The notes under the pieces: generated by a model
Told to the model about the DNA's origin: nothing
The model's database searches: none
Seen by the model: only the letters and a program-made list of their open reading frames with translations
Translations under genes and position numbers: made by a program
Assembly (NCBI GenBank): GCA_963681505.1
Contig: OY811975.1
Coordinates: 5,509,490 to 5,573,489, forward strand
Length of the DNA stretch: 64,000 bases
Reading direction: 5' to 3'
Origin: Eunapius fragilis
Lineage: Eukaryota; Porifera; Demospongiae; Spongillida; Spongillidae
Part shown: positions 1-64,000 of the stretch, piece after piece
How positions within the stretch are numbered: the stretch's first letter is position 1
Layout: every line of letters begins with the position of its first letter

Positions 1-107
1 CCCAATAGACCACATCCACATACCCATAGGCTGCACCTCACCTGGTCCACCTCATAGGCACACCCATCCCTCCACCTTCCCTAGTACATGTGTGAGTGCT
101 GTGTTTG

Positions 108-125
108 TGTTAGTTGTGTGTGTGT

Positions 126-156
<31 letters not shown>

Positions 157-157
157 T
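108..157. repeat. (TG)n microsatellite followed by a poly-G run
   Basis: A perfect TG dinucleotide tract runs directly into an uninterrupted G run. Reading frames across it (Cys-Val repeats) are artefacts of the repeat. Confidence 0.95.
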
Positions 158-1019
158 GGAGAGCTGTAGTGTTGAGTGTACTGTTCATTCCATTCTACTC
201 AGTGTTGAGATCATTGGTACCAATGAGTCTACTGCCCTCTCTATGGTCTCTGAGGGGGAGGGTGTTCATCCTAGCAATATGGAGGTATTAGTTTGCATGT
301 GCATGTATTGCATATGAAGGTATTACGTATTGCATATGTCTTATAGTTTAAGATTTTATTTATTTTTGTGTGCACAAATTTATGTCCTCATCGTGTTGTT
401 ATATCATGACCACAAAAATTGTTAGATATTTTATTGATTGTTACGTCATATGGACGCACGTGATTATTATTGTTATTAATTGCAATAGCGTGTCCGACAA
501 GGTTCCTCGCGTAGTAGTGCAGTTATACATGGGGTAGTTATATGGCAATGTTTAGCCTGATCTGTTTCCGAATAGGGGAGAAAGCTAAAAATGTTTTTTC
601 AGAACGAGGAACACAAATTCCCCAAAATAAAAGAAAGCAAGGTGTCACGTGATAAGCTACAATTTCAAACTCTTTTGGAAAACTAGTTTGCCAACGAAAC
701 TGCATTATTAGAATTTTTATTGCTCAAGTCATTATTCATAAAACTGATTTCATACATTGAGGAGTAGGAAAAAAAAATTTATACTCAACTATCACGGTGT
801 CCACTTTAGTTCTCTCTGCCATTATGTCTTGGCAGTACGGTATAGACGGTACCATTAAAACGACGGAATTTCTGTGCACGCTACGACTTTCAGGACAATA
901 GATACCGGTATTAACATCCACGAACTTAAAGGTACGATCGATTTGCCTATAATGTTAAACCCTGCTCAGCTACTGCTATTAGTGCACTCTTGATAGGCGT
1001 GGCAATGCAGTGTTGATGT
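158..1019. other. No gene recognised
   Basis: AT-rich sequence with only short reading frames. Two CACGTG-type E-boxes are visible near 457 and 645. Because a candidate gene starts at 1041, the right end of this stretch may be its promoter. Confidence 0.5.
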
Positions 1020-1029
1020 GTCACGTGAC
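1020..1029. promoter_or_regulatory. Palindromic E-box (CLEAR/M-box type) next to a start codon
   Basis: The 10-mer GTCACGTGAC lies 12 bases before the ATGGCGG start of the candidate gene. This palindrome matches the E-box type bound by bHLH-Zip factors of the MITF/TFEB group in animals. Its position directly before the start is the only support for a role here. Confidence 0.35.
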
Positions 1030-1040
1030 GTTTTAGCAAA

Positions 1041-3204
1041 ATGGCGGAACCAGATATGGCAGAACGGTTCACTGTAGTACGTTTCGAAGTAATTACTGGA
1101 AAACGCGCCATTCTGTTAGCTTAAGCAGAGCACATCACATCAAGAATTTGGTATGTCCTATTCCTATTAGCTTACGAGGAAGGTCTGTGCATACTAGTAG
1201 TGCTTCAGCTTGAATAAATAAATATCAGCTTTGCACTCTAGGTCAATTGCAGTCTTCTCTTCCAAGTGTATCATTGATGAGGCATTATCGATTGGGTATG
1301 TATTTACAATTGTCATGAATTGTATTACATTTAATATCTACCTTCTAATAATGCACTGCTATGGGCTCATGCTATGTGAATTCTATTCATAACACTATAA
1401 AGGTGTGCATAGCAGTTCCACACATAGTAAAAATTCTTGCCAATTAACCCAAGGGCTGCACATAAGGTATGTCCACTATGGAAAAATGTTTTGCATGCAC
1501 CTACATCAACAATGTACAGGGAAGAAAGTTACAGCTCATTTTCACACCTTCATATGTTTTGCAGGTGGATTTGTTAATATAGAGATGCTAGAGCACCTCC
1601 AGACCAGTGCGCTTGGGTAATATCTGGACTGCAGTGCATACCTGTGAATTCTAGTAACCCCACCCTTTGCCTATTAGGAGCACACCATTTGAGTCTTTGC
1701 GTTGTTTACTACTGGGACTGTATCCAAGTACCTGTTCAGGCTCTTAATGAAGAAGCTATCAGAAAAGGATGAATTGGGACTTTAAGTCGCTGGCTGAACT
1801 ATGTGAATGATGGTGAAAAGGAAGTGTGGTTTAAGATACAAAGGTCAGTGTTGGTAACAACATGTGTACAAGGTTTTATTTTTTATTACTAATTTTAGGA
1901 TTGTTGACCCAGAAATGACTGATTCATACGATTCCGTTGTAGCTGTTGTGTTATTGCTATTGAAGCTAATGTGTTTAATGTCCTCCTGCTCTTACACCTT
2001 TATCAGTATATGCTGCAATTTGGACCAAATTTCAGAATACGGTTAGCACTTATAAATTATTGTACTTTAGTACATGAATTACAAACCCTGGAAACCAATG
2101 GAATGGGTAAGAGAATAGATTCAAGTACATTATCCCAGCTAGAGATTCTTGAGACTTGGCAAATTAACTGAGTTATTAAGTTCCCCATTCACCTGATGTC
2201 CCTACGAATGACAAATGTCTTGCGTAAGGGACCCAACGTCACGTGCAGATTTTTAACACTGGGAGTACGACCACAACTAAGAAGTTACTTTCAAGCTGAT
2301 CTGTGGAGATGGGTGCCATTCCTGTGGGTTGCAAAGCCCACTGAGGTAGACTCTGAGCTGTTTTTTACATGCATTATAATCATTCTATTCAAAATTAAGG
2401 TGCAGAGCTTTAATTGTGCAAGGAACAAGTTTTCCAACAGGTATGCGCAACATTTGTTCAGACAAGATGTATATAATTTTTTTGTGTACCAGGTTTAGTG
2501 CTGGGCTTATGGAGCTTTACCAGTCTGATTCTGTGTTGGTAAACATCGCAAACTGGAAACCTGCACAAGGTGTGTATAGTTTTTAGTCTTGCTTATTTTA
2601 TGTCGTTACTTGTATCAACAGCAACAAATGGAACTTGCAGTTGACCTTCTCAGCCAGGCCTTATAAGGGATCTCTTGTAACAAGTTATCCTGCCATTTAT
2701 GCATCTGGCGGGCTTATCAACACTGCTGATTTTTTCTTATGCACATCAACCGATAGTGCAGCAGTAAGACTGTGTGTGACTGTGTGTATGTTTGTGTGTT
2801 TTGTGTGTCGGTTTACATGTGTGGGTATTTGCAAGTGGGTGTATTTGCAAGTGGGTGTGTGTCTGTGAGCACTGTGTGTGCATGCATGGGTGTGTGTGAC
2901 TACATGTGAGCATGTGTGGGCATTTGTGGGTTTTTTGCATGGGTGTGCGCATTGTGGGTGTGGGTGTGGGTGTGTACATGAAGGGTAAACTCATATTTAC
3001 ACAACAGGAAATTTGTGGAGATTTTCAAACAAGTGAAAGTTTCTACTAACTTCCGGCGCCAGAAACAGCTATTCCACAAGGTTGTATACTTGGCAAGTTT
3101 GACTGCTCATTGCTGACAATGGTGGACTTCATCTTCCATCTGTGCAGCTGTGTCAGTGGCCCGCAAGACGAAGTACACTAGAAGACTGCAGCAGCTGTAA
3201 TTGA
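1041..3204 (+). CDS. Candidate multi-exon gene, product unknown
   Basis: I do not recognise the product. A start ATGGCGG at 1041 opens a chain of exon-like segments with GT-AG borders: 1041-1088, 1253-1295, 1565-1616, 1678-1843, 2493-2569 and 3008-3080. A possible last exon starts at 3148. The first three join in one frame (phases 0, 1, 2). The end of the fourth joins the fifth in frame (KIQ-R-FSAGLMELYQ), and the sixth is coding-like and basic (KFVEIFKQVKVSTN). Within the fourth segment, however, the frame entered at its 5' end (STPFESLRCLLLG) differs from the frame leaving its 3' end, which also carries an in-frame TGA. Either the model is wrong there, a base is missing, or the gene is decayed. 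A long TG-rich tract sits in the predicted intron before 3008. The whole model rests on splice signals and open frames only. Confidence 0.3.
2766..2985. repeat. Degenerate TG-rich minisatellite
   Basis: An imperfect run of TGTG-based words such as GTGGGTGT, GTATTTGCAAGTGG and GCATGTG covers about 220 bases. His/Thr-rich or Cys/Val-rich frames through it are artefacts. Confidence 0.8.
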
Positions 3205-3533
3205 AGGGTGTGATACATCCATCAAAAGACTCGTGTTTGAACTAATACTACTGTGTACAGTATTGTTTGAAAAAAAAATTTTAAAGCATTATTAATTTTA
3301 TAATTATAATTATTAATTTTAATTTCATGCATTAATGTTATTCATTATCGCTCGCGAATGATTCACCCAGGATTCACCCATTAAGTCGATCTGAAAAGCA
3401 ACCGATTCAAGTGCGCTATTCACGTCTGAAGCGACACTACCCCAAGTACGTGAATCTCAAAGGGTATACTCACAACCGTTACAAACCGTAATGGTTGTGA
3501 TTCGTTTTTCAAAAGTTGGCCATGTAGTTCAGT

Positions 3534-3690
3534 TGTGTCATCTGGGTGTGGTCAGTACTTTGGGCAAGATTGGGTTAAATCTATCTAGTTGAGTTGCCTG
3601 GGTATGGCCAGTTACCCTGGGCAAGAATGGATTAAATACCTCTATCCGCTAGTCAGTTGTGTTGTCTGGGTGTGGCCTGTGTGTGTGTGT

Positions 3691-3730
<40 letters not shown>

Positions 3731-4040
3731 TCCCAGCTCTTTTCCTAGGGTGTATAGAATCGTTTTAGCTGATGCTGATGTAACCTGTTGGGTTGATCTG
3801 TACCCTGGGCAAGAATGAGTTAATTATCTCTAGCTGCTAGTCAGTTGTGTCATGTGGGTGTGGTCTATACCCTGGGAAAGATTGGGTTAATATTTAAATC
3901 TTTCAAGCTGCATGCTGGTGAGTTGGTCTGGGCAAGAATTCAGATTCTCTCTAGCCACTAGTCGTTTTAATGTCTGGGTGTGGCCTGTACCCCAGAAAGG
4001 GCCACTGGTCATTGCAATGCCTGGGTGTGGTCTGTGCACA
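3534..4040. repeat. Diverged tandem repeat, units roughly 65-130 bp
   Basis: Blocks containing 'gtgtggtc...taccctgggcaagaatgggtta', here given only in outline, recur near 3540, 3600, 3660, 3790, 3850, 3930 and 3975. Each is followed by 'ctctagctgctagtcagttg'-like text. The copies are diverged and are interrupted by the dinucleotide tract at 3678-3727. Confidence 0.7.
3678..3727. repeat. (GT)n(AC)n compound microsatellite
   Basis: A GT tract switches to an AC tract at about 3692, so the two halves can pair as a hairpin. Confidence 0.9.
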
Positions 4041-4054
4041 AGCGCACGCGCGTG

Positions 4055-4058
<4 letters not shown>

Positions 4059-4111
<53 letters not shown>
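4059..4111. repeat. (CA)n microsatellite
   Basis: A long perfect CA run preceded by a short GCGCACGCGCG alternating block. Confidence 0.95.
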
Positions 4112-4427
4112 CACATACTCACATACTCCCTGGGGTGTATATTACTAATATTATATTCATCTCCAAAGCCTATGTACATATGGGGTTGTGTATTGGTCTA
4201 CATGTACCTTAATCTGATTGTGGGATACTTGTATTTGTTTTGAGGCCTCTATTTTTATTACAGGGATGAAAAAGTACATGGTATCTCCCAGCTAGCTAGG
4301 TGATGAAGAGAAGCTTACTGTGACCACCCAAATATCGTACTGACACCTGTGCTCTCTTCAGGATGGTGGATGGCCTGTAAAAAGGTTGCTATGTTGCGAA
4401 TTCTATCTCTAAGCACTGCATATGTGT

Positions 4428-4557
4428 ATGTCCCAATTCCCTCCTCCCCTCTGAAGGGCTTAGTGCAGGAGAGGACGTGTGGGGCGCTCTGCCTTTCGTA
4501 GGGGAGGAGGGGCATGGGGCTAAGCCCTTCAGAGAGGAGTAGGGGGTTGGGACATAT
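4428..4557. repeat. Inverted repeat, arms about 38 bp
   Basis: The left arm (4428-4466, 'tatgtcccaattccctcc' onward) is matched in reverse complement at 4519-4556 with a few mismatches, leaving a loop of about 52 bases. This could be a small palindromic MITE. No clear target duplication was found. Confidence 0.6.
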
Positions 4558-4859
4558 AAATATACAGAAGGGGTTGGGAAGTTAGAGGCAGTAAGCCTTC
4601 AAAGGATACTACTACATCCATTCTCCCTCCCCTACATATATGATCAGATGATAAGGGTAATGTGATTGTAAGAATGAGGTCACGTTATCAATTGCAGTTT
4701 TTATAGTCTGGTAGTTCACTTTTGATAGCTAGCCTGAGAAAACACTCTGGTTAAAATAGCACAATAATACTTTTAAAAATGCTTTTTTATTTGCATCTTG
4801 CATTTGTTCTATCATGAGGGCTATTGAATGTGTTCCACCTCTACACATTGTATGCGTGC

Positions 4860-4897
<38 letters not shown>

Positions 4898-4898
4898 A
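4860..4898. repeat. (TG)n microsatellite with CGCG tail
   Basis: A TG tract ends in an alternating CGCGCG block. Confidence 0.9.
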
Positions 4899-5304
4899 CG
4901 TCCTTGTGTATCTGCGTGTTGCTTGCTTGCCTGTACCTTATGTACTGGCCCACCCAAGCAATCCTACCGACACCTGCTGCAAATGCATGACCAGTGACAA
5001 CAGCCAAACTGGGTTGAGCAAAACAGGGTCCAGGTCCCCTGGTTGTTCAGATTGGGAAACCTCCCCACGCCTATAGATACAACCATGTATTTGCCCACAC
5101 CTTTAAATACCTTCCTACTCATCTGATATGTAACACTATTCCCTGTACTCTTCTTAATTCTATAAGTGCCTCAGGTGCCCAGGATGAGGTGGTACTTGGT
5201 ACATGTACAATGCACGCATGTTGATGTGGTGTGAATGTGCTACATGTAACAGAATCGATTCTGCACTAAATTATTTACATCACCATTCTTTCACCTTCTC
5301 CCAG

Positions 5305-5305
<1 letters not shown>

Positions 5306-5353
<48 letters not shown>
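5306..5353. repeat. (GT)n microsatellite
   Basis: A perfect GT run of about 46 bases lies upstream of the candidate exon at 5416. Confidence 0.95.
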
Positions 5354-5356
<3 letters not shown>

Positions 5357-5415
5357 TGTTGTCCATGCCATTGGGAATGAACCATTGACAATATTACCCT
5401 CTTCCCACTCAATAG

Positions 5416-5898
5416 ATTATCATCCACTATGGCAATGAGGAAATAAGAAATCCTGTGCAGCTGTCATTGGAAGCTATAGGAGCAAAACTAGTTCCATTCT
5501 TATTGCCTTCTTGTGAACATATTTATAAAGTTTTATGGTTATTGACTTACGTTGTTATTGATATCTTAAAAGCACACTTACAATGGCATGAAGACGTGCA
5601 GCATTTTTGGGGTAGGTTAGCCTTCTCAAGCACAGGCAGATCTTTTCTGTCATTCTCAGTGACTCCATTGTTTTGGTATAGATTAAAGCTCTACAAAGGG
5701 TAGGAGCCATTTTTGCTACAAATGAAATGATCAACAAGCCGCAGTGGTGACAATACATTTTGCTCCACCTTTATTTCAGAAAAACATAGACATGAACATG
5801 ATGTCACTGAAATAGCTATCGTTCTATTGCATGAACTGAGGTTACACTCTGGGACCTTGGGACTGTTGGACATCATGATTTTGGTTCATCACATTTGA
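5416..5898 (+). CDS. Candidate two-exon gene fragment, product unknown
   Basis: I do not recognise the product. Exon 5416-5611 opens directly after an in-frame stop that is part of a plausible acceptor (CCACTCAATAG). It reads without stops (IIIHYGNEEIRNPVQLSLEA onward) to a donor G|GTAGGT. Exon 5780-5898, after the acceptor TTTATTTCAG, joins in the same phase (1) and reads EKHRHEHDVTEIAIVLLHEL to a TGA stop. Joined, this gives about 104 residues with a hydrophobic middle. Upstream exons and a start codon were not found. The support is matching phases and good splice sites only, so a chance open frame is a real alternative. Confidence 0.3.
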
Positions 5899-6030
5899 CA
5901 CTACAATCATCTGTGTGTGTAGGCTGTGTGCTTTGTGTATGTACGTGTATGTGTTGTTGTGTGTGAATATACATGTGCATGTGTTTACATGCATGAGCAA
6001 ATAATTCATATCAAGCCAGCTGCTGCTCAC

Positions 6031-6174
6031 CTCGCCGTACAGTATGAGCTTGTTGTTAGGAAGCAGCACATTGGCCTCGTCTGATGAACGTCTTGAATCC
6101 CCCCAGTCATTTCCTAGGGACAAAGCTATATACCCTACCAGAAGAGCTATAACATATGCACAATGCACCCACAC
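6031..6174 (-). CDS. Candidate first exon encoding a signal peptide
   Basis: On the minus strand an ATG at 6174 opens 48 codons that begin with a hydrophobic stretch (MWVHCAYVIALLVGYIALSLG), typical of a secretory signal. An acidic/basic polar segment follows. The exon ends in phase 0 at a near-consensus donor (GGCGAG|GTGAGC). No second exon could be identified, so the protein is unknown and the call rests on one start, one donor and the hydrophobic N-terminus. Confidence 0.28.
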
Positions 6175-6177
6175 CTA

Positions 6178-6262
6178 ACACACACAAAAACACACATACA
6201 CATGCGCATAGTCGACGTGCACATACACAAACACACCCACACACACACACACACACACACTC
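6178..6262. repeat. (CA)n-rich tract
   Basis: Imperfect ACACAC sequence overlaps open His/Thr frames that are not genes. Confidence 0.85.
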
Positions 6263-6377
6263 ACAGAACATACACCAAAAGAAGCTCCATCAGTCACCTC
6301 CTCCCCCTCCACACCTGGCTAAACACACCCCACTAGGCCACTACACACCTCTATCACACATCCATGTAGGGTCTACT

Positions 6378-6985
6378 TCATAGTGGCGACATCTCTTCCC
6401 GATGTTGATACAATTATGACTACTGAAGAAATAGAAGGTAATGAAATATGTGGAGTATTTGCACACATAGGACCAAACATAAAGAGAATGATATAACCAA
6501 AAATAGCTGATCTATTAGGCCAGTGAAAGCACTGTAACCAAAGACAAAGGGAAAAAAATTCAAATGGACATAGCTTATGAGGTGAATCTATGTGGCACAA
6601 ATTATTACAATTTACAGGTATTAAGCAAGGGGTTAAGAATAGTATCTTATGGTGGAAAGAGTGTGCACAGGTGTGACATGAGACATGTTTGTGCATGTTC
6701 AGTGTGGGTGGGCGTTTAAAATATATGTGCCTGAAAGAACGCAAATCCGAACAATAAGGAAGGGTTACATGTGTTTCAGCCCAGCTGTGCTGTGGTTTTA
6801 TAAATGTCCACACAATGCTGCGTGGCCCCCAAAAAGTTTGACCGAATCGACAGGCACATGATTTCTACATATATGTGATGGCGCGCATTTCGATCGCTTA
6901 ATGAATCTTGTTCGCTATAGAAGTGGAAGAGAAACATTGACGTTTGGTATGCAATTATTGCGTGAACATAGTGCATAGACTCATA
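6378..6985. repeat. Diverged solo copy of the internal repeat of the 6-kb palindromic element
   Basis: The order of blocks (AATTATGACTACTGAAGAAA, AGTGAAAGCACTGTAACC, GGCGTTTAAAATATATGTG, GACCGAATCGACAGG, ATTTCGATCGCTTAA) matches 54,650-55,210 on the same strand and 51,950-52,590 on the opposite strand. It has no clear ends of its own and looks like an old fragment. Confidence 0.8.
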
Positions 6986-9900
6986 TTTTCATAGATCCCT
7001 TTGGCAGCTACAAATAAGGTAATGAGAGTGAGTACGCAGTACGAATGATGGACATACATTTGCATTTGCTCAAAAGTTGGCAGGATTTCAGGAAATCAGG
7101 TATGTGCATTGTGTACATATGCATGACTATCAGCTGGAAATTACTTTGGTTGAATGCAAACTGACAACCATAAAAATATCTCAATCTATTTGGGAAGTAG
7201 TGTACATGGTGAAGTTGGCGACAGTAAGTAGTGCATGAATACACAACTGCTGTATGGGGGATCTGTGGGGCCTTCCATATCGAGAAATTGGCGGTCAAAA
7301 GGATTACGCGGCATTCGGTCATTGTGTAATTCAATGTCCATAGAAAATGTATTGATGCATTCAGAAAACTGCAGCTAACTACAGAACGAAACCAAATATT
7401 GACTAGATGCTCTCGGATTTGCAATGTGGGCTTTTTTTTGAACCTTAGGTACTTATATCCGCACTTCCACATTAATTATGCAAGGTTTCCTATATCCATT
7501 CATTTTATCTCATTTCGTTATTCAGTCATTAATAGTTTCCCAACCAAATGATATCTTCCATATAGGTGCTCACAGATTATATGAGAGTAGTCAGTGTACT
7601 TATTAATCATCATCTTTTCAGAGTTTGGGCCTTCAAATTGCACTTCCGTTGAATGGTTAGTGAGATACACCCCACATACAAGATGCATAACATGATCTTC
7701 ATATGCCTCTTATCATCAGTCAGTTGTGCCCAGACCTAGCTGTTTTTTAATAGTTAAATGACCAATATTGTACGGATTTAGCATGCATGACCACATGTAG
7801 GAGTGGCTTGGTTGCACTAATTAGGATTGCATGTTACAAAGACAGAGGTGGCGATTATACAACAGAGTTTGCCAACACTTCTTGGTAGGACTAATATATG
7901 CTTCATGAACAAAGCTTCCATGGGGTACACAGCCTTCAGGAAGAGGGGGGTCGAATTTGGTTGATAGGTGACCTTAAAATAGCACACATGCATGGGAGGG
8001 GGGGAGGGTGCATGCACAAATCTACATGACATACTTGGAGTGTACACTTCAGGCCCTGCATTCACCCCCGCTATATACTTACTCAATGGTGAAGGTGACC
8101 TTACTTTGGAGAGGGGGGCGTGCCATTCAAACCCATCGACCTCCACCTCCGACCCCCCTGCGTATGCCATGGCTTTGAGACCGCATCATATTTATCGAAC
8201 TATCAGCCCCCACGAAAGGTTGGTAATCCTATCGGTAGCATCCAGTGTAACTAGATCCATTCAACCGAACGGCAAAAACTTTTTTGCTGTACATCCGGGT
8301 GTAGAATTGAATTTACATCAAGCAAGACATTTCTGTGCATGTGTTGTGTCATTTGTTATCTCTTCATTTCCAAAGAGGGGGCAAAAATATGGAAGGGTGG
8401 GGCACTCCAGCCCTATCAATGAAACTATGCTGTTGTGTTGGGAATGTACACACTGTTGTGTGGTGTGTGGTTGGTGGAGAATATGAGTTGGGTGTGTATG
8501 ATGATGGGGGTCATATAGTTGTGTATACTGGTAGTGTACACTCATGTTGGGGGTGAAAAATGTTATTTGGTGTGTTGGGACGAGTAATATAGAATTGTGA
8601 GTGTGACCATGTGTTTTGTGAACTTGGAGTGCACACTTGTTAGTATCTGTGGGTTATGTGTGTGATGGTGTTTTATAATACTGTGCAGGACAATATTAAC
8701 TCACCGATATGCAAGATCACATTGTGGCCATGTTGCCCAAAGTTTGCTTCATACTAGCTGATGTTCTACAGGTGTGATAAAGCCAGTATGCTAAAACTCA
8801 AATGCCATACAATGGTAGATATAGAGAGCATAGCATACTAGTGGCACACATGTAAATACAAACTTATGCAGCCACAAGACAAGCAAAAAGGATACCCAAG
8901 CATTAAATAATTTGAGCCTCACTGTTCCTTTCATAGCACGGACCACCCATATTAGGCCTATACATCAGAAAATATGTGCTCCTAACTTTTATACGATTAT
9001 ATGTGCAGTACTTTCAGAAAGTATGAACAGGCCGGTTAATATCAAAGGATGAGGTTATGATTGTGGCGGGATACTGCGGTTCCTGAATTGTGGGGGGGGG
9101 GGGGGGGGAGAGCAAATTGATTGCCTGGAAAGACTAAAGTATGGGATCGCCGTCCCCGACCCCCCATCGGTGTCAGCGCGTTAAGTTAAGTTTAAACAAC
9201 TAGTATTATGGTGAATGTGACGTGTACTATATGTAAGCATAGTACTGATGCATATCCGCCACTACTGTAACTTTAACAATGTGCCATTCTGCATTTAGTA
9301 AGAATCCACAATTGTACATAACTCACCTTCACAAAAATGTGGTTGGTCATCTATGTGCTAATTGATGCGCATCCACCCCTCGTCGGATGGGGTGGGGCTG
9401 AGATGCATGCAGGTTTGAGTACACGATCAAGTAGATATGAGTTTATGAACGAATTGCTGCTTATTGTAGTTATTGAAGCTAACGGAAGTGTGGTATATCA
9501 TAATTACCTGCGATAGAAATTAAATTTTTGTCTTGATGTTTGTATAACATTGCTTAATTATAGCGCACCGAAAAATACAATTTGTAATCAGACCAATTTT
9601 TTGAGTTTATTTAGAATTCAATTTGAAATAATCTAATGAGTCTGTGGCTCAAATTCTTTTTAATTTTTCTGGTAAAATGGAAGCTCGGAGAATAGAACGC
9701 ACAAATGGGTGATTTCTCCATATGCGCAGCACTGCATCTTTCTACTGTAATAATAATATTCCCTGCAAATACATAAGACAAAGTCCAAAAAATTCACATG
9801 TAGCAATTATGTATGTGATTGCAAAACTGGTGGTTAAGTGATTTTTAATTGCTCTTCAAGATAAAGAAGATCCACTAATTTACACATATGCACTGCTTTA

Positions 9901-10974
9901 TCTTGTGTCTTGTCCTTGCTGTCCATTGTAGCAGTCAATCATAAAGTATGAAGATTTTGTATCAGTTATGCATGCACAGGTCAATATTATCTTTAATTTG
10001 GACCAGAAAGAACTTAATTTAAAAACATTTCTATTCATGCTGCTTCTTCTTAGTTGCATGCTATTATATACATAAGTTCTGCAAAATTTGAGCACTTGAA
10101 CTGTTCATGAGAATGAATGTGATAGTTACCATTAGGGTACTGGGGTCCATTATAATATTACCCCTCCTCACTATTCACATTTCCGTCAAGGGTTGTTCCT
10201 CCTCTGCTCCAGCTTCTACGTGATATAAGGAGGGGCAAAGTATCATGCTTGTGTGAGTTTAATTGCTTTTATATCATGCTCAAGTATGTTCCTAGCTGTT
10301 GGTAGATAAGACTGGGTATAATATTATATCCTTAACATTGCTGTGCTGGCACTCAACTAAATTGGAGATCACAATCCAGCTTATGTGTTATAACCTTTCA
10401 GAGTTAATGAGAGTGACTTGAGTGATATTAAATTATGATCTAAATGTCGATATGGATGTGGTTGCTTTGAATTTTATTGAAGGTTAAATGCCTCATACCT
10501 GATGAAATATACCAGATATCTTTTGATGCACATCATTAAACGATCAGTAGTACTGTACACTTGTCTTCATATTCCTCTTTGTAATTTTCTATAGCTATTT
10601 GCTAAATAACACATGACTCTTAACGAGCCTGTTACTTCGTGGCAATTTATGATATTCAATTGATTTATGAAATTAGACCTTTTGTATTTGCATTGTGTGT
10701 TGATTGTGTAGATGGAGTAGACAGCTGTGCTTCTCCAGACGTACTGAGACGCACATCCTAGAGTCCTTTGACCCTCCCTATTCATGAGACACATTGTTTC
10801 AGTTTTGTGGATTTAGGTAGTCAGTGTCTATTTTGTGTACGGTGCATTTATTCTGTGCTGAATTCTGGTATTGACCATACAATTTGACAGCTGCACAATT
10901 GTGTGTATGCAACGCCGAATTGGGGCCTAAGTAAATGCTTTGCATTAATTCATGGACAACTTAGATGCATAATA
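6986..10974. other. No gene recognised (about 4 kb)
   Basis: Reading frames of up to about 160 codons occur (for example 7992-8486 + and 7008-7472 -), but none shows a known domain, convincing splice signals or conservation elsewhere in the window. A G run lies at about 9092-9108. TG-rich text lies at 8450-8660. Confidence 0.5.
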
Positions 10975-11290
10975 TAGGAAGTTTCATTAGAAACGTCTAT
11001 GCAGGAGATTTGACCCTGACTATGAAATCATTAAAAACACGCGACCCGTTTATAACGAGACTCGTGATGATCAGATCATTTAGCTAGTTGTTGTAATCGA
11101 ATGAGAAGACAAAAGCGAGTAGTTTGGTCGTGTGCTTTATGTCGCAAAACAGCGCGGTTGTAGAGAACAAGTGGGTACTGCCCGTCCTCGTACCCAGTCC
11201 CGGAAGTATCCTCCTCCTTCTTGACCACGCATAACATGGGATAGGAACACATTTAAAGTATGGAAATTTCACTAATAGCTTCAGAATTGG
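10975..11290. repeat. Inverted copy of the sequence at 58,070-58,395
   Basis: The reverse complement of 58,070-58,395 aligns here: 'GTTTCATTAGAAACGTC', 'GACTATGAAATCATTAAAAA', 'GCGACCCGT', 'ACTGCCCGTCCTCGTACCCA' and 'TTCTTGACCACGCATAAC' appear in the same relative order. A hairpin MITE follows here (11,494) and adjoins the other copy (57,729), so both may belong to one longer mobile unit. The other copy lies just upstream of the SDR gene. Confidence 0.75.
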
Positions 11291-11493
11291 CTGGAAGAGT
11301 GCCTACTGTGATCAAATAGTCGTTGGTATAGTTTGGTAATTGTATCATTAGATTTGGGCCGTACTTAGATTTGGGCCGAATATTGACAAAATTAGAATTG
11401 TTTATACTAAACCAGAAAAATACAGGAGCAGTAAAAATGATTTAAATCAACTACACGGTCAGTGTAAGACGCATAATTAGATATGAGGCAAAA

Positions 11494-11767
11494 AAGTAAC
11501 CAAAAACATTCTCTATGAGAAAGTTGGTGAGATATAGGATTTCAATGCAATGGTCAAGGAAACAAGGGTCTGTAATAGTAAGGGAAAATGTCATTGTCCT
11601 ATATTTAGCACATGAACATAGTAAAGGCTACAAACGGACTAAATAAAAGACAATGACATTTACCTTTACTATTACAAACCCTAGTTTCCTTGCTTTTCAC
11701 ACCACCATTGCCTTCAAATCCTATATCTCACCTAACTTTCTCACAGAGAATGTTTTTAGTCGCTTGT
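11494..11767. mobile_element. Hairpin MITE, copy 1 of 4
   Basis: The element is an almost complete palindrome. It opens with AAACATTCTCTATGAGAAAG and closes with CTTTCTCACAGAGAATGTTT, and an inner pair (ACAATGACATTTACC and its complement) flanks the centre. The other copies are at 25,091-25,296 (left arm truncated), 57,729-58,014 and 63,336-63,631. There is no coding capacity. Confidence 0.85.
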
Positions 11768-11979
11768 ACTTATAAAATCGAAGAGCCGCATGTCTGGTTA
11801 TTTGCCTCATATTCGTTTTTACTGACTGTTTCTGCAAAATGCGACCTAACACTTTTTTTGTCATTGCCACTTTTTAGGGTAAGAAATAGTAAATCAACAT
11901 TGCACATAGTGCTTTACATCTACACATGACATTGCATAAAGATAACTACTTTTCTAGACGTTTCAGGCCGCCAATGACA

Positions 11980-12091
11980 CACTGCTAAAAATAAAGAGTA
12001 TGATTTAGATTAAACAACGATCTAATTAAATCGTTTTAGATCGTTGTTTAATCTTCAATAGATTAAATCATACTCTTTATTTTTAGCAGTG
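11980..12091. mobile_element. 112-bp palindromic MITE with CACTG ends
   Basis: The left arm CACTGCTAAAAATAAAGAGT onward is repeated in near-perfect reverse complement to the end ...CTTTATTTTTAGCAGTG. An inner hairpin around AACAACGATCTAA closes the centre. No target duplication is certain. CACTG ends suggest a CACTA/Chapaev-type source, but that is inference. Confidence 0.75.
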
Positions 12092-13123
12092 CACAGATTG
12101 CCTATTAGGTCTGACATACATGTATGATGTGGTACTTGTAATCATAATGCTTTTGTCCATTTGGTCCATTCATGGGCTTTATTAATGGCATGTGAGGAAT
12201 AAGTTATATTTTATAAAGAGCTTTCAACTACCCAAGTAGCAGTTCATAAAGCATTAAAGTTACACAGTGTACAACCAACCCGTGGTTGTCATACCCCAAA
12301 TTTAAAAAGGATGCTTTAAAAACAAACTGAAATAGACAAAGACTGTCTAGATAATGTCCTTTTAGTGTGCAATAAATTGGCACTTTCAAAATGAAGATGT
12401 AATGTGAAGTACAAAAATGTGACAATCAGCCCACTGGCATGGTGTGTTTATTTGAATCCATTGTGATCAACATTAGGTGGGCACCCTTTGGGATTACTCG
12501 CCTGGCAAGGTCACATAACCATAACCAGTGTCATGGTTCAGTTTGCAGGTCGATACGATGGCGACCAGTGTCGCACATTGGCCCCTGGTAATTATATAAG
12601 GAGCTAGTGCTCTTTTAAACTCGACCGTGGTAGTGTCTGCCTGCCCTCAAAATGGGCCAAACACACTGTTGACCTGAGCTGCAGGATAATAAGCATACTA
12701 AGCTCTCAGTTGCTAGATGTTGGCTTTAGTGTATACACTGCCGAGCAGGGGTTTCCGCACTAAATAGGATACGTGCATGTACATTAACTGGTTTGCACTG
12801 CATGAAAGCAATTGACCAATTGTGCAATTGTACAGATGTCAAAGGTTGTCTAGCTTTGACTTATAAACGATTATAAAGAAGGGTTATTATGACATGGAGT
12901 CTGTAAGCTGGTAGGATTCATTCCTCCCAACTTCTCGTTATCCTTGCCCCCTCCTCCCCCTTCCTCTCTGCCTCTTTGCCCCTCCTTTTTCTCTGTCCTT
13001 TGCCTCTCCCCTCCCCTCCCCTCTGCCGAATATATTTACTCCTTGGTATTAAACTTTATCTATGCAGTCTATATAAAGCATTCATGCATGCTGCATGCTT
13101 GTTCCAGTCTTTAGCACATGCAG
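12092..13123. other. No gene recognised; polypyrimidine tract
   Basis: This stretch holds short frames only, plus a C/T-rich tract at about 12,940-13,027 (CCCTCCTCCCCC, CTCCCCTCCCC). The RBR-A gene ends just to the right on the minus strand, so its 3' untranslated region probably lies here. Confidence 0.5.
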
Positions 13124-14189
13124 CTATCTTTTGAGCACTTGCACAGGAGCCATTGCACACTCTGTAGAATATTTACCACAGTGCCATTTTCCATCAGTTT
13201 TCAGACGTAAGCACACAAAACAGAACTCTTGCTTGCATGTGGGGCACTGCATGTGCTTGCACTTGTCGATGTGCTCAATAAGGGCGAAACACTTCGGGCA
13301 TGCTCTAATAGAAGGACATTTCATTTCGCAAATGGAAGTCTTCTTCAATGGTGCTGAAGCAAGCAGCTGGTTGATGGCCTCCATGCTACACTTGTGACCA
13401 GATACCCAGGAGGATGAGCACTGCCAACAGAAATCATAGACACCCTTTTTAGTGGGGGTGCATTGGGCACATCGTACAATTTTATCAGTGGGATTGACCC
13501 GCACACAAAATGAGCCGCATCCTGGGCACTGGCGAACAGTAGTGCCATAATTTATAAAATTCAGAGATATGGTTTTATTAACCAGGTTCATTTCTGTGGT
13601 AGTGAGGCCACACTTGCTGATGTAAGAGGTAGGCCATTCCTTATCGCACCCATTCATGTAGCAACGCACCTCCAACTTGTGATTATCCACGACCTCGCTC
13701 TTACAGTAATCAGCAAGACCATCTGGGTGAATGGCGTGTCCACAAGGCATGACAACGCATTCTGGGGTGGGGAAATCCATGAATGTTGCTATGCATGGCC
13801 CTTTGCTTGTTGGAATAGTTGGGTCTATTTTTCGTGTCATTGAAGCGCTACCTCCACGGAGTGAAAGATGGACGTCAATAGTTGATCCATGTCCAAGTGT
13901 GGGGTAATCCTTGAGGTATTTGTCACTGTCCAAATCTCTCCCTCCGTAATGGATCTGATACTCATTTGACCTGATTGCCTGTGTTATCACCTGCCTTAAG
14001 TAGCTCACGGGTATCTCCTATATACATGCAAGTATAATGGTACACATAAGGAAGTTACAACAAAGAGCTATTACACACAACAGTGCCACAGTTAATATGA
14101 CTTCATACCTCTGAATATTCCTCTTCCAGTCCAACTATGATTGTGCTTGACCCACAATTGATAAAAAGTGCCCAATCCTTGCCAGTCAT
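13124..14189 (-). CDS. Ubl-RBR E3 ubiquitin ligase-like protein, copy A (complete)
   Basis: Two exons are predicted: 14,109-14,189 and 13,124-14,017, joined in phase 0 over a 91-base intron (donor GAG|GTATGA, acceptor ATATAG|GAG), giving 324 residues. Residues 1-83 form a ubiquitin-like domain with YGGRDLDSDKYLKDYPTLGH in the position of ubiquitin's GKQLEDGRTLSDY, ending in LSLRGG. A RING1-like Cys/His set follows (C102, C114, C119-G-H121, H124, C132, C146, C151). The BRcat has CPGCGSFC (191-198), C210, C213, C224, C227, H235 and C237. The Rcat has CPKCFALIEHIDKCKHMQCP, with C280 at the position of the catalytic cysteine. RBR ligases pass ubiquitin from an E2 to this cysteine and then to substrate; that activity is inferred. 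The start at 14,189 is chosen because the second exon lacks an ATG at its head (GTG in this copy) and the first exon completes the Ubl fold. It is divergently paired with the Ubl gene at 14,705. Confidence 0.85.
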
Positions 14190-14704
14190 GTCTATCTATT
14201 CACTATTAAAGAAAGGAAAAAAGGGTAAACAACGATGTGGTTTAATGATTGTTGGCCTGTGGGCGGAGGAACGTGAAAGAAGTGTTGATGCTAGAATACA
14301 ATGACGTGGTACGTACTAGCTTCCAGGCCTGGCTACTGAACGTCGCAATGCGTATGAATTGCTTTGGTTATCAAGCTTTTATGAATATAACAATACTGTC
14401 AGAAAACGTTTGGAACTAACATATGGTCCAGAAATCTTTAGAAAACGCGGTATATATAGGCGATTCGTCTTCAACGTACCTCTGGTAAGTCCGTAGTATA
14501 CCCAACGGGTACAAATTGTACGAATCACGTGAAGCGCTGCCTTAAACCTTCTATGGAAATAATGCCCGGGTATTTCCATGGGAAACTCCCCACCCAGATA
14601 TAGATAATATAAGGCCGCGGTTGCAGTTACTAACAATAGTTATATATACAGTTACATGTCTACTAGTTAAATTCCAAGTTGAAACCATCGAGCAGGACAT
14701 CATT
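14190..14704. promoter_or_regulatory. Bidirectional promoter between RBR-A and Ubl-A
   Basis: This 515-base gap separates two divergent start codons. It contains a CACGTG E-box at 14,526-14,531 and a TATA-like TTATATATAC at about 14,639, some 60 bases before the Ubl start. Both are kept in copy B (CACGTG at 29,263-29,268, TTATATAC at about 29,600). It has no convincing coding content. Confidence 0.5.
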
Positions 14705-17700
14705 ATGAGCACAGATAACGAATGGAACATCATTGCTAACCTGGGAAATAAGACGCGAATCATCAACTTCCAGGATCCTCCTGCAGTTAGTTGAATCCCC
14801 ACTGCCTATACTAATCATTGTACATGTCTGTGCGGTCAGGGTGGGATTGTATAGATGCGTAGTGAGCGGCATCTAGCCTTTTAGGTAGGTGTGTGCTTGT
14901 CGATCAGGTCACAGGTGTGCGCATTTATTCGGTTGCACGTAGATATGTGTGTGTGTGTGTGTGGGTGGGGGGGGGGGGGGTTGTGTGCGCGCGCGCGCTG
15001 TGGCTTCAGTTAGGCTTGCTGTAGTCTCGCAAGCCAGACGCGTGTACATGTAGGCCTACTTCGACACGCAAAGTGGAGTGGGGACGGGAAAACAACTTAA
15101 CACTGCAAATTGTTTCCCTTGTCGATGCATTTATAATATTCTATTATCTATGGTCGAACGAAGTGCATCTGGCTTGCGAGAGAATAAGGTTTGCTGCATC
15201 TCTCTATGGCATGTCATTCTCATTAGGCCATTCAAAATTGATGAGTTGTTTCTCGATCGAAATTTTTTACTTCGTCAAAGAATTTGGATAATTAGATCAC
15301 TGGACGAAATAGCATTGTTACCAAGTAGTCTCGCAAGCCAGACGTACTTCGACGTACTGTAGGGCCAAAAATTTTCGGATGGCAAATATTTTCGGATATT
15401 CGCATATTCAAATTGCGCTAAAAAATATCAGAATCCCAGCATTCGAAAATAGTTTCGCGTCCACTTTAATTCGATTTCTACCGCTTTTGTGAAGCTGCAT
15501 ATTACATCGTACATACACATCCTAAAATATCTTATAGCTTATTACGGTACTAAACTACCATTACGCAAAAATTGTATACGGTACTTCTGAAATGCGAAAC
15601 TATTTGCCATGCGAAAATTTTTGGCCCTACAGTACCATACCATGACGTGGACTGGGGACTAGCACGACTGGTACTACTCGTGCTAGTCCCCAGTCCACGT
15701 CATAGTACGGTGCGTCGAAGTACGTGAGGCTTGCGAGACTAGTAGTCGTAGCAGTTTATAAAGGTGGGGCAGTTATTACTGAACATTTTATCGGAGTTGC
15801 CTAATGAATAGATTATCCTGATTATGTTCAATGAACTTAATCAGAGATAATCTATGTATTAGCTAGGCCACTCTGCAAACTTAATCAGAGATAATAGATA
15901 TATTAGGCCACTCCGATAAAATGTTTAGTTTCTAGTTGAATGTCTTCTTCGAAAGTGATTCGGGCTGGCTGGCTATTATTAGTGTTATTTATATGGGAAC
16001 CTTGCAGCGAAACAGTATTTTTTTAAAACTTGATAAGTCCTCTACAACTTCTTTCTTATGCACTGGAAATTATAGTCATCGCATCATGGAGTTATAGAGT
16101 GCATATATAGACTGTGACCAGAATTTTTATTTAAATTCCACGCATCAACTCTGATGCTCGTTCAGAGGAAAATTTTGTAATATTGCATTAGCACTAGGTC
16201 CATTTTCACTGCAACGATCAATACACATATACACTCAAAGCACTCTAATCAACTGCATGTTTAATAATATACAGCTGTCTAATTAAGATCCAGATGCAGA
16301 TGGCGATTGCAGACTAGTGAATTGAATTTTGTTTCTAAATAACACACCATACGTACGTCGTATCATAGTATCTGCCACTCGAACAGTCTGATCCAATCTG
16401 TTCAGTCTCTAAATTAACGCACACATTTAGCAACATACCCTTTTTTAAACAATGGATACTAATGCTGAGAAATAATGGTTTGCATACCACCATTGATACC
16501 AAACTCGCACCTTCAGAGCTATGCATGCTCCAGCTTATGTATTTGTGTGCAATTACTCAGTGGTGATTTATCAATAAATTAAATTAAAAGTAATAGCAGC
16601 AGCAGCATTCATGTTTTCCTTTTCAATGTTGGGCTTAGCTATTATCACTAGTCAATATCCCAATCTTTGCTACCTGTGTTTCAGTAAAGGTCATTTCTAT
16701 TGATGGGTTGCTTGATTCTCCAATGACCCAAAAGTTACTGTCCATGAAAATAGAGAGAACAAACAGTTTCAGTTGCTGTTTGATGCTTCCTCTATTCCAA
16801 ACAGGGCTCGGCTAATGTCTGCTTTATTAAACCTTGCAGCTTCTTGGTTATCAGTTATACCATCCCCTGGTCTTAACTTCCACCTTGACAAGGCTAAATT
16901 CCAGACAGTCTTAAAATGGTGGCTAGGTATTGACATGTTTGGTGGTAGTGGTGCCCATCTTGTTCAACCCAGTCATTAGATCCTTTAGGTCACCATGCCC
17001 TAACATGTTGATATAAAGTGGACACCACAACCAACTCAGAAAATACCTTTTTTGAATCCTGCAGACCGGCTGGTGTTGGTGGACAAATGGAGGTAGGAAA
17101 TGGTTTGGGGCACGATGAACGATGCACCAACCAGCTGATGCTCTAGTGCCAAATTAGGATCTGGAAAAACCTGCGGCTTTTGATTTCACTGTTGCATCAC
17201 CGCTTAATCAAAGTATCCTCACTGAAGTGAGTGTGACAGCGGGATCATCAGCCCGGGTTTCTCAATAAAGGAAACATGCCTCCAATGATGTTAAGTGCTC
17301 AGAGCTAGGTTGGTCATGCATACCATTGGCTGTTGAGACTTACAGCTGAAGTTCGCCTTCATCTTTCATGACTGGCTGCTAGACTAAATTGCTCCAAATC
17401 TCACACCACCTGAACTCTGTATGGTAGGCTCAACTTGGTCCAAGTCAGAGCAAATGCAAGGGCACTATTCCGACCAAGCATATGGCATCGTCTCTGACAT
17501 CCCAGCTTAGCGTTGGGTTGACATTCAGCTGTTCCATTATGTGTATTTTGTGTGTGCTCATTTACTCATTAGTTAAAAAAATAGTCCGATGCAAGAGCCA
17601 TTCTATCTAGGTCCGATCTTGTCCTAGATCGGGCGGTTGACCGAGAATGATCTAGGTTCTTTGTACCATGTTTGTAATATGTTATGACGAACGATAGTTT

Positions 17701-20700
17701 AAAAATAATAATGATAAGGATAAATGAACATGCACATTATACAGTTAAGTCCTATATACATTCTAATCAATTATTCTTGAGTGCAATAGCAGTCATTGTG
17801 CGTTGCAATTGGCTCGCATCAAAGTAAGACTAAGCCTAAGGCGTTGTGGCCTAGAGGGTTTAAAGCATGGGATGGACAGAAAGGGCAAAAAGAGATTGTC
17901 AGAACAGCAATGCCCAACCACCACTTTACAGCAGCCTGGAACTCAGCTGGGTCAACATGGAGATTGAGCCCAACAGTCGTGCTTTGTTACTCAAGTAATT
18001 CCCTAGATGATGGTCTTCAATTTCAACAGATAGGGATTTCTGGTACTGCACAACCTTTAGGTGATCCAATACTAATGCGTCATCAGGGGAGACAAGTTCA
18101 TTAAATTGTTTGGCAGATGCTACTAGGTGCTTGCAAGATGAGTTACTGGAAGCATTCAAGGATGAAATGTAGGCAGCTGATGAATGTTTAGCCAGACTAC
18201 GGAACCCAAGGCTCCCTCTGCATAGACTGAGTTGGGCTTGTTGCCATGCAACATTAAGTGAGTCTATGGCAGTGCATTCTGAAAAACAGCGACGGACATC
18301 CTCATCAAAGAATTGCAATGCCTCACCATTAAAAGGCTGGGGGGATTGATCCAGCAAGGTGTGCCAACTTGTAAAAGCCACTACACTACCGAAGTAAGAG
18401 GAGAGCCACCTGAGGATCAACTGTATCTGCATTTACCAACTGCTAAAGCAATTTGGAAGCAATCGCTTGTTTTTGTGCAACAAACATGAATCTCCAATTG
18501 GAGCCCCAAGAATCTCGAAGTTCAGAACACTGGACTTTTTCATAAGAGATGAAAATCAGTGAGCTGAGGTCACCCAAGCATAACAATTCACACTTTAACT
18601 TCATTCACAAAATGACCAGCTCTTGGATGATGGAAAGGACTCTTAAATAAATAATAATCAGATTAATAATTGGCCATGTCAGTGTAGTCTTCCTCACCGT
18701 CACGTTAGATAAAATAAAATAATAATAACTCCTTTCCCATCCTACTAAAAAACAACTGTCTTCCAAGCTTCATGACTATCTGTTTAACCAATGGCTGAAC
18801 CTGTTTCCATTAGCAGACAGGGTCAATCTATTATCCATATCATCACCTCGTGCTTCAGCTTGGCTGTAACCCCACCTGAGACCTTTGGACTTCACCTGGC
18901 TTCACCAGCCCTCTTCTTCAGGACCTTCCTCCACCTCACACCAAGCCTCTTCTTCACGACCTTCCTCCTACTCCTCACACCAGGCTTCTTCAGGACTTTC
19001 AACCATCAGGAAGCAATGCATCGTTGAAGGTTGCCTTGCATATATAGCTTCATCCATGTGGCACAACCACATGACCCTCCATGCCAAAGGTGCCCTCCCT
19101 GGGATTGTACTATCAAAGTGGCTGAGTGAGCACAATATGTTTGTTTGCCCTAGCTGCTCCCAGCTGGTTGCAAACTCCCGACATGCTTCTCACCTGCACC
19201 AATGCTCCCAAAGGTGCATTACTCTGATCTCCCTACAGCAGCCTGTTTGGTTCAGATGCTAGTCAAGACCTTCCTACATTTGACCAGGTGGGCCAATGGA
19301 ACCACCCTACTTTGCGCTACATTCCAGCTAAAACCAGGCCACCATTTGAACCCTCTCATCATCCTTAAGAGATATAACATGCTTCCGGAGTGTGAGTGTG
19401 TTCTCCCTCCTTGAGGCCTAAAGGAATCACAAACCACACACATCAATAGAGTCTCCAGTGGTGGATCCAGGAAATATAGCCGGGGGTTCACACGAATGCA
19501 TTAAATAACCAGCGATTACCAGCTAGGGAGTATGAGGGAGTGCTGTAAGGTCTCTGAGCAGGGTCTGGGGCTCTGCCCCAGACGTTTTGCTAGTTGTCAA
19601 TATTGCTCTCAAAATCATAAATTTGGAATGGAATTTTATTGTATACTTTATTTTGCATGTTTCAATACTACCTTTTCATATCAGGCAGCATGGCTACGAA
19701 TTTCATATGCACAATCCATGAGTGATTAAGTAATAAGATACATAGTTTATCTTAATTAATCTCAAGCGGATAAGATATCATTAGTCTGGGACATTTCATT
19801 GCAAACATATATTGATCAATATCCATGATAATTATATGAATCATCATCAAGGATACACTAATAGACCTATCACATTCACAGCTAGTGATTTGCACGATAT
19901 ATACATATGATCCTACGTAGCACATGATGACATGAATGTTGGGTAAAATGCTCACATTTGTCATCTTTAATGTTCACTACTGTTTCAGTACATTGAAACG
20001 TGGGTCAAAAAGACTTACGCCCAGAAATATTGAAATGGCCGCGTGTGCTTAGCAATGAACTATTGCAATCGAACAACATTGGAATGTGCGCTACTCTTTT
20101 TGAACACAACACTTGGTAGTATATTTTGACGCTGTTTTATGGTTATAAAACTTGTACTCTATCCGACGCCACAAGTATCATGATCGTAGCTTAAGCCACT
20201 CGAACACTATGCGACTTAAAACATATACACTTTTAGTGGTACGTCATTACTCATTGGGTTGTGTAAGTTTTCTGGCTCCAACGGCGCATAGCTTTGTATT
20301 GTACATGGAATGAACTTGATAATTTTTTTGTTTTCGAAGCGGCTCTGTTATAAGTTTTAAAGTTAACAGTTCGTGCACGAGACCTAGCAACTAGGTCAAA
20401 ACGATTGATCACTACAATACTACATTATAGTTGTGCACGGAATGTTTTACACAACAGACACTGGCATTGTAGAAAATGAAAGATTCTAATGTCCATGCAT
20501 GCTTGACATGGTCTCACATACTAGCCCTGACCCCATGTACAACCAGCTCTACCCCCACCACCCAACCCTGTCCCCATTCACAACCAGCCCTGTTCCCATG
20601 CACAACCAGCCCTGTTCCCGTGCACAACAGCCCTGTTCCCGTGCACAACCAGCCCTGTTCCCGTGCACAACCAGCCCTACCCTCAGAACCAATCCTGGGC

Positions 20701-21256
20701 CCATGCACAACCATGCAGCCCTGACTGACCCCATGCACGTACGGCTCCACAACCATCCCTGGCCCCACAACCAGCTCTGGTCCCACAACCAGCTCTGGCA
20801 CCACAACCAGCTCTGGCTCCACAACCAGTCCTGGCTCCACAACCAGCACTGGCCCCACAACCAGCTCTGGCTCCACAACCAGCCCTGGCTCCACAACCAG
20901 CTCACAACCAGCCCTGGCTCCACAACCAGCTCTGGCTCCACAACCAGCCCTGGCTCCACAACCAGCTCACAACCAGCCCTGGCTCCACAACCAGCTCTGG
21001 CTCCACAATCAGCTCTGGCTCCACAACCAGCTCTGGCTCCACAACCAGCCCTGGCTCCACAACCAGCCCTGGCCCCACAACCAACCCTGGCTCCACAACT
21101 AGCTCTGGGTCCTCAACCAGATGCACGCAATCATGCAGCTAGCTCCATGCACAACCAGCTAGCTCTCAGTGGCTCCAAGACCATTTCTTAAAGATGATTT
21201 ATTTAACGAATAATTGTGTTTTTCCCCTGTATTCCTGTGCATGCATATAGCTGTGA

Positions 21257-21309
<53 letters not shown>

Positions 21310-24145
21310 AGGACAAACGTATGTAATTTCACTTGATGGATATGCCTTAATTCGTAAAACTTCTCACATGCATGTATAGTGTGGGGGGCGGGGGCATGTC
21401 ACCAAGTCAGGTCGAAGCGGGAGGTACAAAGTACAGCCAACTGTGAGCTTTGAACAATCGCATAGACTTCGAATGGAATAATGTGCATTTAAAATACCAA
21501 GAAAAGCATTTTCCTCAAGACAGCGCTGTGTCGTATCCCAGTCTACCGTACAATATTCGTACTATTGCTGCTCAAAAAACTAGTAAGATTATAACAGAGC
21601 CACTTTGAAATGTACCTTGATGTATAGACCAATGTCACCACGTAATGTCGGATGGTCTGGAAAGTCTCGAAGAACCTCCAGACGCGAACACATTGAATTA
21701 CACTAATAGTAGTCTCCCACACCAATTGCACACACGTACAATAGAAACACTTCCCCGCAAAGTAAAAAAAACTTTCTGCATTCTGAATTAGGTACGTATG
21801 TGTACAGAAAGGGTCTGTCTACATGCCTAGACCGTTCATGTTGCTGCATTTCATTCTGATTGTGCAAACAGTGGCTCCAAACAATGCACTAAGATAATGA
21901 GTTTAATGACGCCATTATTATGGTATGTTTAGCATTGTTCTAATTATATCCTTTTTGACCCACTCGGAACAATAGTGTGTTTCAAGGGCTCAGCTGGGTG
22001 GGACACAAGTACTGTATTTTTCCACTTTAGATACCACACGAAGCAGCACATAGGACTGCATGGCGGTATGCAACAGAATCAGCAAAACTTTGCATAAACT
22101 TATTGAACATGCAGTGACTGACTCTTCATGCACAAGGGTAATGCCTGGTACAAGATAAGAGCACTGACTTTTTACTTTTTCTGGGATGAGAACCGTGTTC
22201 CAAGTTTAGTATGATGATCAATAAAGGGTACAGAAAGATTATAATTCTTTCTACACTATTCCTCAGGAGATTCAGCAGGAACGTTATATATTAGTAAAAA
22301 AGCAACAATATTTATGTATGCATGGTCCTTCAGGCACAAGCAACAAATGGCCAAGATTTGCTCCTTGTAAGTGTCATAACAACAGTAGTCATGCAAAAGA
22401 GTGTCTTTATCTATGCAACCTTTGCGAACATTTAGAAACTGTGAAGCAAATGCAGAGATAATTACCTTTGGCGTAGCAACTATTTTATTGACTTTTGAAA
22501 TTAAACTTATTTGGGTGAGGATCAAAATGTTCATTGTAGATCATTTTTAAATAGGAAGGATGGGGACCTTTTTTTTCTTTTTGAAAAAAATGGTCCCCAG
22601 GACCAAAATTACCGGGACCAACATTTTGATGACAGGGCTAAGGCAAGGATAATTAAATTCATGAATTTCAAAGGAGGTTTTGTTGGCGGACCTTTTATCA
22701 GCCAGGGGGGGGGGGGGAGAAGCTCCCCAGACCCAGAAGGTCGGTATAATATAGTTGCATGTCAGCAGCTTGCCATTTGTAACATTACGATGATGTCATG
22801 CGAACCAGCCTTCATTTCACGTTGTTATGCACGGGACTGAAGGGTCATCGATATCAAAATAAACTGAAGGATCATCGATATCAAAATTAATAAAGTTGTA
22901 CAAATGCTGGAACTGCGGAGCTCGAGACCCCCCCTTTCACAGTCACTGCTTTGGTACCCTGCTAGAGTGCAATTTAGGCATCGAATAGATCACTATCTAG
23001 TCCAGAAGGTTTGTAAGGTGGTGTGGAGCTGCAAAAGCAATATTCTGTTGACCATCAGAAATGCTATTTGTGCCAATCGGATGGCAAAATACACAAATAA
23101 CTCCCAACCACGTTGTCATAGCAACGATCTATCGCATGCTATTACTGTATGCATGAAACTTCTTTTCTTCTGCCAGAACTACTGACTCCTATTTATTATA
23201 AGTTCTCTCCAGCGAGAAAGAGCGTATAAAATTTGAATAGCCTTACTTGGAATGGCATTATTGCATGGGTGGGTATTTATTGTTAGCAGTACTAGCCGGT
23301 GGGACCGGCTGTGCTGAGCTTTGAGAATATGCATAGTCAGCTACTGACCGGTTGGAACAAGTATTAATAGCGCAAATGCCTGCTTAACATTGGAGCCATT
23401 ACCTCATTATTAATGCACATACATGTAGGGCCAATAATTTAGGAATACTACAAATTTTTGAATGATGCATTTGGTAGCAGCTGTACATAGTGTGCTCGGG
23501 AACATGAATCCATTAAAAAGTAGCTGTGTAATGTACCTACATCATTATATCACTAACAATGATAAATCTGCAGGGACGTTGTTAGAGAATGTTAGTGTTC
23601 CAAATTTTTACCACAGTTCTGAAATGGTTAATTGACTCTAAGAGCCATGCACATGTGTATGTTTTACATATCTGCACGATTGCTACCTTATATGAACATT
23701 ATTCATGGTCAAAAATATTTAATATCATTCTGGAGGCAAGTCAATGGAGGGATTTACAGAAATGAGATATTTCTGGAATGTGTTCTCTATGTGCAAGAGT
23801 ATGAACTGATCGATACTGATATATTATTATAAGACAGTGATAAAACTGTTAGACTAATGAAATTGGCTACAATTTTCCTGGTTCAGTCATAATTTGTACT
23901 GTTCATTATTTCTTTTGCCAATAATTGAACAGAAACTGACTGTTTGTGACTTGAAAGCAAAGTTAGCAGAGGCTGGGTGCACCGGTGACTATTGGCTTCA
24001 GTCTGGAGGGAAAACATTGCAAGATGAAAAATATTTGAGTGAATATGGTATTGGCTCCAACTCTGATGTGTTTGTATTTTATCGAGTGCACGGAGGTTGC
24101 CAGAAATCTAACTATATACCACGAATGAAAGTGGACTCCAATTAA
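14705..24145 (+). CDS. Small ubiquitin-like protein with C-terminal Gly-Gly and tail, copy A
   Basis: Exon 1 is 14,705-14,785 (27 codons, MSTDNEWNIIANLGNKTRII onward, donor GCA|GTTAGT). Exon 2 is 23,933-24,145 (acceptor AATTGAACAG, phase 0, 70 codons plus stop), giving 97 residues after an intron of about 9.1 kb. Exon 2 supplies the rest of a ubiquitin fold: LTVCDLKAKLAEAG matches the helix, SGGKTLQDEKYLSEYGIGSN matches ubiquitin's AGKQLEDGRTLSDYNIQ, and VFVFYRVHGG matches LRLRGG at residues 73-82. A 15-residue tail (CQKSNYIPR onward) follows the Gly-Gly, as in SUMO or ubiquitin precursors. Exon 1 has the same length and phase as exon 1 of the divergent RBR gene, which supports both the pairing and the intron position. 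The 9-kb intron is full of transposon remains. The link between the two exons is inferred; an unseen intermediate exon is possible. Confidence 0.6.
14946..14998. repeat. (TG)n, poly-G and alternating CG tract
   Basis: A TG run, a G run and GCGCGCGCGC follow one another. Copy B has a much longer TG tract and the same CG block at 29,913-29,990, so this site expanded or contracted after the duplication. Confidence 0.9.
15328..15739. mobile_element. 412-bp nested palindromic element, present in copy A only
   Basis: Outer ends GTCTCGCAAGCC...GGCTTGCGAGAC are flanked by TA on both sides (15,326-15,327 and 15,740-15,741). Copy B reads straight through the equivalent point near 30,340, so B is the empty site. 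Inside is a second TA-flanked element at 15,357-15,632 with CTGTAGGGCCAAAAATTTTC ends, then a perfect hairpin at about 15,645-15,702. TA duplications point to Tc1/mariner-type mobilisation. There is no coding capacity. Confidence 0.75.
15645..15702. repeat. Near-perfect hairpin inside the nested element
   Basis: The left arm TGACGTGGACTGGGGACTAG continues to CACGA, and the same sequence follows in reverse complement after a loop of about 10 bases. Confidence 0.85.
15784..15923. repeat. Imperfect hairpin element shared by both copies
   Basis: AACATTTTATCGGAGTTGCC at the left is matched by GGCCACTCCGATAAAATGTT at the right. A shorter version lies in copy B at about 30,398-30,515, so it predates the duplication. 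Confidence 0.65.
15924..16680. other. Intron sequence, no feature recognised
   Basis: AT-rich sequence closely matched in copy B (about 30,516-31,370), where small indels separate the copies. No coding signal is seen. Confidence 0.5.
16690..17700 (+). pseudogene. Non-LTR retroelement fragment, 3' part of the RT polyprotein
   Basis: Decayed coding text reads RLMSALLNLAASWLSVIPSP and FQTVLKWWLGIDMFGG, then a nuclease-like stretch with KPAAFDFTV, with stops and frame changes throughout. I recognise this layout (Cys/His patch, then an AFDVTV-type block) as the C-terminal part of invertebrate reverse-transcriptase polyproteins also present at 31,380-32,330. It ends near AT-rich sequence and meets an oppositely oriented fragment tail to tail. 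Confidence 0.65.
17790..18650 (-). pseudogene. Non-LTR retroelement fragment, RT C-terminal region, minus strand
   Basis: The minus-strand frame 18,432-17,926 is open for 168 codons and contains FDEDVRRCFSECTAIDSLNV, AWQQAQLSLCRGSLGFRSLA and VSPDDALVLDHL. This is the region following the RT thumb in the same family as at 32,510-34,870 (-) and 35,425-36,880 (+). It is truncated at both ends and lacks the catalytic YxDD block, so it is a relic. Confidence 0.7.
18720..19260 (+). pseudogene. Retroelement fragments: RT tail and N-terminal zinc-finger region
   Basis: 18,720-18,880 matches 36,240-36,400 (LSSKLHDYLFN, LSISSPRASA). From 18,885 an open frame of 125 codons starts with a Ser/Pro-rich linker (repeated SHQASSS). 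It reads CIVEGCLAYIASSMWHNHMT and then FVCPSCSQLVANSRHASHLH, two Cys/His clusters like the N-terminal zinc fingers of this retroelement family. The order (tail before head) shows two joined pieces. ATCGT at 19,020-19,024 is the empty site for the hAT element of copy B. Confidence 0.65.
19261..19970. other. Shared intron sequence with a lone hAT-like terminus
   Basis: This matches 40,925-41,667 in copy B. CAGTGGTGGATCCAGG at 19,456 (CAGTGGCGGATCCAGG at 41,126 in B) resembles the left TIR of the hAT element at 36,883, but no matching right end was found. A 'ctctgccccag' block typical of such non-autonomous hAT pieces follows. Confidence 0.45.
20566..21130. repeat. Minisatellite, 18-bp unit CTGGCTCCACAACCAGCT and variants
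   Basis: About 600 bases of CCACAACCAG-based units. The left third uses a variant with CCCTGTTCCCGTGCACAA. Because the main unit is a multiple of three, long open frames exist in several frames on both strands (for example Pro-Gln-Pro-Ala-Leu-Ala and Val-Val-Glu-Pro repeats). These are not evidence of genes. Confidence 0.9.
21258..21306. repeat. (TG)n microsatellite
   Basis: A perfect TG run inside the CACTA-like element. Confidence 0.95.
22267..22461 (+). CDS. Candidate Cys/His-rich exon, kept in both copies
   Basis: After the acceptor ATTCCTCAG a frame of 64 codons reads EIQQERYILV and then PCKCHNNSSHAKECLYLCNL followed by CEHLETV, ending in TAA. The Cys/His spacing (C-x-C-H, H-x3-C, C-x2-C) is zinc-binding-like. 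Copy B (41,966-42,154) keeps the Cys/His part in an open frame although indels alter the upstream residues. It lies inside the long intron of the Ubl gene and could be an alternative last exon or a piece of a transposon gene. The function is unknown. Confidence 0.28.
   Translation, partial: EIQQERYILVKKQQYLCMHGPSGTSNKWPRFAPCKCHNNSSHAKECLYLCNLCEHLETVKQMQR
22500..23930. other. Intron sequence, no gene recognised
   Basis: This matches copy B at 42,190-43,650. It includes a short G run at about 22,708-22,720 and an imperfect direct repeat (GGGTCATCGATATCAAAATA / GGATCATCGATATCAAAATT) near 22,830-22,885. Confidence 0.5.
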
Positions 24146-25090
24146 TTCAGACAGAGACATGCACTTCCCCTCGTGAATAGAATGGCTATTAGTACTAAAG
24201 TGATGACTGATTGAAATGTACATACTGAAATGTATACTTTCGCGTATGATTCTGCAAGAACTTGAATGTGTGTTCTTCAGTAACTCGCTATGAAACATGC
24301 GTTTGTGTAGGCCAGTCCCACCATTACCATAGGGACAAAGGTGTTTGAAATGCTAGAGCAAATTGCAACAATTTTCTATAATTATACAACAAGTTTACAT
24401 CACATTCACGGCTGTCCTGGGTTGGAAAATAGGTTTGATATTGAGTATTTACGGTCATAGGAATGAGAAAGAAAGATTCAAGCCTTGTTGTCGACTAGGT
24501 TATATTTCATATTACCTTGGCATTAAAATCGTAAAACTATAACACATATCCATATCAACACCTAACATGCAGTTTTCTTTACACCATTCTATTCTCTTTA
24601 CTTGCAAAATAAAAATGCATGCTGTTTACAAAACCCCATGTGACTCAACTGAGAACATGTTGAAGATGATTAATACTGATAACAACCTGAACTGGCAATC
24701 CCCAGAGACTACTCATATTCTTCCTTCATCGCCACACATAGAGGCACCGAAATTTTACACTGAACAGAGCATGCGGCCCTTTTTTTTTCACTTCAAAAGC
24801 TTAGCTTGTTTATAAACACAATACTTTGAATACATACATGATTATCTGAATCATCAGTAATGAATGTCACAGGCAAGGATACTGTTAAAAGTACTGTACT
24901 ACTGCTAAAAGGAAGAAAAAGTAAATGCTGTTGACCTGTACAAGGATTTCAGTACTACCTTACAAGCAGCATTTTGCTTTATGCTGGTGTTTATGCATCT
25001 CACTTTAGTAGCATGGCAGCTTTAAGCACGTGATAAACAAAATTTCTCCAGATGCCATTTTATGAGCACTCTTGTGTGTGTATCAGGTGG
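24146..25090. other. Downstream of Ubl-A; one short open frame shared with copy B
   Basis: A frame at 24,618-24,815 (HAVYKTPCDSTEN onward) is also open in copy B at 44,286-44,501. The differences are mostly amino-acid changing, which argues against constraint, so I do not call it a gene. The GCT at 24,976-24,978 marks the empty site of the 4.9-kb element of copy B. Confidence 0.4.
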
Positions 25091-25296
25091 GTTATGACAA
25101 AATTTTTACTGAAATAGGCCTATATTTAGCCCATCACTCAGGCATGCACTGTTAGTATTGTGAGTGTGCTAAATATAGGCCTATTTCAATTTTCCAGTAA
25201 AATTTTTGCCACTGTAGTTTCCATGCTTTTTACACCACCATTGGTCAATCCTATATACCAACAACTCTCTCGTTAGAGAAAGTTTCTGTTTACTTG
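25091..25296. mobile_element. Hairpin MITE, copy 2 (left arm truncated)
   Basis: The centre and right arm match 63,420-63,631 (GAAATAGGCCTATATTTAGC, CCAACAACTCTCTCGTTAGA). The outer part of the left arm is missing. Confidence 0.8.
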
Positions 25297-25385
25297 TTTC
25301 AGAAGTTTTTTTTGCCCTGTCATAGCAGTATCGTAGTCAATAATCAAATGTATGCAATAATTCATATCTTTAATAATTATTATTA

Positions 25386-25697
25386 TTATAAGTAGAATGT
25401 ATTATAATTTTTCCACGCCCGCGCCCTCTTCTTCTTCGGGGACGTCCTCCCCGGCCTCCTCACCATGTTGGTTCTGGCCAGGCAGGCCAAGGTGGCAGTG
25501 GCCATGCAGGCCAGGGGGGGAAGCACTGCTGATGGTGGTGCCAGCTGGAGTGGTGGCGCTGGAGGTGGTGGCGTGGGCAGCGCTGGTGGTGCCGGCGGGA
25601 GTGGAGGGGTGAAGGGGAGAGGAGTCGGAGGATGAATGTAGTCATCCTCCTCCGACCCCTCATTGGTGAAAAAACCCCTTAGGTCTTCTGCTGCCAT
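25386..25697 (-). CDS. Candidate Pro-rich terminal exon, product unknown
   Basis: On the minus strand a 103-codon frame starts just after a possible acceptor (CATGTAG|ATGGCAGCAG). It reads MAAEDLRGFFTNEGSEEDDY, then a Pro/Ala-rich block and a basic end (SPKKKRARAW). The 3' part is repeated at about 63,700-63,850 but there in other frames, and the Pro-rich middle is low-complexity. A hairpin MITE precedes both copies, so this may be a transposon-carried gene end or simply duplicated GC-rich sequence. Confidence 0.25.
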   Translation of the reverse strand: MAAEDLRGFFTNEGSEEDDYIHPPTPLPFTPPLPPAPPALPTPPPPAPPLQLAPPSAVLPPLACMATATLACLARTNMVRRPGRTSPKKKRARAWKNYNTFYL

Positions 25698-26856
25698 CTA
25701 CATGTACGTGACAGAGATTATGATTATTTTTTTTTCAAGCAAAGTGCAAAGCCTTTACATGGGAATCCAAGAGTATTTTTAAATTTTTACCTCTTTGCAA
25801 ATTAAAGTGCACTATAATTCAGCGGGTGCATCAGTGTCTTTTTTACCTGCAAAGCCTTAACACGTGTGCAGACTGTGCTATACTTCTATTGGTCCAATTC
25901 CATCATATTAATGACATGTGCTAAAATTTTATTGGTCAAATTTGAGAACACTCCAATCTAACATGGAGGTGTAGCCTACATGCAGTAAAGATGGATAGTG
26001 TGGGAACTCAGGAAGTGAACTACATGACAGGATAAGTGAACTACATGGCACCATGTAGATTGATAAGGATATGTTTTCAGGTGAGGTAATATCTGTGGAC
26101 AGGGTCTGCAGCGTTATGAGTGTGGACAGAAAGGTCTGATTTTTTCACTTATATAAATGTGAGATAGAAGTACCTTATGGTGGCTATAACAAGTTGATGT
26201 GCAACTGTACAAGACTGTGATCATGATAAGGCCGCATGTGGTGGCAAGAAAGTCTGCTGCACTTCATGAATAATTTGAGCAGTTTGAACTTGGTTTTTTT
26301 AAGGGTTTATACCAGGAGGTGTGGCCCAGATCCTCTAAATAGTTGGCCACTTGCTCATGAGTTGGCAGTATGTGTAGTACATTGTGTACTGAATGCATTG
26401 GTGTGATGGGCTAGTGCTGGTGGTGTGTACAATGGACAAAGCACCAATTAATATTGAAATGTATATGAGTACATAGCGTTAGGTGAATACCACACTTTTG
26501 CATGTATCATGAATTGTTGTGCGTCACCAACATGGATTATAAATTGCAGTTTGCAAGACCACCATTATACTCCATTAGTGCATGAGATTTGGGTTCACAC
26601 AAGGAGTAACTATATGGGAAAAGGATATGGTTGCAGTTATTTTCATTTCACCTAGTTCTCAGCCCTTGCAACTGCAATTATTTCATACAGTTGCAACATA
26701 CATAGTACACAAAGGGCTTTTTTTCCCCCCTAAGATAAGGAAGCCTTCAGATAAAGAAACATCAGATTAAAACAATAAACACTACTGTACACACAGTTGA
26801 GTCACCATGCATGCTTTACATGTGAAGTGAATGGTTTTGTGCAGATCCGTGCTGTA
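25698..26856. other. No gene recognised
   Basis: AT-rich spacer between the duplicated blocks with only short frames. Confidence 0.5.
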
Positions 26857-26944
26857 CATAGTCGGGCGTGCCCTACTACCGCGTTTGGTCAGGTAATACG
26901 GTGACAAGCCCGACCAAACGTGGTAGTAGGGCCGCCCGACTATG
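26857..26944. repeat. 88-bp hairpin
   Basis: CATAGTCGGGCGTGCCCTAC onward to TTTGGTC is repeated in reverse complement (GACCAAACGTGGTAGTAGGG onward to CGACTATG) with a couple of mismatches and a loop of about 22 bases. This is a small palindromic MITE or regulatory hairpin. Confidence 0.8.
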
Positions 26945-26983
26945 CTTTACAAACGTTGCATGTACAGCTTTTTAATAGTGTTA

Positions 26984-27574
26984 TTACAACATGCCATAAC
27001 ACATACCTTTGGATGGTAGTGGTAGTTCTGTGACCCCTGCGGTACCGCGTCCTCTCGGCAGCACATTTAGCCAATCGGACAGCGGGGATATTCCAATACC
27101 GACTCCTTTCAGATGCTTTAATGGCAGCTGAATTGTCCTCGTATTTCTGCCTTTTAGCAGCGCGGTTTCCCTCGAGGTCCTCTTTATAGCGCTGCCTTTT
27201 AGCACCACGGTTCTCCTCAAGGACCAGACTGAGTGAAGGTCCTCTTCATTTTTAGCAGCACGGTTCTCCTCGAGGTTCTTCATATCGCCGCCTTTTAGCA
27301 GCACGGTTCTCCTCTAGGTCCTCTTCATATCGCCGCCTTTTAGCAACACGGTTCTCCTCGAGGTCCTCTATCGCGTTCAGAGGCCTTCTTCTTTTCGGGA
27401 TCGGCCTTGTAACTGTCGCGTACAGAGGCCTTCTTTTTTTCGGGATCGGCCTTGTATAGCTGTCGCGTACGGAGGACTTCTTTTTTTCGGGATTGGCCTT
27501 GGCTCGGGCTTTAGCTTTGTTCCCCGTTGGAGGTATTCCGCTCGTTGCTTAGATCTCTTCTTTTGATTACGCGA
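26984..27574 (-). pseudogene. Lys/Arg/Glu-rich tandem-repeat protein, frameshifted
   Basis: The minus strand starts MPSRNQKKRSKQRAEYLQRG and continues into repeated units that read, when the frame is followed, KADPEKKKASVRDSY and EDLEENRAAKRRRYE. Adjacent units sit in different frames, so at least three frameshifts have broken it. From memory, such charged repeats occur at the N-terminus of large transposon-encoded proteins in cnidarians, molluscs and sponges; that link is inference. At the DNA level the unit GAGGACCTCGAGGAGAACCG recurs about five times. Confidence 0.5.
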
Positions 27575-27639
27575 AGGCATTTTTAGAAAAACAACTTCAC
27601 TAGTGTCGTGTTTTAGTACGCGATGGATCGAGAAATAGG

Positions 27640-27863
27640 ACTTAGTACTGGCACAGCTAACTTGAATCACGAAATCTCTTTAGTAGAAGGAACACAGAAG
27701 AATATCTCTACACAGGAAAACACACCAGAATATATGTAGAGCATGGACAACAGAACAATACACAAAAGACAAGGTTTAATTGTTAGTGGAGAGGTGTGAA
27801 GAGGCAGGCGCAGGCATAGCGACCACTGGCCACCATTGTGCATGCATGTCCATTGTCACAACA
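27640..27863 (-). mobile_element. Putative LTR of a Ty3/Gypsy-like element (3' end)
   Basis: On the minus strand TGTTGTGACAATGG follows a purine-rich stretch (AAGGCTGGCAGGGAGG, 27,864-27,880) that looks like a polypurine tract. An ATTAAA-type signal lies about 85 bases in. The far boundary is not certain, and no second LTR was seen. Confidence 0.45.
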
Positions 27864-27913
27864 CCTCCCTGCCAGCCTTGAAGTACCCATGTAGCAATGG
27901 AAGAAGAAAAACC

Positions 27914-28901
27914 TCACTGGTGGTGAGGTTTCTGTCGAGTAGATCGACGAAGGTGACCAGGGCCATACTCACTACCAGTTGGCCATCTGGGATTTGGGCG
28001 CATTGCACGTGGCTTAACTGAGGGCAGCTCAGAGGTGTAGGGTGTCTTTTCATTAACAGGAATAGATGGTTCAAGCAGCTGGTTGATGGCCTCCATGCTA
28101 CACTTGTGACCAGCTACCCAGGAGGATGAGCACTGCCAACAGAAATCATAGACACCCTTTTTAGTGGTGGTGCATTGGGCACATCGTACAATTTTATCAG
28201 TGGGATTGACCCGCACACAAAATGAGCCGCATCCTGGGCACTGGCGAACAGTAGTGCCATAATTTATAAAATTCAGAGATATGGTTTTATTAACCAGGTT
28301 CATTTCTGTGGTAGTGAGGCCACACTTGCTGATGTAAGAGGTAGGCCATTCCTTATCGCACCCATTCATGTAGCAACGCACCTCCAACTTGTGATTATCC
28401 ACGACCTCGCTCTTACAGTAATCAGCAAGACCATCTGGGTGGATGGCGTGCCCACAAGGCATGACAACGCATTCTGGAGTGGGGAAATCCATGAATGTTG
28501 CTATGCATGGCCCTTTGCTTGTTGGAATAGTTGGGTCTATTTTTCGTGTTATTGAAGCGCTACCTCCACGGAGTGAAAGATGGACGTCAATAGTTGATCC
28601 ATGACCAAGTGTGGGGTAATCCTTTAGCAATTTGTCACTGTCCAAATCTCTCCCTCCATAATGCAGCTGATACTCATTAGTCCTGATTGCCTGTGTTATC
28701 ACCTGCTTCAAGTAGCTCATGGGTGTCTCCTATATACATGCAAGTATAATGGTACACATAGGGAAGTTACAACGAAGAGCTATTACACACAACAGTGCCA
28801 CAGTTATTATGACTTCAGACCTCTGAATATTCCTCTTCCAGTCCAACTATGATTGTGTTTGACCCACAATTGATAAAAAGTGCCCAACCCTTGCCAGTCA
28901 T
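27914..28901 (-). CDS. Ubl-RBR protein, copy B, Rcat replaced by a retroelement tail
   Basis: Exons 28,821-28,901 and 27,914-28,729 (phase 0, donor GAG|GTCTGA) give 298 residues. The Ubl domain (ending LSLRGG), RING1 and BRcat are nearly identical to copy A up to NQLL (residue 246). From there copy A continues into its Rcat. This copy instead reads EPSIPVNEKTPYTSELPSVK onward to a basic end (LRRSTRQKPHHQ) and stops about 33 bases before the polypurine tract and LTR. That tail resembles the C-terminal end of a Ty3/Gypsy-like pol. The catalytic-cysteine domain is therefore missing. The protein could at most bind an E2 or ubiquitin, unless an alternative exon exists. It may be a dominant-negative form, or simply a pseudogene with an intact frame. 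It is divergent from Ubl-B. Confidence 0.7.
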
Positions 28902-29646
28902 ATCTATTCACTATTAAAGAAAGGAAAAAAAGGGTAAACAACAATGTGGTTTGGATGAATGTTGATTTCGCTGGCTTTGGCCTGTGGGCGGAGGAACGTG
29001 AAAGAAGTGTTGATGCTACATGCTAGCGAATACAATGACGTGGTACGTATATACGCTCTTCCAGGCCTGACAACTGAGCGTTGCAATGCGTATGAATTGC
29101 TCTTGTTATCAAGCTTTAACAATACTGTCGGAAAAACGCTTGGAACGAACATATGTTCCTGAAATCTTTTGAAGGAAAAATACACTGTACATGCAGGCGA
29201 TTCGTCTTCAACGTACCTCTGATACGTCCGTAGTATTCCCAACGGGTACAAATTATGCGAATCACGTGAAGCACTGCCTTAAATCTTCTATGGAAATAAT
29301 GCCCCGGGTATTTCCATGGGAAACTCCCAAACTCGCTATAGACTACACCCAGGAAAGTTCAAATCTGTATCATAACTCATAATTGTATCATAACAAAAAA
29401 CATATTTGAAACATCGATCTTAGCAAGCAGATATGTATCAAATATGTTTTGCTAATATGTTACAAATACACATATCTGATACAATTATGTATACGCTTGC
29501 GGAGATGAATGTTTCAAATATGTATTACATATTTGATACAAAATTAACTTTCCTGGTGGTAGATAATATAAGGCCGCGGTTGCAGTTACTAACAATAGTT
29601 ATATACAGTTAAATTCCAAGTTGAAACCATCGAGCAGGACATCATT
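28902..29646. promoter_or_regulatory. Bidirectional promoter between RBR-B and Ubl-B, interrupted by a MITE
   Basis: Homologous to 14,190-14,704 but about 230 bases longer, mainly because of the MITE at 29,346-29,559. The E-box (29,263-29,268) and the TATA-like element near 29,600 are retained, the latter between the MITE and the Ubl-B start. Confidence 0.5.
29346..29559. mobile_element. 214-bp TA-flanked MITE, copy B only
   Basis: The ends CACCCAGGAAAGTT and, reversed, CCACCAGGAAAGTT are flanked by TA at 29,344-29,345 and 29,560-29,561. The interior is rich in ATATGTATCAAATATG-type words. Copy A lacks it (near 14,598). The TA duplication suggests Tc1/mariner-type mobilisation. Confidence 0.75.
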
Positions 29647-29912
29647 ATGAGCACAGATAACGAATGGAACATCATTGCTAACCTGGGAAATAAGACTCGA
29701 ATCATCAGCTTTCAGGATCCTCCTGCAGTTAGTTAAATCGATCCCCACCGCCTCTGTAACTATCATTGTACATGTTTGTGCGGTCAGGGTGGGATTGTAT
29801 AGATGTTCAGTGAGTGTGCATCTAGCCTTTTAGGTAGGTGTTATGTGCTTGTCGGTCAGGTCACTGGCGAGTGCGTGCACACAGGTGTGCGCATTCGGTA
29901 GCACGTGTATGT

Positions 29913-29977
<65 letters not shown>

Positions 29978-32900
29978 GCGCGCGCGCGCGCTGTGGCTTC
30001 AGTTAGGTTTGCTGTGGTCTCCCAAGCCTCACGCGCGTGCATGTAGGCCTACTTCGATACGCACGGATGGTGGAGTGGGACGGGAAAACAACACTGCAAA
30101 TAGTTTCCCTTGTCGATCCATTTATAATACTCTATTATCTATGGTCCAATGAAGTGCATCTGGCTTGCGAGAGGCTAAGGCTTGCTGCATCTCTCTGTGG
30201 CATGCCATTCTCATTTAGGCCATTCAAAATTGATGGGTTGTTTCTCGGGCCCGACCGGCCCAAAATTTTTTACTTTGTCAAAAAAATGAAAGGATTTCCA
30301 AGTATATGGATAATTAGATCACTGGACGAAATAGCATTGTTACCAGTAGTGGTTTTGCATCGTAGCGGTTTATAAAGGTGGGGCAGTTATTGCTGAAAAT
30401 TTTATCGGAGTGACCTAATGAATAGATTAAGTTCATTATATTAGCTAGGCCACTCCGAACTTAATCAGGGATAATAGATATATTAGGCCACTCCGATAAA
30501 ATGTTTAGTTTCTGGTTGAATGTGTTCTTCGAAAGTGATCCGGGCTGGCAGGTTATTATTAGTGTTATTAATTTGTAAATATATGGGAACCTTGCAGCGA
30601 AATAGTATGTTTTAAGACTTGATATGTCCTCTACAACTTCTTTCTTATGCACTGGAAATTATAGTCATCGCATCATGGAGTTATAGAGTCCATATATAGA
30701 TTGTGACCTGAATTTTTATGTAAATTCCTCGCGTCAACTCTGATGCTCGTTCATGGAAAATTTTGTAATATCGTATTAACACTGTCCATTTTCGCTGCAA
30801 CGATCCATACACATATGCACTCATAGTACTCTAATCAATGGAATGCAACTACATGTTCAATAATATACAGCTGTCTAATTTTAATTTTGATAAGATCCAG
30901 ATGCAGATGGCAGCAGACTGGCGAATTGAATTTTGTTTCTAAATAACACACCATACGTACGTCGTATCATAGTATCTGCCACCCGAACAGTCAGATCCAA
31001 TCTGTTCAATCTCTAAAATAACGCACACATTTACCAATGCACATGTACCCTTTTCTTAAATGGGAGATACCAATATAATCAATGGCAATGCAGTGTGGAC
31101 ATGATGGGGGAAACACTCGTATATTTGTCAGTATTTTTTTACTGATCGTTATGCTGAGAAATATTGGTTAGCACACCACCATTGATACCAAACTCGCACC
31201 TTCAGAGCTACGCATGTTCCAGCTTGTGTATATGCATGCAATTGCTCAGTAGTGATTTATCAATAAATTCAATTAAAATAATAGCAGCAGCAGCATTCAT
31301 GTCTTCCTTTTCAATGTCAGGCTTTGCTACTATCACTAGTCAATACCTTTTCCAATCTTTGCTACCTGTGTTTCAGTAAAGGTCATTTCTATTGATGGGT
31401 TGCTTGATTCTCCAATGACCCAAAAGATACTGTCCATGAAAATAGAGAACAAGCAGTTTCAGTTGCTGTTTGATGCTTCCACTATTCCAAACAGAGCTCA
31501 GCTAATGCCTGCTTTATCAAACCTTGCAGCTTCTTGGCTATCAGTTATATCATCCCAAGGTCTTAACCTCCACCTTGACAAGGCTGAATTCCAGACAGTC
31601 TTAAAATGGTGGCTAGGTATTGACATGTTTGGTGGTAGTAGGTGCCCATCTTGTTCAACCCGTCGTTAGATCCTTTAGGTCACCATGCTCTAACATGTTG
31701 ATATAAAGTGGACACCACAACCAACTCAGGAAATACCTTTTTTGAACCCTGCAGACCGGCTGGTGTTGGTGGACAAATGGAGATAGGAAGTGGTTTGGGG
31801 CATGATGAATGATGCACCCGGCCAGCTGATGTTTTAGTGCCAAATTGGGATCTGGAAAAACCTGCAGCTTTTGATTTCACTGTTGCATCACTGCTTAATC
31901 AAAGCATTCTCACTGAAGTGTATGTGACAGCGGAATCATCTGCCCGGGTTTCCCAATAGAGGAAACATGCCTCCAATGATGTTAAGTGCTCAGAGCTAGC
32001 ACACCATTGGCTGTTGAGACTTACGGCTGAAGCTCTTTCATGACTGGCTGCTAGACTAAATTGTTCCAAATCTCACACCACCTGAACTCTGTATGGTAGG
32101 CTCAACTTGGTCCAAGTCAGAGCAAATGCATGGGCACTGCTATCCTGAGCATATGGCATCATCTCTGACATCCCAGCTTAGCATTAGGTTGACATTCAGC
32201 TGTCCAGTTATGTACTTACTCATCAGTTTAAAAAATAGTCCAAATGCAAGAGCCATTCTTGCTAGGTCGGATCTTGTCCTAGATCGGGCGGATGACCAAG
32301 AATGATCTTGGTTCTTTGTTTTATCTTTGTACCATGTTTGTAATATGTTATGATGAACGCGATAGTTTTAAAAATAATAATGATAATAGTATTTGAACAA
32401 TACACATATATGGATACATGAACATGTACATAATAATAATAATACAGTTAAGTCCTACGTAGATATATTATTCCTGAGTGCAATAGCAGTCCCCATGCGT
32501 TGGCTCACATCAAAGTAAGACTAAGCCTAAGGTGTTGTAACCTAGAGGGTCTAATGCATGAGATGGACCAAAAGGGCAAAAAGGATCGTCAGAAACAGCA
32601 ATGCCGAACCACCATTTTACAGCAGCCTGGAACTCAACTGGGTCAATATGGAGATTGAGCCCGACAGAAGGAATAACTGAGAGCAAAGCTGCTGCATGTG
32701 GTGACAAAGCAGAGAGCAGTTGTGCTGTGTTAGGCAAAGAGGCCTTGTCAAGTTATTCCCCAGATGATGGTTTTCAATTTTACCAGACAGAGATTTCTGG
32801 TACTGCACAACCACTAGGTGATCCAATTCTAATGCATCACCAGGGGAGACAAGTTCATTAAATTGTTTGACAGATGCATCTAGGTGCTTGCAAGATGAGT

Positions 32901-35900
32901 AAATACTGGAAGCACTAAAGGATGAAATGTAGGCAGCTGATGAATGTTTAGCCAGATTACGGAGCCCAAGACCTCCTCTGCATAGACTGAGTTGGGGTTG
33001 TTTGCCACGCAACAATACGTGTGTCTATGGCAGTGCATTCTGAAAAACAGCGATGGTCATCCTAATCAAAGAATTGCAATGCCTCACCAATAAAGGCTGG
33101 GGGGATTGATCTACATGTAGCAAGGTGTGCCAACTTGTAAAAGCCCCTACACTACCTAAGTAAGAGGAGAGTCACCTGAGGATCAACTGTACCTGCATCC
33201 ACCAACTGCTAAAGCAATTTGGAAGCATCCACTCGTTTTTGTGCAACAAACTTGGCACAAAAAATTAAATCTCCAATTGGAGCCCCAAGAATCTCGAAGT
33301 TCAGAACACTGGACTTTTTCATGAGAGATGAAAATCAGTGAGCTGAGGTCACCCAAGCGAAACAATTCACACTTAAACTTCATTCACAATAAGACCTAGT
33401 AGAGGGCCCAGCTCCTGGATGATGGAAAGGACTCTTGCTACAGCAGGCTAGGCCCTGCAACCACACCATCATCAATGTACCATTTGTGGAACAGAAGACT
33501 AGAACATACATCATCAGTAGCAATGGCTGTAACCAGTTTTGTGCAGCCCAAGGCAGAAGAACATGGGGCCTAGTGGGTCACCGTGCTGGATAGCAGTTTC
33601 CAAACTGATAATACCCATTGGATGTCACAAAGTTGGGTGCTGGTCATAGCACCATAGAGCCCAATGGAGAAATTCAGGGAACTTTCTTCCAAGAGGGCCT
33701 GCGGTGACACCAATTTAAGTGCATTGCGCATATCAATTTTCATCATCACAAAATCTTCATCCATCCAATGTTCTTCCCCACATTGCCTTAGCCCATGTAT
33801 GATTTTTTAGCCCCTGAAGTACATGCTACTCCCATTTGATGTGGAGCAAAGTATTCACTAGTCTTTACCTTGGTAACTGCACAGAAACACTTCCCAATCA
33901 GGTGATGTAGAGTTTCATCCACTGCAATAGGATGAATATCAGCAGGACACTTGGGTTTGTTCTAATTAAGTGCTGTGAGAATTCCTCCACTTAGAAACTT
34001 TGAAACTGAGACTGGCATGCTAAACGATTGACCACTATCCTCAGTAAAGCACCTACGGAAGATTGTAGAGGTACCTCAGCAGCATTCAATAAATGCTGAA
34101 TACAAAGGCCAGGTGATCGGCAGGCAAAAGGACTTAAGAAAGGCTAAGACATTAAAATCAGGAGGGAGAGTAGCCCCTGCCAGTGTGTGGGCTGGAGGCA
34201 GCATTGGAAGAGGTCCTTCTGGATCTTATCCATCAACAGTTTCCAAGTTGTGTCATTTTTAGGTTCAATACCAAAAGATGTTAGAACCTGACATGTCTTT
34301 CCAACAGGTCTTCTCTAGCAAGGGAAGCAGCAGTGCAAACAACCTTTGCATGATCAATTTCTGGGGAATGGGCTTGGATGATACTTGGCCATTGGCATGC
34401 TGCCAAAGTGCTTCAAAATTACTGCTGGACCACAGTTCACATAAGTGGTTAATGGATGTGAGTTTATGATGATGTCCTTTGCGTTTGGATGAAGAAAGAA
34501 TACACGTGGGAAGCATAAAAAACTTTACCCATGTCTCCTCAATGTTCATATACAACACAGACTTCAGCAAATGCTGGTCTTGTGCTAGCTGATATATGGT
34601 GTAGAGTGTGCCAATGAAGCTTGCAAATATCCTCAAATATAGGTAACACACCTATATACTATCCAAAGCTGCAGCAGTGTCAACAGACAGCTCAACCGAA
34701 GGCTCAAAGGAATGAGTGCATTTTTGCAGGTGGGAGTTACTATGTGAGGTTGCCACCAGAGAATGGCAGTAAAGACAGATGAATAAACTGAAGCCAAGTA
34801 TCTGGGACCAAACCAGGTTACACACCTTGAACATGGAGGAGTATGTGTTGTTTCCACATAGTGGGTTCAATGAGCTCAGGGCAACCTTGCACTATGCATT
34901 GCCTTCTAGTTATCAATGAATGTGAGGATGAAAATGAAGGCAAGGACGGCAGCTGTAAAGAAGTGGAGGGAAAACCTCATTAGTAATAATAGGTCTGTGG
35001 CAAGGGCCATCATGGGAAGGGAAGCTGTCCAAGGGTAGGCTAGTGGAACTGAAGGGTGATTATTAGATGTGTTTGTAAGTAGATTGTAGATTCACTAAAA
35101 TAAATAGCATTTCAATAATGTGTCTGTACTGTATTTATGTATATGGGATGGTGTCCAGCAGAATCACCCTTCTGGCTAGTTTTTCAAGTTTTCAAATTTT
35201 TTGATTTTCCTTGAACACCCATGAGCTTCTGTCAAATGGTCCTTACGCATCCTAAATCGGACTATCCCTCACAAAGTTATTAGGCGCTGAATTTATAATT
35301 AGCCATACATTTCAATGCGAGCGTTACTTTTCTTTTGCTTGTTCTGGAAATTTTGAAAAAGTACCATAAGGGTGATTTAGCTGGAAACTGTCCCATATGT
35401 GGATTATTATAATTATAACTCTTGCCTTGGGCCCGCGGTGTTATGGTCAACATCCTTATCTCTGGCACTCCTTGGGTTGCTTGACCTCAGAGTCAGGGTT
35501 TAGCAGGGGGACACCCTTGGCCCTTTACTTTTTTCTCTTGTTTTGAATATCCTTGTAGAGTCAATTACAAAGGACAACACTTGCTCCAGCAACCTTTTAC
35601 ATGCATGGTACATGGATGATGGTGTCTTGGCTAGTCCAAGGCAGTCTCTGTGCCAGGTTCTCAATCTTCTCCAGGTTCATGGTCCAGCTCTGGGCCTCTA
35701 CAGCAACTTGTCCAAATCTGAAGCATTCACCCGCCACAATCTTGACATGTTCCCTCCTGAGATGAGCTGTGTCAAGCCAAACAATTCTTGGTGTAACCAT
35801 TGGTGACCTAGATTGCTGCTCCTCATTCATCGCCACCACATGGATGGAGGCTAGAGCTCTTATATCCCTGCTTGAGCAAGTTGGTATGATGGACCCCAAG

Positions 35901-38900
35901 TTGCCCTGGTCCTTCATCTCTGTGGTGGGTTTTGTAAACTGGTGCACCTGGCTCATTCAACATGTACCACCATCACTCTCATCAAAGGCTTTCAGTTTTT
36001 TTGATGACGACATCCGTAGGGCTTATAAACAGTGCTTGCAATTGGGTATCAATACCTTCAACATTGCCTGGGAACAAGCCCAGCTCACAGGAGGCCTTGG
36101 ACTGTGGTCATTGTCTCACCTATCATCTGCAGCTTTCATCCTCCATTTTTTCATCTGGCTTTGGTTCTCTATCATCCACCACCTGTCTTAAGCTATAGAT
36201 GACTTCAATTTGGTTTTTCCTGATGAGGCCATCACTGTGGAGGTTGTTCTCCTTTCCCATCCTACTCATAAACAACTGTCTTCCAAGCTTGATGACTATC
36301 TGTTTAACCATTTGCTGAACCTGTTTCCATTAGCAGACAAGGCCAATCTATTATCCATATCATCACCTCATGCTTCAGCTTGGATGTCTGTAACCCCATC
36401 TGAGAGCTTTGGACTTCCCTCCTGTGTTCCAGTTTGCCATCAAGTGGTGGCTTGGCCTCAACACTCCGGAGGGCTCCCAATGTGCTCTATGCCCCATTAG
36501 TGCACTCGATCACCTCGGCCACCATGCAGTGACCTGAAAGTATGGTAGAGATGTGGTCTCCTGCCACAACAGGGCTAGGGACATCCTGGTGGAAACCTGT
36601 CCTCGAGCACACATAGGGGTCCACCACTTCAACAGCCACCATCGCCACCTAAATCTCTTCAACAGGAGCTACATTTCCCCCTGGTTCACCAAACAAGCTA
36701 CTATCCAGTTCAATTACAAGGTTTCATTACCCTCCATATCACACCAGGCCTTTCCTCCCTACAACTCACACCTCAGGACCCTCCTTCACCTTACACCAGG
36801 CTTCTTCTTCAGGATCTTCCTCCTCCACCTCACACCGGGCTTCTACTTCAGGACTTTCAACCATCAGGAAGCAATGCATCGTCAGAGGTGGATACAGGGG
36901 GGGGGGTCCAGGGTGTCCGGACACCCCCCTTCCAGCCGATCATGAATAAATTAACGCGACCATATCTTAACCACTTCTGGTTATCATGGCAACAAAGCGG
37001 TCAGCAACGATACTCACGTTTTTCTCAAAACGAGTGAAGCAAACAGGTAATCATTTAGCACGAGAGTTCGCCGTATTGCCAGTGAAGGTGGAAGTATAGA
37101 AATAATGACTATTTTATTTTAATTGGCTAGCTACCATGGTTACAGCAGACCAGCCACTTGTAGAAGCTGAAGGCAGTTCCGGTTCGGGGTATGCACATGC
37201 AGCAGATAATTTTAGAGGTTCGTCGCAGCATCAAACATCGGATGTTGGCGGTACGATATGGTGTTGATTTTTTCTTCGCTGTACAATAGTTTTAAATGTA
37301 TACATGTATACCATGCAGAATCACACAGTTGTCTCCAGAGTGCCTGTTGCTCCACATCTCGTTGCAGTGACTCCCTAGGCAAGTTTGTAGAAATATAGAG
37401 TTAGTAAAACTCTAATTCTTTCTGTATAGATTGTGCTCCAGAGATGTCATTGCACCACTCCTTTGGTAATTCTGGCAGCCAATTGACGGCACACTCTGAA
37501 ATCAGTACACCTGTCACACCAGGTACATTAAATGTGTTTAAAGTGCACAGTATCATTTGTAGTCGGCAATGATGTGCATATATCTACACAACCATTACAA
37601 CTGAACAACAGGTTATAGTTATCGTTGCAGTATAATTACTGAAGTCATCACTTTATCTAGTTACATAATTTAAAGGCAACTGATGTTTGATATTAATTAT
37701 AACTGTTGCAGCTTATGAAGATACTGACACCCTTGTCACGTATTCACATGACATTGGTGAAGTGGCCAGTGGTACGATACAGTCCACGTCACTTTCAGCT
37801 CAAGAAAAGGCCAGTTTTTTGAAAAATCATTTTGTTCCAGGCAAAGATTACAAATTTTCCACACAAATCTTGCCAAAAGAAGGTGGCAAAAAGCAGAAGA
37901 TGCTCACGTTTCAAAATTCTTGGCTTGAGCAGCACAAATGGCTAGTATATAGCCCATCGCAACAAGGAGGGTTTTGCAAGTATTGTGTGCTGTTTCCTCC
38001 CACAACTTCTCAAATCAAAACAGGTGTTTTGGTATCCATTCCAATGAAGAAGTTCAATAAAGCAACAGGGAAGTGTGGTTATTTAGCTATGCATGAACAA
38101 CTTGAATATCATAAAGATGCGGTAGTAAGGAGTATGTCCTTATGTGAAAGTTTGGAACACCCAGAATCAAGCTTACCTTATAAAATTTCAAGTCTGAATA
38201 AGGAGTTGTATGACAAAAATTTCAGTATTTTAAAATCAATAGTAAAGGCAATAATATTTTGTGGAAAACAAAATGTACCTTTACGTGGTCATCGAGATGA
38301 TAGCACATCTACAACAGTTAATAAAGGAAATTTCTTGGCTCTTTTGCACCTCATGGCTGAAACTGATACTGTATTAAAGGACCATCTTGAACAAGGAAAA
38401 CGAAATGCTAAATGCACATCAAAAACAACACAAAATGAGATCATATCAATTATTGCTGATTATATTCGAGAACGTACAACAAAATCATTACAGCTTTCAA
38501 CCAGTGTTTTTTCAATCATAGCTGATGAAGTTACTGGGAAGTATGACAATAAAGAAATATTATCTATTTGTGTTCGTTTTATTGAGGGGGAGAATATTAG
38601 TGAAGTGTTCTTGGATTTTGTGGAGTTAATAAGAACAACAGGAGCACACATTGCAGAAGCTATTATGCTAAGCCTGGCCCAAAACAAGGTCGACATACTC
38701 AAATGCAGAGGACAAGCTTATGATGGTGCAGCTGCTATGTCTTCTGAAAGAGTTGGAGTGCAGGCAAGAATAAAAGTTGTGTGCCCACTAGCTTTATATA
38801 CCCATTGCAGAAGCCATGTTCTTAACCTTAGCATAGCCTCTGCTTGCAAGGTTCCTCAAATAAGTTCTATGGTAGATGTTATTAATGAAACATTCAAGTT

Positions 38901-41900
38901 TTTCAATAATTCTCCCAAGCGACAAAGATTTTTTGAACATATTTTGGATGCTTTTGAATCAGATTGTACCAAAAGCAAGCTTCTTGGACTTTGTCGGACT
39001 CGTTGGGTGGAGCGGCATACATGTTATGAGACATTTTATGAACTGTATGTCTATATTTGCTGCTGCTTAGAAGCTATAATTAATCCTTCTGTGTATCTAG
39101 ATAAAAATTTGGACCAAAATTGGGATTGGGATTCTGATTCAAAAGTAAAGGCACAAGGTCTCTTGCATTCCTTGAAGTCAACGCAAAACATTGTGTCATT
39201 TTTGGTTGCAAAGAATGCTCTAGAATTAATTAGACCTATTGCTGTTAAACTACAGAAGAAAGACCAAGACATTGTCGCAGCATCGAATATGATTGATGAA
39301 ACAATAAGTAACATTAAGGATTTAAGAGAGAATATTGAAACAGAGTTTTGTGATTGGTTTTCAGATGTTAAAAGAATTGTGGAAGCTGTTGGTAGTGAAA
39401 TTAGTGTACCACGAATTGCTGGGAAACAGACTTATCGTGCAAATGCCACAACAGATGGTGCTACACCTGAAGGTTATTACCGTGTGAATGTTTCAGTCCC
39501 ATTTTTAGATCATTTACATCAAGAAATGAGTAGCAGATTTGACCATGAGAACAGAGTAGGTAATGAATTGTTTAATTTAGTTCCAAGTATAATTATTACA
39601 CTAAGTAATTTACAGCCATTAGTGGAAGGTTTGCTCTTTTGGAAACTTGACATGCCTTCACCTTCTTCACTTTTATGTGAAATTAAGTTGTGGCAAAAGC
39701 ACTGGACAAAAAGATCTGAAGTTTCTGATATCCCTGAAGATCTGTCTACAAGTTTTGTCAGCTGTGATGCAGACGTGTATCCAAATATCATAGTACTATT
39801 AAAAATAGGGTGTACTCTTCCTGTATCTAGCTGTGAAGCTGAAAGGTCTTTCTCTGGCTACAGAAGAGTAAAAAGTTATATTCGAAGTTCAATGACTACA
39901 GAGCGACTTGCCGGTCTAACTCTAATGCACCTGCATAATGACATTGAAATTAATGTTGACCTAATTTGCCAACAGTATATTAGTAAATATAACAGAAGAA
40001 TGTTTAAATCTTGTATTTTGTTCGAGTAAGCCATGTTGCATTTCATTTGTACATGTCATTGCATTTCATTTGTACATGTCATGTCATTCATATATATTGC
40101 TGTGTTAAAAAAAGTTAGTTTCCCGGATTTACATGCATTGCATGACACATGATACAATAACGTATTTAGCATTGTATAGTACGGGTTTTGAATAGATACA
40201 GGATGCTTGCATGCGTACACATGTATCATTGGACCTGACGCAATAATATAAATTTTCTAGAAACGAGCGCCGAAGTTGACGCGTACAAGTGAAATGTACG
40301 CGTAATTATATAGTCTCAAGTGCGTATGAAAGAAGTTGTGGTAGAGGTCACTTATCTGATATAGACCCTTTTTCGCCGATATTTAAATGAAGTACTTTGT
40401 AACCCGGCCTGATTATAGTTTAAATGCGACTGAGCTACGTACATCATGCACACAAATCACGATTTATGACCATTTCAGATGCATGCATCTATACTGTGCT
40501 AAGCATGGGTTTTTGGAAGCTAATTAATGATGCGAAAAGCGTTGGCTCCTGGGGCTCCGCCCCAGACCCCGATGGGGGAGCTTACAACGCTCCCCATACC
40601 CCCTAGCTGCTATTGTACCCCTCCCCTCATTAATAATTCATTATGGACACCCCCCTCATTCAATTCCTGTATCCGCCCCTGATCATTGAGGGTTGCCCTG
40701 TGCATATAGCTCCATCCATGTGGCACAACCACATGACCCTCCATGCCAAAGGTGCCCTCCCTGGGATTGTACTGTCAAAGTGGCTGAGTGAGCACAATAT
40801 GCTTGTTTGCCCTAGCTGCTCCCAGCTGGTTGCAAACTCCCGACATGCTTCTCACCTGCACCAATGCTCCCAGAGGTGCATTACTCTGGTCTCCCTACAG
40901 CAGCCTGTTCGGTTCAGATGCTAGTCAAGACCTTCCTACATTTGGCCAGGTGTGACAATGGATCCACCCTACTTTACGCTACATTCCAGCTTAAACCAGG
41001 CCATCATTTGCAAGAACCCTCTCATCATCCTTAAGAGATATCCTACAAAAGAACATGCTTCTGGAGTATGTTCTCCCCTCCTTGAGGCCTAAGGAATCAC
41101 AAACCACACACATTAATAGAGTCTCCAGTGGCGGATCCAGGAAATATAGCCGGGGGGGAGGGGGGGGGGGGGGGGGGTTACACGAATGCATGAAATAACC
41201 AGCGGTTGCCAGGTAGGGAGTATGGGGGAGCGCTGTAAGCTCCCAGAGCAGGGTCTGGGGCTCTGCCCCAGAAGTTTTGCTAGTTGTCAATATTGCTCTC
41301 AAAATCATAAATTTGGAATGGAATTTTATTGTATACTTTATCATGCACGTTTCAATACTACCTTTTCTTATCAGGCAGCATGGCTACGAATTTCATATGC
41401 ACAATCCATGAGTGATTAAGTAATAAGATACATTTATCTTAATTAATCTCAAACGGATAAGATATCATTAGTCTGGGACATTTCATTGCAAAAATATCAA
41501 TGATGTTATTGATCAATGTCCATGATAATTAAATGGATCATCATCAAGGAGACACTAATAGATCTATCGCATTCACAGCTAGTGACTTGCAAGATATATT
41601 CAAATGATCCTATGTAGCACATGATGACATGAATGTTGGTGAATATGGTCACATTTGTCATCTTTAATGTTTCAAGGGCTCAGCTGGGTGGGACACAAGT
41701 ACTGTATTTTTCCACTTTAGATACCATGCAACAGTGCATGTAGCAGCACATAAGACTGCATGGTGATGTACAACAGAATCAGCAACACTTTGCATAAACT
41801 TATTGAACATGCAGTGACTGACTCTTCATGCACAAGGGCAATGCCTGGTACAAGATAGAGGGTACTGACTGATTGTTTTTTCTAGGATGAGAACCGTGTT

Positions 41901-43843
41901 TCAAGTTCAATATGATGATCAATAAAGTACAGAAAGATTATAATTCTTTCTATTATATTCCTCAGGAGATTCAGCAGGAATGTTATATATTAGTAGATAA
42001 AACAACAATATATGTATATGCATGGTCCTTCAGACACAAGCAACAAATGGTTGCTCCAAGTAAGTGTCATAACAACAATAGTCATGCAAAAGAGTGTCTT
42101 TATCTATGCAACCTTTGTGAACATTTAGAAACTGTGACGCATATGCAGAGATAATTATCTTTGGCGTAGCAACTATTTTATTGATCTTTTGAAATTAAAC
42201 TTATTTGGGTGAGGATCAAAATGTTCATTGTAGATCATTTTTAAATGGGAAGGATGGGAGACCAAAATTTCCAGTGGGGACCTTTTTTTTCTTTGAAAAA
42301 AAAATGGTCCCCAGGATCAAAATTACCGGGACCAACATTCTGTTGACAGGTCTAAAAGCAAGGATTATTAAATTCATGAATTTCAAAGGAGGTTTTGTTG
42401 GCCAGACCTTTAGTCAGCCAGGGGGGAGGGAGAAGCTCCCCAGACCCAGAAGGTCGGTATAATATTAATCTGTATAGTTGCATGTAGCAGCTAGCCGTTT
42501 GCTACATTACGATGACGTCATGTGAACCAGCCTTCATTTCACGTTGTCATGCACGGGACTGAAGGGTCATCGATATCAAACTAAACTGAAGGACCATCGA
42601 TATCAAAAATAATAAAGTTGTACAAATGCTGGAACTGCGGGGCTTGTGACCCCCCCTTTCACAGACACTGCTTTGGTACCCTGCTAGAGTGTAATTTAGG
42701 CATCAAATAGATCACTATCTTGTCAGAAGGTTTGTAAGGTGGTGTGGAGCTGCAAAGGCAATACTCTGTTGACTGTCAGAAATGCTATTTGTGCCAGTCG
42801 GATGACAAATGACTCCCAACCATGTTGTCAAGGCAACGATCTATCGCATGCTATTACTGTATGCATGTAACTTCTTTTCGTCTGCCAGAACTACTGACCC
42901 CAATTAATTATAAGTTCTCCCCAGCGAGAAAGTGCATATAAATTTTGAATAGCCTTGCTTGGAATGGCATTATTGCATGGGTGGGTATTTATTGTTAGAA
43001 CTACAATCCGGTAGGGCCAGCTGTGCTGAGCTTTGAGAATATGCATAGTCAGCTACTGACTGACCAGTTGTACATGTATTCATAGCGCAAATGCCAGCTT
43101 AACATTGGAGCCATTACCTCATTATTAATGCACATACATGTAGGGCCAATAATTTAGGAATAGTACAAATTTCGGAATGATGCGTTTGGTAGCAGCTGTA
43201 CATAGTGTGCTTGGGAACATGAATCCATTAAAAAGTAACTGTGTAATGTACCTACATCATTATATCACTAACAATGGTAAATCTGCAAGGACGTTGTTAG
43301 AGAATTTTAGTGTTCCAAATTTTTACTACAGTTCTGAAATGGTTAATTGACTCTACATAACCATGCACATGTGTATGTATTTTCATATCTGCACAATTGT
43401 TACCTTATATGAACATTATTCATGGTCAAAAATATTTAATATCATTCTGGAGGCAAGTCAATGTAGGGATTTAAGGAAATGAGATATTTCTGGAATGTGT
43501 TCTCTATGTGCAAGAGTATGAACTGATCAATACTGTTATTATATTTTTAAGACAGTGATATAACTGTTAGACTAATGAAATTGACTACAATTTTCCTGGT
43601 TCACTCATAATTTGTACTGTTCATTATTTTCTTTTGCCAATAATTGAACAGAAACTGACTGTTTGTGACTTGAAAGCAAAGTTAGCAGAGGCTGGGTGCA
43701 CCGGTGACTATTGGCTACAGTCTGGAGGGAAATCATTGCAAGATGAAAAATATTTGAGTGAATATGTTATTGGTTCCAACTCTGATGTGTTTGTATTTTA
43801 TCGAGTGCACGGAGGTTGCCAGAAATCTAACTATATACCATAA
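29647..43843 (+). CDS. Small ubiquitin-like protein with C-terminal Gly-Gly, copy B
   Basis: Exon 1 is 29,647-29,727 (27 codons, donor GCA|GTTAGT) and exon 2 is 43,652-43,843 (acceptor AATTGAACAG, phase 0), giving 90 residues. It differs from copy A by few substitutions (for example YGIGSN to YVIGSN, GKTLQ to GKSLQ). A CGA-to-TAA difference shortens the tail after Gly-Gly to CQKSNYIP. Both splice sites and the frame are intact although the intron is about 14 kb and now contains an intact hAT element and several retroelement pieces. As for copy A, joining the two exons is inferred from matching phase, fold and gene order. Confidence 0.55.
29913..29990. repeat. (TG)n microsatellite with CGCG tail
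   Basis: A TG run of about 60 bases then CGCGCGCGCG, orthologous in position to 14,946-14,998. Confidence 0.95.
31370..32330 (+). pseudogene. Non-LTR retroelement fragment, 3' part (copy B)
   Basis: Homologous to 16,690-17,700. Readable segments include PNRAQLMPALSNLAASWLSV, FQTVLKWWLGIDMFGG, a Cys pair (RCPSCS) and KPAAFDFTVASLLNQS. Stops and frame changes break it, and it ends in SDLVLDRADD. Confidence 0.65.
32510..34870 (-). pseudogene. Non-LTR retroelement with RT domain, minus strand, decayed
   Basis: The minus-strand pieces in order are: an N-terminal part of the RT region (34,651-34,265), an RT block EDFVMMKIDMRNALKLVSP (near 33,760), the palm/thumb part with ILGAPIG-like text near 33,290, then AWQQAQLSLCRGGLGLRNLA-like text (33,015 downward) and the start of the C-terminal region (NTAQLLSALSPHAAALLSVI at 32,737). 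Many frameshifts and stops make it non-functional. It faces the plus-strand fragment at 31,370-32,330 tail to tail. The part 33,425-34,870 is absent from copy A. Confidence 0.7.
35145..35394. mobile_element. 250-bp MITE with GGGAYRGT-type TIRs
   Basis: The left end GGGATGGTGTCCAGC and the right end, reversed, GGGACAGTTTCCAGC each continue into AATCACCCTT.TGG. Both sides are flanked by ATAT. The terminal GGGACAGTyTCC is shared with the 6-kb palindromic element at 49,713-55,719, suggesting one transposase family. Confidence 0.75.
35425..36880 (+). pseudogene. Non-LTR retroelement RT fragment, plus strand, interrupted by hAT
   Basis: The RT blocks GDTLGPLLFSLVLNILVESI and HAWYMDDGVLASP (YxDD catalytic core) are readable, followed by ILGVTIGDLDCCSSF, FFDDDIRRAYKQC and a Cys/His patch (SALDHLGHHAVT) with stops between. 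The block order is that of one element read 5' to 3'. From about 36,700 the Ser/Pro-rich linker of the N-terminal zinc-finger region appears, so pieces are joined out of order. The hAT element at 36,883 splits that region; its other half resumes at 40,687. Confidence 0.7.
36883..40681 (+). mobile_element. 3.8-kb hAT DNA transposon, apparently complete
   Basis: The TIRs are CAGAGGTGGATACAGG and, reversed, CAGGGGCGGATACAGG. Flanks are ATCGT (36,878-36,882) and ATCAT (40,682-40,686). The orthologous uninterrupted site in copy A is a single ATCGT at 19,020-19,024. A 5-bp duplication is shorter than the usual 8 bp and characterises only some hAT groups. The element encodes a four-exon transposase and shows no internal decay, so it is the youngest-looking autonomous element in the window. 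Confidence 0.9.
37136..40029 (+). CDS. hAT transposase (DUF4371 / ZMYM1-like), four exons
   Basis: The exons are 37,136-37,250, 37,319-37,378, 37,430-37,522 and 37,712-40,029. All three introns are phase 1. The second intron has a GC donor (CTAG|GCAAGT). The product is 861 residues with no internal stop. A TTF-type zinc-finger region lies around residues 150-220 (HKWLVYSPSQQGGFCKYCVL). The catalytic core includes IIADEVTGKYDNKE (Asp near 361), KCRGQAYDGAAAMSS (Asp near 427), YTHCRSHVLNL and CRTRWVERH. The C-terminal hAT dimerisation region has SSCEAERSFSGYRRVKSYIR. It acts as a cut-and-paste transposase in the nucleus. The last exon alone is a long open frame; the three small exons are supported by phase and splice signals. 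The upstream ATG at 37,136 was chosen because it starts the in-phase chain. Confidence 0.88.
40643..41667 (+). pseudogene. Retroelement N-terminal zinc-finger remnant and shared intron sequence
   Basis: 40,687-40,924 reads GCPVHIAPSMWHNHMTLHAK and LVCPSCSQLVANSRHASHLH, matching 19,025-19,260 of copy A. The rest matches 19,261-19,970 and contains a poly-G run (about 41,153-41,177) just after a hAT-like terminus at 41,126. Confidence 0.6.
41966..42154 (+). CDS. Candidate Cys/His-rich exon, copy B
   Basis: Counterpart of 22,267-22,461, with acceptor ATTCCTCAG and 62 codons. The segment KCHNNNSHAKECLYLCNLCE is conserved, while upstream residues differ through indels that keep the frame open. The function is unknown. 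Confidence 0.25.
   Translation, partial: EIQQECYILVDKTTIYVYAWSFRHKQQMVAPSKCHNNNSHAKECLYLCNLCEHLETVTHMQR
42190..43640. other. Intron sequence of Ubl-B, no gene recognised
   Basis: Closely follows 22,500-23,920 of copy A with scattered substitutions and small indels. Confidence 0.5.
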
Positions 43844-44639
43844 ATGAAAGTGGACTCCAATCAATTCAGATAGAAATATGCAGATCCTCCCGTGAATAGA
43901 ATGGTTACTGACTGATTCAAATGTACATACTGAAATGTATACATTCGTATGTTCTTCAGTAACTCACTATCAAACATGTGTTTGTGTAGGCCAGTCCCAC
44001 CATTAACATAGGGACAAAGGTGTTTGAAATGCTAGAGCAAATTGCAACAATTTTCTACAAGTTTACATCACATTCACGGCTGTCCTGGGTTGGACAATAG
44101 GTTTGATATTGAGTACTTATACGGTCGTGGGAATGAGAAAGAAAGATTCAAGCCTTGTTGTTGACTAGGTTATATTTCATATTACCTTGGCATTAAAATC
44201 ATAAAACTATAACACATATCCACTTCAACACCCAAAATGCAGTTTTCTTTCACCCCTTTCTATTCTCCTTACTTGTGAAATAAAAATGCATGCTGTTTAC
44301 AAAGCCCCATGTGACTCAACTGAGAACGTGTTGGAGGCGATTAATACTGATAACAATCTGAACTGGCAATCCCCAGAGACTACTCATATTCTTCCTTCAT
44401 CGCCACACATAGAGGCACCGAAATTATACACTGAACAGAGCATGCAGCCCTTTATTTTTTCACTTCAAAAGCTTAGCTTGTTTATAAATACAATACTTTG
44501 AATTCATGATTATATGAATCATCGGTAATGATGTCACAGGCAAGGATAGATTGGCTACTGCTAAAAGGAAGAAAAAGTAAATCCTGTTGATCAGTACAAG
44601 GATTTTAGTACTACCTTACAAGCAGCATTTTGGTGCTCA

Positions 44640-44890
44640 CAGCAAAAAAAGACCGCGAATCAATTTTTGATTTCATAAGTGATTTCGCAGTTGTCGCTTG
44701 TGATTTGCAATTGATTCTCACATTGGGAAATCACGCTATGATTCTTCAATTGATTAAAAATCACGTAATGATTTTGCAATGATATACAAATCAAGCGTTG
44801 ATTTTCCAAGTGAAACTGAATCAATTGATGAATCCTGTTTTGATTTTATAGGTGATTTTATAGGTGATTTTTCAAATGATTTTTTTAATA
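44640..44890. repeat. Left subterminal repeat array
   Basis: More than a dozen copies of TGATTT, AATCAA or ATTGATT in both orientations follow the TIR. The mirror array is at about 49,265-49,555. Such arrays are transposase-binding regions in CACTA elements (family knowledge); the role here is inferred. Confidence 0.7.
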
Positions 44891-45058
44891 CATGTATTTT
44901 GAAGGAAGTAGGCCTACAAGTATAAATTAGCAGGTTTTGCAGCTGATAGGAGAGCGCCATATGCTCAAAGCGTGACTGTTTTAAATGCATCCCTCTTAAG
45001 CTGTACATGTACCGTATCCTAAAGTCTGTGCGTGGGTGGTACACAAAATGGCCGCAGT

Positions 45059-45072
45059 CAGAGGCGGATCCA

Positions 45073-45104
<32 letters not shown>

Positions 45105-45457
45105 GGGGTTTGGGGGTTGCAACCCCCCCTTTCATATATGGCAACGCCCCCTCTTCTGCTAAACAGCCCCTCTCCCTTCCCCGCTTTTTGTATCGGGCCT
45201 GAAGCGCCGGACAGCACCCCCCCCCCCCCCCCCCCCTCCTCCGCTTTTCGTATCGGGCCTTAAATGGAAGGCCCCCCCCTCCCCCCGCTTCTCGTATCGG
45301 GCCTGCATGAAGGGAAGCACCCCCCCCCCCCCCCCCCCCCCCCCCCCGCTTTTCGTGTCGGGTCTAAAGCGGACAGCACACTCCCCCCCCCCCCCCCCCC
45401 GCATTTCGTATCGCAGGTCTCAACCCCCCCTTTAGGAAAACCCTGTATCCGCCCCTG
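45059..45457. mobile_element. hAT-type MITE with poly-G/poly-C interior
   Basis: The ends CAGAGGCGGATCCAGG and, reversed, CAGGGGCGGATACAGG nearly equal the TIRs of the intact hAT at 36,883. The interior is a long G run (about 45,074-45,103) and then four or five units of roughly 60 bases. Each unit contains CTTTTCGTATCGGGCCT followed by a long C run. No certain target duplication was found. It is inserted in the CACAG element. Confidence 0.7.
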
Positions 45458-46151
45458 GGCCAGTAATGTACATGTAGGCGGCATTACGGGCGGTGTTACG
45501 GTTATACGAGCCGAGGTTTGAGCGCGCGCGAATCCATCCATACAATTCGAACTTAGTGGCGTCCTGGCTGTCTTTTACCGGGGGGATAGGGGGCAAGAAC
45601 CATAAATGGCGCCCGTTATATTTAATAGTCAGTCAAAGTTATTAATATTTAATTTAATTTGGGCATTGTGTTCCATGGGCGCCACGGTGGTCCAGACGCG
45701 GACATTAAGTTGTATAATTAGAACGTATAGTTCTATTGCGGTATACGTAATCGTACATTCATATTTTCGTCGAAAAAAAACGGCTGTCTTTCCATGCTTA
45801 TAGTTCATTCGCACAACGACCAAATGCCAAAAGAATTATATGAACCTATTCACAAAGTAGTGCGATCATAAACTAATTCAAATCCGCATTTAAAAAGTAC
45901 CCTCTTGATAAATCAGAAGTCCCGCGCATTGGTGTACCGTAAAGACAGCCATTTTGGTGACTTACTTGGAGAGGCTATTTGCTTCCAATCCGCCAGAGGG
46001 TTCGAGCTGTCTTTATTAGCATTCATTCAGTGGTCCAGGTACAGTCTCTTAAGCATGTTTTTTTTTGTGGCCATTGCTTTCTTGACCTCTCTTTTATGCC
46101 ATCAAACCACACGGACAACTTGAATAGTGTGCCCACACAAATCAAGGATGC

Positions 46152-47665
46152 AAGGTGACCCTGTTATGCGATCTGAGCAGTCATTGCGGTTTCAAGATAA
46201 AGAAAGCAAAGGGAATAGTGAAGGCTAAACGTGTATTTGACTGCGCTCCGCATGCAGTCGATTTGCAAAGGGCCTTTGGCATTGATATTACCAACGACCT
46301 GCAAATGAGCCTCCCAAATACTTTCTGTAGGCCATGTTACCAATCAATGGAACATGCTGTTAAGGCAATAGAAGCTAACTTGGTTTCAAGATGCATGGTA
46401 AAAGTTTATGACTGGTCTAAGCATGCTGCCAACAATTGCAAGGTAAACATTGTAACTCCATCACCAGCCAAACACTTTACACATATGCATATATATATTC
46501 ATATGCAGGAGTGCACATCATACAGATAATGTTGCTAAGCAGGTATCCTGCAAAACAATCCATGGACATAGCACAAACCAAGAACCTTATCCAACACATT
46601 GAGCAGATTGCCCCCACAAAAACTCATCTCTTCCAACGAACATCCAGCAGTATCTGCCAACCAAGTCCTTTCTGTTGCTGAAATGCTGTTATGTGCCATA
46701 TGCCAGAAGACTCTTGATCAACCAATACAGCTGTCGTGTGATACTCTGGTGTGTACAGGATGTTTGGTACAGCAACTAACAGCTTCTGCACAGACATTCT
46801 GCCCTTTCTATTCTCCACCACATCAACTGACGCCGGAGAAGACCATCAAACCAGCATCACAGATGATACTAAGGTTGCTGCAAGATGTACTGGTGAAATG
46901 CATGACACGCAAACGAGATGGGGCATTCATTGGAAATCATGTCAACAGGGCACTACAGGTAGTAATTTATACAAACCAGTATCAAAATCTCCATTTCTTA
47001 CTGTTGTAGCCATCAAACATAGCAACTCTGTGCTCTTCAGTGTAAAAAACTGCTGAACAATGCCCAGCCCTTATGGAGAATGCAACTGTGTGAGAAGTTC
47101 ACCACATTGGTTATTAAGTTTGCAACGTGCCATCACCTGTACAATGGAGGAATCATGTCAAAAAAAAGAAGATAACACTCGACTAGGTAATTCCTTATGT
47201 ACCTAAAGTGTGACATTTTCATTTTATACACAGACCTATCGATTAGGGAATTTATGATGCTTTCACTGCAGCCTTTCCAACAGTACGTCGAACAGTGAAA
47301 TGCACCTGCTTGAGGATCATGCTACAGAACTAGTAGAGGCAACCAAAATGGGATTTGTCAGTATGGGCGAGCAAGGAGCTGAAGCCATCCATGCACAGTT
47401 TAATTCCCTGATGATGACTGACAGCTGCATTCACAGTGTATCCAGTGATGATTCCATTCCTTGGTATGGGTACTGACCAGCTAGAAGAGAGCAAAGTTGG
47501 TGAACCCAGGACAGGTGATAGTGTGAAGTTTGAAGGTGAGGATGGATTCCAAACAAGGTGGAAAGGCTCAAAAGAGTCATGCAGGAGCATTTTCTGAACT
47601 TGTCACCACAATTACGGTCCCTTCGACCTCCACAAGCCAAAAGGAAAAAAAAAACTAGTCCGTTG
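46152..47665 (+). pseudogene. RAG1 N-terminal-region-like transposon gene, broken
   Basis: Segment 1 (about 46,152-46,442, donor AAG|GTAAAC) reads CGFKIKKAKGIVKAKRVFD, FGIDITNDLQ, then TFCRPCYQSMEHAVKA and VYDWSKHAANNCK. This follows the order of the RAG1 N-terminal zinc-binding region. Segment 2 (46,560-46,980) has HIEQIAPTKTHLF in one frame, then in another LLCAICQKTLDQPIQLSCDT followed by LVCTGCLVQQL and FCPF. This resembles the RAG1 RING and following zinc finger, but without its central His and last Cys. Segment 3 (47,300-47,476) reads MHLLEDHATELVEATKMGFV and GEQGAEAIHAQFN. Segment 4 (47,558-47,665) has RLKRVMQEHFLNLSPQLRSL plus a basic end. Frame changes, and the apparent absence of the large central region between segments 2 and 3, make it a pseudogene. 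The homology comes from motif memory and needs a profile search. Confidence 0.6.
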
Positions 47666-47669
47666 AGCA

Positions 47670-48480
47670 CACCCGTACCATTAATTAAATGTATAACATG
47701 GCGGCAGTTTACAGGGCTTTCGCGAGTGGTTTATCAAGCCACTAAAGCAATGGCCATCTAAGAAAATACAAAAATATTGTAGCTCGCCTTGTCTATGAAG
47801 TGCACACAAAGGCTTTAGCCGTTCCCTCTGGCGGATAGTTCAGTCCAAGACCTTTTCTGAACCCTACCGCAATCGTATAGGCGAGTCTCCAGCAACAAAT
47901 CCGAACGCAAAGAAACTGTTGTACCAAGTTGTTGACATCTTTTGGTAGAGCATGGAATGCTAATACTAACCTTATCCTTGTTATAAGTGCCACGTGAAGC
48001 AGTAACAAAGTGCGAAGCCGTAAACAAAGGCATGTGGTAACTAAGGACTTAATGGTGTCGTTGCTAGGTAATTAACAATTCATTGCAGGCGTAGGTTATT
48101 GTCCACCTTTTCAATGCAACGTAACCCCCGTGGCGCTGAGGTAGCAAATTTAAGCACCCGAAGAAAGAAGGATCATATTCGCTAAAGGAGTGTAAGCAAT
48201 TGGACTTAATTGTATTGCTGGCAAGCATATCGCTGCAATTTTATTCCTATTGATGCACACCAAACGTGGCTGATCAAATTTTGCAACCGCACCTTGTAAG
48301 TCGCATGTATCTGTGTGTGTGAGTGTAGGTGTAAGTGTGTATGGGTGTGTGCGCGCGCGCGTGTGGTGCATGATTGCATGTCTGTTATACCCAGAGCTAA
48401 ACCAATCTGTCCTCAACCAAAACCCAGCAAAAGGTTCAACTTCCTGGCCAAGACACTTAGAGATGATCTGGCACGGGCAA
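47670..48480. other. Interior of the CACAG element, no gene recognised
   Basis: No convincing frame is seen. TG-rich text and a CGCGCGCG block lie at 48,310-48,365. Confidence 0.5.
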
Positions 48481-48945
48481 ACTTTGCCAAGATCTTGGGC
48501 TCCTGGGCAAGATCTTGTCCTCCCAGCAAGATCGTGGCCTTATGGGCAAGATCTTGAACATCTTGCCCAAGACACTTGGACAAGAACTTTTTGCTGGGTA
48601 AAGGTAGGCCATTTTTGTCTGCTAGAGCTAAGCCATTTTGTGTCAGCTACCTGGAGGTAAGCCATTGTGTGTCAGCAAGCCAGACGTAAGCCATTTTGTA
48701 TCAGCAAGCCAGAGGTAAGCCATTGTTTGTCAGCTACCCAGAGGTAAGCCATTGTGTGCCAGCTACCCAGAGGTAAGCCATTGTGTCAGCAAGCCAGAGG
48801 TAAGTCATTGTGTGTCAGCTACCCAGAGGTAAGCCATTGTGTCAGCAAGCCAGAGGTAAGCCATTATGTCAGCAAGCCAGAGGTAAGCTATTGTGTGTCA
48901 GCTACCCAGAGGTAAGTCATTTTGTGCCAGCTACCTAGAGGATTT
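48440..48945. repeat. Two adjacent short tandem arrays
   Basis: 48,470-48,595 repeats GGGCAAGATCTTG-like words. 48,600-48,945 holds about eleven units of 27-33 bases built on AGGTAAGCCATTGTGTCAGC, alternating CAAGCCAG and TACCCAG ends. Each unit contains AGGTAAG, a perfect splice-donor consensus, so the array is a string of potential donor sites. Confidence 0.8.
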
Positions 48946-48949
48946 TGAT

Positions 48950-49230
48950 GTTGAGTCCATTCAAAAGCTCCGTGCTTCAGTACCAACAGTGCCACTACCA
49001 CTACCAGAGACCTCGAGCTCTTTGGGCGCCGGCTTGGATGAATCAAGTGAAGGCCATGCATGAGCATGCGCAAGAAGAATGGATCCGGACAATGTACCAA
49101 ACGAAACGGCTGTGCTGAGCATTAAAAGGGCAAGAGCGTCTTGTGGAGTTGGAGGGACAAGCCATGAGATTCCTCACCACTCACCAGAACCTGCTCATCC
49201 TTCAAGCAACCTTAGCTCTGATGCGGACTG
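48950..49230 (+). pseudogene. Decayed coding segment in the CACAG element
   Basis: A frame reads PAWMNQVKAMHEHAQEEWIR, a stop, then ALKGQERLVELEGQAMRFLT and NLLILQATLALMRTD. It is amphipathic and helix-like with one in-frame TGA. This could be the last exon of a second element gene. The function is unknown. Confidence 0.35.
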
Positions 49231-51360
49231 ACCCATCTTTCTCTTTGTCTCATTCTAATGTTTAACTTGTGATCATATAATAATCATTTGAGAAATCACT
49301 TATGAAATCATGCGCTTGATTCTACACAGGATTCACTATACTAAAATCGTGTGCAAAATCACTTATTGATTTTTTGTGGATTTTACAATGGATACTACAA
49401 TTGATTCGTAAAATAATCAATTGATAAATACACTGCGTGATTTCTACGTGATTTTCCAATAGATTTTCAATTGATTTAACTGTTAAATCAGTCATTGATT
49501 TCGCGCGTGATTCCGAATAACAAATCAATTGATGAATCAATGCTTGATTCGCGGTCTTTTTTTGCTGTGGCTTTATGCTGATGTTTATCCATCTCACTTT
49601 AGTAGCATGGCAGCTTTAAGCACGTGATAAACAAAACTTCTCCAGATGCCATTTTAGGAGCACTCTTGTGAGTATATATATATATATATATATATATTAT
49701 GTATATATATATGGGACAGTCTCCGAGAAAATGGCCCTTCGCTATATAATTTTAAAGTTATAAAAATGACTCACGTTTGAATCGCTATAACTTCGTAACG
49801 GTACACGCCATTGACTTCCTATTTTCAGTACTTCATACTACACCATTTCTGTAAGGTAAAATAGATTTTGGAGTCTTGCATTAGCTTCGTGCCAGTGTTG
49901 CAACGTCCGATACCCCTTGGGGTTCAAACTGGCTATATCTTTCGGCAGGACGTCTCAATTAACTTCAAATTCGGTTTATACGCAGAGGGGTCCTGTACCT
50001 ATCGATGTGCCCTGTTCGTTAATTTTTACTTAATCCGTTACGGAGATACAGCTGTGCAAAGTAATTGCACATTTTTCGTTCATTCCGCGCCATTAACCTA
50101 GTACAACATGGTTCCCGCTACTCCGAGCACATAATAACCTCCCGTGCCCATGCCACTGTATTAACCTGTACAACTGAAGTACCACCGTTCTTACAAACGT
50201 CAGTGGTTCTCTTCTATAATGGACAAGATCCGTTAAGCGATCGAAACGTGTGGGATTCAGCTACCGTCACCATACAAAAAACACGGTACGTACTACCAGT
50301 ACCGATACGCGCGCACAACATTATGTAGAAATCGTGTCCCTGTCGTTTCGGTCATACTCTTTGGGTGCCACTCATTGCGTGGCCATTCATAGGCTTACAA
50401 CCTATACGTCAGAGCCATGATATATATAATGCACGGTGTATCAGCTAGGCTATGGCATGGGAGAGGCGTGGTCGAGTTAAAGACACATGCAGCGCAGCTA
50501 GGCTGGAACACATGTAACCCTTCCTTATTGTCGGGATTTGCGTTCTGCTGGCACATAAATTTAAACGCCCACCGTTTTTCATTTCATCTTCATGGCTGGC
50601 ACACACACCCATGAACCAACACATACACACGTCTAACGTCACACTTATACACACTCTTTCCACTATTCTTTTCCCCTTGCTGTACACCCTTTAAATTGTT
50701 ATGCGCTACATGGATTCACTTATAAGCTTTGATTAGTTGAACTTTTTTTCTATGTCTTTCGGTTACAGTCCTACTATACAACCCTCTTTCTCAACTATTT
50801 GTATTCTGACTGATGTGTTTTTCACGTGTGTAACTGGATTGCATAGTGGTATAGGAGCATGGAGGCTATGGGGGCAAAGCCCCAACAATTTTTTCAGAGG
50901 AAGGCCCACCTCCCAACTCCTCCCCCCATTGGTTGTATGTGCTGGATAAATGTGTTGTATGTACTGGACTATTTGTTCCTGTCTCACAGTACCTGCCACA
51001 TCATGACGTACCATGCCTCATGTCCCATATTCCATTACATGCATCCATTTACACACTCACAAACTCATATATACACAACACTCACAACTACATGTATCCC
51101 ATGCCAATCACTATATATGCTGAAGCTCTGAATGTGTACCATTGAGAGGTTTAAAAAGACGTAGGTCTTACTATTTTTTACCATCCTTTGTTATACCAGG
51201 GCTCTGATCTTTGTCTTTTGGGATAAAGCAGGAATAATATTCCTGCCGGGCTTATATACAAAAGTAGGTCTACTAAAGTCCCTCTTACAGAGTGGTAGAT
51301 CTACAAGTAATATCACAAAAGATAAATAGCACAGATTCCTAGAAGGGGCCCATGTATAAT

Positions 51361-51372
51361 GCTATACATACA

Positions 51373-51404
<32 letters not shown>

Positions 51405-51436
51405 TACACACACACACACGCACACACACACACACA
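51361..51436. repeat. (CA)n microsatellite in the left arm
   Basis: A long CA tract. The matching place in the right arm (about 54,025-54,050) has only a short GT tract, so the arms differ here by slippage. Confidence 0.9.
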
Positions 51437-53047
51437 AAAACCAGTGCTACTTAGAATTAGTGGTTCTGGTGGGTATGACTGTCAGTTTGCTATGCCCATG
51501 GCCAGATGCAAAGCCACCCATGGAAGTCACCCATGGAATGTTGATTTACATGAGATGGTGGCAAATAGATAGGCTAATGCCTTTGTGTTTAGGACTCTGC
51601 AATTAATGAGACATACTGTCACAAACCCTCTGAGGATCACAGCACTCGGTGTCATATTTTATGTCTGTTTTTGGATCTGGTGCAGTGCCGCTTCCTAACG
51701 TATTACAGACCTGTGAGTTCCATAGGCTTTTACATTTGGTCATATGTGTAGCAACAAACTTGACAGTCATCCTCACCTGAACCACTAATTCTTCTTGTAA
51801 GTAGCATTGGAATTTCAGTGTGCGTGTGTGTGTGTGTGTATGTGTGCATGTGTGTGTGTTTGTGTGTGTGATGTGAGTGCTTGTGTGTGCGTAGCATTGG
51901 AACCTTTCTTTCTTGGAGGATGTGCAATTTATTTTTGTAATATGTTGACAAGGATTGTACGGTACGTACTACCAGTACCGATACGCGTGCATAACATCAT
52001 GTAGATATCGTGTCCCTGTCGATTCGGTCATACTCTTTGGGTGCCACTCATTGCATGGCCATTCATAGGCTTACAACCTATAACAGTACGTCAGAGCCAT
52101 GCTGTATAGTACCCGGTGTATCAGCTAGGCTATGGGAGAGGCGTGGTCGAGTTAAAGACACATGCGGGCTGGAACACATGTAACCCTTCCTTATTATTGG
52201 GCTATGCGTTCTGCTGGCACATATAACACCCACCATTTTTCATTTCATCTGCACGGCTGGCACACACACCCATGAACCACACCCATGAACATACACATGT
52301 CTCATGTCATGACTATTCACACTCTTTCCATCATAAGACACTATTCTTTTCCCCTTGCTGTAAACCCTGTAAATTGTTATGTTGTGTGCTATATAGATTC
52401 ACTCATATGCTTTGTTGATTTGAACTTTTTCTTTCGGTTACAGTGCTTTCACTGGCCTACCTCTTTCTCACTATTTTTGTTATGTTTATATTCAGATTCA
52501 TTCTCTTTATGTTTGGTCCTACATGTGCAAGTAACATTACCTTCTATTTCTTTAGTGGTCATAATTGTATCAGCACAAAATGGTAGTATGTCTTGTCAGA
52601 CTCATGCCCTTCACTGTATGCTCATATCCCATGGCCTCCTCTACATGGTCATGTCCAAAGGCCTCCATGTCACTGATGTGGATGTATTTCACACATGCAA
52701 CTGGACTGTGTGTTGCATGTATTGGACTGGTGTCAGTGGGGTAGGAAGCACGGGGGTCGTGGGGGCAAATGTCACAATATGTTTGTCAGAGGCCCCCGTG
52801 AGGCTCAACTATACATCTATGGAAGAGGGGGTGCCTTGATGTGGAGGAGCAAGGGGCACCTGCTGTGAAGTGGGTGGGAAATCCCATGTGAAAGAGGTGT
52901 CTACTGGTGGGGATGGAAGCCCTGATGTGGTGGAGCAAGTAGCATGCCTCCTTTGGTGGCCTTGTAATGGCCTGGGTGTCCCAACATAAAGGGGCTACCA
53001 TTGGTGGAGGTCCAAACGCAGCTTGCTAAGCTTTTTCAAAGCTACCA

Positions 53048-53058
53048 TTGTGTGTGTA

Positions 53059-53129
<71 letters not shown>
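53048..53129. repeat. (TG)n microsatellite in the element centre
   Basis: About 80 bases of TG within the inner palindrome, paired in position with the (CA)n at 53,633-53,672. Confidence 0.95.
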
Positions 53130-53130
<1 letters not shown>

Positions 53131-53629
53131 TGTAGCATCGGTACCTTTTTGGAGGATTTATTTTTGTGCAAGCTACTTGTAGACAGATGGGAAGCCTTGC
53201 ATAAGTGGCAGTGAATATTATTGCTTAGCCGATTTGGAAAGACTGGGCCACTGTAGAGTTTATACAGAGAGCATTCACTGACATGGCTTCTATTTACCCA
53301 TGGGTATACACGCGGTACTGAGTTGGTATTTTACTTACATGAAGCTTCAGGACTAGTATATATACAAGAGCACCTAGATGGGGACATGACATTTGAGCCC
53401 TCCCCCATCATTCCAACTCTTTCATGACCACTATCAGCTGAAATAGAGGAGTCTTTAAAACCCTCCCAATTTGAGTACAGTGAATGAGACATGTCTTTAT
53501 TACTTGTATGCAAGGCTTCCATCTCTAGGTGCGCAGATCTAGAAGTAGCTTGTCAACACATCACAAAAATAAATTGCAAAAGAAAGATTTCAATGCTACG
53601 TAGACACACACATACACTCACATACACAA

Positions 53630-53632
<3 letters not shown>

Positions 53633-53672
<40 letters not shown>
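53633..53672. repeat. (CA)n microsatellite
   Basis: A perfect CA run in the right arm. Confidence 0.95.
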
Positions 53673-53675
<3 letters not shown>

Positions 53676-55719
53676 ATTTCAATGCTACTTAGGATTAATG
53701 GTCCTGATGAGGATGACTGTCAAGTTTGCTACACATATGACCAAATGCAAAAGCCTATGTAAGTCACTTGTAACATCTTTGGGAGCAGCACTGCCCCAGA
53801 TCCAAAAACAGACGTAAAATATGACACCAAGTGCTGTGATCCTCAGGTGGGTTTGTGACGGTATGTCTCATTAATTGCAGAGTCCTAAACATAGCCTATC
53901 TATTTGCCACCATCTCATGTAAATCAGCATTCTATGGGTGACTTCCATGGGTGGCTTTGCATCTGGGCATAGCAAACTGACAGTCATACCCACCAGAACC
54001 ACTAATTCTAAGTAGCACTGGTTTGTGTGTGTGTACGTGTAGTGAGTGTGTATGTATAGCATTATACATGGGCCCCTTCTAGGAATCTGTGCTATTTATC
54101 TTTTGTGATATTACTTGTAGATCTACCACTCTGTAAGAGGGACTTTAGTAGACCTACTTTTGTATATAAGCCCGGCAGGAATATTATTCCTGCTTTATCC
54201 CAAAAGACAAAGATCAGAGCCCTGGTATAACAAAGGATGATAAAAAATAGTAAGACCTAAGTCTTTTTAAACCTCTCAATGGTACACATTCAGAGCTTCA
54301 GCATATATAGTGATTGGCATGGGATACATGTAGTTGTGAGTGTTGTGTATATATGAGTTTGTGAGTGTGTAAATGGATGCATGTAATGGAATATGGGACA
54401 TGAGGCATGGTACATCATGATGTGGCAGGTACTGTGAGACAGGAACAAATAGTCCAGTACATACAACACATTTATCCAGCACATACAACCAATGGGGGGA
54501 GGAGTTGGGAGGTGGGCCTTCCTCTGAAAAAATTGTTGGGGCTTTGCCCCCATAGCCTCCATGCTCCTATACCACTATGCAATCCAGTTACACACGTGAA
54601 AAACACATCAGTCAGAATACAAATAGTTGAGAAAGAGGGTTGTATAGTAAGCAGTGAAAGCACTGTAACCGAAAGACATAGAAAAAATGTTCAACTAGAC
54701 AAAGCTTATAAGTGAATCCATGTAGCGCATAACAATTTAAAGGGTGTACAGCAAGGGGAAAAGAATAGTGGAAAGAGTGTGTATAAGTGTGACGTTAGAC
54801 GTGTGTATGTGTTGGTTCATGGGTGTGTGTGCCAGCCATGCAGATGAAATGAAAAACGGTGGGCGTTTAAAATATATGTGCCAGCAGAACGCAAATCCCG
54901 ACAATAAGGAAGGGTTACATGTGTTCCAGCCTAGCTGCGCTGTATGTGTCTTTAACTCGACCACGCCTCTCCCATGCCATAGCCTAGCTGATACACGTGC
55001 ATTATATATATCATGGCTCTGACGTATAGGTTGTAAGCCTATGAATGGCCACGCAATGAGTGGCACCCAAAGAGTATGACCGAATTGACAGGGACACGAT
55101 TTCTACATAATGTTGTGCGCGCGTATCGGTACTGGTAGTACGTACCGTGTTTTTTGTATGGTGGCTGAATCCCACACATTTCGATCGCTTAACGAATCTT
55201 GTCCATTATAGAAGAGAACCACTGACGTTTGTAAGAACGGTGGTACTTCAGTTGTACAGGTTAATACAGTGGCATGGGCACGGGAGGTTATTGTATATTC
55301 ATGTGCTCGGAGTAGCGGGAACCAGGTTGCAGTAGGTTAATGGCGCGGAATGAACGAAAAATGTGCAATTACTTTGCACAGCTGTATCTCCGTAACGGAT
55401 TAAGTAAAAATTAACGAACAGGGCACATCGATAGGTACAGACCCCTCTGGGTATAAACCGAATTTGAAGTTAATTGAAACGTCCTGCCGAAAGATATGGC
55501 CAGTTTGAACCCCAAGGGGTATCGGACGTTGAAACACTGGCACGAAGCTAATGCAAGACTCCAAAATCTATTTTACCTTATAGAAATGGTGTAGTATGAA
55601 GTGTTGAAAATAGGAAGTCAATGGCGTGTACCGTTCCGAAGTTATAGCGATTCAAACGTGAGTCATTTTTATAACTTTAAAATTACATAGCGAAGGGCCA
55701 TTTTCTCGGAGACTGTCCC

Positions 55720-57728
55720 ATATATATATATGGATTAGGTGGGTTCTGAAAAGAACCAGTACCATGCAGACAGAGAATCACAGAAAGTATTCTGTGTAAG
55801 ACAGATTGCATCCTACAGTCTCATTGCATGTTTCTCTGCTATCAGTTAAAATACCTGATGGTTTAAGCCACCTATAATTACTTTTTAAAATTGACCTACT
55901 ACTAAATCATTTTCTGTTGAACCTACGTTCAGGAGTAAATTTTTATATTAAAGTATCTGGCATGCACCTCACTAACCGTGAGTGATGCAATTCATATTGC
56001 AGCCTGGTAGATGGTTTGCTAACAATAATGCAGTGGCATTTGCTTCTATACAGTGCATGCAGTTACCATTCTTCTTTGGGGGTATATCTACACACTGTGA
56101 AATGCTCAAAATCGTCATGTCAGGTGAGGGGAGGCGCCTCCAGAATCAATTCATGCCCATGACGTTCAAAATTATCGCTGTAAAAATGTCCGTGCAACAA
56201 ATTGCTATATTCCATATCCATCATTATCATCAACAGCACATATGTATCTGCTCACTATTCAAAGGATCGATGCCCATGAATGCGCGGTTCAGATGAAATA
56301 CTAAGTACAAACTCAATTTCAGAACTTTTGGGGCTATATTCTTTACTAATGATTGACACAGGCAAATACAGGAGAAAAGTTAAGTTAATAGATGCTACTT
56401 GCGGGTTATGCTATACAGTCAACTGGTCAATAAAATCGGTACAATCACACGATTGTATCGCCGCCAAAAAAGTAGCTGGCTAGTTGCCTGTACTAAAATC
56501 TGATAGAACATTCTATCTGCCTCACCTTCATATCCATTCTTTATTTGCTGCTGTTCCACTTTTTGAAAAAAAAACTCGTTTTTTGCATGCAGACGAGGGT
56601 CAAAAATGTTAGATGTCTTCTGCTCCACGTGAAAAACGTAGCAGAGACGCGTGATCAACAATCAATTCAGGACAGTACAGCTTACCCGGTTTGATCATTG
56701 GAGATGTCAAAGGTGATGACTGTTCAAAATGAAACTTTCAGAATGATAGTATAAACCGTGCAATGCCGAACTCAGTCCACTGTTACCCACCTACACATAC
56801 CACTGGACCAGACTGAGTATAAAGATCAAGCAGCACATCCAATAGGAATGAGATGAAGGATGGAAGAGTTATCTAACATGAGGCTTAAATGAAAATGTTA
56901 TAATACAAAGTGCAACACTGAAATTACTTTAATGTGTGCGGAACTACTAATTATGTTATCGAATTAATGAACAGAGTGTAACAGTTCTCACCTGCATGTA
57001 ATGATCCATTACGCTTCCAGGCACCGCCATTGGTCCTCAATTGCTAATCATATGAAACCAACCTTAGTACACTAAGTCTATGTTTGACATAATAAATAAC
57101 AACGTTAGGTGCGCATTAGGTGTCTGAAATTTCGTGAGAGTTCCAACCATAAAAGTACATAATTAAGGATCACTTGATAACTATACACTCGACTCAAATA
57201 ACAGCAAGACCACCACAATGAGACATAATTGCGCAACCCGGTTGTACCCATAGATTAACTTTGTATACAATGTGAGAGCCACTTTGAAAGCTAATAAAAC
57301 TAACTTCGGCCATCTATAGTACAATGTTATACTGAGTTGGTAAAGTTTGTCCGTACATGTTGCACCTTCTGGGAAGCAACCACATTCCTACGTTGTTAAA
57401 TATTGGTCACCAAGAACACGTAACGCCATTTCAAAATTTCCGGGCGTATAGGTCTTTTTGTCCATCTCTTCAATAATTGAAACAGTAGTGGGTCCTGGGT
57501 ACGGGGGTACTGATTACATGCATTGTCATGTGATGGTCAATGATTACGTTCCTGCTGCACACGAATTATTGCCTGGGGTCTTCAGGCATTTATTACATCC
57601 TGGCCCGCCTCTGCGAGACTAGATCTACGGCTGCACTGAGTGACGAAGAAACGTACTACATGCTAATAAGCAACTGAATAACGAAGAAGTTTGTTATCTG
57701 CTCATTATGCAGCAGGATTGCTGAAGCA
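55720..57728. other. No gene recognised (about 2 kb)
   Basis: AT-rich text with only short frames, the longest about 104 codons without domain signals. The first bases (ATTAGGTGGGTT) resemble copy A at about 25,083, which suggests the duplicated block ends here. Confidence 0.5.
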
Positions 57729-58014
57729 ACAAGTAAATAAAAACATTCTCTACGAGAAAGTTGGTGGGATATAGGATTTGATTATGACATTGGTGGTGTA
57801 AAAAGCAAGGAAACAAGGTCTTATCAGAAGGGAAAATGTCATAGTCCTATATTTAGCACATTTCTAGGGCATGTGTTGTTTGTGTGCTAAATATAGGACT
57901 ATGACATTTTCCCTTCTGATAAGACCTTGATTCCTTGCTTTTTACACCACCAATGTCATAATCAAATCCTATATCCCACCAACTTTCTCGTAGAGAATGT
58001 TTTTATTTACTTGT
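57729..58014. mobile_element. Hairpin MITE, copy 3 (complete)
   Basis: A near-perfect palindrome from ACAAGTAAATAAAAACATTC to its reverse complement. The arms are about 130 bases and the loop under 30. It is one of the two complete copies. Confidence 0.9.
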
Positions 58015-58069
58015 TTTCTTAATTTTTTTTTCATATATTATATAAAAGCGAGTCCTCCAGCCGATTCTG

Positions 58070-58395
58070 AAGCTATTGGTGAAATTTTCATCGCTTAGAA
58101 ATGTTCTTGTCCTGAGTTATGCGTTGCCAAGAAGGAGAAGAAAAGAAGAATGAGAAGACGACCCGCCCCTTGTTCCGAGACTGGGTACGAGGACGGGCAG
58201 TACACTCTTGTTCTCAACAACCACGCGGTTCAGCGACATGAAACAAAAACGAAACTACTCATTTTTGACTTCTAGATCGATTGCTAAAACAAGATACACG
58301 ATCCGATCGTCGGGAGTGTTGTTACGTACGGGTCGCGTTTTTTTAATGACTTCATAGTCGTGGTCAAATCCTATATGGAAGTTTCTAACGAAACT
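58070..58395. repeat. Inverted partner of 10,975-11,290
   Basis: See the partner entry: the shared blocks appear here in reverse order, directly after a hairpin MITE and about 170 bases before the SDR start codon. Confidence 0.75.
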
Positions 58396-58514
58396 TCAGA
58401 TAATAGCGTAATGGTCTTTTAAGTTTGTGTACTCAGTCCTGCATGTGGATTCTTTGATATCATTATTGATTTGTATTACATAATATTTGCAAAGTCCAAG
58501 CATGCACTGATTAC

Positions 58515-58530
58515 TTTATAAAATACACGA
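58515..58530 (+). promoter_or_regulatory. TATA-like element upstream of the SDR gene
   Basis: TTTATAAAATAC lies about 40 bases before the SDR ATG. The broken copy also has ATTATAAAACG about 55 bases before its ATG at 62,339. Too close to the ATG for a long leader; a suggestion only. Confidence 0.3.
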
Positions 58531-58562
58531 ACAAAAAATTATTTGGCGAATAATACATTTAA

Positions 58563-59408
58563 ATGGCTCGAGTTGCAGTAGTGTCTGGCTCAAATAAAGG
58601 GATAGGGTTGGAGATAGTCAGGGGCCTGTGTCGTGAATTCAATGGCGTTGTGTATCTAACTGCCAGGGATAGCGCCAAAGGACAGGAGGGGGTTACAGCT
58701 CTAGAGAGAGAAGGCTTCCGCCCGAAATTTCATCAGCTCGACATCACATCACAGGATTCCGTAGACAAGCTGAAGAAAAACCTGATGCTGAGCCACGGTG
58801 GCCTGGACATCCTCGTCAACAATGCTGGCATCATGTACAACTCCAAGTCGACCGTTCCAATTAGCGAGCAGGCTTCCCGAACGATCGCGAGCAACTTCAC
58901 CGGTACCCTCCGCCTCACCAAGGCGCTCCTACCGATCATCCGACCTCACGGAAGGATCGTCAACGTGTCTTCCGTAATGGGAGAACTGAAATGCATACGT
59001 GCGCCTGGCCTGCGGGTCAAGTTTGCCGACCCCAATCTCAGCGAGGAGGAACTCGTTGCCCTCATGGAGCAGTACGTGGCGGACGTTAAGGAGGGTCGCC
59101 AGGCGGAGAGAGGGTGGCCCAGAGGAGCGTACGGGGGTTCCCCCGTGGGAGCCAGCGCGTACATGACCTCCAAAGTCGGGGTGATAGCTCTGACCAAGGT
59201 ACACGCCAGAGAAGCAGCGCGGCTTGGCAAGGAAGACGTCTTGGTGAACGCCTGCTGCCCCGGCTGGTGCAAGACGGACATGACTTCAGATCCCAAAGCT
59301 CCTCTCACGGCAGCCCAGGGGGCGGAGACACCGGTGTTCCTGTCCCTCCTCCCTCCTGGCAGCCCCAGTGGGGAGTTCTGGAAAAATAAATCGGTCGCTG
59401 TGTGGTAA
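58563..59408 (+). CDS. Carbonyl-reductase-like short-chain dehydrogenase/reductase, intact
   Basis: A single exon of 281 residues, a usual length for the CBR1-like branch of the SDR family. The NADPH-binding motif GSNKGIG is at residues 9-15 (TGxxxGxG type, with Ser8 replacing Thr). NNAG is at 86-89, a catalytic Asn in NFTGT (111), a catalytic Ser in NVSS (136/137) and Tyr200/Lys204 in AYMTSK. CCPGWCKTDM lies at 231-240. The segment between Ser and Tyr is long, as in CBR1 relatives. These enzymes reduce carbonyl substrates in the cytosol with NADPH; the true substrate is unknown. The start is the first ATG and aligns with the N-terminus of the copy at 62,339. The 3' half is more GC-rich than its surroundings. 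Absence of introns could mean retrocopying or ancient loss. Confidence 0.92.
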   Translation: MARVAVVSGSNKGIGLEIVRGLCREFNGVVYLTARDSAKGQEGVTALEREGFRPKFHQLDITSQDSVDKLKKNLMLSHGGLDILVNNAGIMYNSKSTVPISEQASRTIASNFTGTLRLTKALLPIIRPHGRIVNVSSVMGELKCIRAPGLRVKFADPNLSEEELVALMEQYVADVKEGRQAERGWPRGAYGGSPVGASAYMTSKVGVIALTKVHAREAARLGKEDVLVNACCPGWCKTDMTSDPKAPLTAAQGAETPVFLSLLPPGSPSGEFWKNKSVAVW

Positions 59409-59828
59409 ATATGCCGGGCAGGTTCAACAGAATTGTTTGCCATGCATCGATCGTCATGCATGCATATACCTTCATGACATTTTCAGCGTGCATTTCCATT
59501 ATGTATTACGTCATTATGTGCAATATGTTTTTCCCGTCACTCGTTGGGGCATCCTAATGTGGAAATAGCAGGTAGACCTATACTGATTCATTCAAAGGAT
59601 CATTTTATCAACGAAAACCGACAACTTTTATTTTGTGCCACTCGCCCCAGTTAGTATTATTGCCTGTTGACTTTGGAAGATTGAGCAATCTCTTAACCAA
59701 TTAAAGCTTTGGACCGAGTGCTTAAAATAATCCTGCGAATCCCCTTGCCAACAAATCACAATCTCGAGTAAAAATAGATACCTTCTCTGAACGATGATGT
59801 TGTAATACTGAATGGTGTTGCCGCGGTA

Positions 59829-59958
<130 letters not shown>

Positions 59959-60014
59959 TTGGGGGGTCATGAACCCTCAGCATGCAGTTTATAATCCTAA
60001 AAGCGTGTTATATA

Positions 60015-60852
60015 CAGGGTGTTTGCGAAAGAACGCAACGCTTTAAAACCCCTATAACTCAGGATTGAAATTAATTAACTGCTTGATTTCTTTAAAATAG
60101 GTTGCAGTAGTTAGGTAAATACAAATAATCCAATTTGGTTTCAAGTATTTTAAGCGGTTAAGTAACTGTATCAAATCCCTCATAAATCATAATATTCAAA
60201 GCCCTCTATTAACAAAGTTATTCAAGATTGTGGTCTGCAATAATTGATCTTAATAACTGATAATAAGTAACACACCATCTGGATATGCGGTGGAACAGTA
60301 CTGATCTCAAGTTCCTAGGTTCAGTAGTGAGTTATTCACTTTTAAGACCATGATTTGCTTTAAAGTTATTAAGGTTGAAGCTGTGATGTGGTAAATATTT
60401 TAAATAACCATCATAAATTATTCCAGTATAAAATGAAATACAAAACACTACTTGATTTGGTTATGAATTATAGAATGGTGCGTTATTAAAACTCAAAGTT
60501 AATAAAAACATAGTGGTCGTATAGTTTTTTCAAGTTTGATTTGTTGTTTTGAATATTAACTAGTAAAACGCCAATCAAATTTCATACTTTTTCAAAGTCT
60601 CATCAATTCTATTCTGCAGTTTATAAATCACGTTATTAATTAAAAGTTGTCGTACATTGTTTTGTCAGTCAAGTTAATTGCAAGCTATTTGATTTTATCT
60701 CTTGAACGGCTAAAGATAAACGAATTGTAACAATGCGGTTCTTATTTGACTTAATGATTATTGCACGTTCATAAATTCATTTAGATTGACAATCCTATTA
60801 ATGAATCATATTCATTTTAAAGCGTTGCGCTCTTTTGCATGCAAAGACCCTG
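60015..60852. mobile_element. 838-bp TA-flanked Tc1/mariner-type element without a transposase
   Basis: The ends CAGGGTGTTTGCGAAAGAAC and, reversed, CAGGGTCTTTGCATGCAAAA both lead into CGCAACGCTTTAAA, with TA at 60,013-60,014 and 60,853-60,854. The interior is AT-rich and holds no meaningful frame. A related lone end (CAGGGAATTTTTGAAAGAGC) is at 63,298. Confidence 0.8.
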
Positions 60853-60893
60853 TATAATGCGTTTTTAAAAACGTGTAATACTCGCGAAAGACG

Positions 60894-61022
60894 CTCGTGG
60901 CAGTATAGTTACTGGCTCCAACTAGGGAATATAGACTTCATAGTCCAACGTCTGTACGAGGAGTTTGACTGAGACGTATATACCTAACAGGACTGCACAC
61001 AAAATTCACCAACTGGATATTA
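60894..61022 (+). pseudogene. SDR gene fragment, cut off by a poly-C run
   Basis: GTGGCAGTATAGTTACTGGC, CAACGTCTGTACGAGGAGTT, GAGACGTATATACCTAA and CACCAACTGGATATTAC match 62,345-62,523 of the SDR copy in order, with an internal deletion and several stops. The match ends exactly where a C run (61,022-61,046) begins. Confidence 0.75.
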
Positions 61023-61046
61023 CCCCCCCCCCCCCCCCCCCCCCCC

Positions 61047-62338
61047 GTCATTTCTCTTCAACCCCAAACTGACATGGTTAAAAATAAATCGATGGATAAA
61101 GTATATAACGAGCAATGAGCTAGGAAACAGGTAATATACATGTATTCATGGGCGGCCGGGTGTGGGACGTTTCCCTCCGTCTATATAGGCGTGGCAGTCA
61201 TGGAGCTCAGCATGCAGTCTACCAGATAGGCTATATATCCGATGCATGCCGCTGCAGATTATTACTTGGTTTTGAACCACTAGGAGCAAAAGCTTTGGTA
61301 TGTTACCAAGGGAAAAACATACAGTGTATAACTGAGGTAGGGACAAAATATTAATTTGAAGTGGCAAGGTGATGTAACTTGATAAACCGGTGTGGAAAAT
61401 AGGAAGTATAAAGATATAGCGATCATAGCTTGAAGCGTTTTTATGCCAAGTGTTATTTTATTGTTGAACTGTCCCATCCATAGACCTGTTGCTGTATATA
61501 ACATATGTCATTCGACCAAGTATGGGCGTTTGAAATAGCATAATGACTGCCCGGTATACGTATATAAGTATACTTATAAAAATGTCGTACCGATTCTAGT
61601 GCATGGCTAATTGCTCTGCATGCAGCTGTATGGTTGTTATGGCCGTTCCATCTCGGGCCTGCATTTTGCCGGAAGCTGCTGAAAGCCTCTTATCAGGTGG
61701 TGCATGGTAACTGAGATAGATTCCTAAAGCTCTGCTTGCATGACCCCTTGGCCATCATGGTGATTACATGAAGACGTGGAGGCAAGCTGTACCTGTATGC
61801 ACGCTGTGACTTGCAGTAAAGGGAATGAGGCTAGCTGAGGGGGTGGTGTCAGCCAGGTCTCATCAAGAATGGCACTGGGTCATATAACGGTTAATTCTGT
61901 CCAAAGCAGCATGCAGCCCACTGAGCGACCATGCAGGACATTCACTGCGTGGACATGATTAGATCTCACTGAACTGTTACATCCATGTGTATGGGCCTTA
62001 TGAAAAAGGTGAGTCACATTTGTGAGCAAAGCAGCAGCTGACATTTTTAGCCCTCTAAACCTGGTCAGTGACCGGGTTAGAGATCTAAGTACAGATATGC
62101 AAATATACTGGTCTTTAAGGTGACCCATCCATGCAACTCAATTAATCCAATTATAGTCAGTATTTGTGGTATCCAATTTGTAAGAGTAATAAACCCATGC
62201 ATATGCCAGGAACTAGTTCGGTGCATGTAGCCGACCTTCGCACGCGGAGGATGGGCAAATAACGTAACGTAGATGAAATTATAAAACGAAAATTATTAAA
62301 TTTTCTACGCGTCAGCTATTTTAATAGTTTGATTATTT
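61047..62338. other. No gene recognised; contains a relic terminus
   Basis: 61,394-61,482 resembles the right end of the 6-kb palindromic element (AAAATAGGAAGT, ATAGCGAT, then GAACTGTCCCAT). The rest holds short frames only. Confidence 0.5.
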
Positions 62339-63146
62339 ATGGCGCGAGTGGCAGTAGTGACTGGCTCTAACAAGGGAATACGCTTTGAGATAGTCAAGCG
62401 TCTATGCAAGGAGTTTGACGGAGACGTATACCTAATAGCACGGGATGCCGCCAACGGGTTAAAGGCAGTTGCTAAGTTGGAGGAGGAGGGACTGCACCCA
62501 AAGTTTCACCAACTGGATATTACATCACAGGATTCAGTAGATAACCTGAGGCAGTACCTGGTTAAAACGCACGGAGGACTGGGCGTCCTCGTCAACAATG
62601 CCGGCATGGCTTACAAAAATGCCTCAACTGCTCCATTTAGCGAGCAGGCCTCAGTAACCGTCGCGAATAACTTCACTGGTACCCTGCGCATCACCAAGGC
62701 TGTTTCCCCTCATCCGACCCCACGGGAGTATTGTCAACGTTTCTTCTAGGGTAGGTCGGTTAAGTATTCTGCAGGAGCACTTGCAGAAAAGGTTCACCGA
62801 TCCAAACCTCACGGAAGAAGCTCTCGTGTCTCTTATGGATCAGTTAGTAAAGGACGTGCAAGATGGTCACCACACCGAGAGGTGATGGCCGAACACCGCC
62901 TAAGGAACCTCCAAAATCGGGATGACTGCCCTGACTAAGGTCTACGCCAGAGAGGCATTGCGACTCGGTAAGGAAGATGTCTTGGTGAATGCGTGCTGTC
63001 CTGGCTGGTGCCAGACGGACATGACTAGTCATTCCGGAACCAATACGGCAGCCCAGGGGGCGGATACCCCGGTGTACTTGGCCCTTCTACCCCAGGGCAG
63101 TCCCAGTGGGGAGTTCTGGGGAGAGAAATCCGTCATCGAGTGGTAG
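62339..63146 (+). pseudogene. Carbonyl-reductase-like SDR copy, inactivated
   Basis: This paralogue of 58,563 starts MARVAVVTGSNKGIRFEIVK, so the last Gly of the NADPH motif is Arg. NNAG and NFTGT remain. A 2-base deletion near 62,705 shifts the frame. The rest is readable in the new frame (TDPNLTEEALVSLMDQLV), but with in-frame TGA at 62,883 and TAA at 62,901. A deletion removes the segment that holds the catalytic Tyr, leaving only GTSKIG around the Lys. The C-terminus (VNACCPGWCQTDM, GEFWGEKSVIEW) is intact. At least four lesions make it non-functional. Confidence 0.9.
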
Positions 63147-63335
63147 TAAATTTAATTGCGTGAAAGCTCTTGCTTTGAGATTATGCACGTATGCTGTCGC
63201 ATTTGTAGGTGGCTGAGTAGTGTTTAGCAGCCACGTCACAGTTTGTAGCATTTTAAAAATTATTCAGTAATATTTCCTATATTGCTGTGTGTATGCAGGG
63301 AATTTTTGAAAGAGCGCGACTCGTTTTAAATGTAT

Positions 63336-63631
63336 ACAAGTAAATATAAACATTCTCTAACGAGAGAGTTGTTGGTATATAGGATTGCCCAATGGTGGTG
63401 TAAAAAGCACAGAAACAAGAGTGACAGAAATTTTACTGGAAAATTGAAATAGGCCTATATTTAGCCCATTGCTCAAGCATGCGCTGTTATTTTGTGAGTG
63501 TGCTAAATATAGGCCTATTTCAATTTTCCAGTAAAATTTCTGTCACTCTTGTTTCCGTGCTTTTTACACCACCATTGGTCAATCCTATATACCAACAACT
63601 CTCTCGTTAGAGAATGTTTTTATTTACTTGT
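63336..63631. mobile_element. Hairpin MITE, copy 4 (complete)
   Basis: A near-perfect palindrome from ACAAGTAAATATAAACATTC to its complement. The centre matches copy 2 at 25,091 better than copies 1 and 3, so two subfamilies exist. Confidence 0.9.
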
Positions 63632-64000
63632 TTCATAAGTTTTTTTTCGCCTTGTCTGCAGTATCGCAGTCAATAATCCAATATCTTTAATTATTTTTAT
63701 TATTTAGTAGAATGTATGATGATGTGTCCTTGCCCACACCCTCTTCTTCTTCGGGGACATCCTCCTCCCCAGCCTCCTTGCCATGCTTGTTCTGGCCAGG
63801 CAGGCCAGGGTGGCAGTGGCCATGCAAGCCAGGAGGGAAGCACTGCTGGTGGTGGTGGGTGGGGGCAGCACTGGTGGTGGTGGGTGGGGGCAGCACTGGT
63901 GGTGGTGGGTGGGGGCAGCACTGGTGGTGGTGGGTGGGGGCAGCACTGGTGGTGGTGGGTGGGGGCAGCACTGTGGTGGTGGTGGTGGGGGCGGCACTGG
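63632..64000 (-). other. Duplicate of 25,300-25,600 with a 25-bp tandem repeat, runs off the window
   Basis: 63,632-63,850 matches 25,297-25,540 (TCTTCTTCTTCGGGGACATC, CTGGCCAGGCAGGCCA). From about 63,836 the 25-bp unit GCACTGGTGGTGGTGGGTGG + GGGCA repeats five to six times. Because 25 is not a multiple of three, all minus frames cycle through the same Pro/Thr/His/Cys text, so the open frames here are not evidence of a protein. Confidence 0.6.

Follow-up and report, generated by a model that had tools for sequence, protein, structure and literature searches.

Ligases of the RBR class that carry a ubiquitin-like (Ubl) domain, such as parkin and HOIL-1, are already known, and so are RBR ligases working with a Ubl modifier. 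In parkin, a RING0 lies between the Ubl and the RBR region, while in HOIL-1 an NZF takes that place, and neither Ubl is known to end in Gly-Gly. The predicted ligase described here likewise has an N-terminal Ubl on an RBR ligase but, unlike those of parkin and HOIL-1, this Ubl runs straight into RING1 and ends in Gly-Gly. According to passages of PMC11354881, dedicated modifier-ligase pairs are mainly known from vertebrate ISG15 and the bacterial Bil operons, and the RBR ligase HHARI is listed as an ISG15 ligase in a section of PMC9722776. We analysed a stretch of 64,000 nucleotides (the window) from the genome of the sponge Eunapius fragilis. It contains a head-to-head pair of predicted genes, one for a compact Ubl-RBR ligase and one for a free Ubl, both of which use a common Ubl module of two exons.

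The gene pair in the window and its tandem copy

The putative ligase gene is located on the minus strand. Its exon 1 (14109..14189), among the top four of 2786 frames with a held-out exon-1 profile, encodes the first strands of the Ubl (MTGKDWALFINCGSSTIIVGLEEEYSE) and ends at a phase-0 donor, GTATGA. A 91-bp GT-AG intron of phase 0, between 14109 and 14017, separates it from exon 2 (13124..14017, stop included), a 297-aa open frame with the rest of the Ubl up to Gly-Gly and all the remaining parts of a 324-aa protein in the order Ubl, linker, RING1, BRcat and Rcat. The free Ubl gene is on the plus strand. Its exon 1 (14705..14785) was matched by the held-out profile and has the phase-0 donor GTTAGT, and its intron (14786..23932) is 9147 bp long. 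Exon 2 (23933..24145, stop included) was the best of the 2786 frames with the held-out exon-2 profile (E 5.5e-7), has ubiquitins and ISG15 among its PDB matches, and encodes the Gly-Gly followed by the tail CQKSNYIPRMKVDSN. In both genes, a phase-0 GT-AG intron cuts the ubiquitin fold at the identical point. The two ATGs are 515 bp apart, and the stretch between them (14190..14704) is presumed, from its position only, to be a shared promoter region.

These predicted exon borders (14189-14109/14017-13124 on the minus strand and 14705-14785/23933-24145 on the plus strand) are the ones proposed in a previous sequence-only reading of this DNA, and homology shows them to be correct. The 515-base spacing and the stand-alone Ubl with Gly-Gly and a tail were also borne out by measurement, the Gly-Gly being residues 81-82 of a 97-aa protein, followed by 15 residues. 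The proposal that first exons have 27 codons and phase 0 holds for both genes of the window; as a family trait it does not, since exon 1 varies from 24 to 27 codons.

At 27.9-44 kb lies a second copy of the entire pair with unchanged orientation, a duplication absent from that reading. In ungapped comparison, non-coding sequence of the copies is 88-96% identical, and the 515 bp between the ATGs share 93.6% ungapped identity with the corresponding 745-bp stretch of copy 2. The copy 2 ligase consists of exon 1 (28821..28901, minus strand), whose donor is altered to GTCTGA, and exon 2 (27914..28729, minus strand), which retains the Ubl, RING1 and BRcat; from about 28072 downward, unrelated sequence replaces Rcat, and the catalytic domain is lost from the predicted protein. 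The copy 2 free Ubl is intact apart from a shortened tail. Its exon 1 (29647..29727, plus strand) was found as an exon-1 profile match, and in exon 2 (43652..43843, plus strand, stop included) a TGA shortens the tail to CQKSNYIP. Between the copies, the free Ubl differs at 4 of 57 silent sites and 3 of 213 replacing ones (Fisher p 0.04); the silent bias has p 0.055 for the ligase and, with rounded counts, p 0.009 for all shared coding sequence, and ligase exon 1 alone has two replacing and no silent changes.

Duplications and transposon-like sequence abound in the surrounding region. Within the copy 2 free Ubl gene, the long intron contains a transposase-like frame of 781 aa (37684-40029, plus strand) with DUF4371 and hAT dimerisation matches, which accounts in part for an intron length of 13.9 kb versus 9.1 kb in copy 1. 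A short-chain dehydrogenase gene was also found (58563-59408, plus strand; Pfam adh_short E 3.7e-37), and a similar frame starting at 62333 on the same strand, about 3.8 kb on, points to a further local duplication.

Held-out profiles were made from six exon 1s and six exon 2s located outside the window, one of the latter being ubiquitin, and were used to rank the 2786 frames of the window. The four exon 1s of the two copies occupied the first four positions (E 1.5e-4, 9.1e-4, 0.0017 and 0.025), the next frame being at 0.26; the four exon 2s also came first (E 5.5e-7 to 2.6e-6), with the next frame at 4.8. The weakest of the eight matches (E 0.025) was that of the first-copy free Ubl exon 1, because this exon sits inside a long frame. 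By these rankings, the predicted Ubl exons exceed chance expectation. The full exon-2 profile produced two matches below E 5 on the plus strand of the window, one following each exon 1, and the 9.1-kb join therefore has a single candidate before the next gene copy. With the Pfam 'ubiquitin' model, both the free Ubl (22.6 bits) and the ligase Ubl (14.5 bits) scored below the cut-off of 25.4 bits.

A profile of the three free Ubl sequences, including the one on contig C3 described below, aligned to ubiquitin over positions 10-82, across the exon junction, with a single-domain E of 3e-12 (6kna); a ubiquitin fold over the joined protein is thus predicted by sequence profile. The window free Ubl alone matched polyubiquitins and ISG15 in the PDB, mostly over exon 2 (starting at residue 26-30), and its single-domain scores for ubiquitin were weak; its best match other than polyubiquitins was ISG15 (E 1.2e-5). 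Gly-Gly is present in all three free Ubls and is followed by short, differing tails of 15, 8 and 14 residues. In alignments read by eye, the equivalent of Arg72 was kept together with Gly-Gly in the window and C3 free Ubls, and the Ile44 equivalent was present in the C3 protein and replaced by Gln in that of the window. Structure prediction, which the sequence-only reading had named as a check, was of little help: the model of the Ubl exon 2 alone had a pLDDT of 51 and its closest matches were ubiquitins and Ubls at E 0.19 or worse, with ubiquitin or Ubl entries among the Foldseek matches listed and none at E 0.001. The ligase exon 2 model (pLDDT 32) was left unused. Both models were shallow because their input was limited to the window reading frames, two rows each.

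Exon 2 of the ligase matched Pfam IBR and IBR_1 above the cut-offs, and the closest RBR protein in the PDB was ARIH2 (E 1.1e-6 with the single sequence and 3e-11 with a profile). The exon-2 part of its Ubl (13850..14017, minus strand), aligned with ubiquitin and the paralogues, ends in SLRGG; its nearest relative was ubiquitin itself, in a profile alignment running through Gly-Gly, and it has Ser at the equivalent of residue 72. Of the RING1-BRcat-Rcat series proposed before, BRcat and Rcat stand and RING1 is atypical, lacking the canonical CxxC at its first site. RING1 (13619..13795, minus strand) was delimited by eye from the ARIH2 alignment and the columns that are invariant in six paralogues. 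Its second site (C92, H94, C119, C124) aligns with that of ARIH2; the first site lacks the CxxC spacing, yet C75, C87 and C105 are invariant in the six paralogues. BRcat (13388..13528, minus strand) has a C6HC ligand set (C164, C167, C183, C186, C197, C200, H208 and C210), and all eight columns are invariant across the same six. In Rcat (13157..13318, minus strand), which aligns with the ARIH2 sequence GGCNHMQC, the predicted catalytic Cys (codon 13261-13259) is followed two residues on by His; these putative active-site residues, C253 and H255 in exon 2 numbering, are invariant in 6/6 aligned ligases. A His at this distance from the catalytic Cys is described for RBR catalysis in part of PMC11354881. 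About 18 residues separate Gly-Gly from the first Cys of RING1, which leaves no room for a RING0 or an NZF, and the ligase has neither the parkin layout (Ubl, RING0, RING1, BRcat, Rcat) nor that of HOIL-1 (Ubl, NZF, RBR).

Pairing across the genome and ancestry of the Ubl module

A genome search with the window ligase gave 19 matches, and the one on contig C3 was adjoined by a divergent Ubl frame. The two genes at this place (C3:14.044-14.046 Mb) are head to head, with ATGs 204 bp apart. The C3 ligase (L036 5175-5104 + 4881-4006, minus strand) has 316 aa by exon sum and the C3 free Ubl (L036 5380-5451 + 5513-5728, plus strand) has 96 aa. The intron of the latter is 61 bp long where the window free Ubl has 9.1 kb; the same exon join made over 61 bp supports the join across 9.1 kb. 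Window and C3 proteins are 27% identical for the free Ubls and 46% for ligase exon 2, so the C3 pair is no recent copy. The predicted head-to-head layout recurs, then, at an unlinked and strongly diverged locus, and two diverged pairs in one genome provide a ready natural replicate. When an exon-1 profile lacking the C3 genes was run against the C3 locus, the free Ubl exon 1 was found at E 3.7e-4 and the ligase exon 1 was third at E 0.42; the latter call is hence based on position, splice sites, phase and the window-inclusive profile.

Nine Ubl-RBR loci were examined (C5a and C5b in the window, C3, C13, C4a-d and a distant one, C2), the degraded C4 fragments at 10855, 10880 and 10991 kb being left out of the count. 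Three of them (C5a, C5b and C3), or two places apart from the tandem duplication, have a free Ubl in divergent orientation. Searches with tblastn and the exon profiles found no partner Ubl at C13, C4a-d or C2 in the upstream sequence scanned, which comprised about 12 kb for C13, 7.8, 6.6, 4.4 and 6.8 kb for C4a-d, and 5.2 kb for C2. With no partner found at six of nine loci, pairing is not obligatory. Gly-Gly closes the ubiquitin fold of the ligase at C5a, C5b, C3, C13, C4a, C4b and C2 (7/9), and KG replaces it in C4c and C4d; in C4a the reading frame changes inside the Ubl. In the distant C2 gene (L046:3758-4779, minus strand; G000:C2:12.75 Mb), the Ubl ends in MPGG and a Met occupies the position of the His that follows the catalytic Cys.

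Other matches in genome searches with either free Ubl were ubiquitins, other Ubls and ligase Ubls, as judged by place and identity. A Ubl-like gene fragment (L048:5170-5485, minus strand; G000:C3:4.507 Mb) with a seemingly similar exon border ends in RVRG and a stop, with no RBR within its 10 kb, and a near-perfect ubiquitin unit (L047:4987-5420, minus strand; G000:C3:14.138 Mb) is split by a stop-bearing stretch that is either an intron or the sign of a broken copy. An IBR search of the genome gave 42 matches, many of them RBR genes outside the Ubl-RBR group; clusters at G000:C3:1.495-1.638 Mb and C6:8.29-8.59 Mb are expanded RBR-type genes of this sort. A ubiquitin-family match at G000:C17:5577279 and IBR matches at 5588358, both on the plus strand and 11 kb apart, are perhaps parts of a single Ubl-RBR gene resembling parkin or HOIL-1. 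Pattern searches matched 209 times in viral contigs and 91 times in prokaryote genomes, and none of these matches was confirmed as a relative.

The head-to-head arrangement together with the common intron position and phase makes it very likely that the two predicted Ubl modules of the window share ancestry. The earlier suggestion that the pair arose from one ancestor by splitting or fusion therefore stands as to the shared Ubl ancestry and not as to the route, since the Ubl trees favour none. These trees (11 and 8 rows, about 80 residues) had no starred branch except that of the tandem copies, and the AU test rejected nothing: the two free Ubls constrained together gave p 0.188, and as for each free Ubl placed with the Ubl of its neighbouring ligase, the C5 pair grouped at 66/82 and the C3 constraint gave p 0.164. 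The RBR tree left C5, C3 and C13 unresolved. The Ubl trees are compatible with split, fusion, duplication or repeated origin alike. A free Ubl that is a truncated ligase was considered separately and rejected, no RBR remnant being found at E 1 in the two long introns or in the stretches that follow the three free Ubls.

Possible functions of the free Ubl

A free Ubl beside a Ubl-RBR ligase at two places in the genome suggests a tag with its dedicated tagging enzyme. The free Ubl would start as a precursor, its short tail would be trimmed after Gly-Gly by a deubiquitinase-type protease, and the exposed Gly-Gly would be activated and passed to the Rcat catalytic Cys of the neighbouring ligase or a paralogue. 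The ligase could then place the free Ubl on substrates, much as has been reported for HHARI and ISG15. Its own related Ubl may serve as an internal pseudo-modifier, which would keep the ligase shut or dock the free Ubl, and the common upstream region might keep both genes in step. We rank this reading, a tail-processed modifier handled by the neighbouring ligase, above the other three and give it a probability of roughly 0.42. The gene structures and held-out rankings, the C3 pair, the alignment of the free Ubl profile with ubiquitin, the retention of Gly-Gly and of the Arg72 equivalent (and, in C3, of the Ile44 equivalent), the short tails, the invariant Cys and His of Rcat, the silent-change bias and the HHARI precedent count for it. 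Counted against it are the missing Ile44 equivalent of the window free Ubl, the Ser at the equivalent of residue 72 in the window ligase Ubl, the KG of two C4 ligases, the six loci with no partner found, an atypical RING1 (the E2-recruiting part), a copy 2 in which the ligase is broken and the Ubl kept, the replacing changes in ligase exon 1 and the low-confidence structure models.

The free Ubl could instead be an unconjugated, trans-acting regulator that occupies the site of the ligase's own Ubl and opens or blocks the enzyme, which would transfer ordinary ubiquitin. Parkin is regulated by its own Ubl, which when phosphorylated also acts in trans, on a second parkin molecule, as passages of PMC11368401 and PMC3940038 describe; the free Ubl is moreover a paralogue of the ligase Ubl. 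We consider such a regulator rather unlikely, as it leaves unaccounted for the Gly-Gly and Arg72 equivalent kept in both free Ubls, and six of the nine loci have no partner that was found.

The pair might also be a by-product of duplication: either two Ubl exons would have been duplicated next to the ligase in inverted orientation or a ligase would have shed its RBR region, and the resulting small gene would have little or no function. The abundance of duplications and transposon-like sequence around the pair agrees with such an origin, as do the truncated copy 2 ligase, the frame change in the C4a Ubl and the weak joining of the window free and ligase Ubls in the trees (66/82). An open frame, splice sites and Gly-Gly are, however, retained at two loci whose free Ubls are only 27% identical, changes between the copies are biased towards silent ones (p 0.04), and the searches for an RBR remnant at E 1 downstream of the free Ubls and in the long introns were negative; this origin is accordingly judged unlikely. 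Least probable, at long odds, is that both proteins are cut at Gly-Gly, the ligase gene being a modifier-ligase fusion comparable to the ubiquitin-ribosomal protein genes and the free gene adding to the same pool. For this reading, Gly-Gly lies exactly where the ubiquitin fold ends in 7/9 ligase loci, and the Ubl profile follows ubiquitin through Gly-Gly; against it, C4c and C4d have KG, and the C5 ligase Ubl has Ser in place of the residue equivalent to Arg72.

A bolder reading can also be formulated, a lineage-specific, genome-encoded cassette of a free Ubl modifier and a ligase bearing its sister Ubl, which would have had a shared promoter since before C5 and C3 diverged and in which both Ubls would be processed at Gly-Gly. 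It would be a third route beside ubiquitin and NEDD8, with RBR ligases of its own, and it is very doubtful at present.

Comparison with known systems

In the open-access library to which the search was confined, we found neither a head-to-head Ubl/Ubl-RBR pair nor a Ubl that ends in Gly-Gly and leads directly into RING1. If an early animal has a modifier linked to a Ubl-RBR ligase, it becomes possible to test how modifiers come to have ligases of their own, and whether the Ubls found in RBR ligases were modifiers at first. We know of no modifier gene paired with ARIH2 or ARIH1 (HHARI), and the ISG15 gene is not, to our knowledge, paired with that of HHARI. These Ariadne-type ligases, with ARIH2 the closest RBR protein in the PDB by sequence, have the same RING1-BRcat-Rcat order and a catalytic Cys in Rcat; the window ligase differs from them in its atypical RING1, and they have no N-terminal Ubl but a UBA-like and an Ariadne domain (PMC3940038). 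The ISG15-HHARI system resembles the proposed one in that a Ubl modifier is handled by an RBR ligase (parts of PMC9722776). ISG15, which is described as vertebrate-only, has two Ubl units and differs in this from the window free Ubl. The fusions of ubiquitin with the ribosomal proteins eS31 and eL40 likewise join a Ubl ending in Gly-Gly to a zinc-binding protein; their partner is ribosomal, and the cleavage that is known for them is only possible in the predicted Ubl-RBR ligase.
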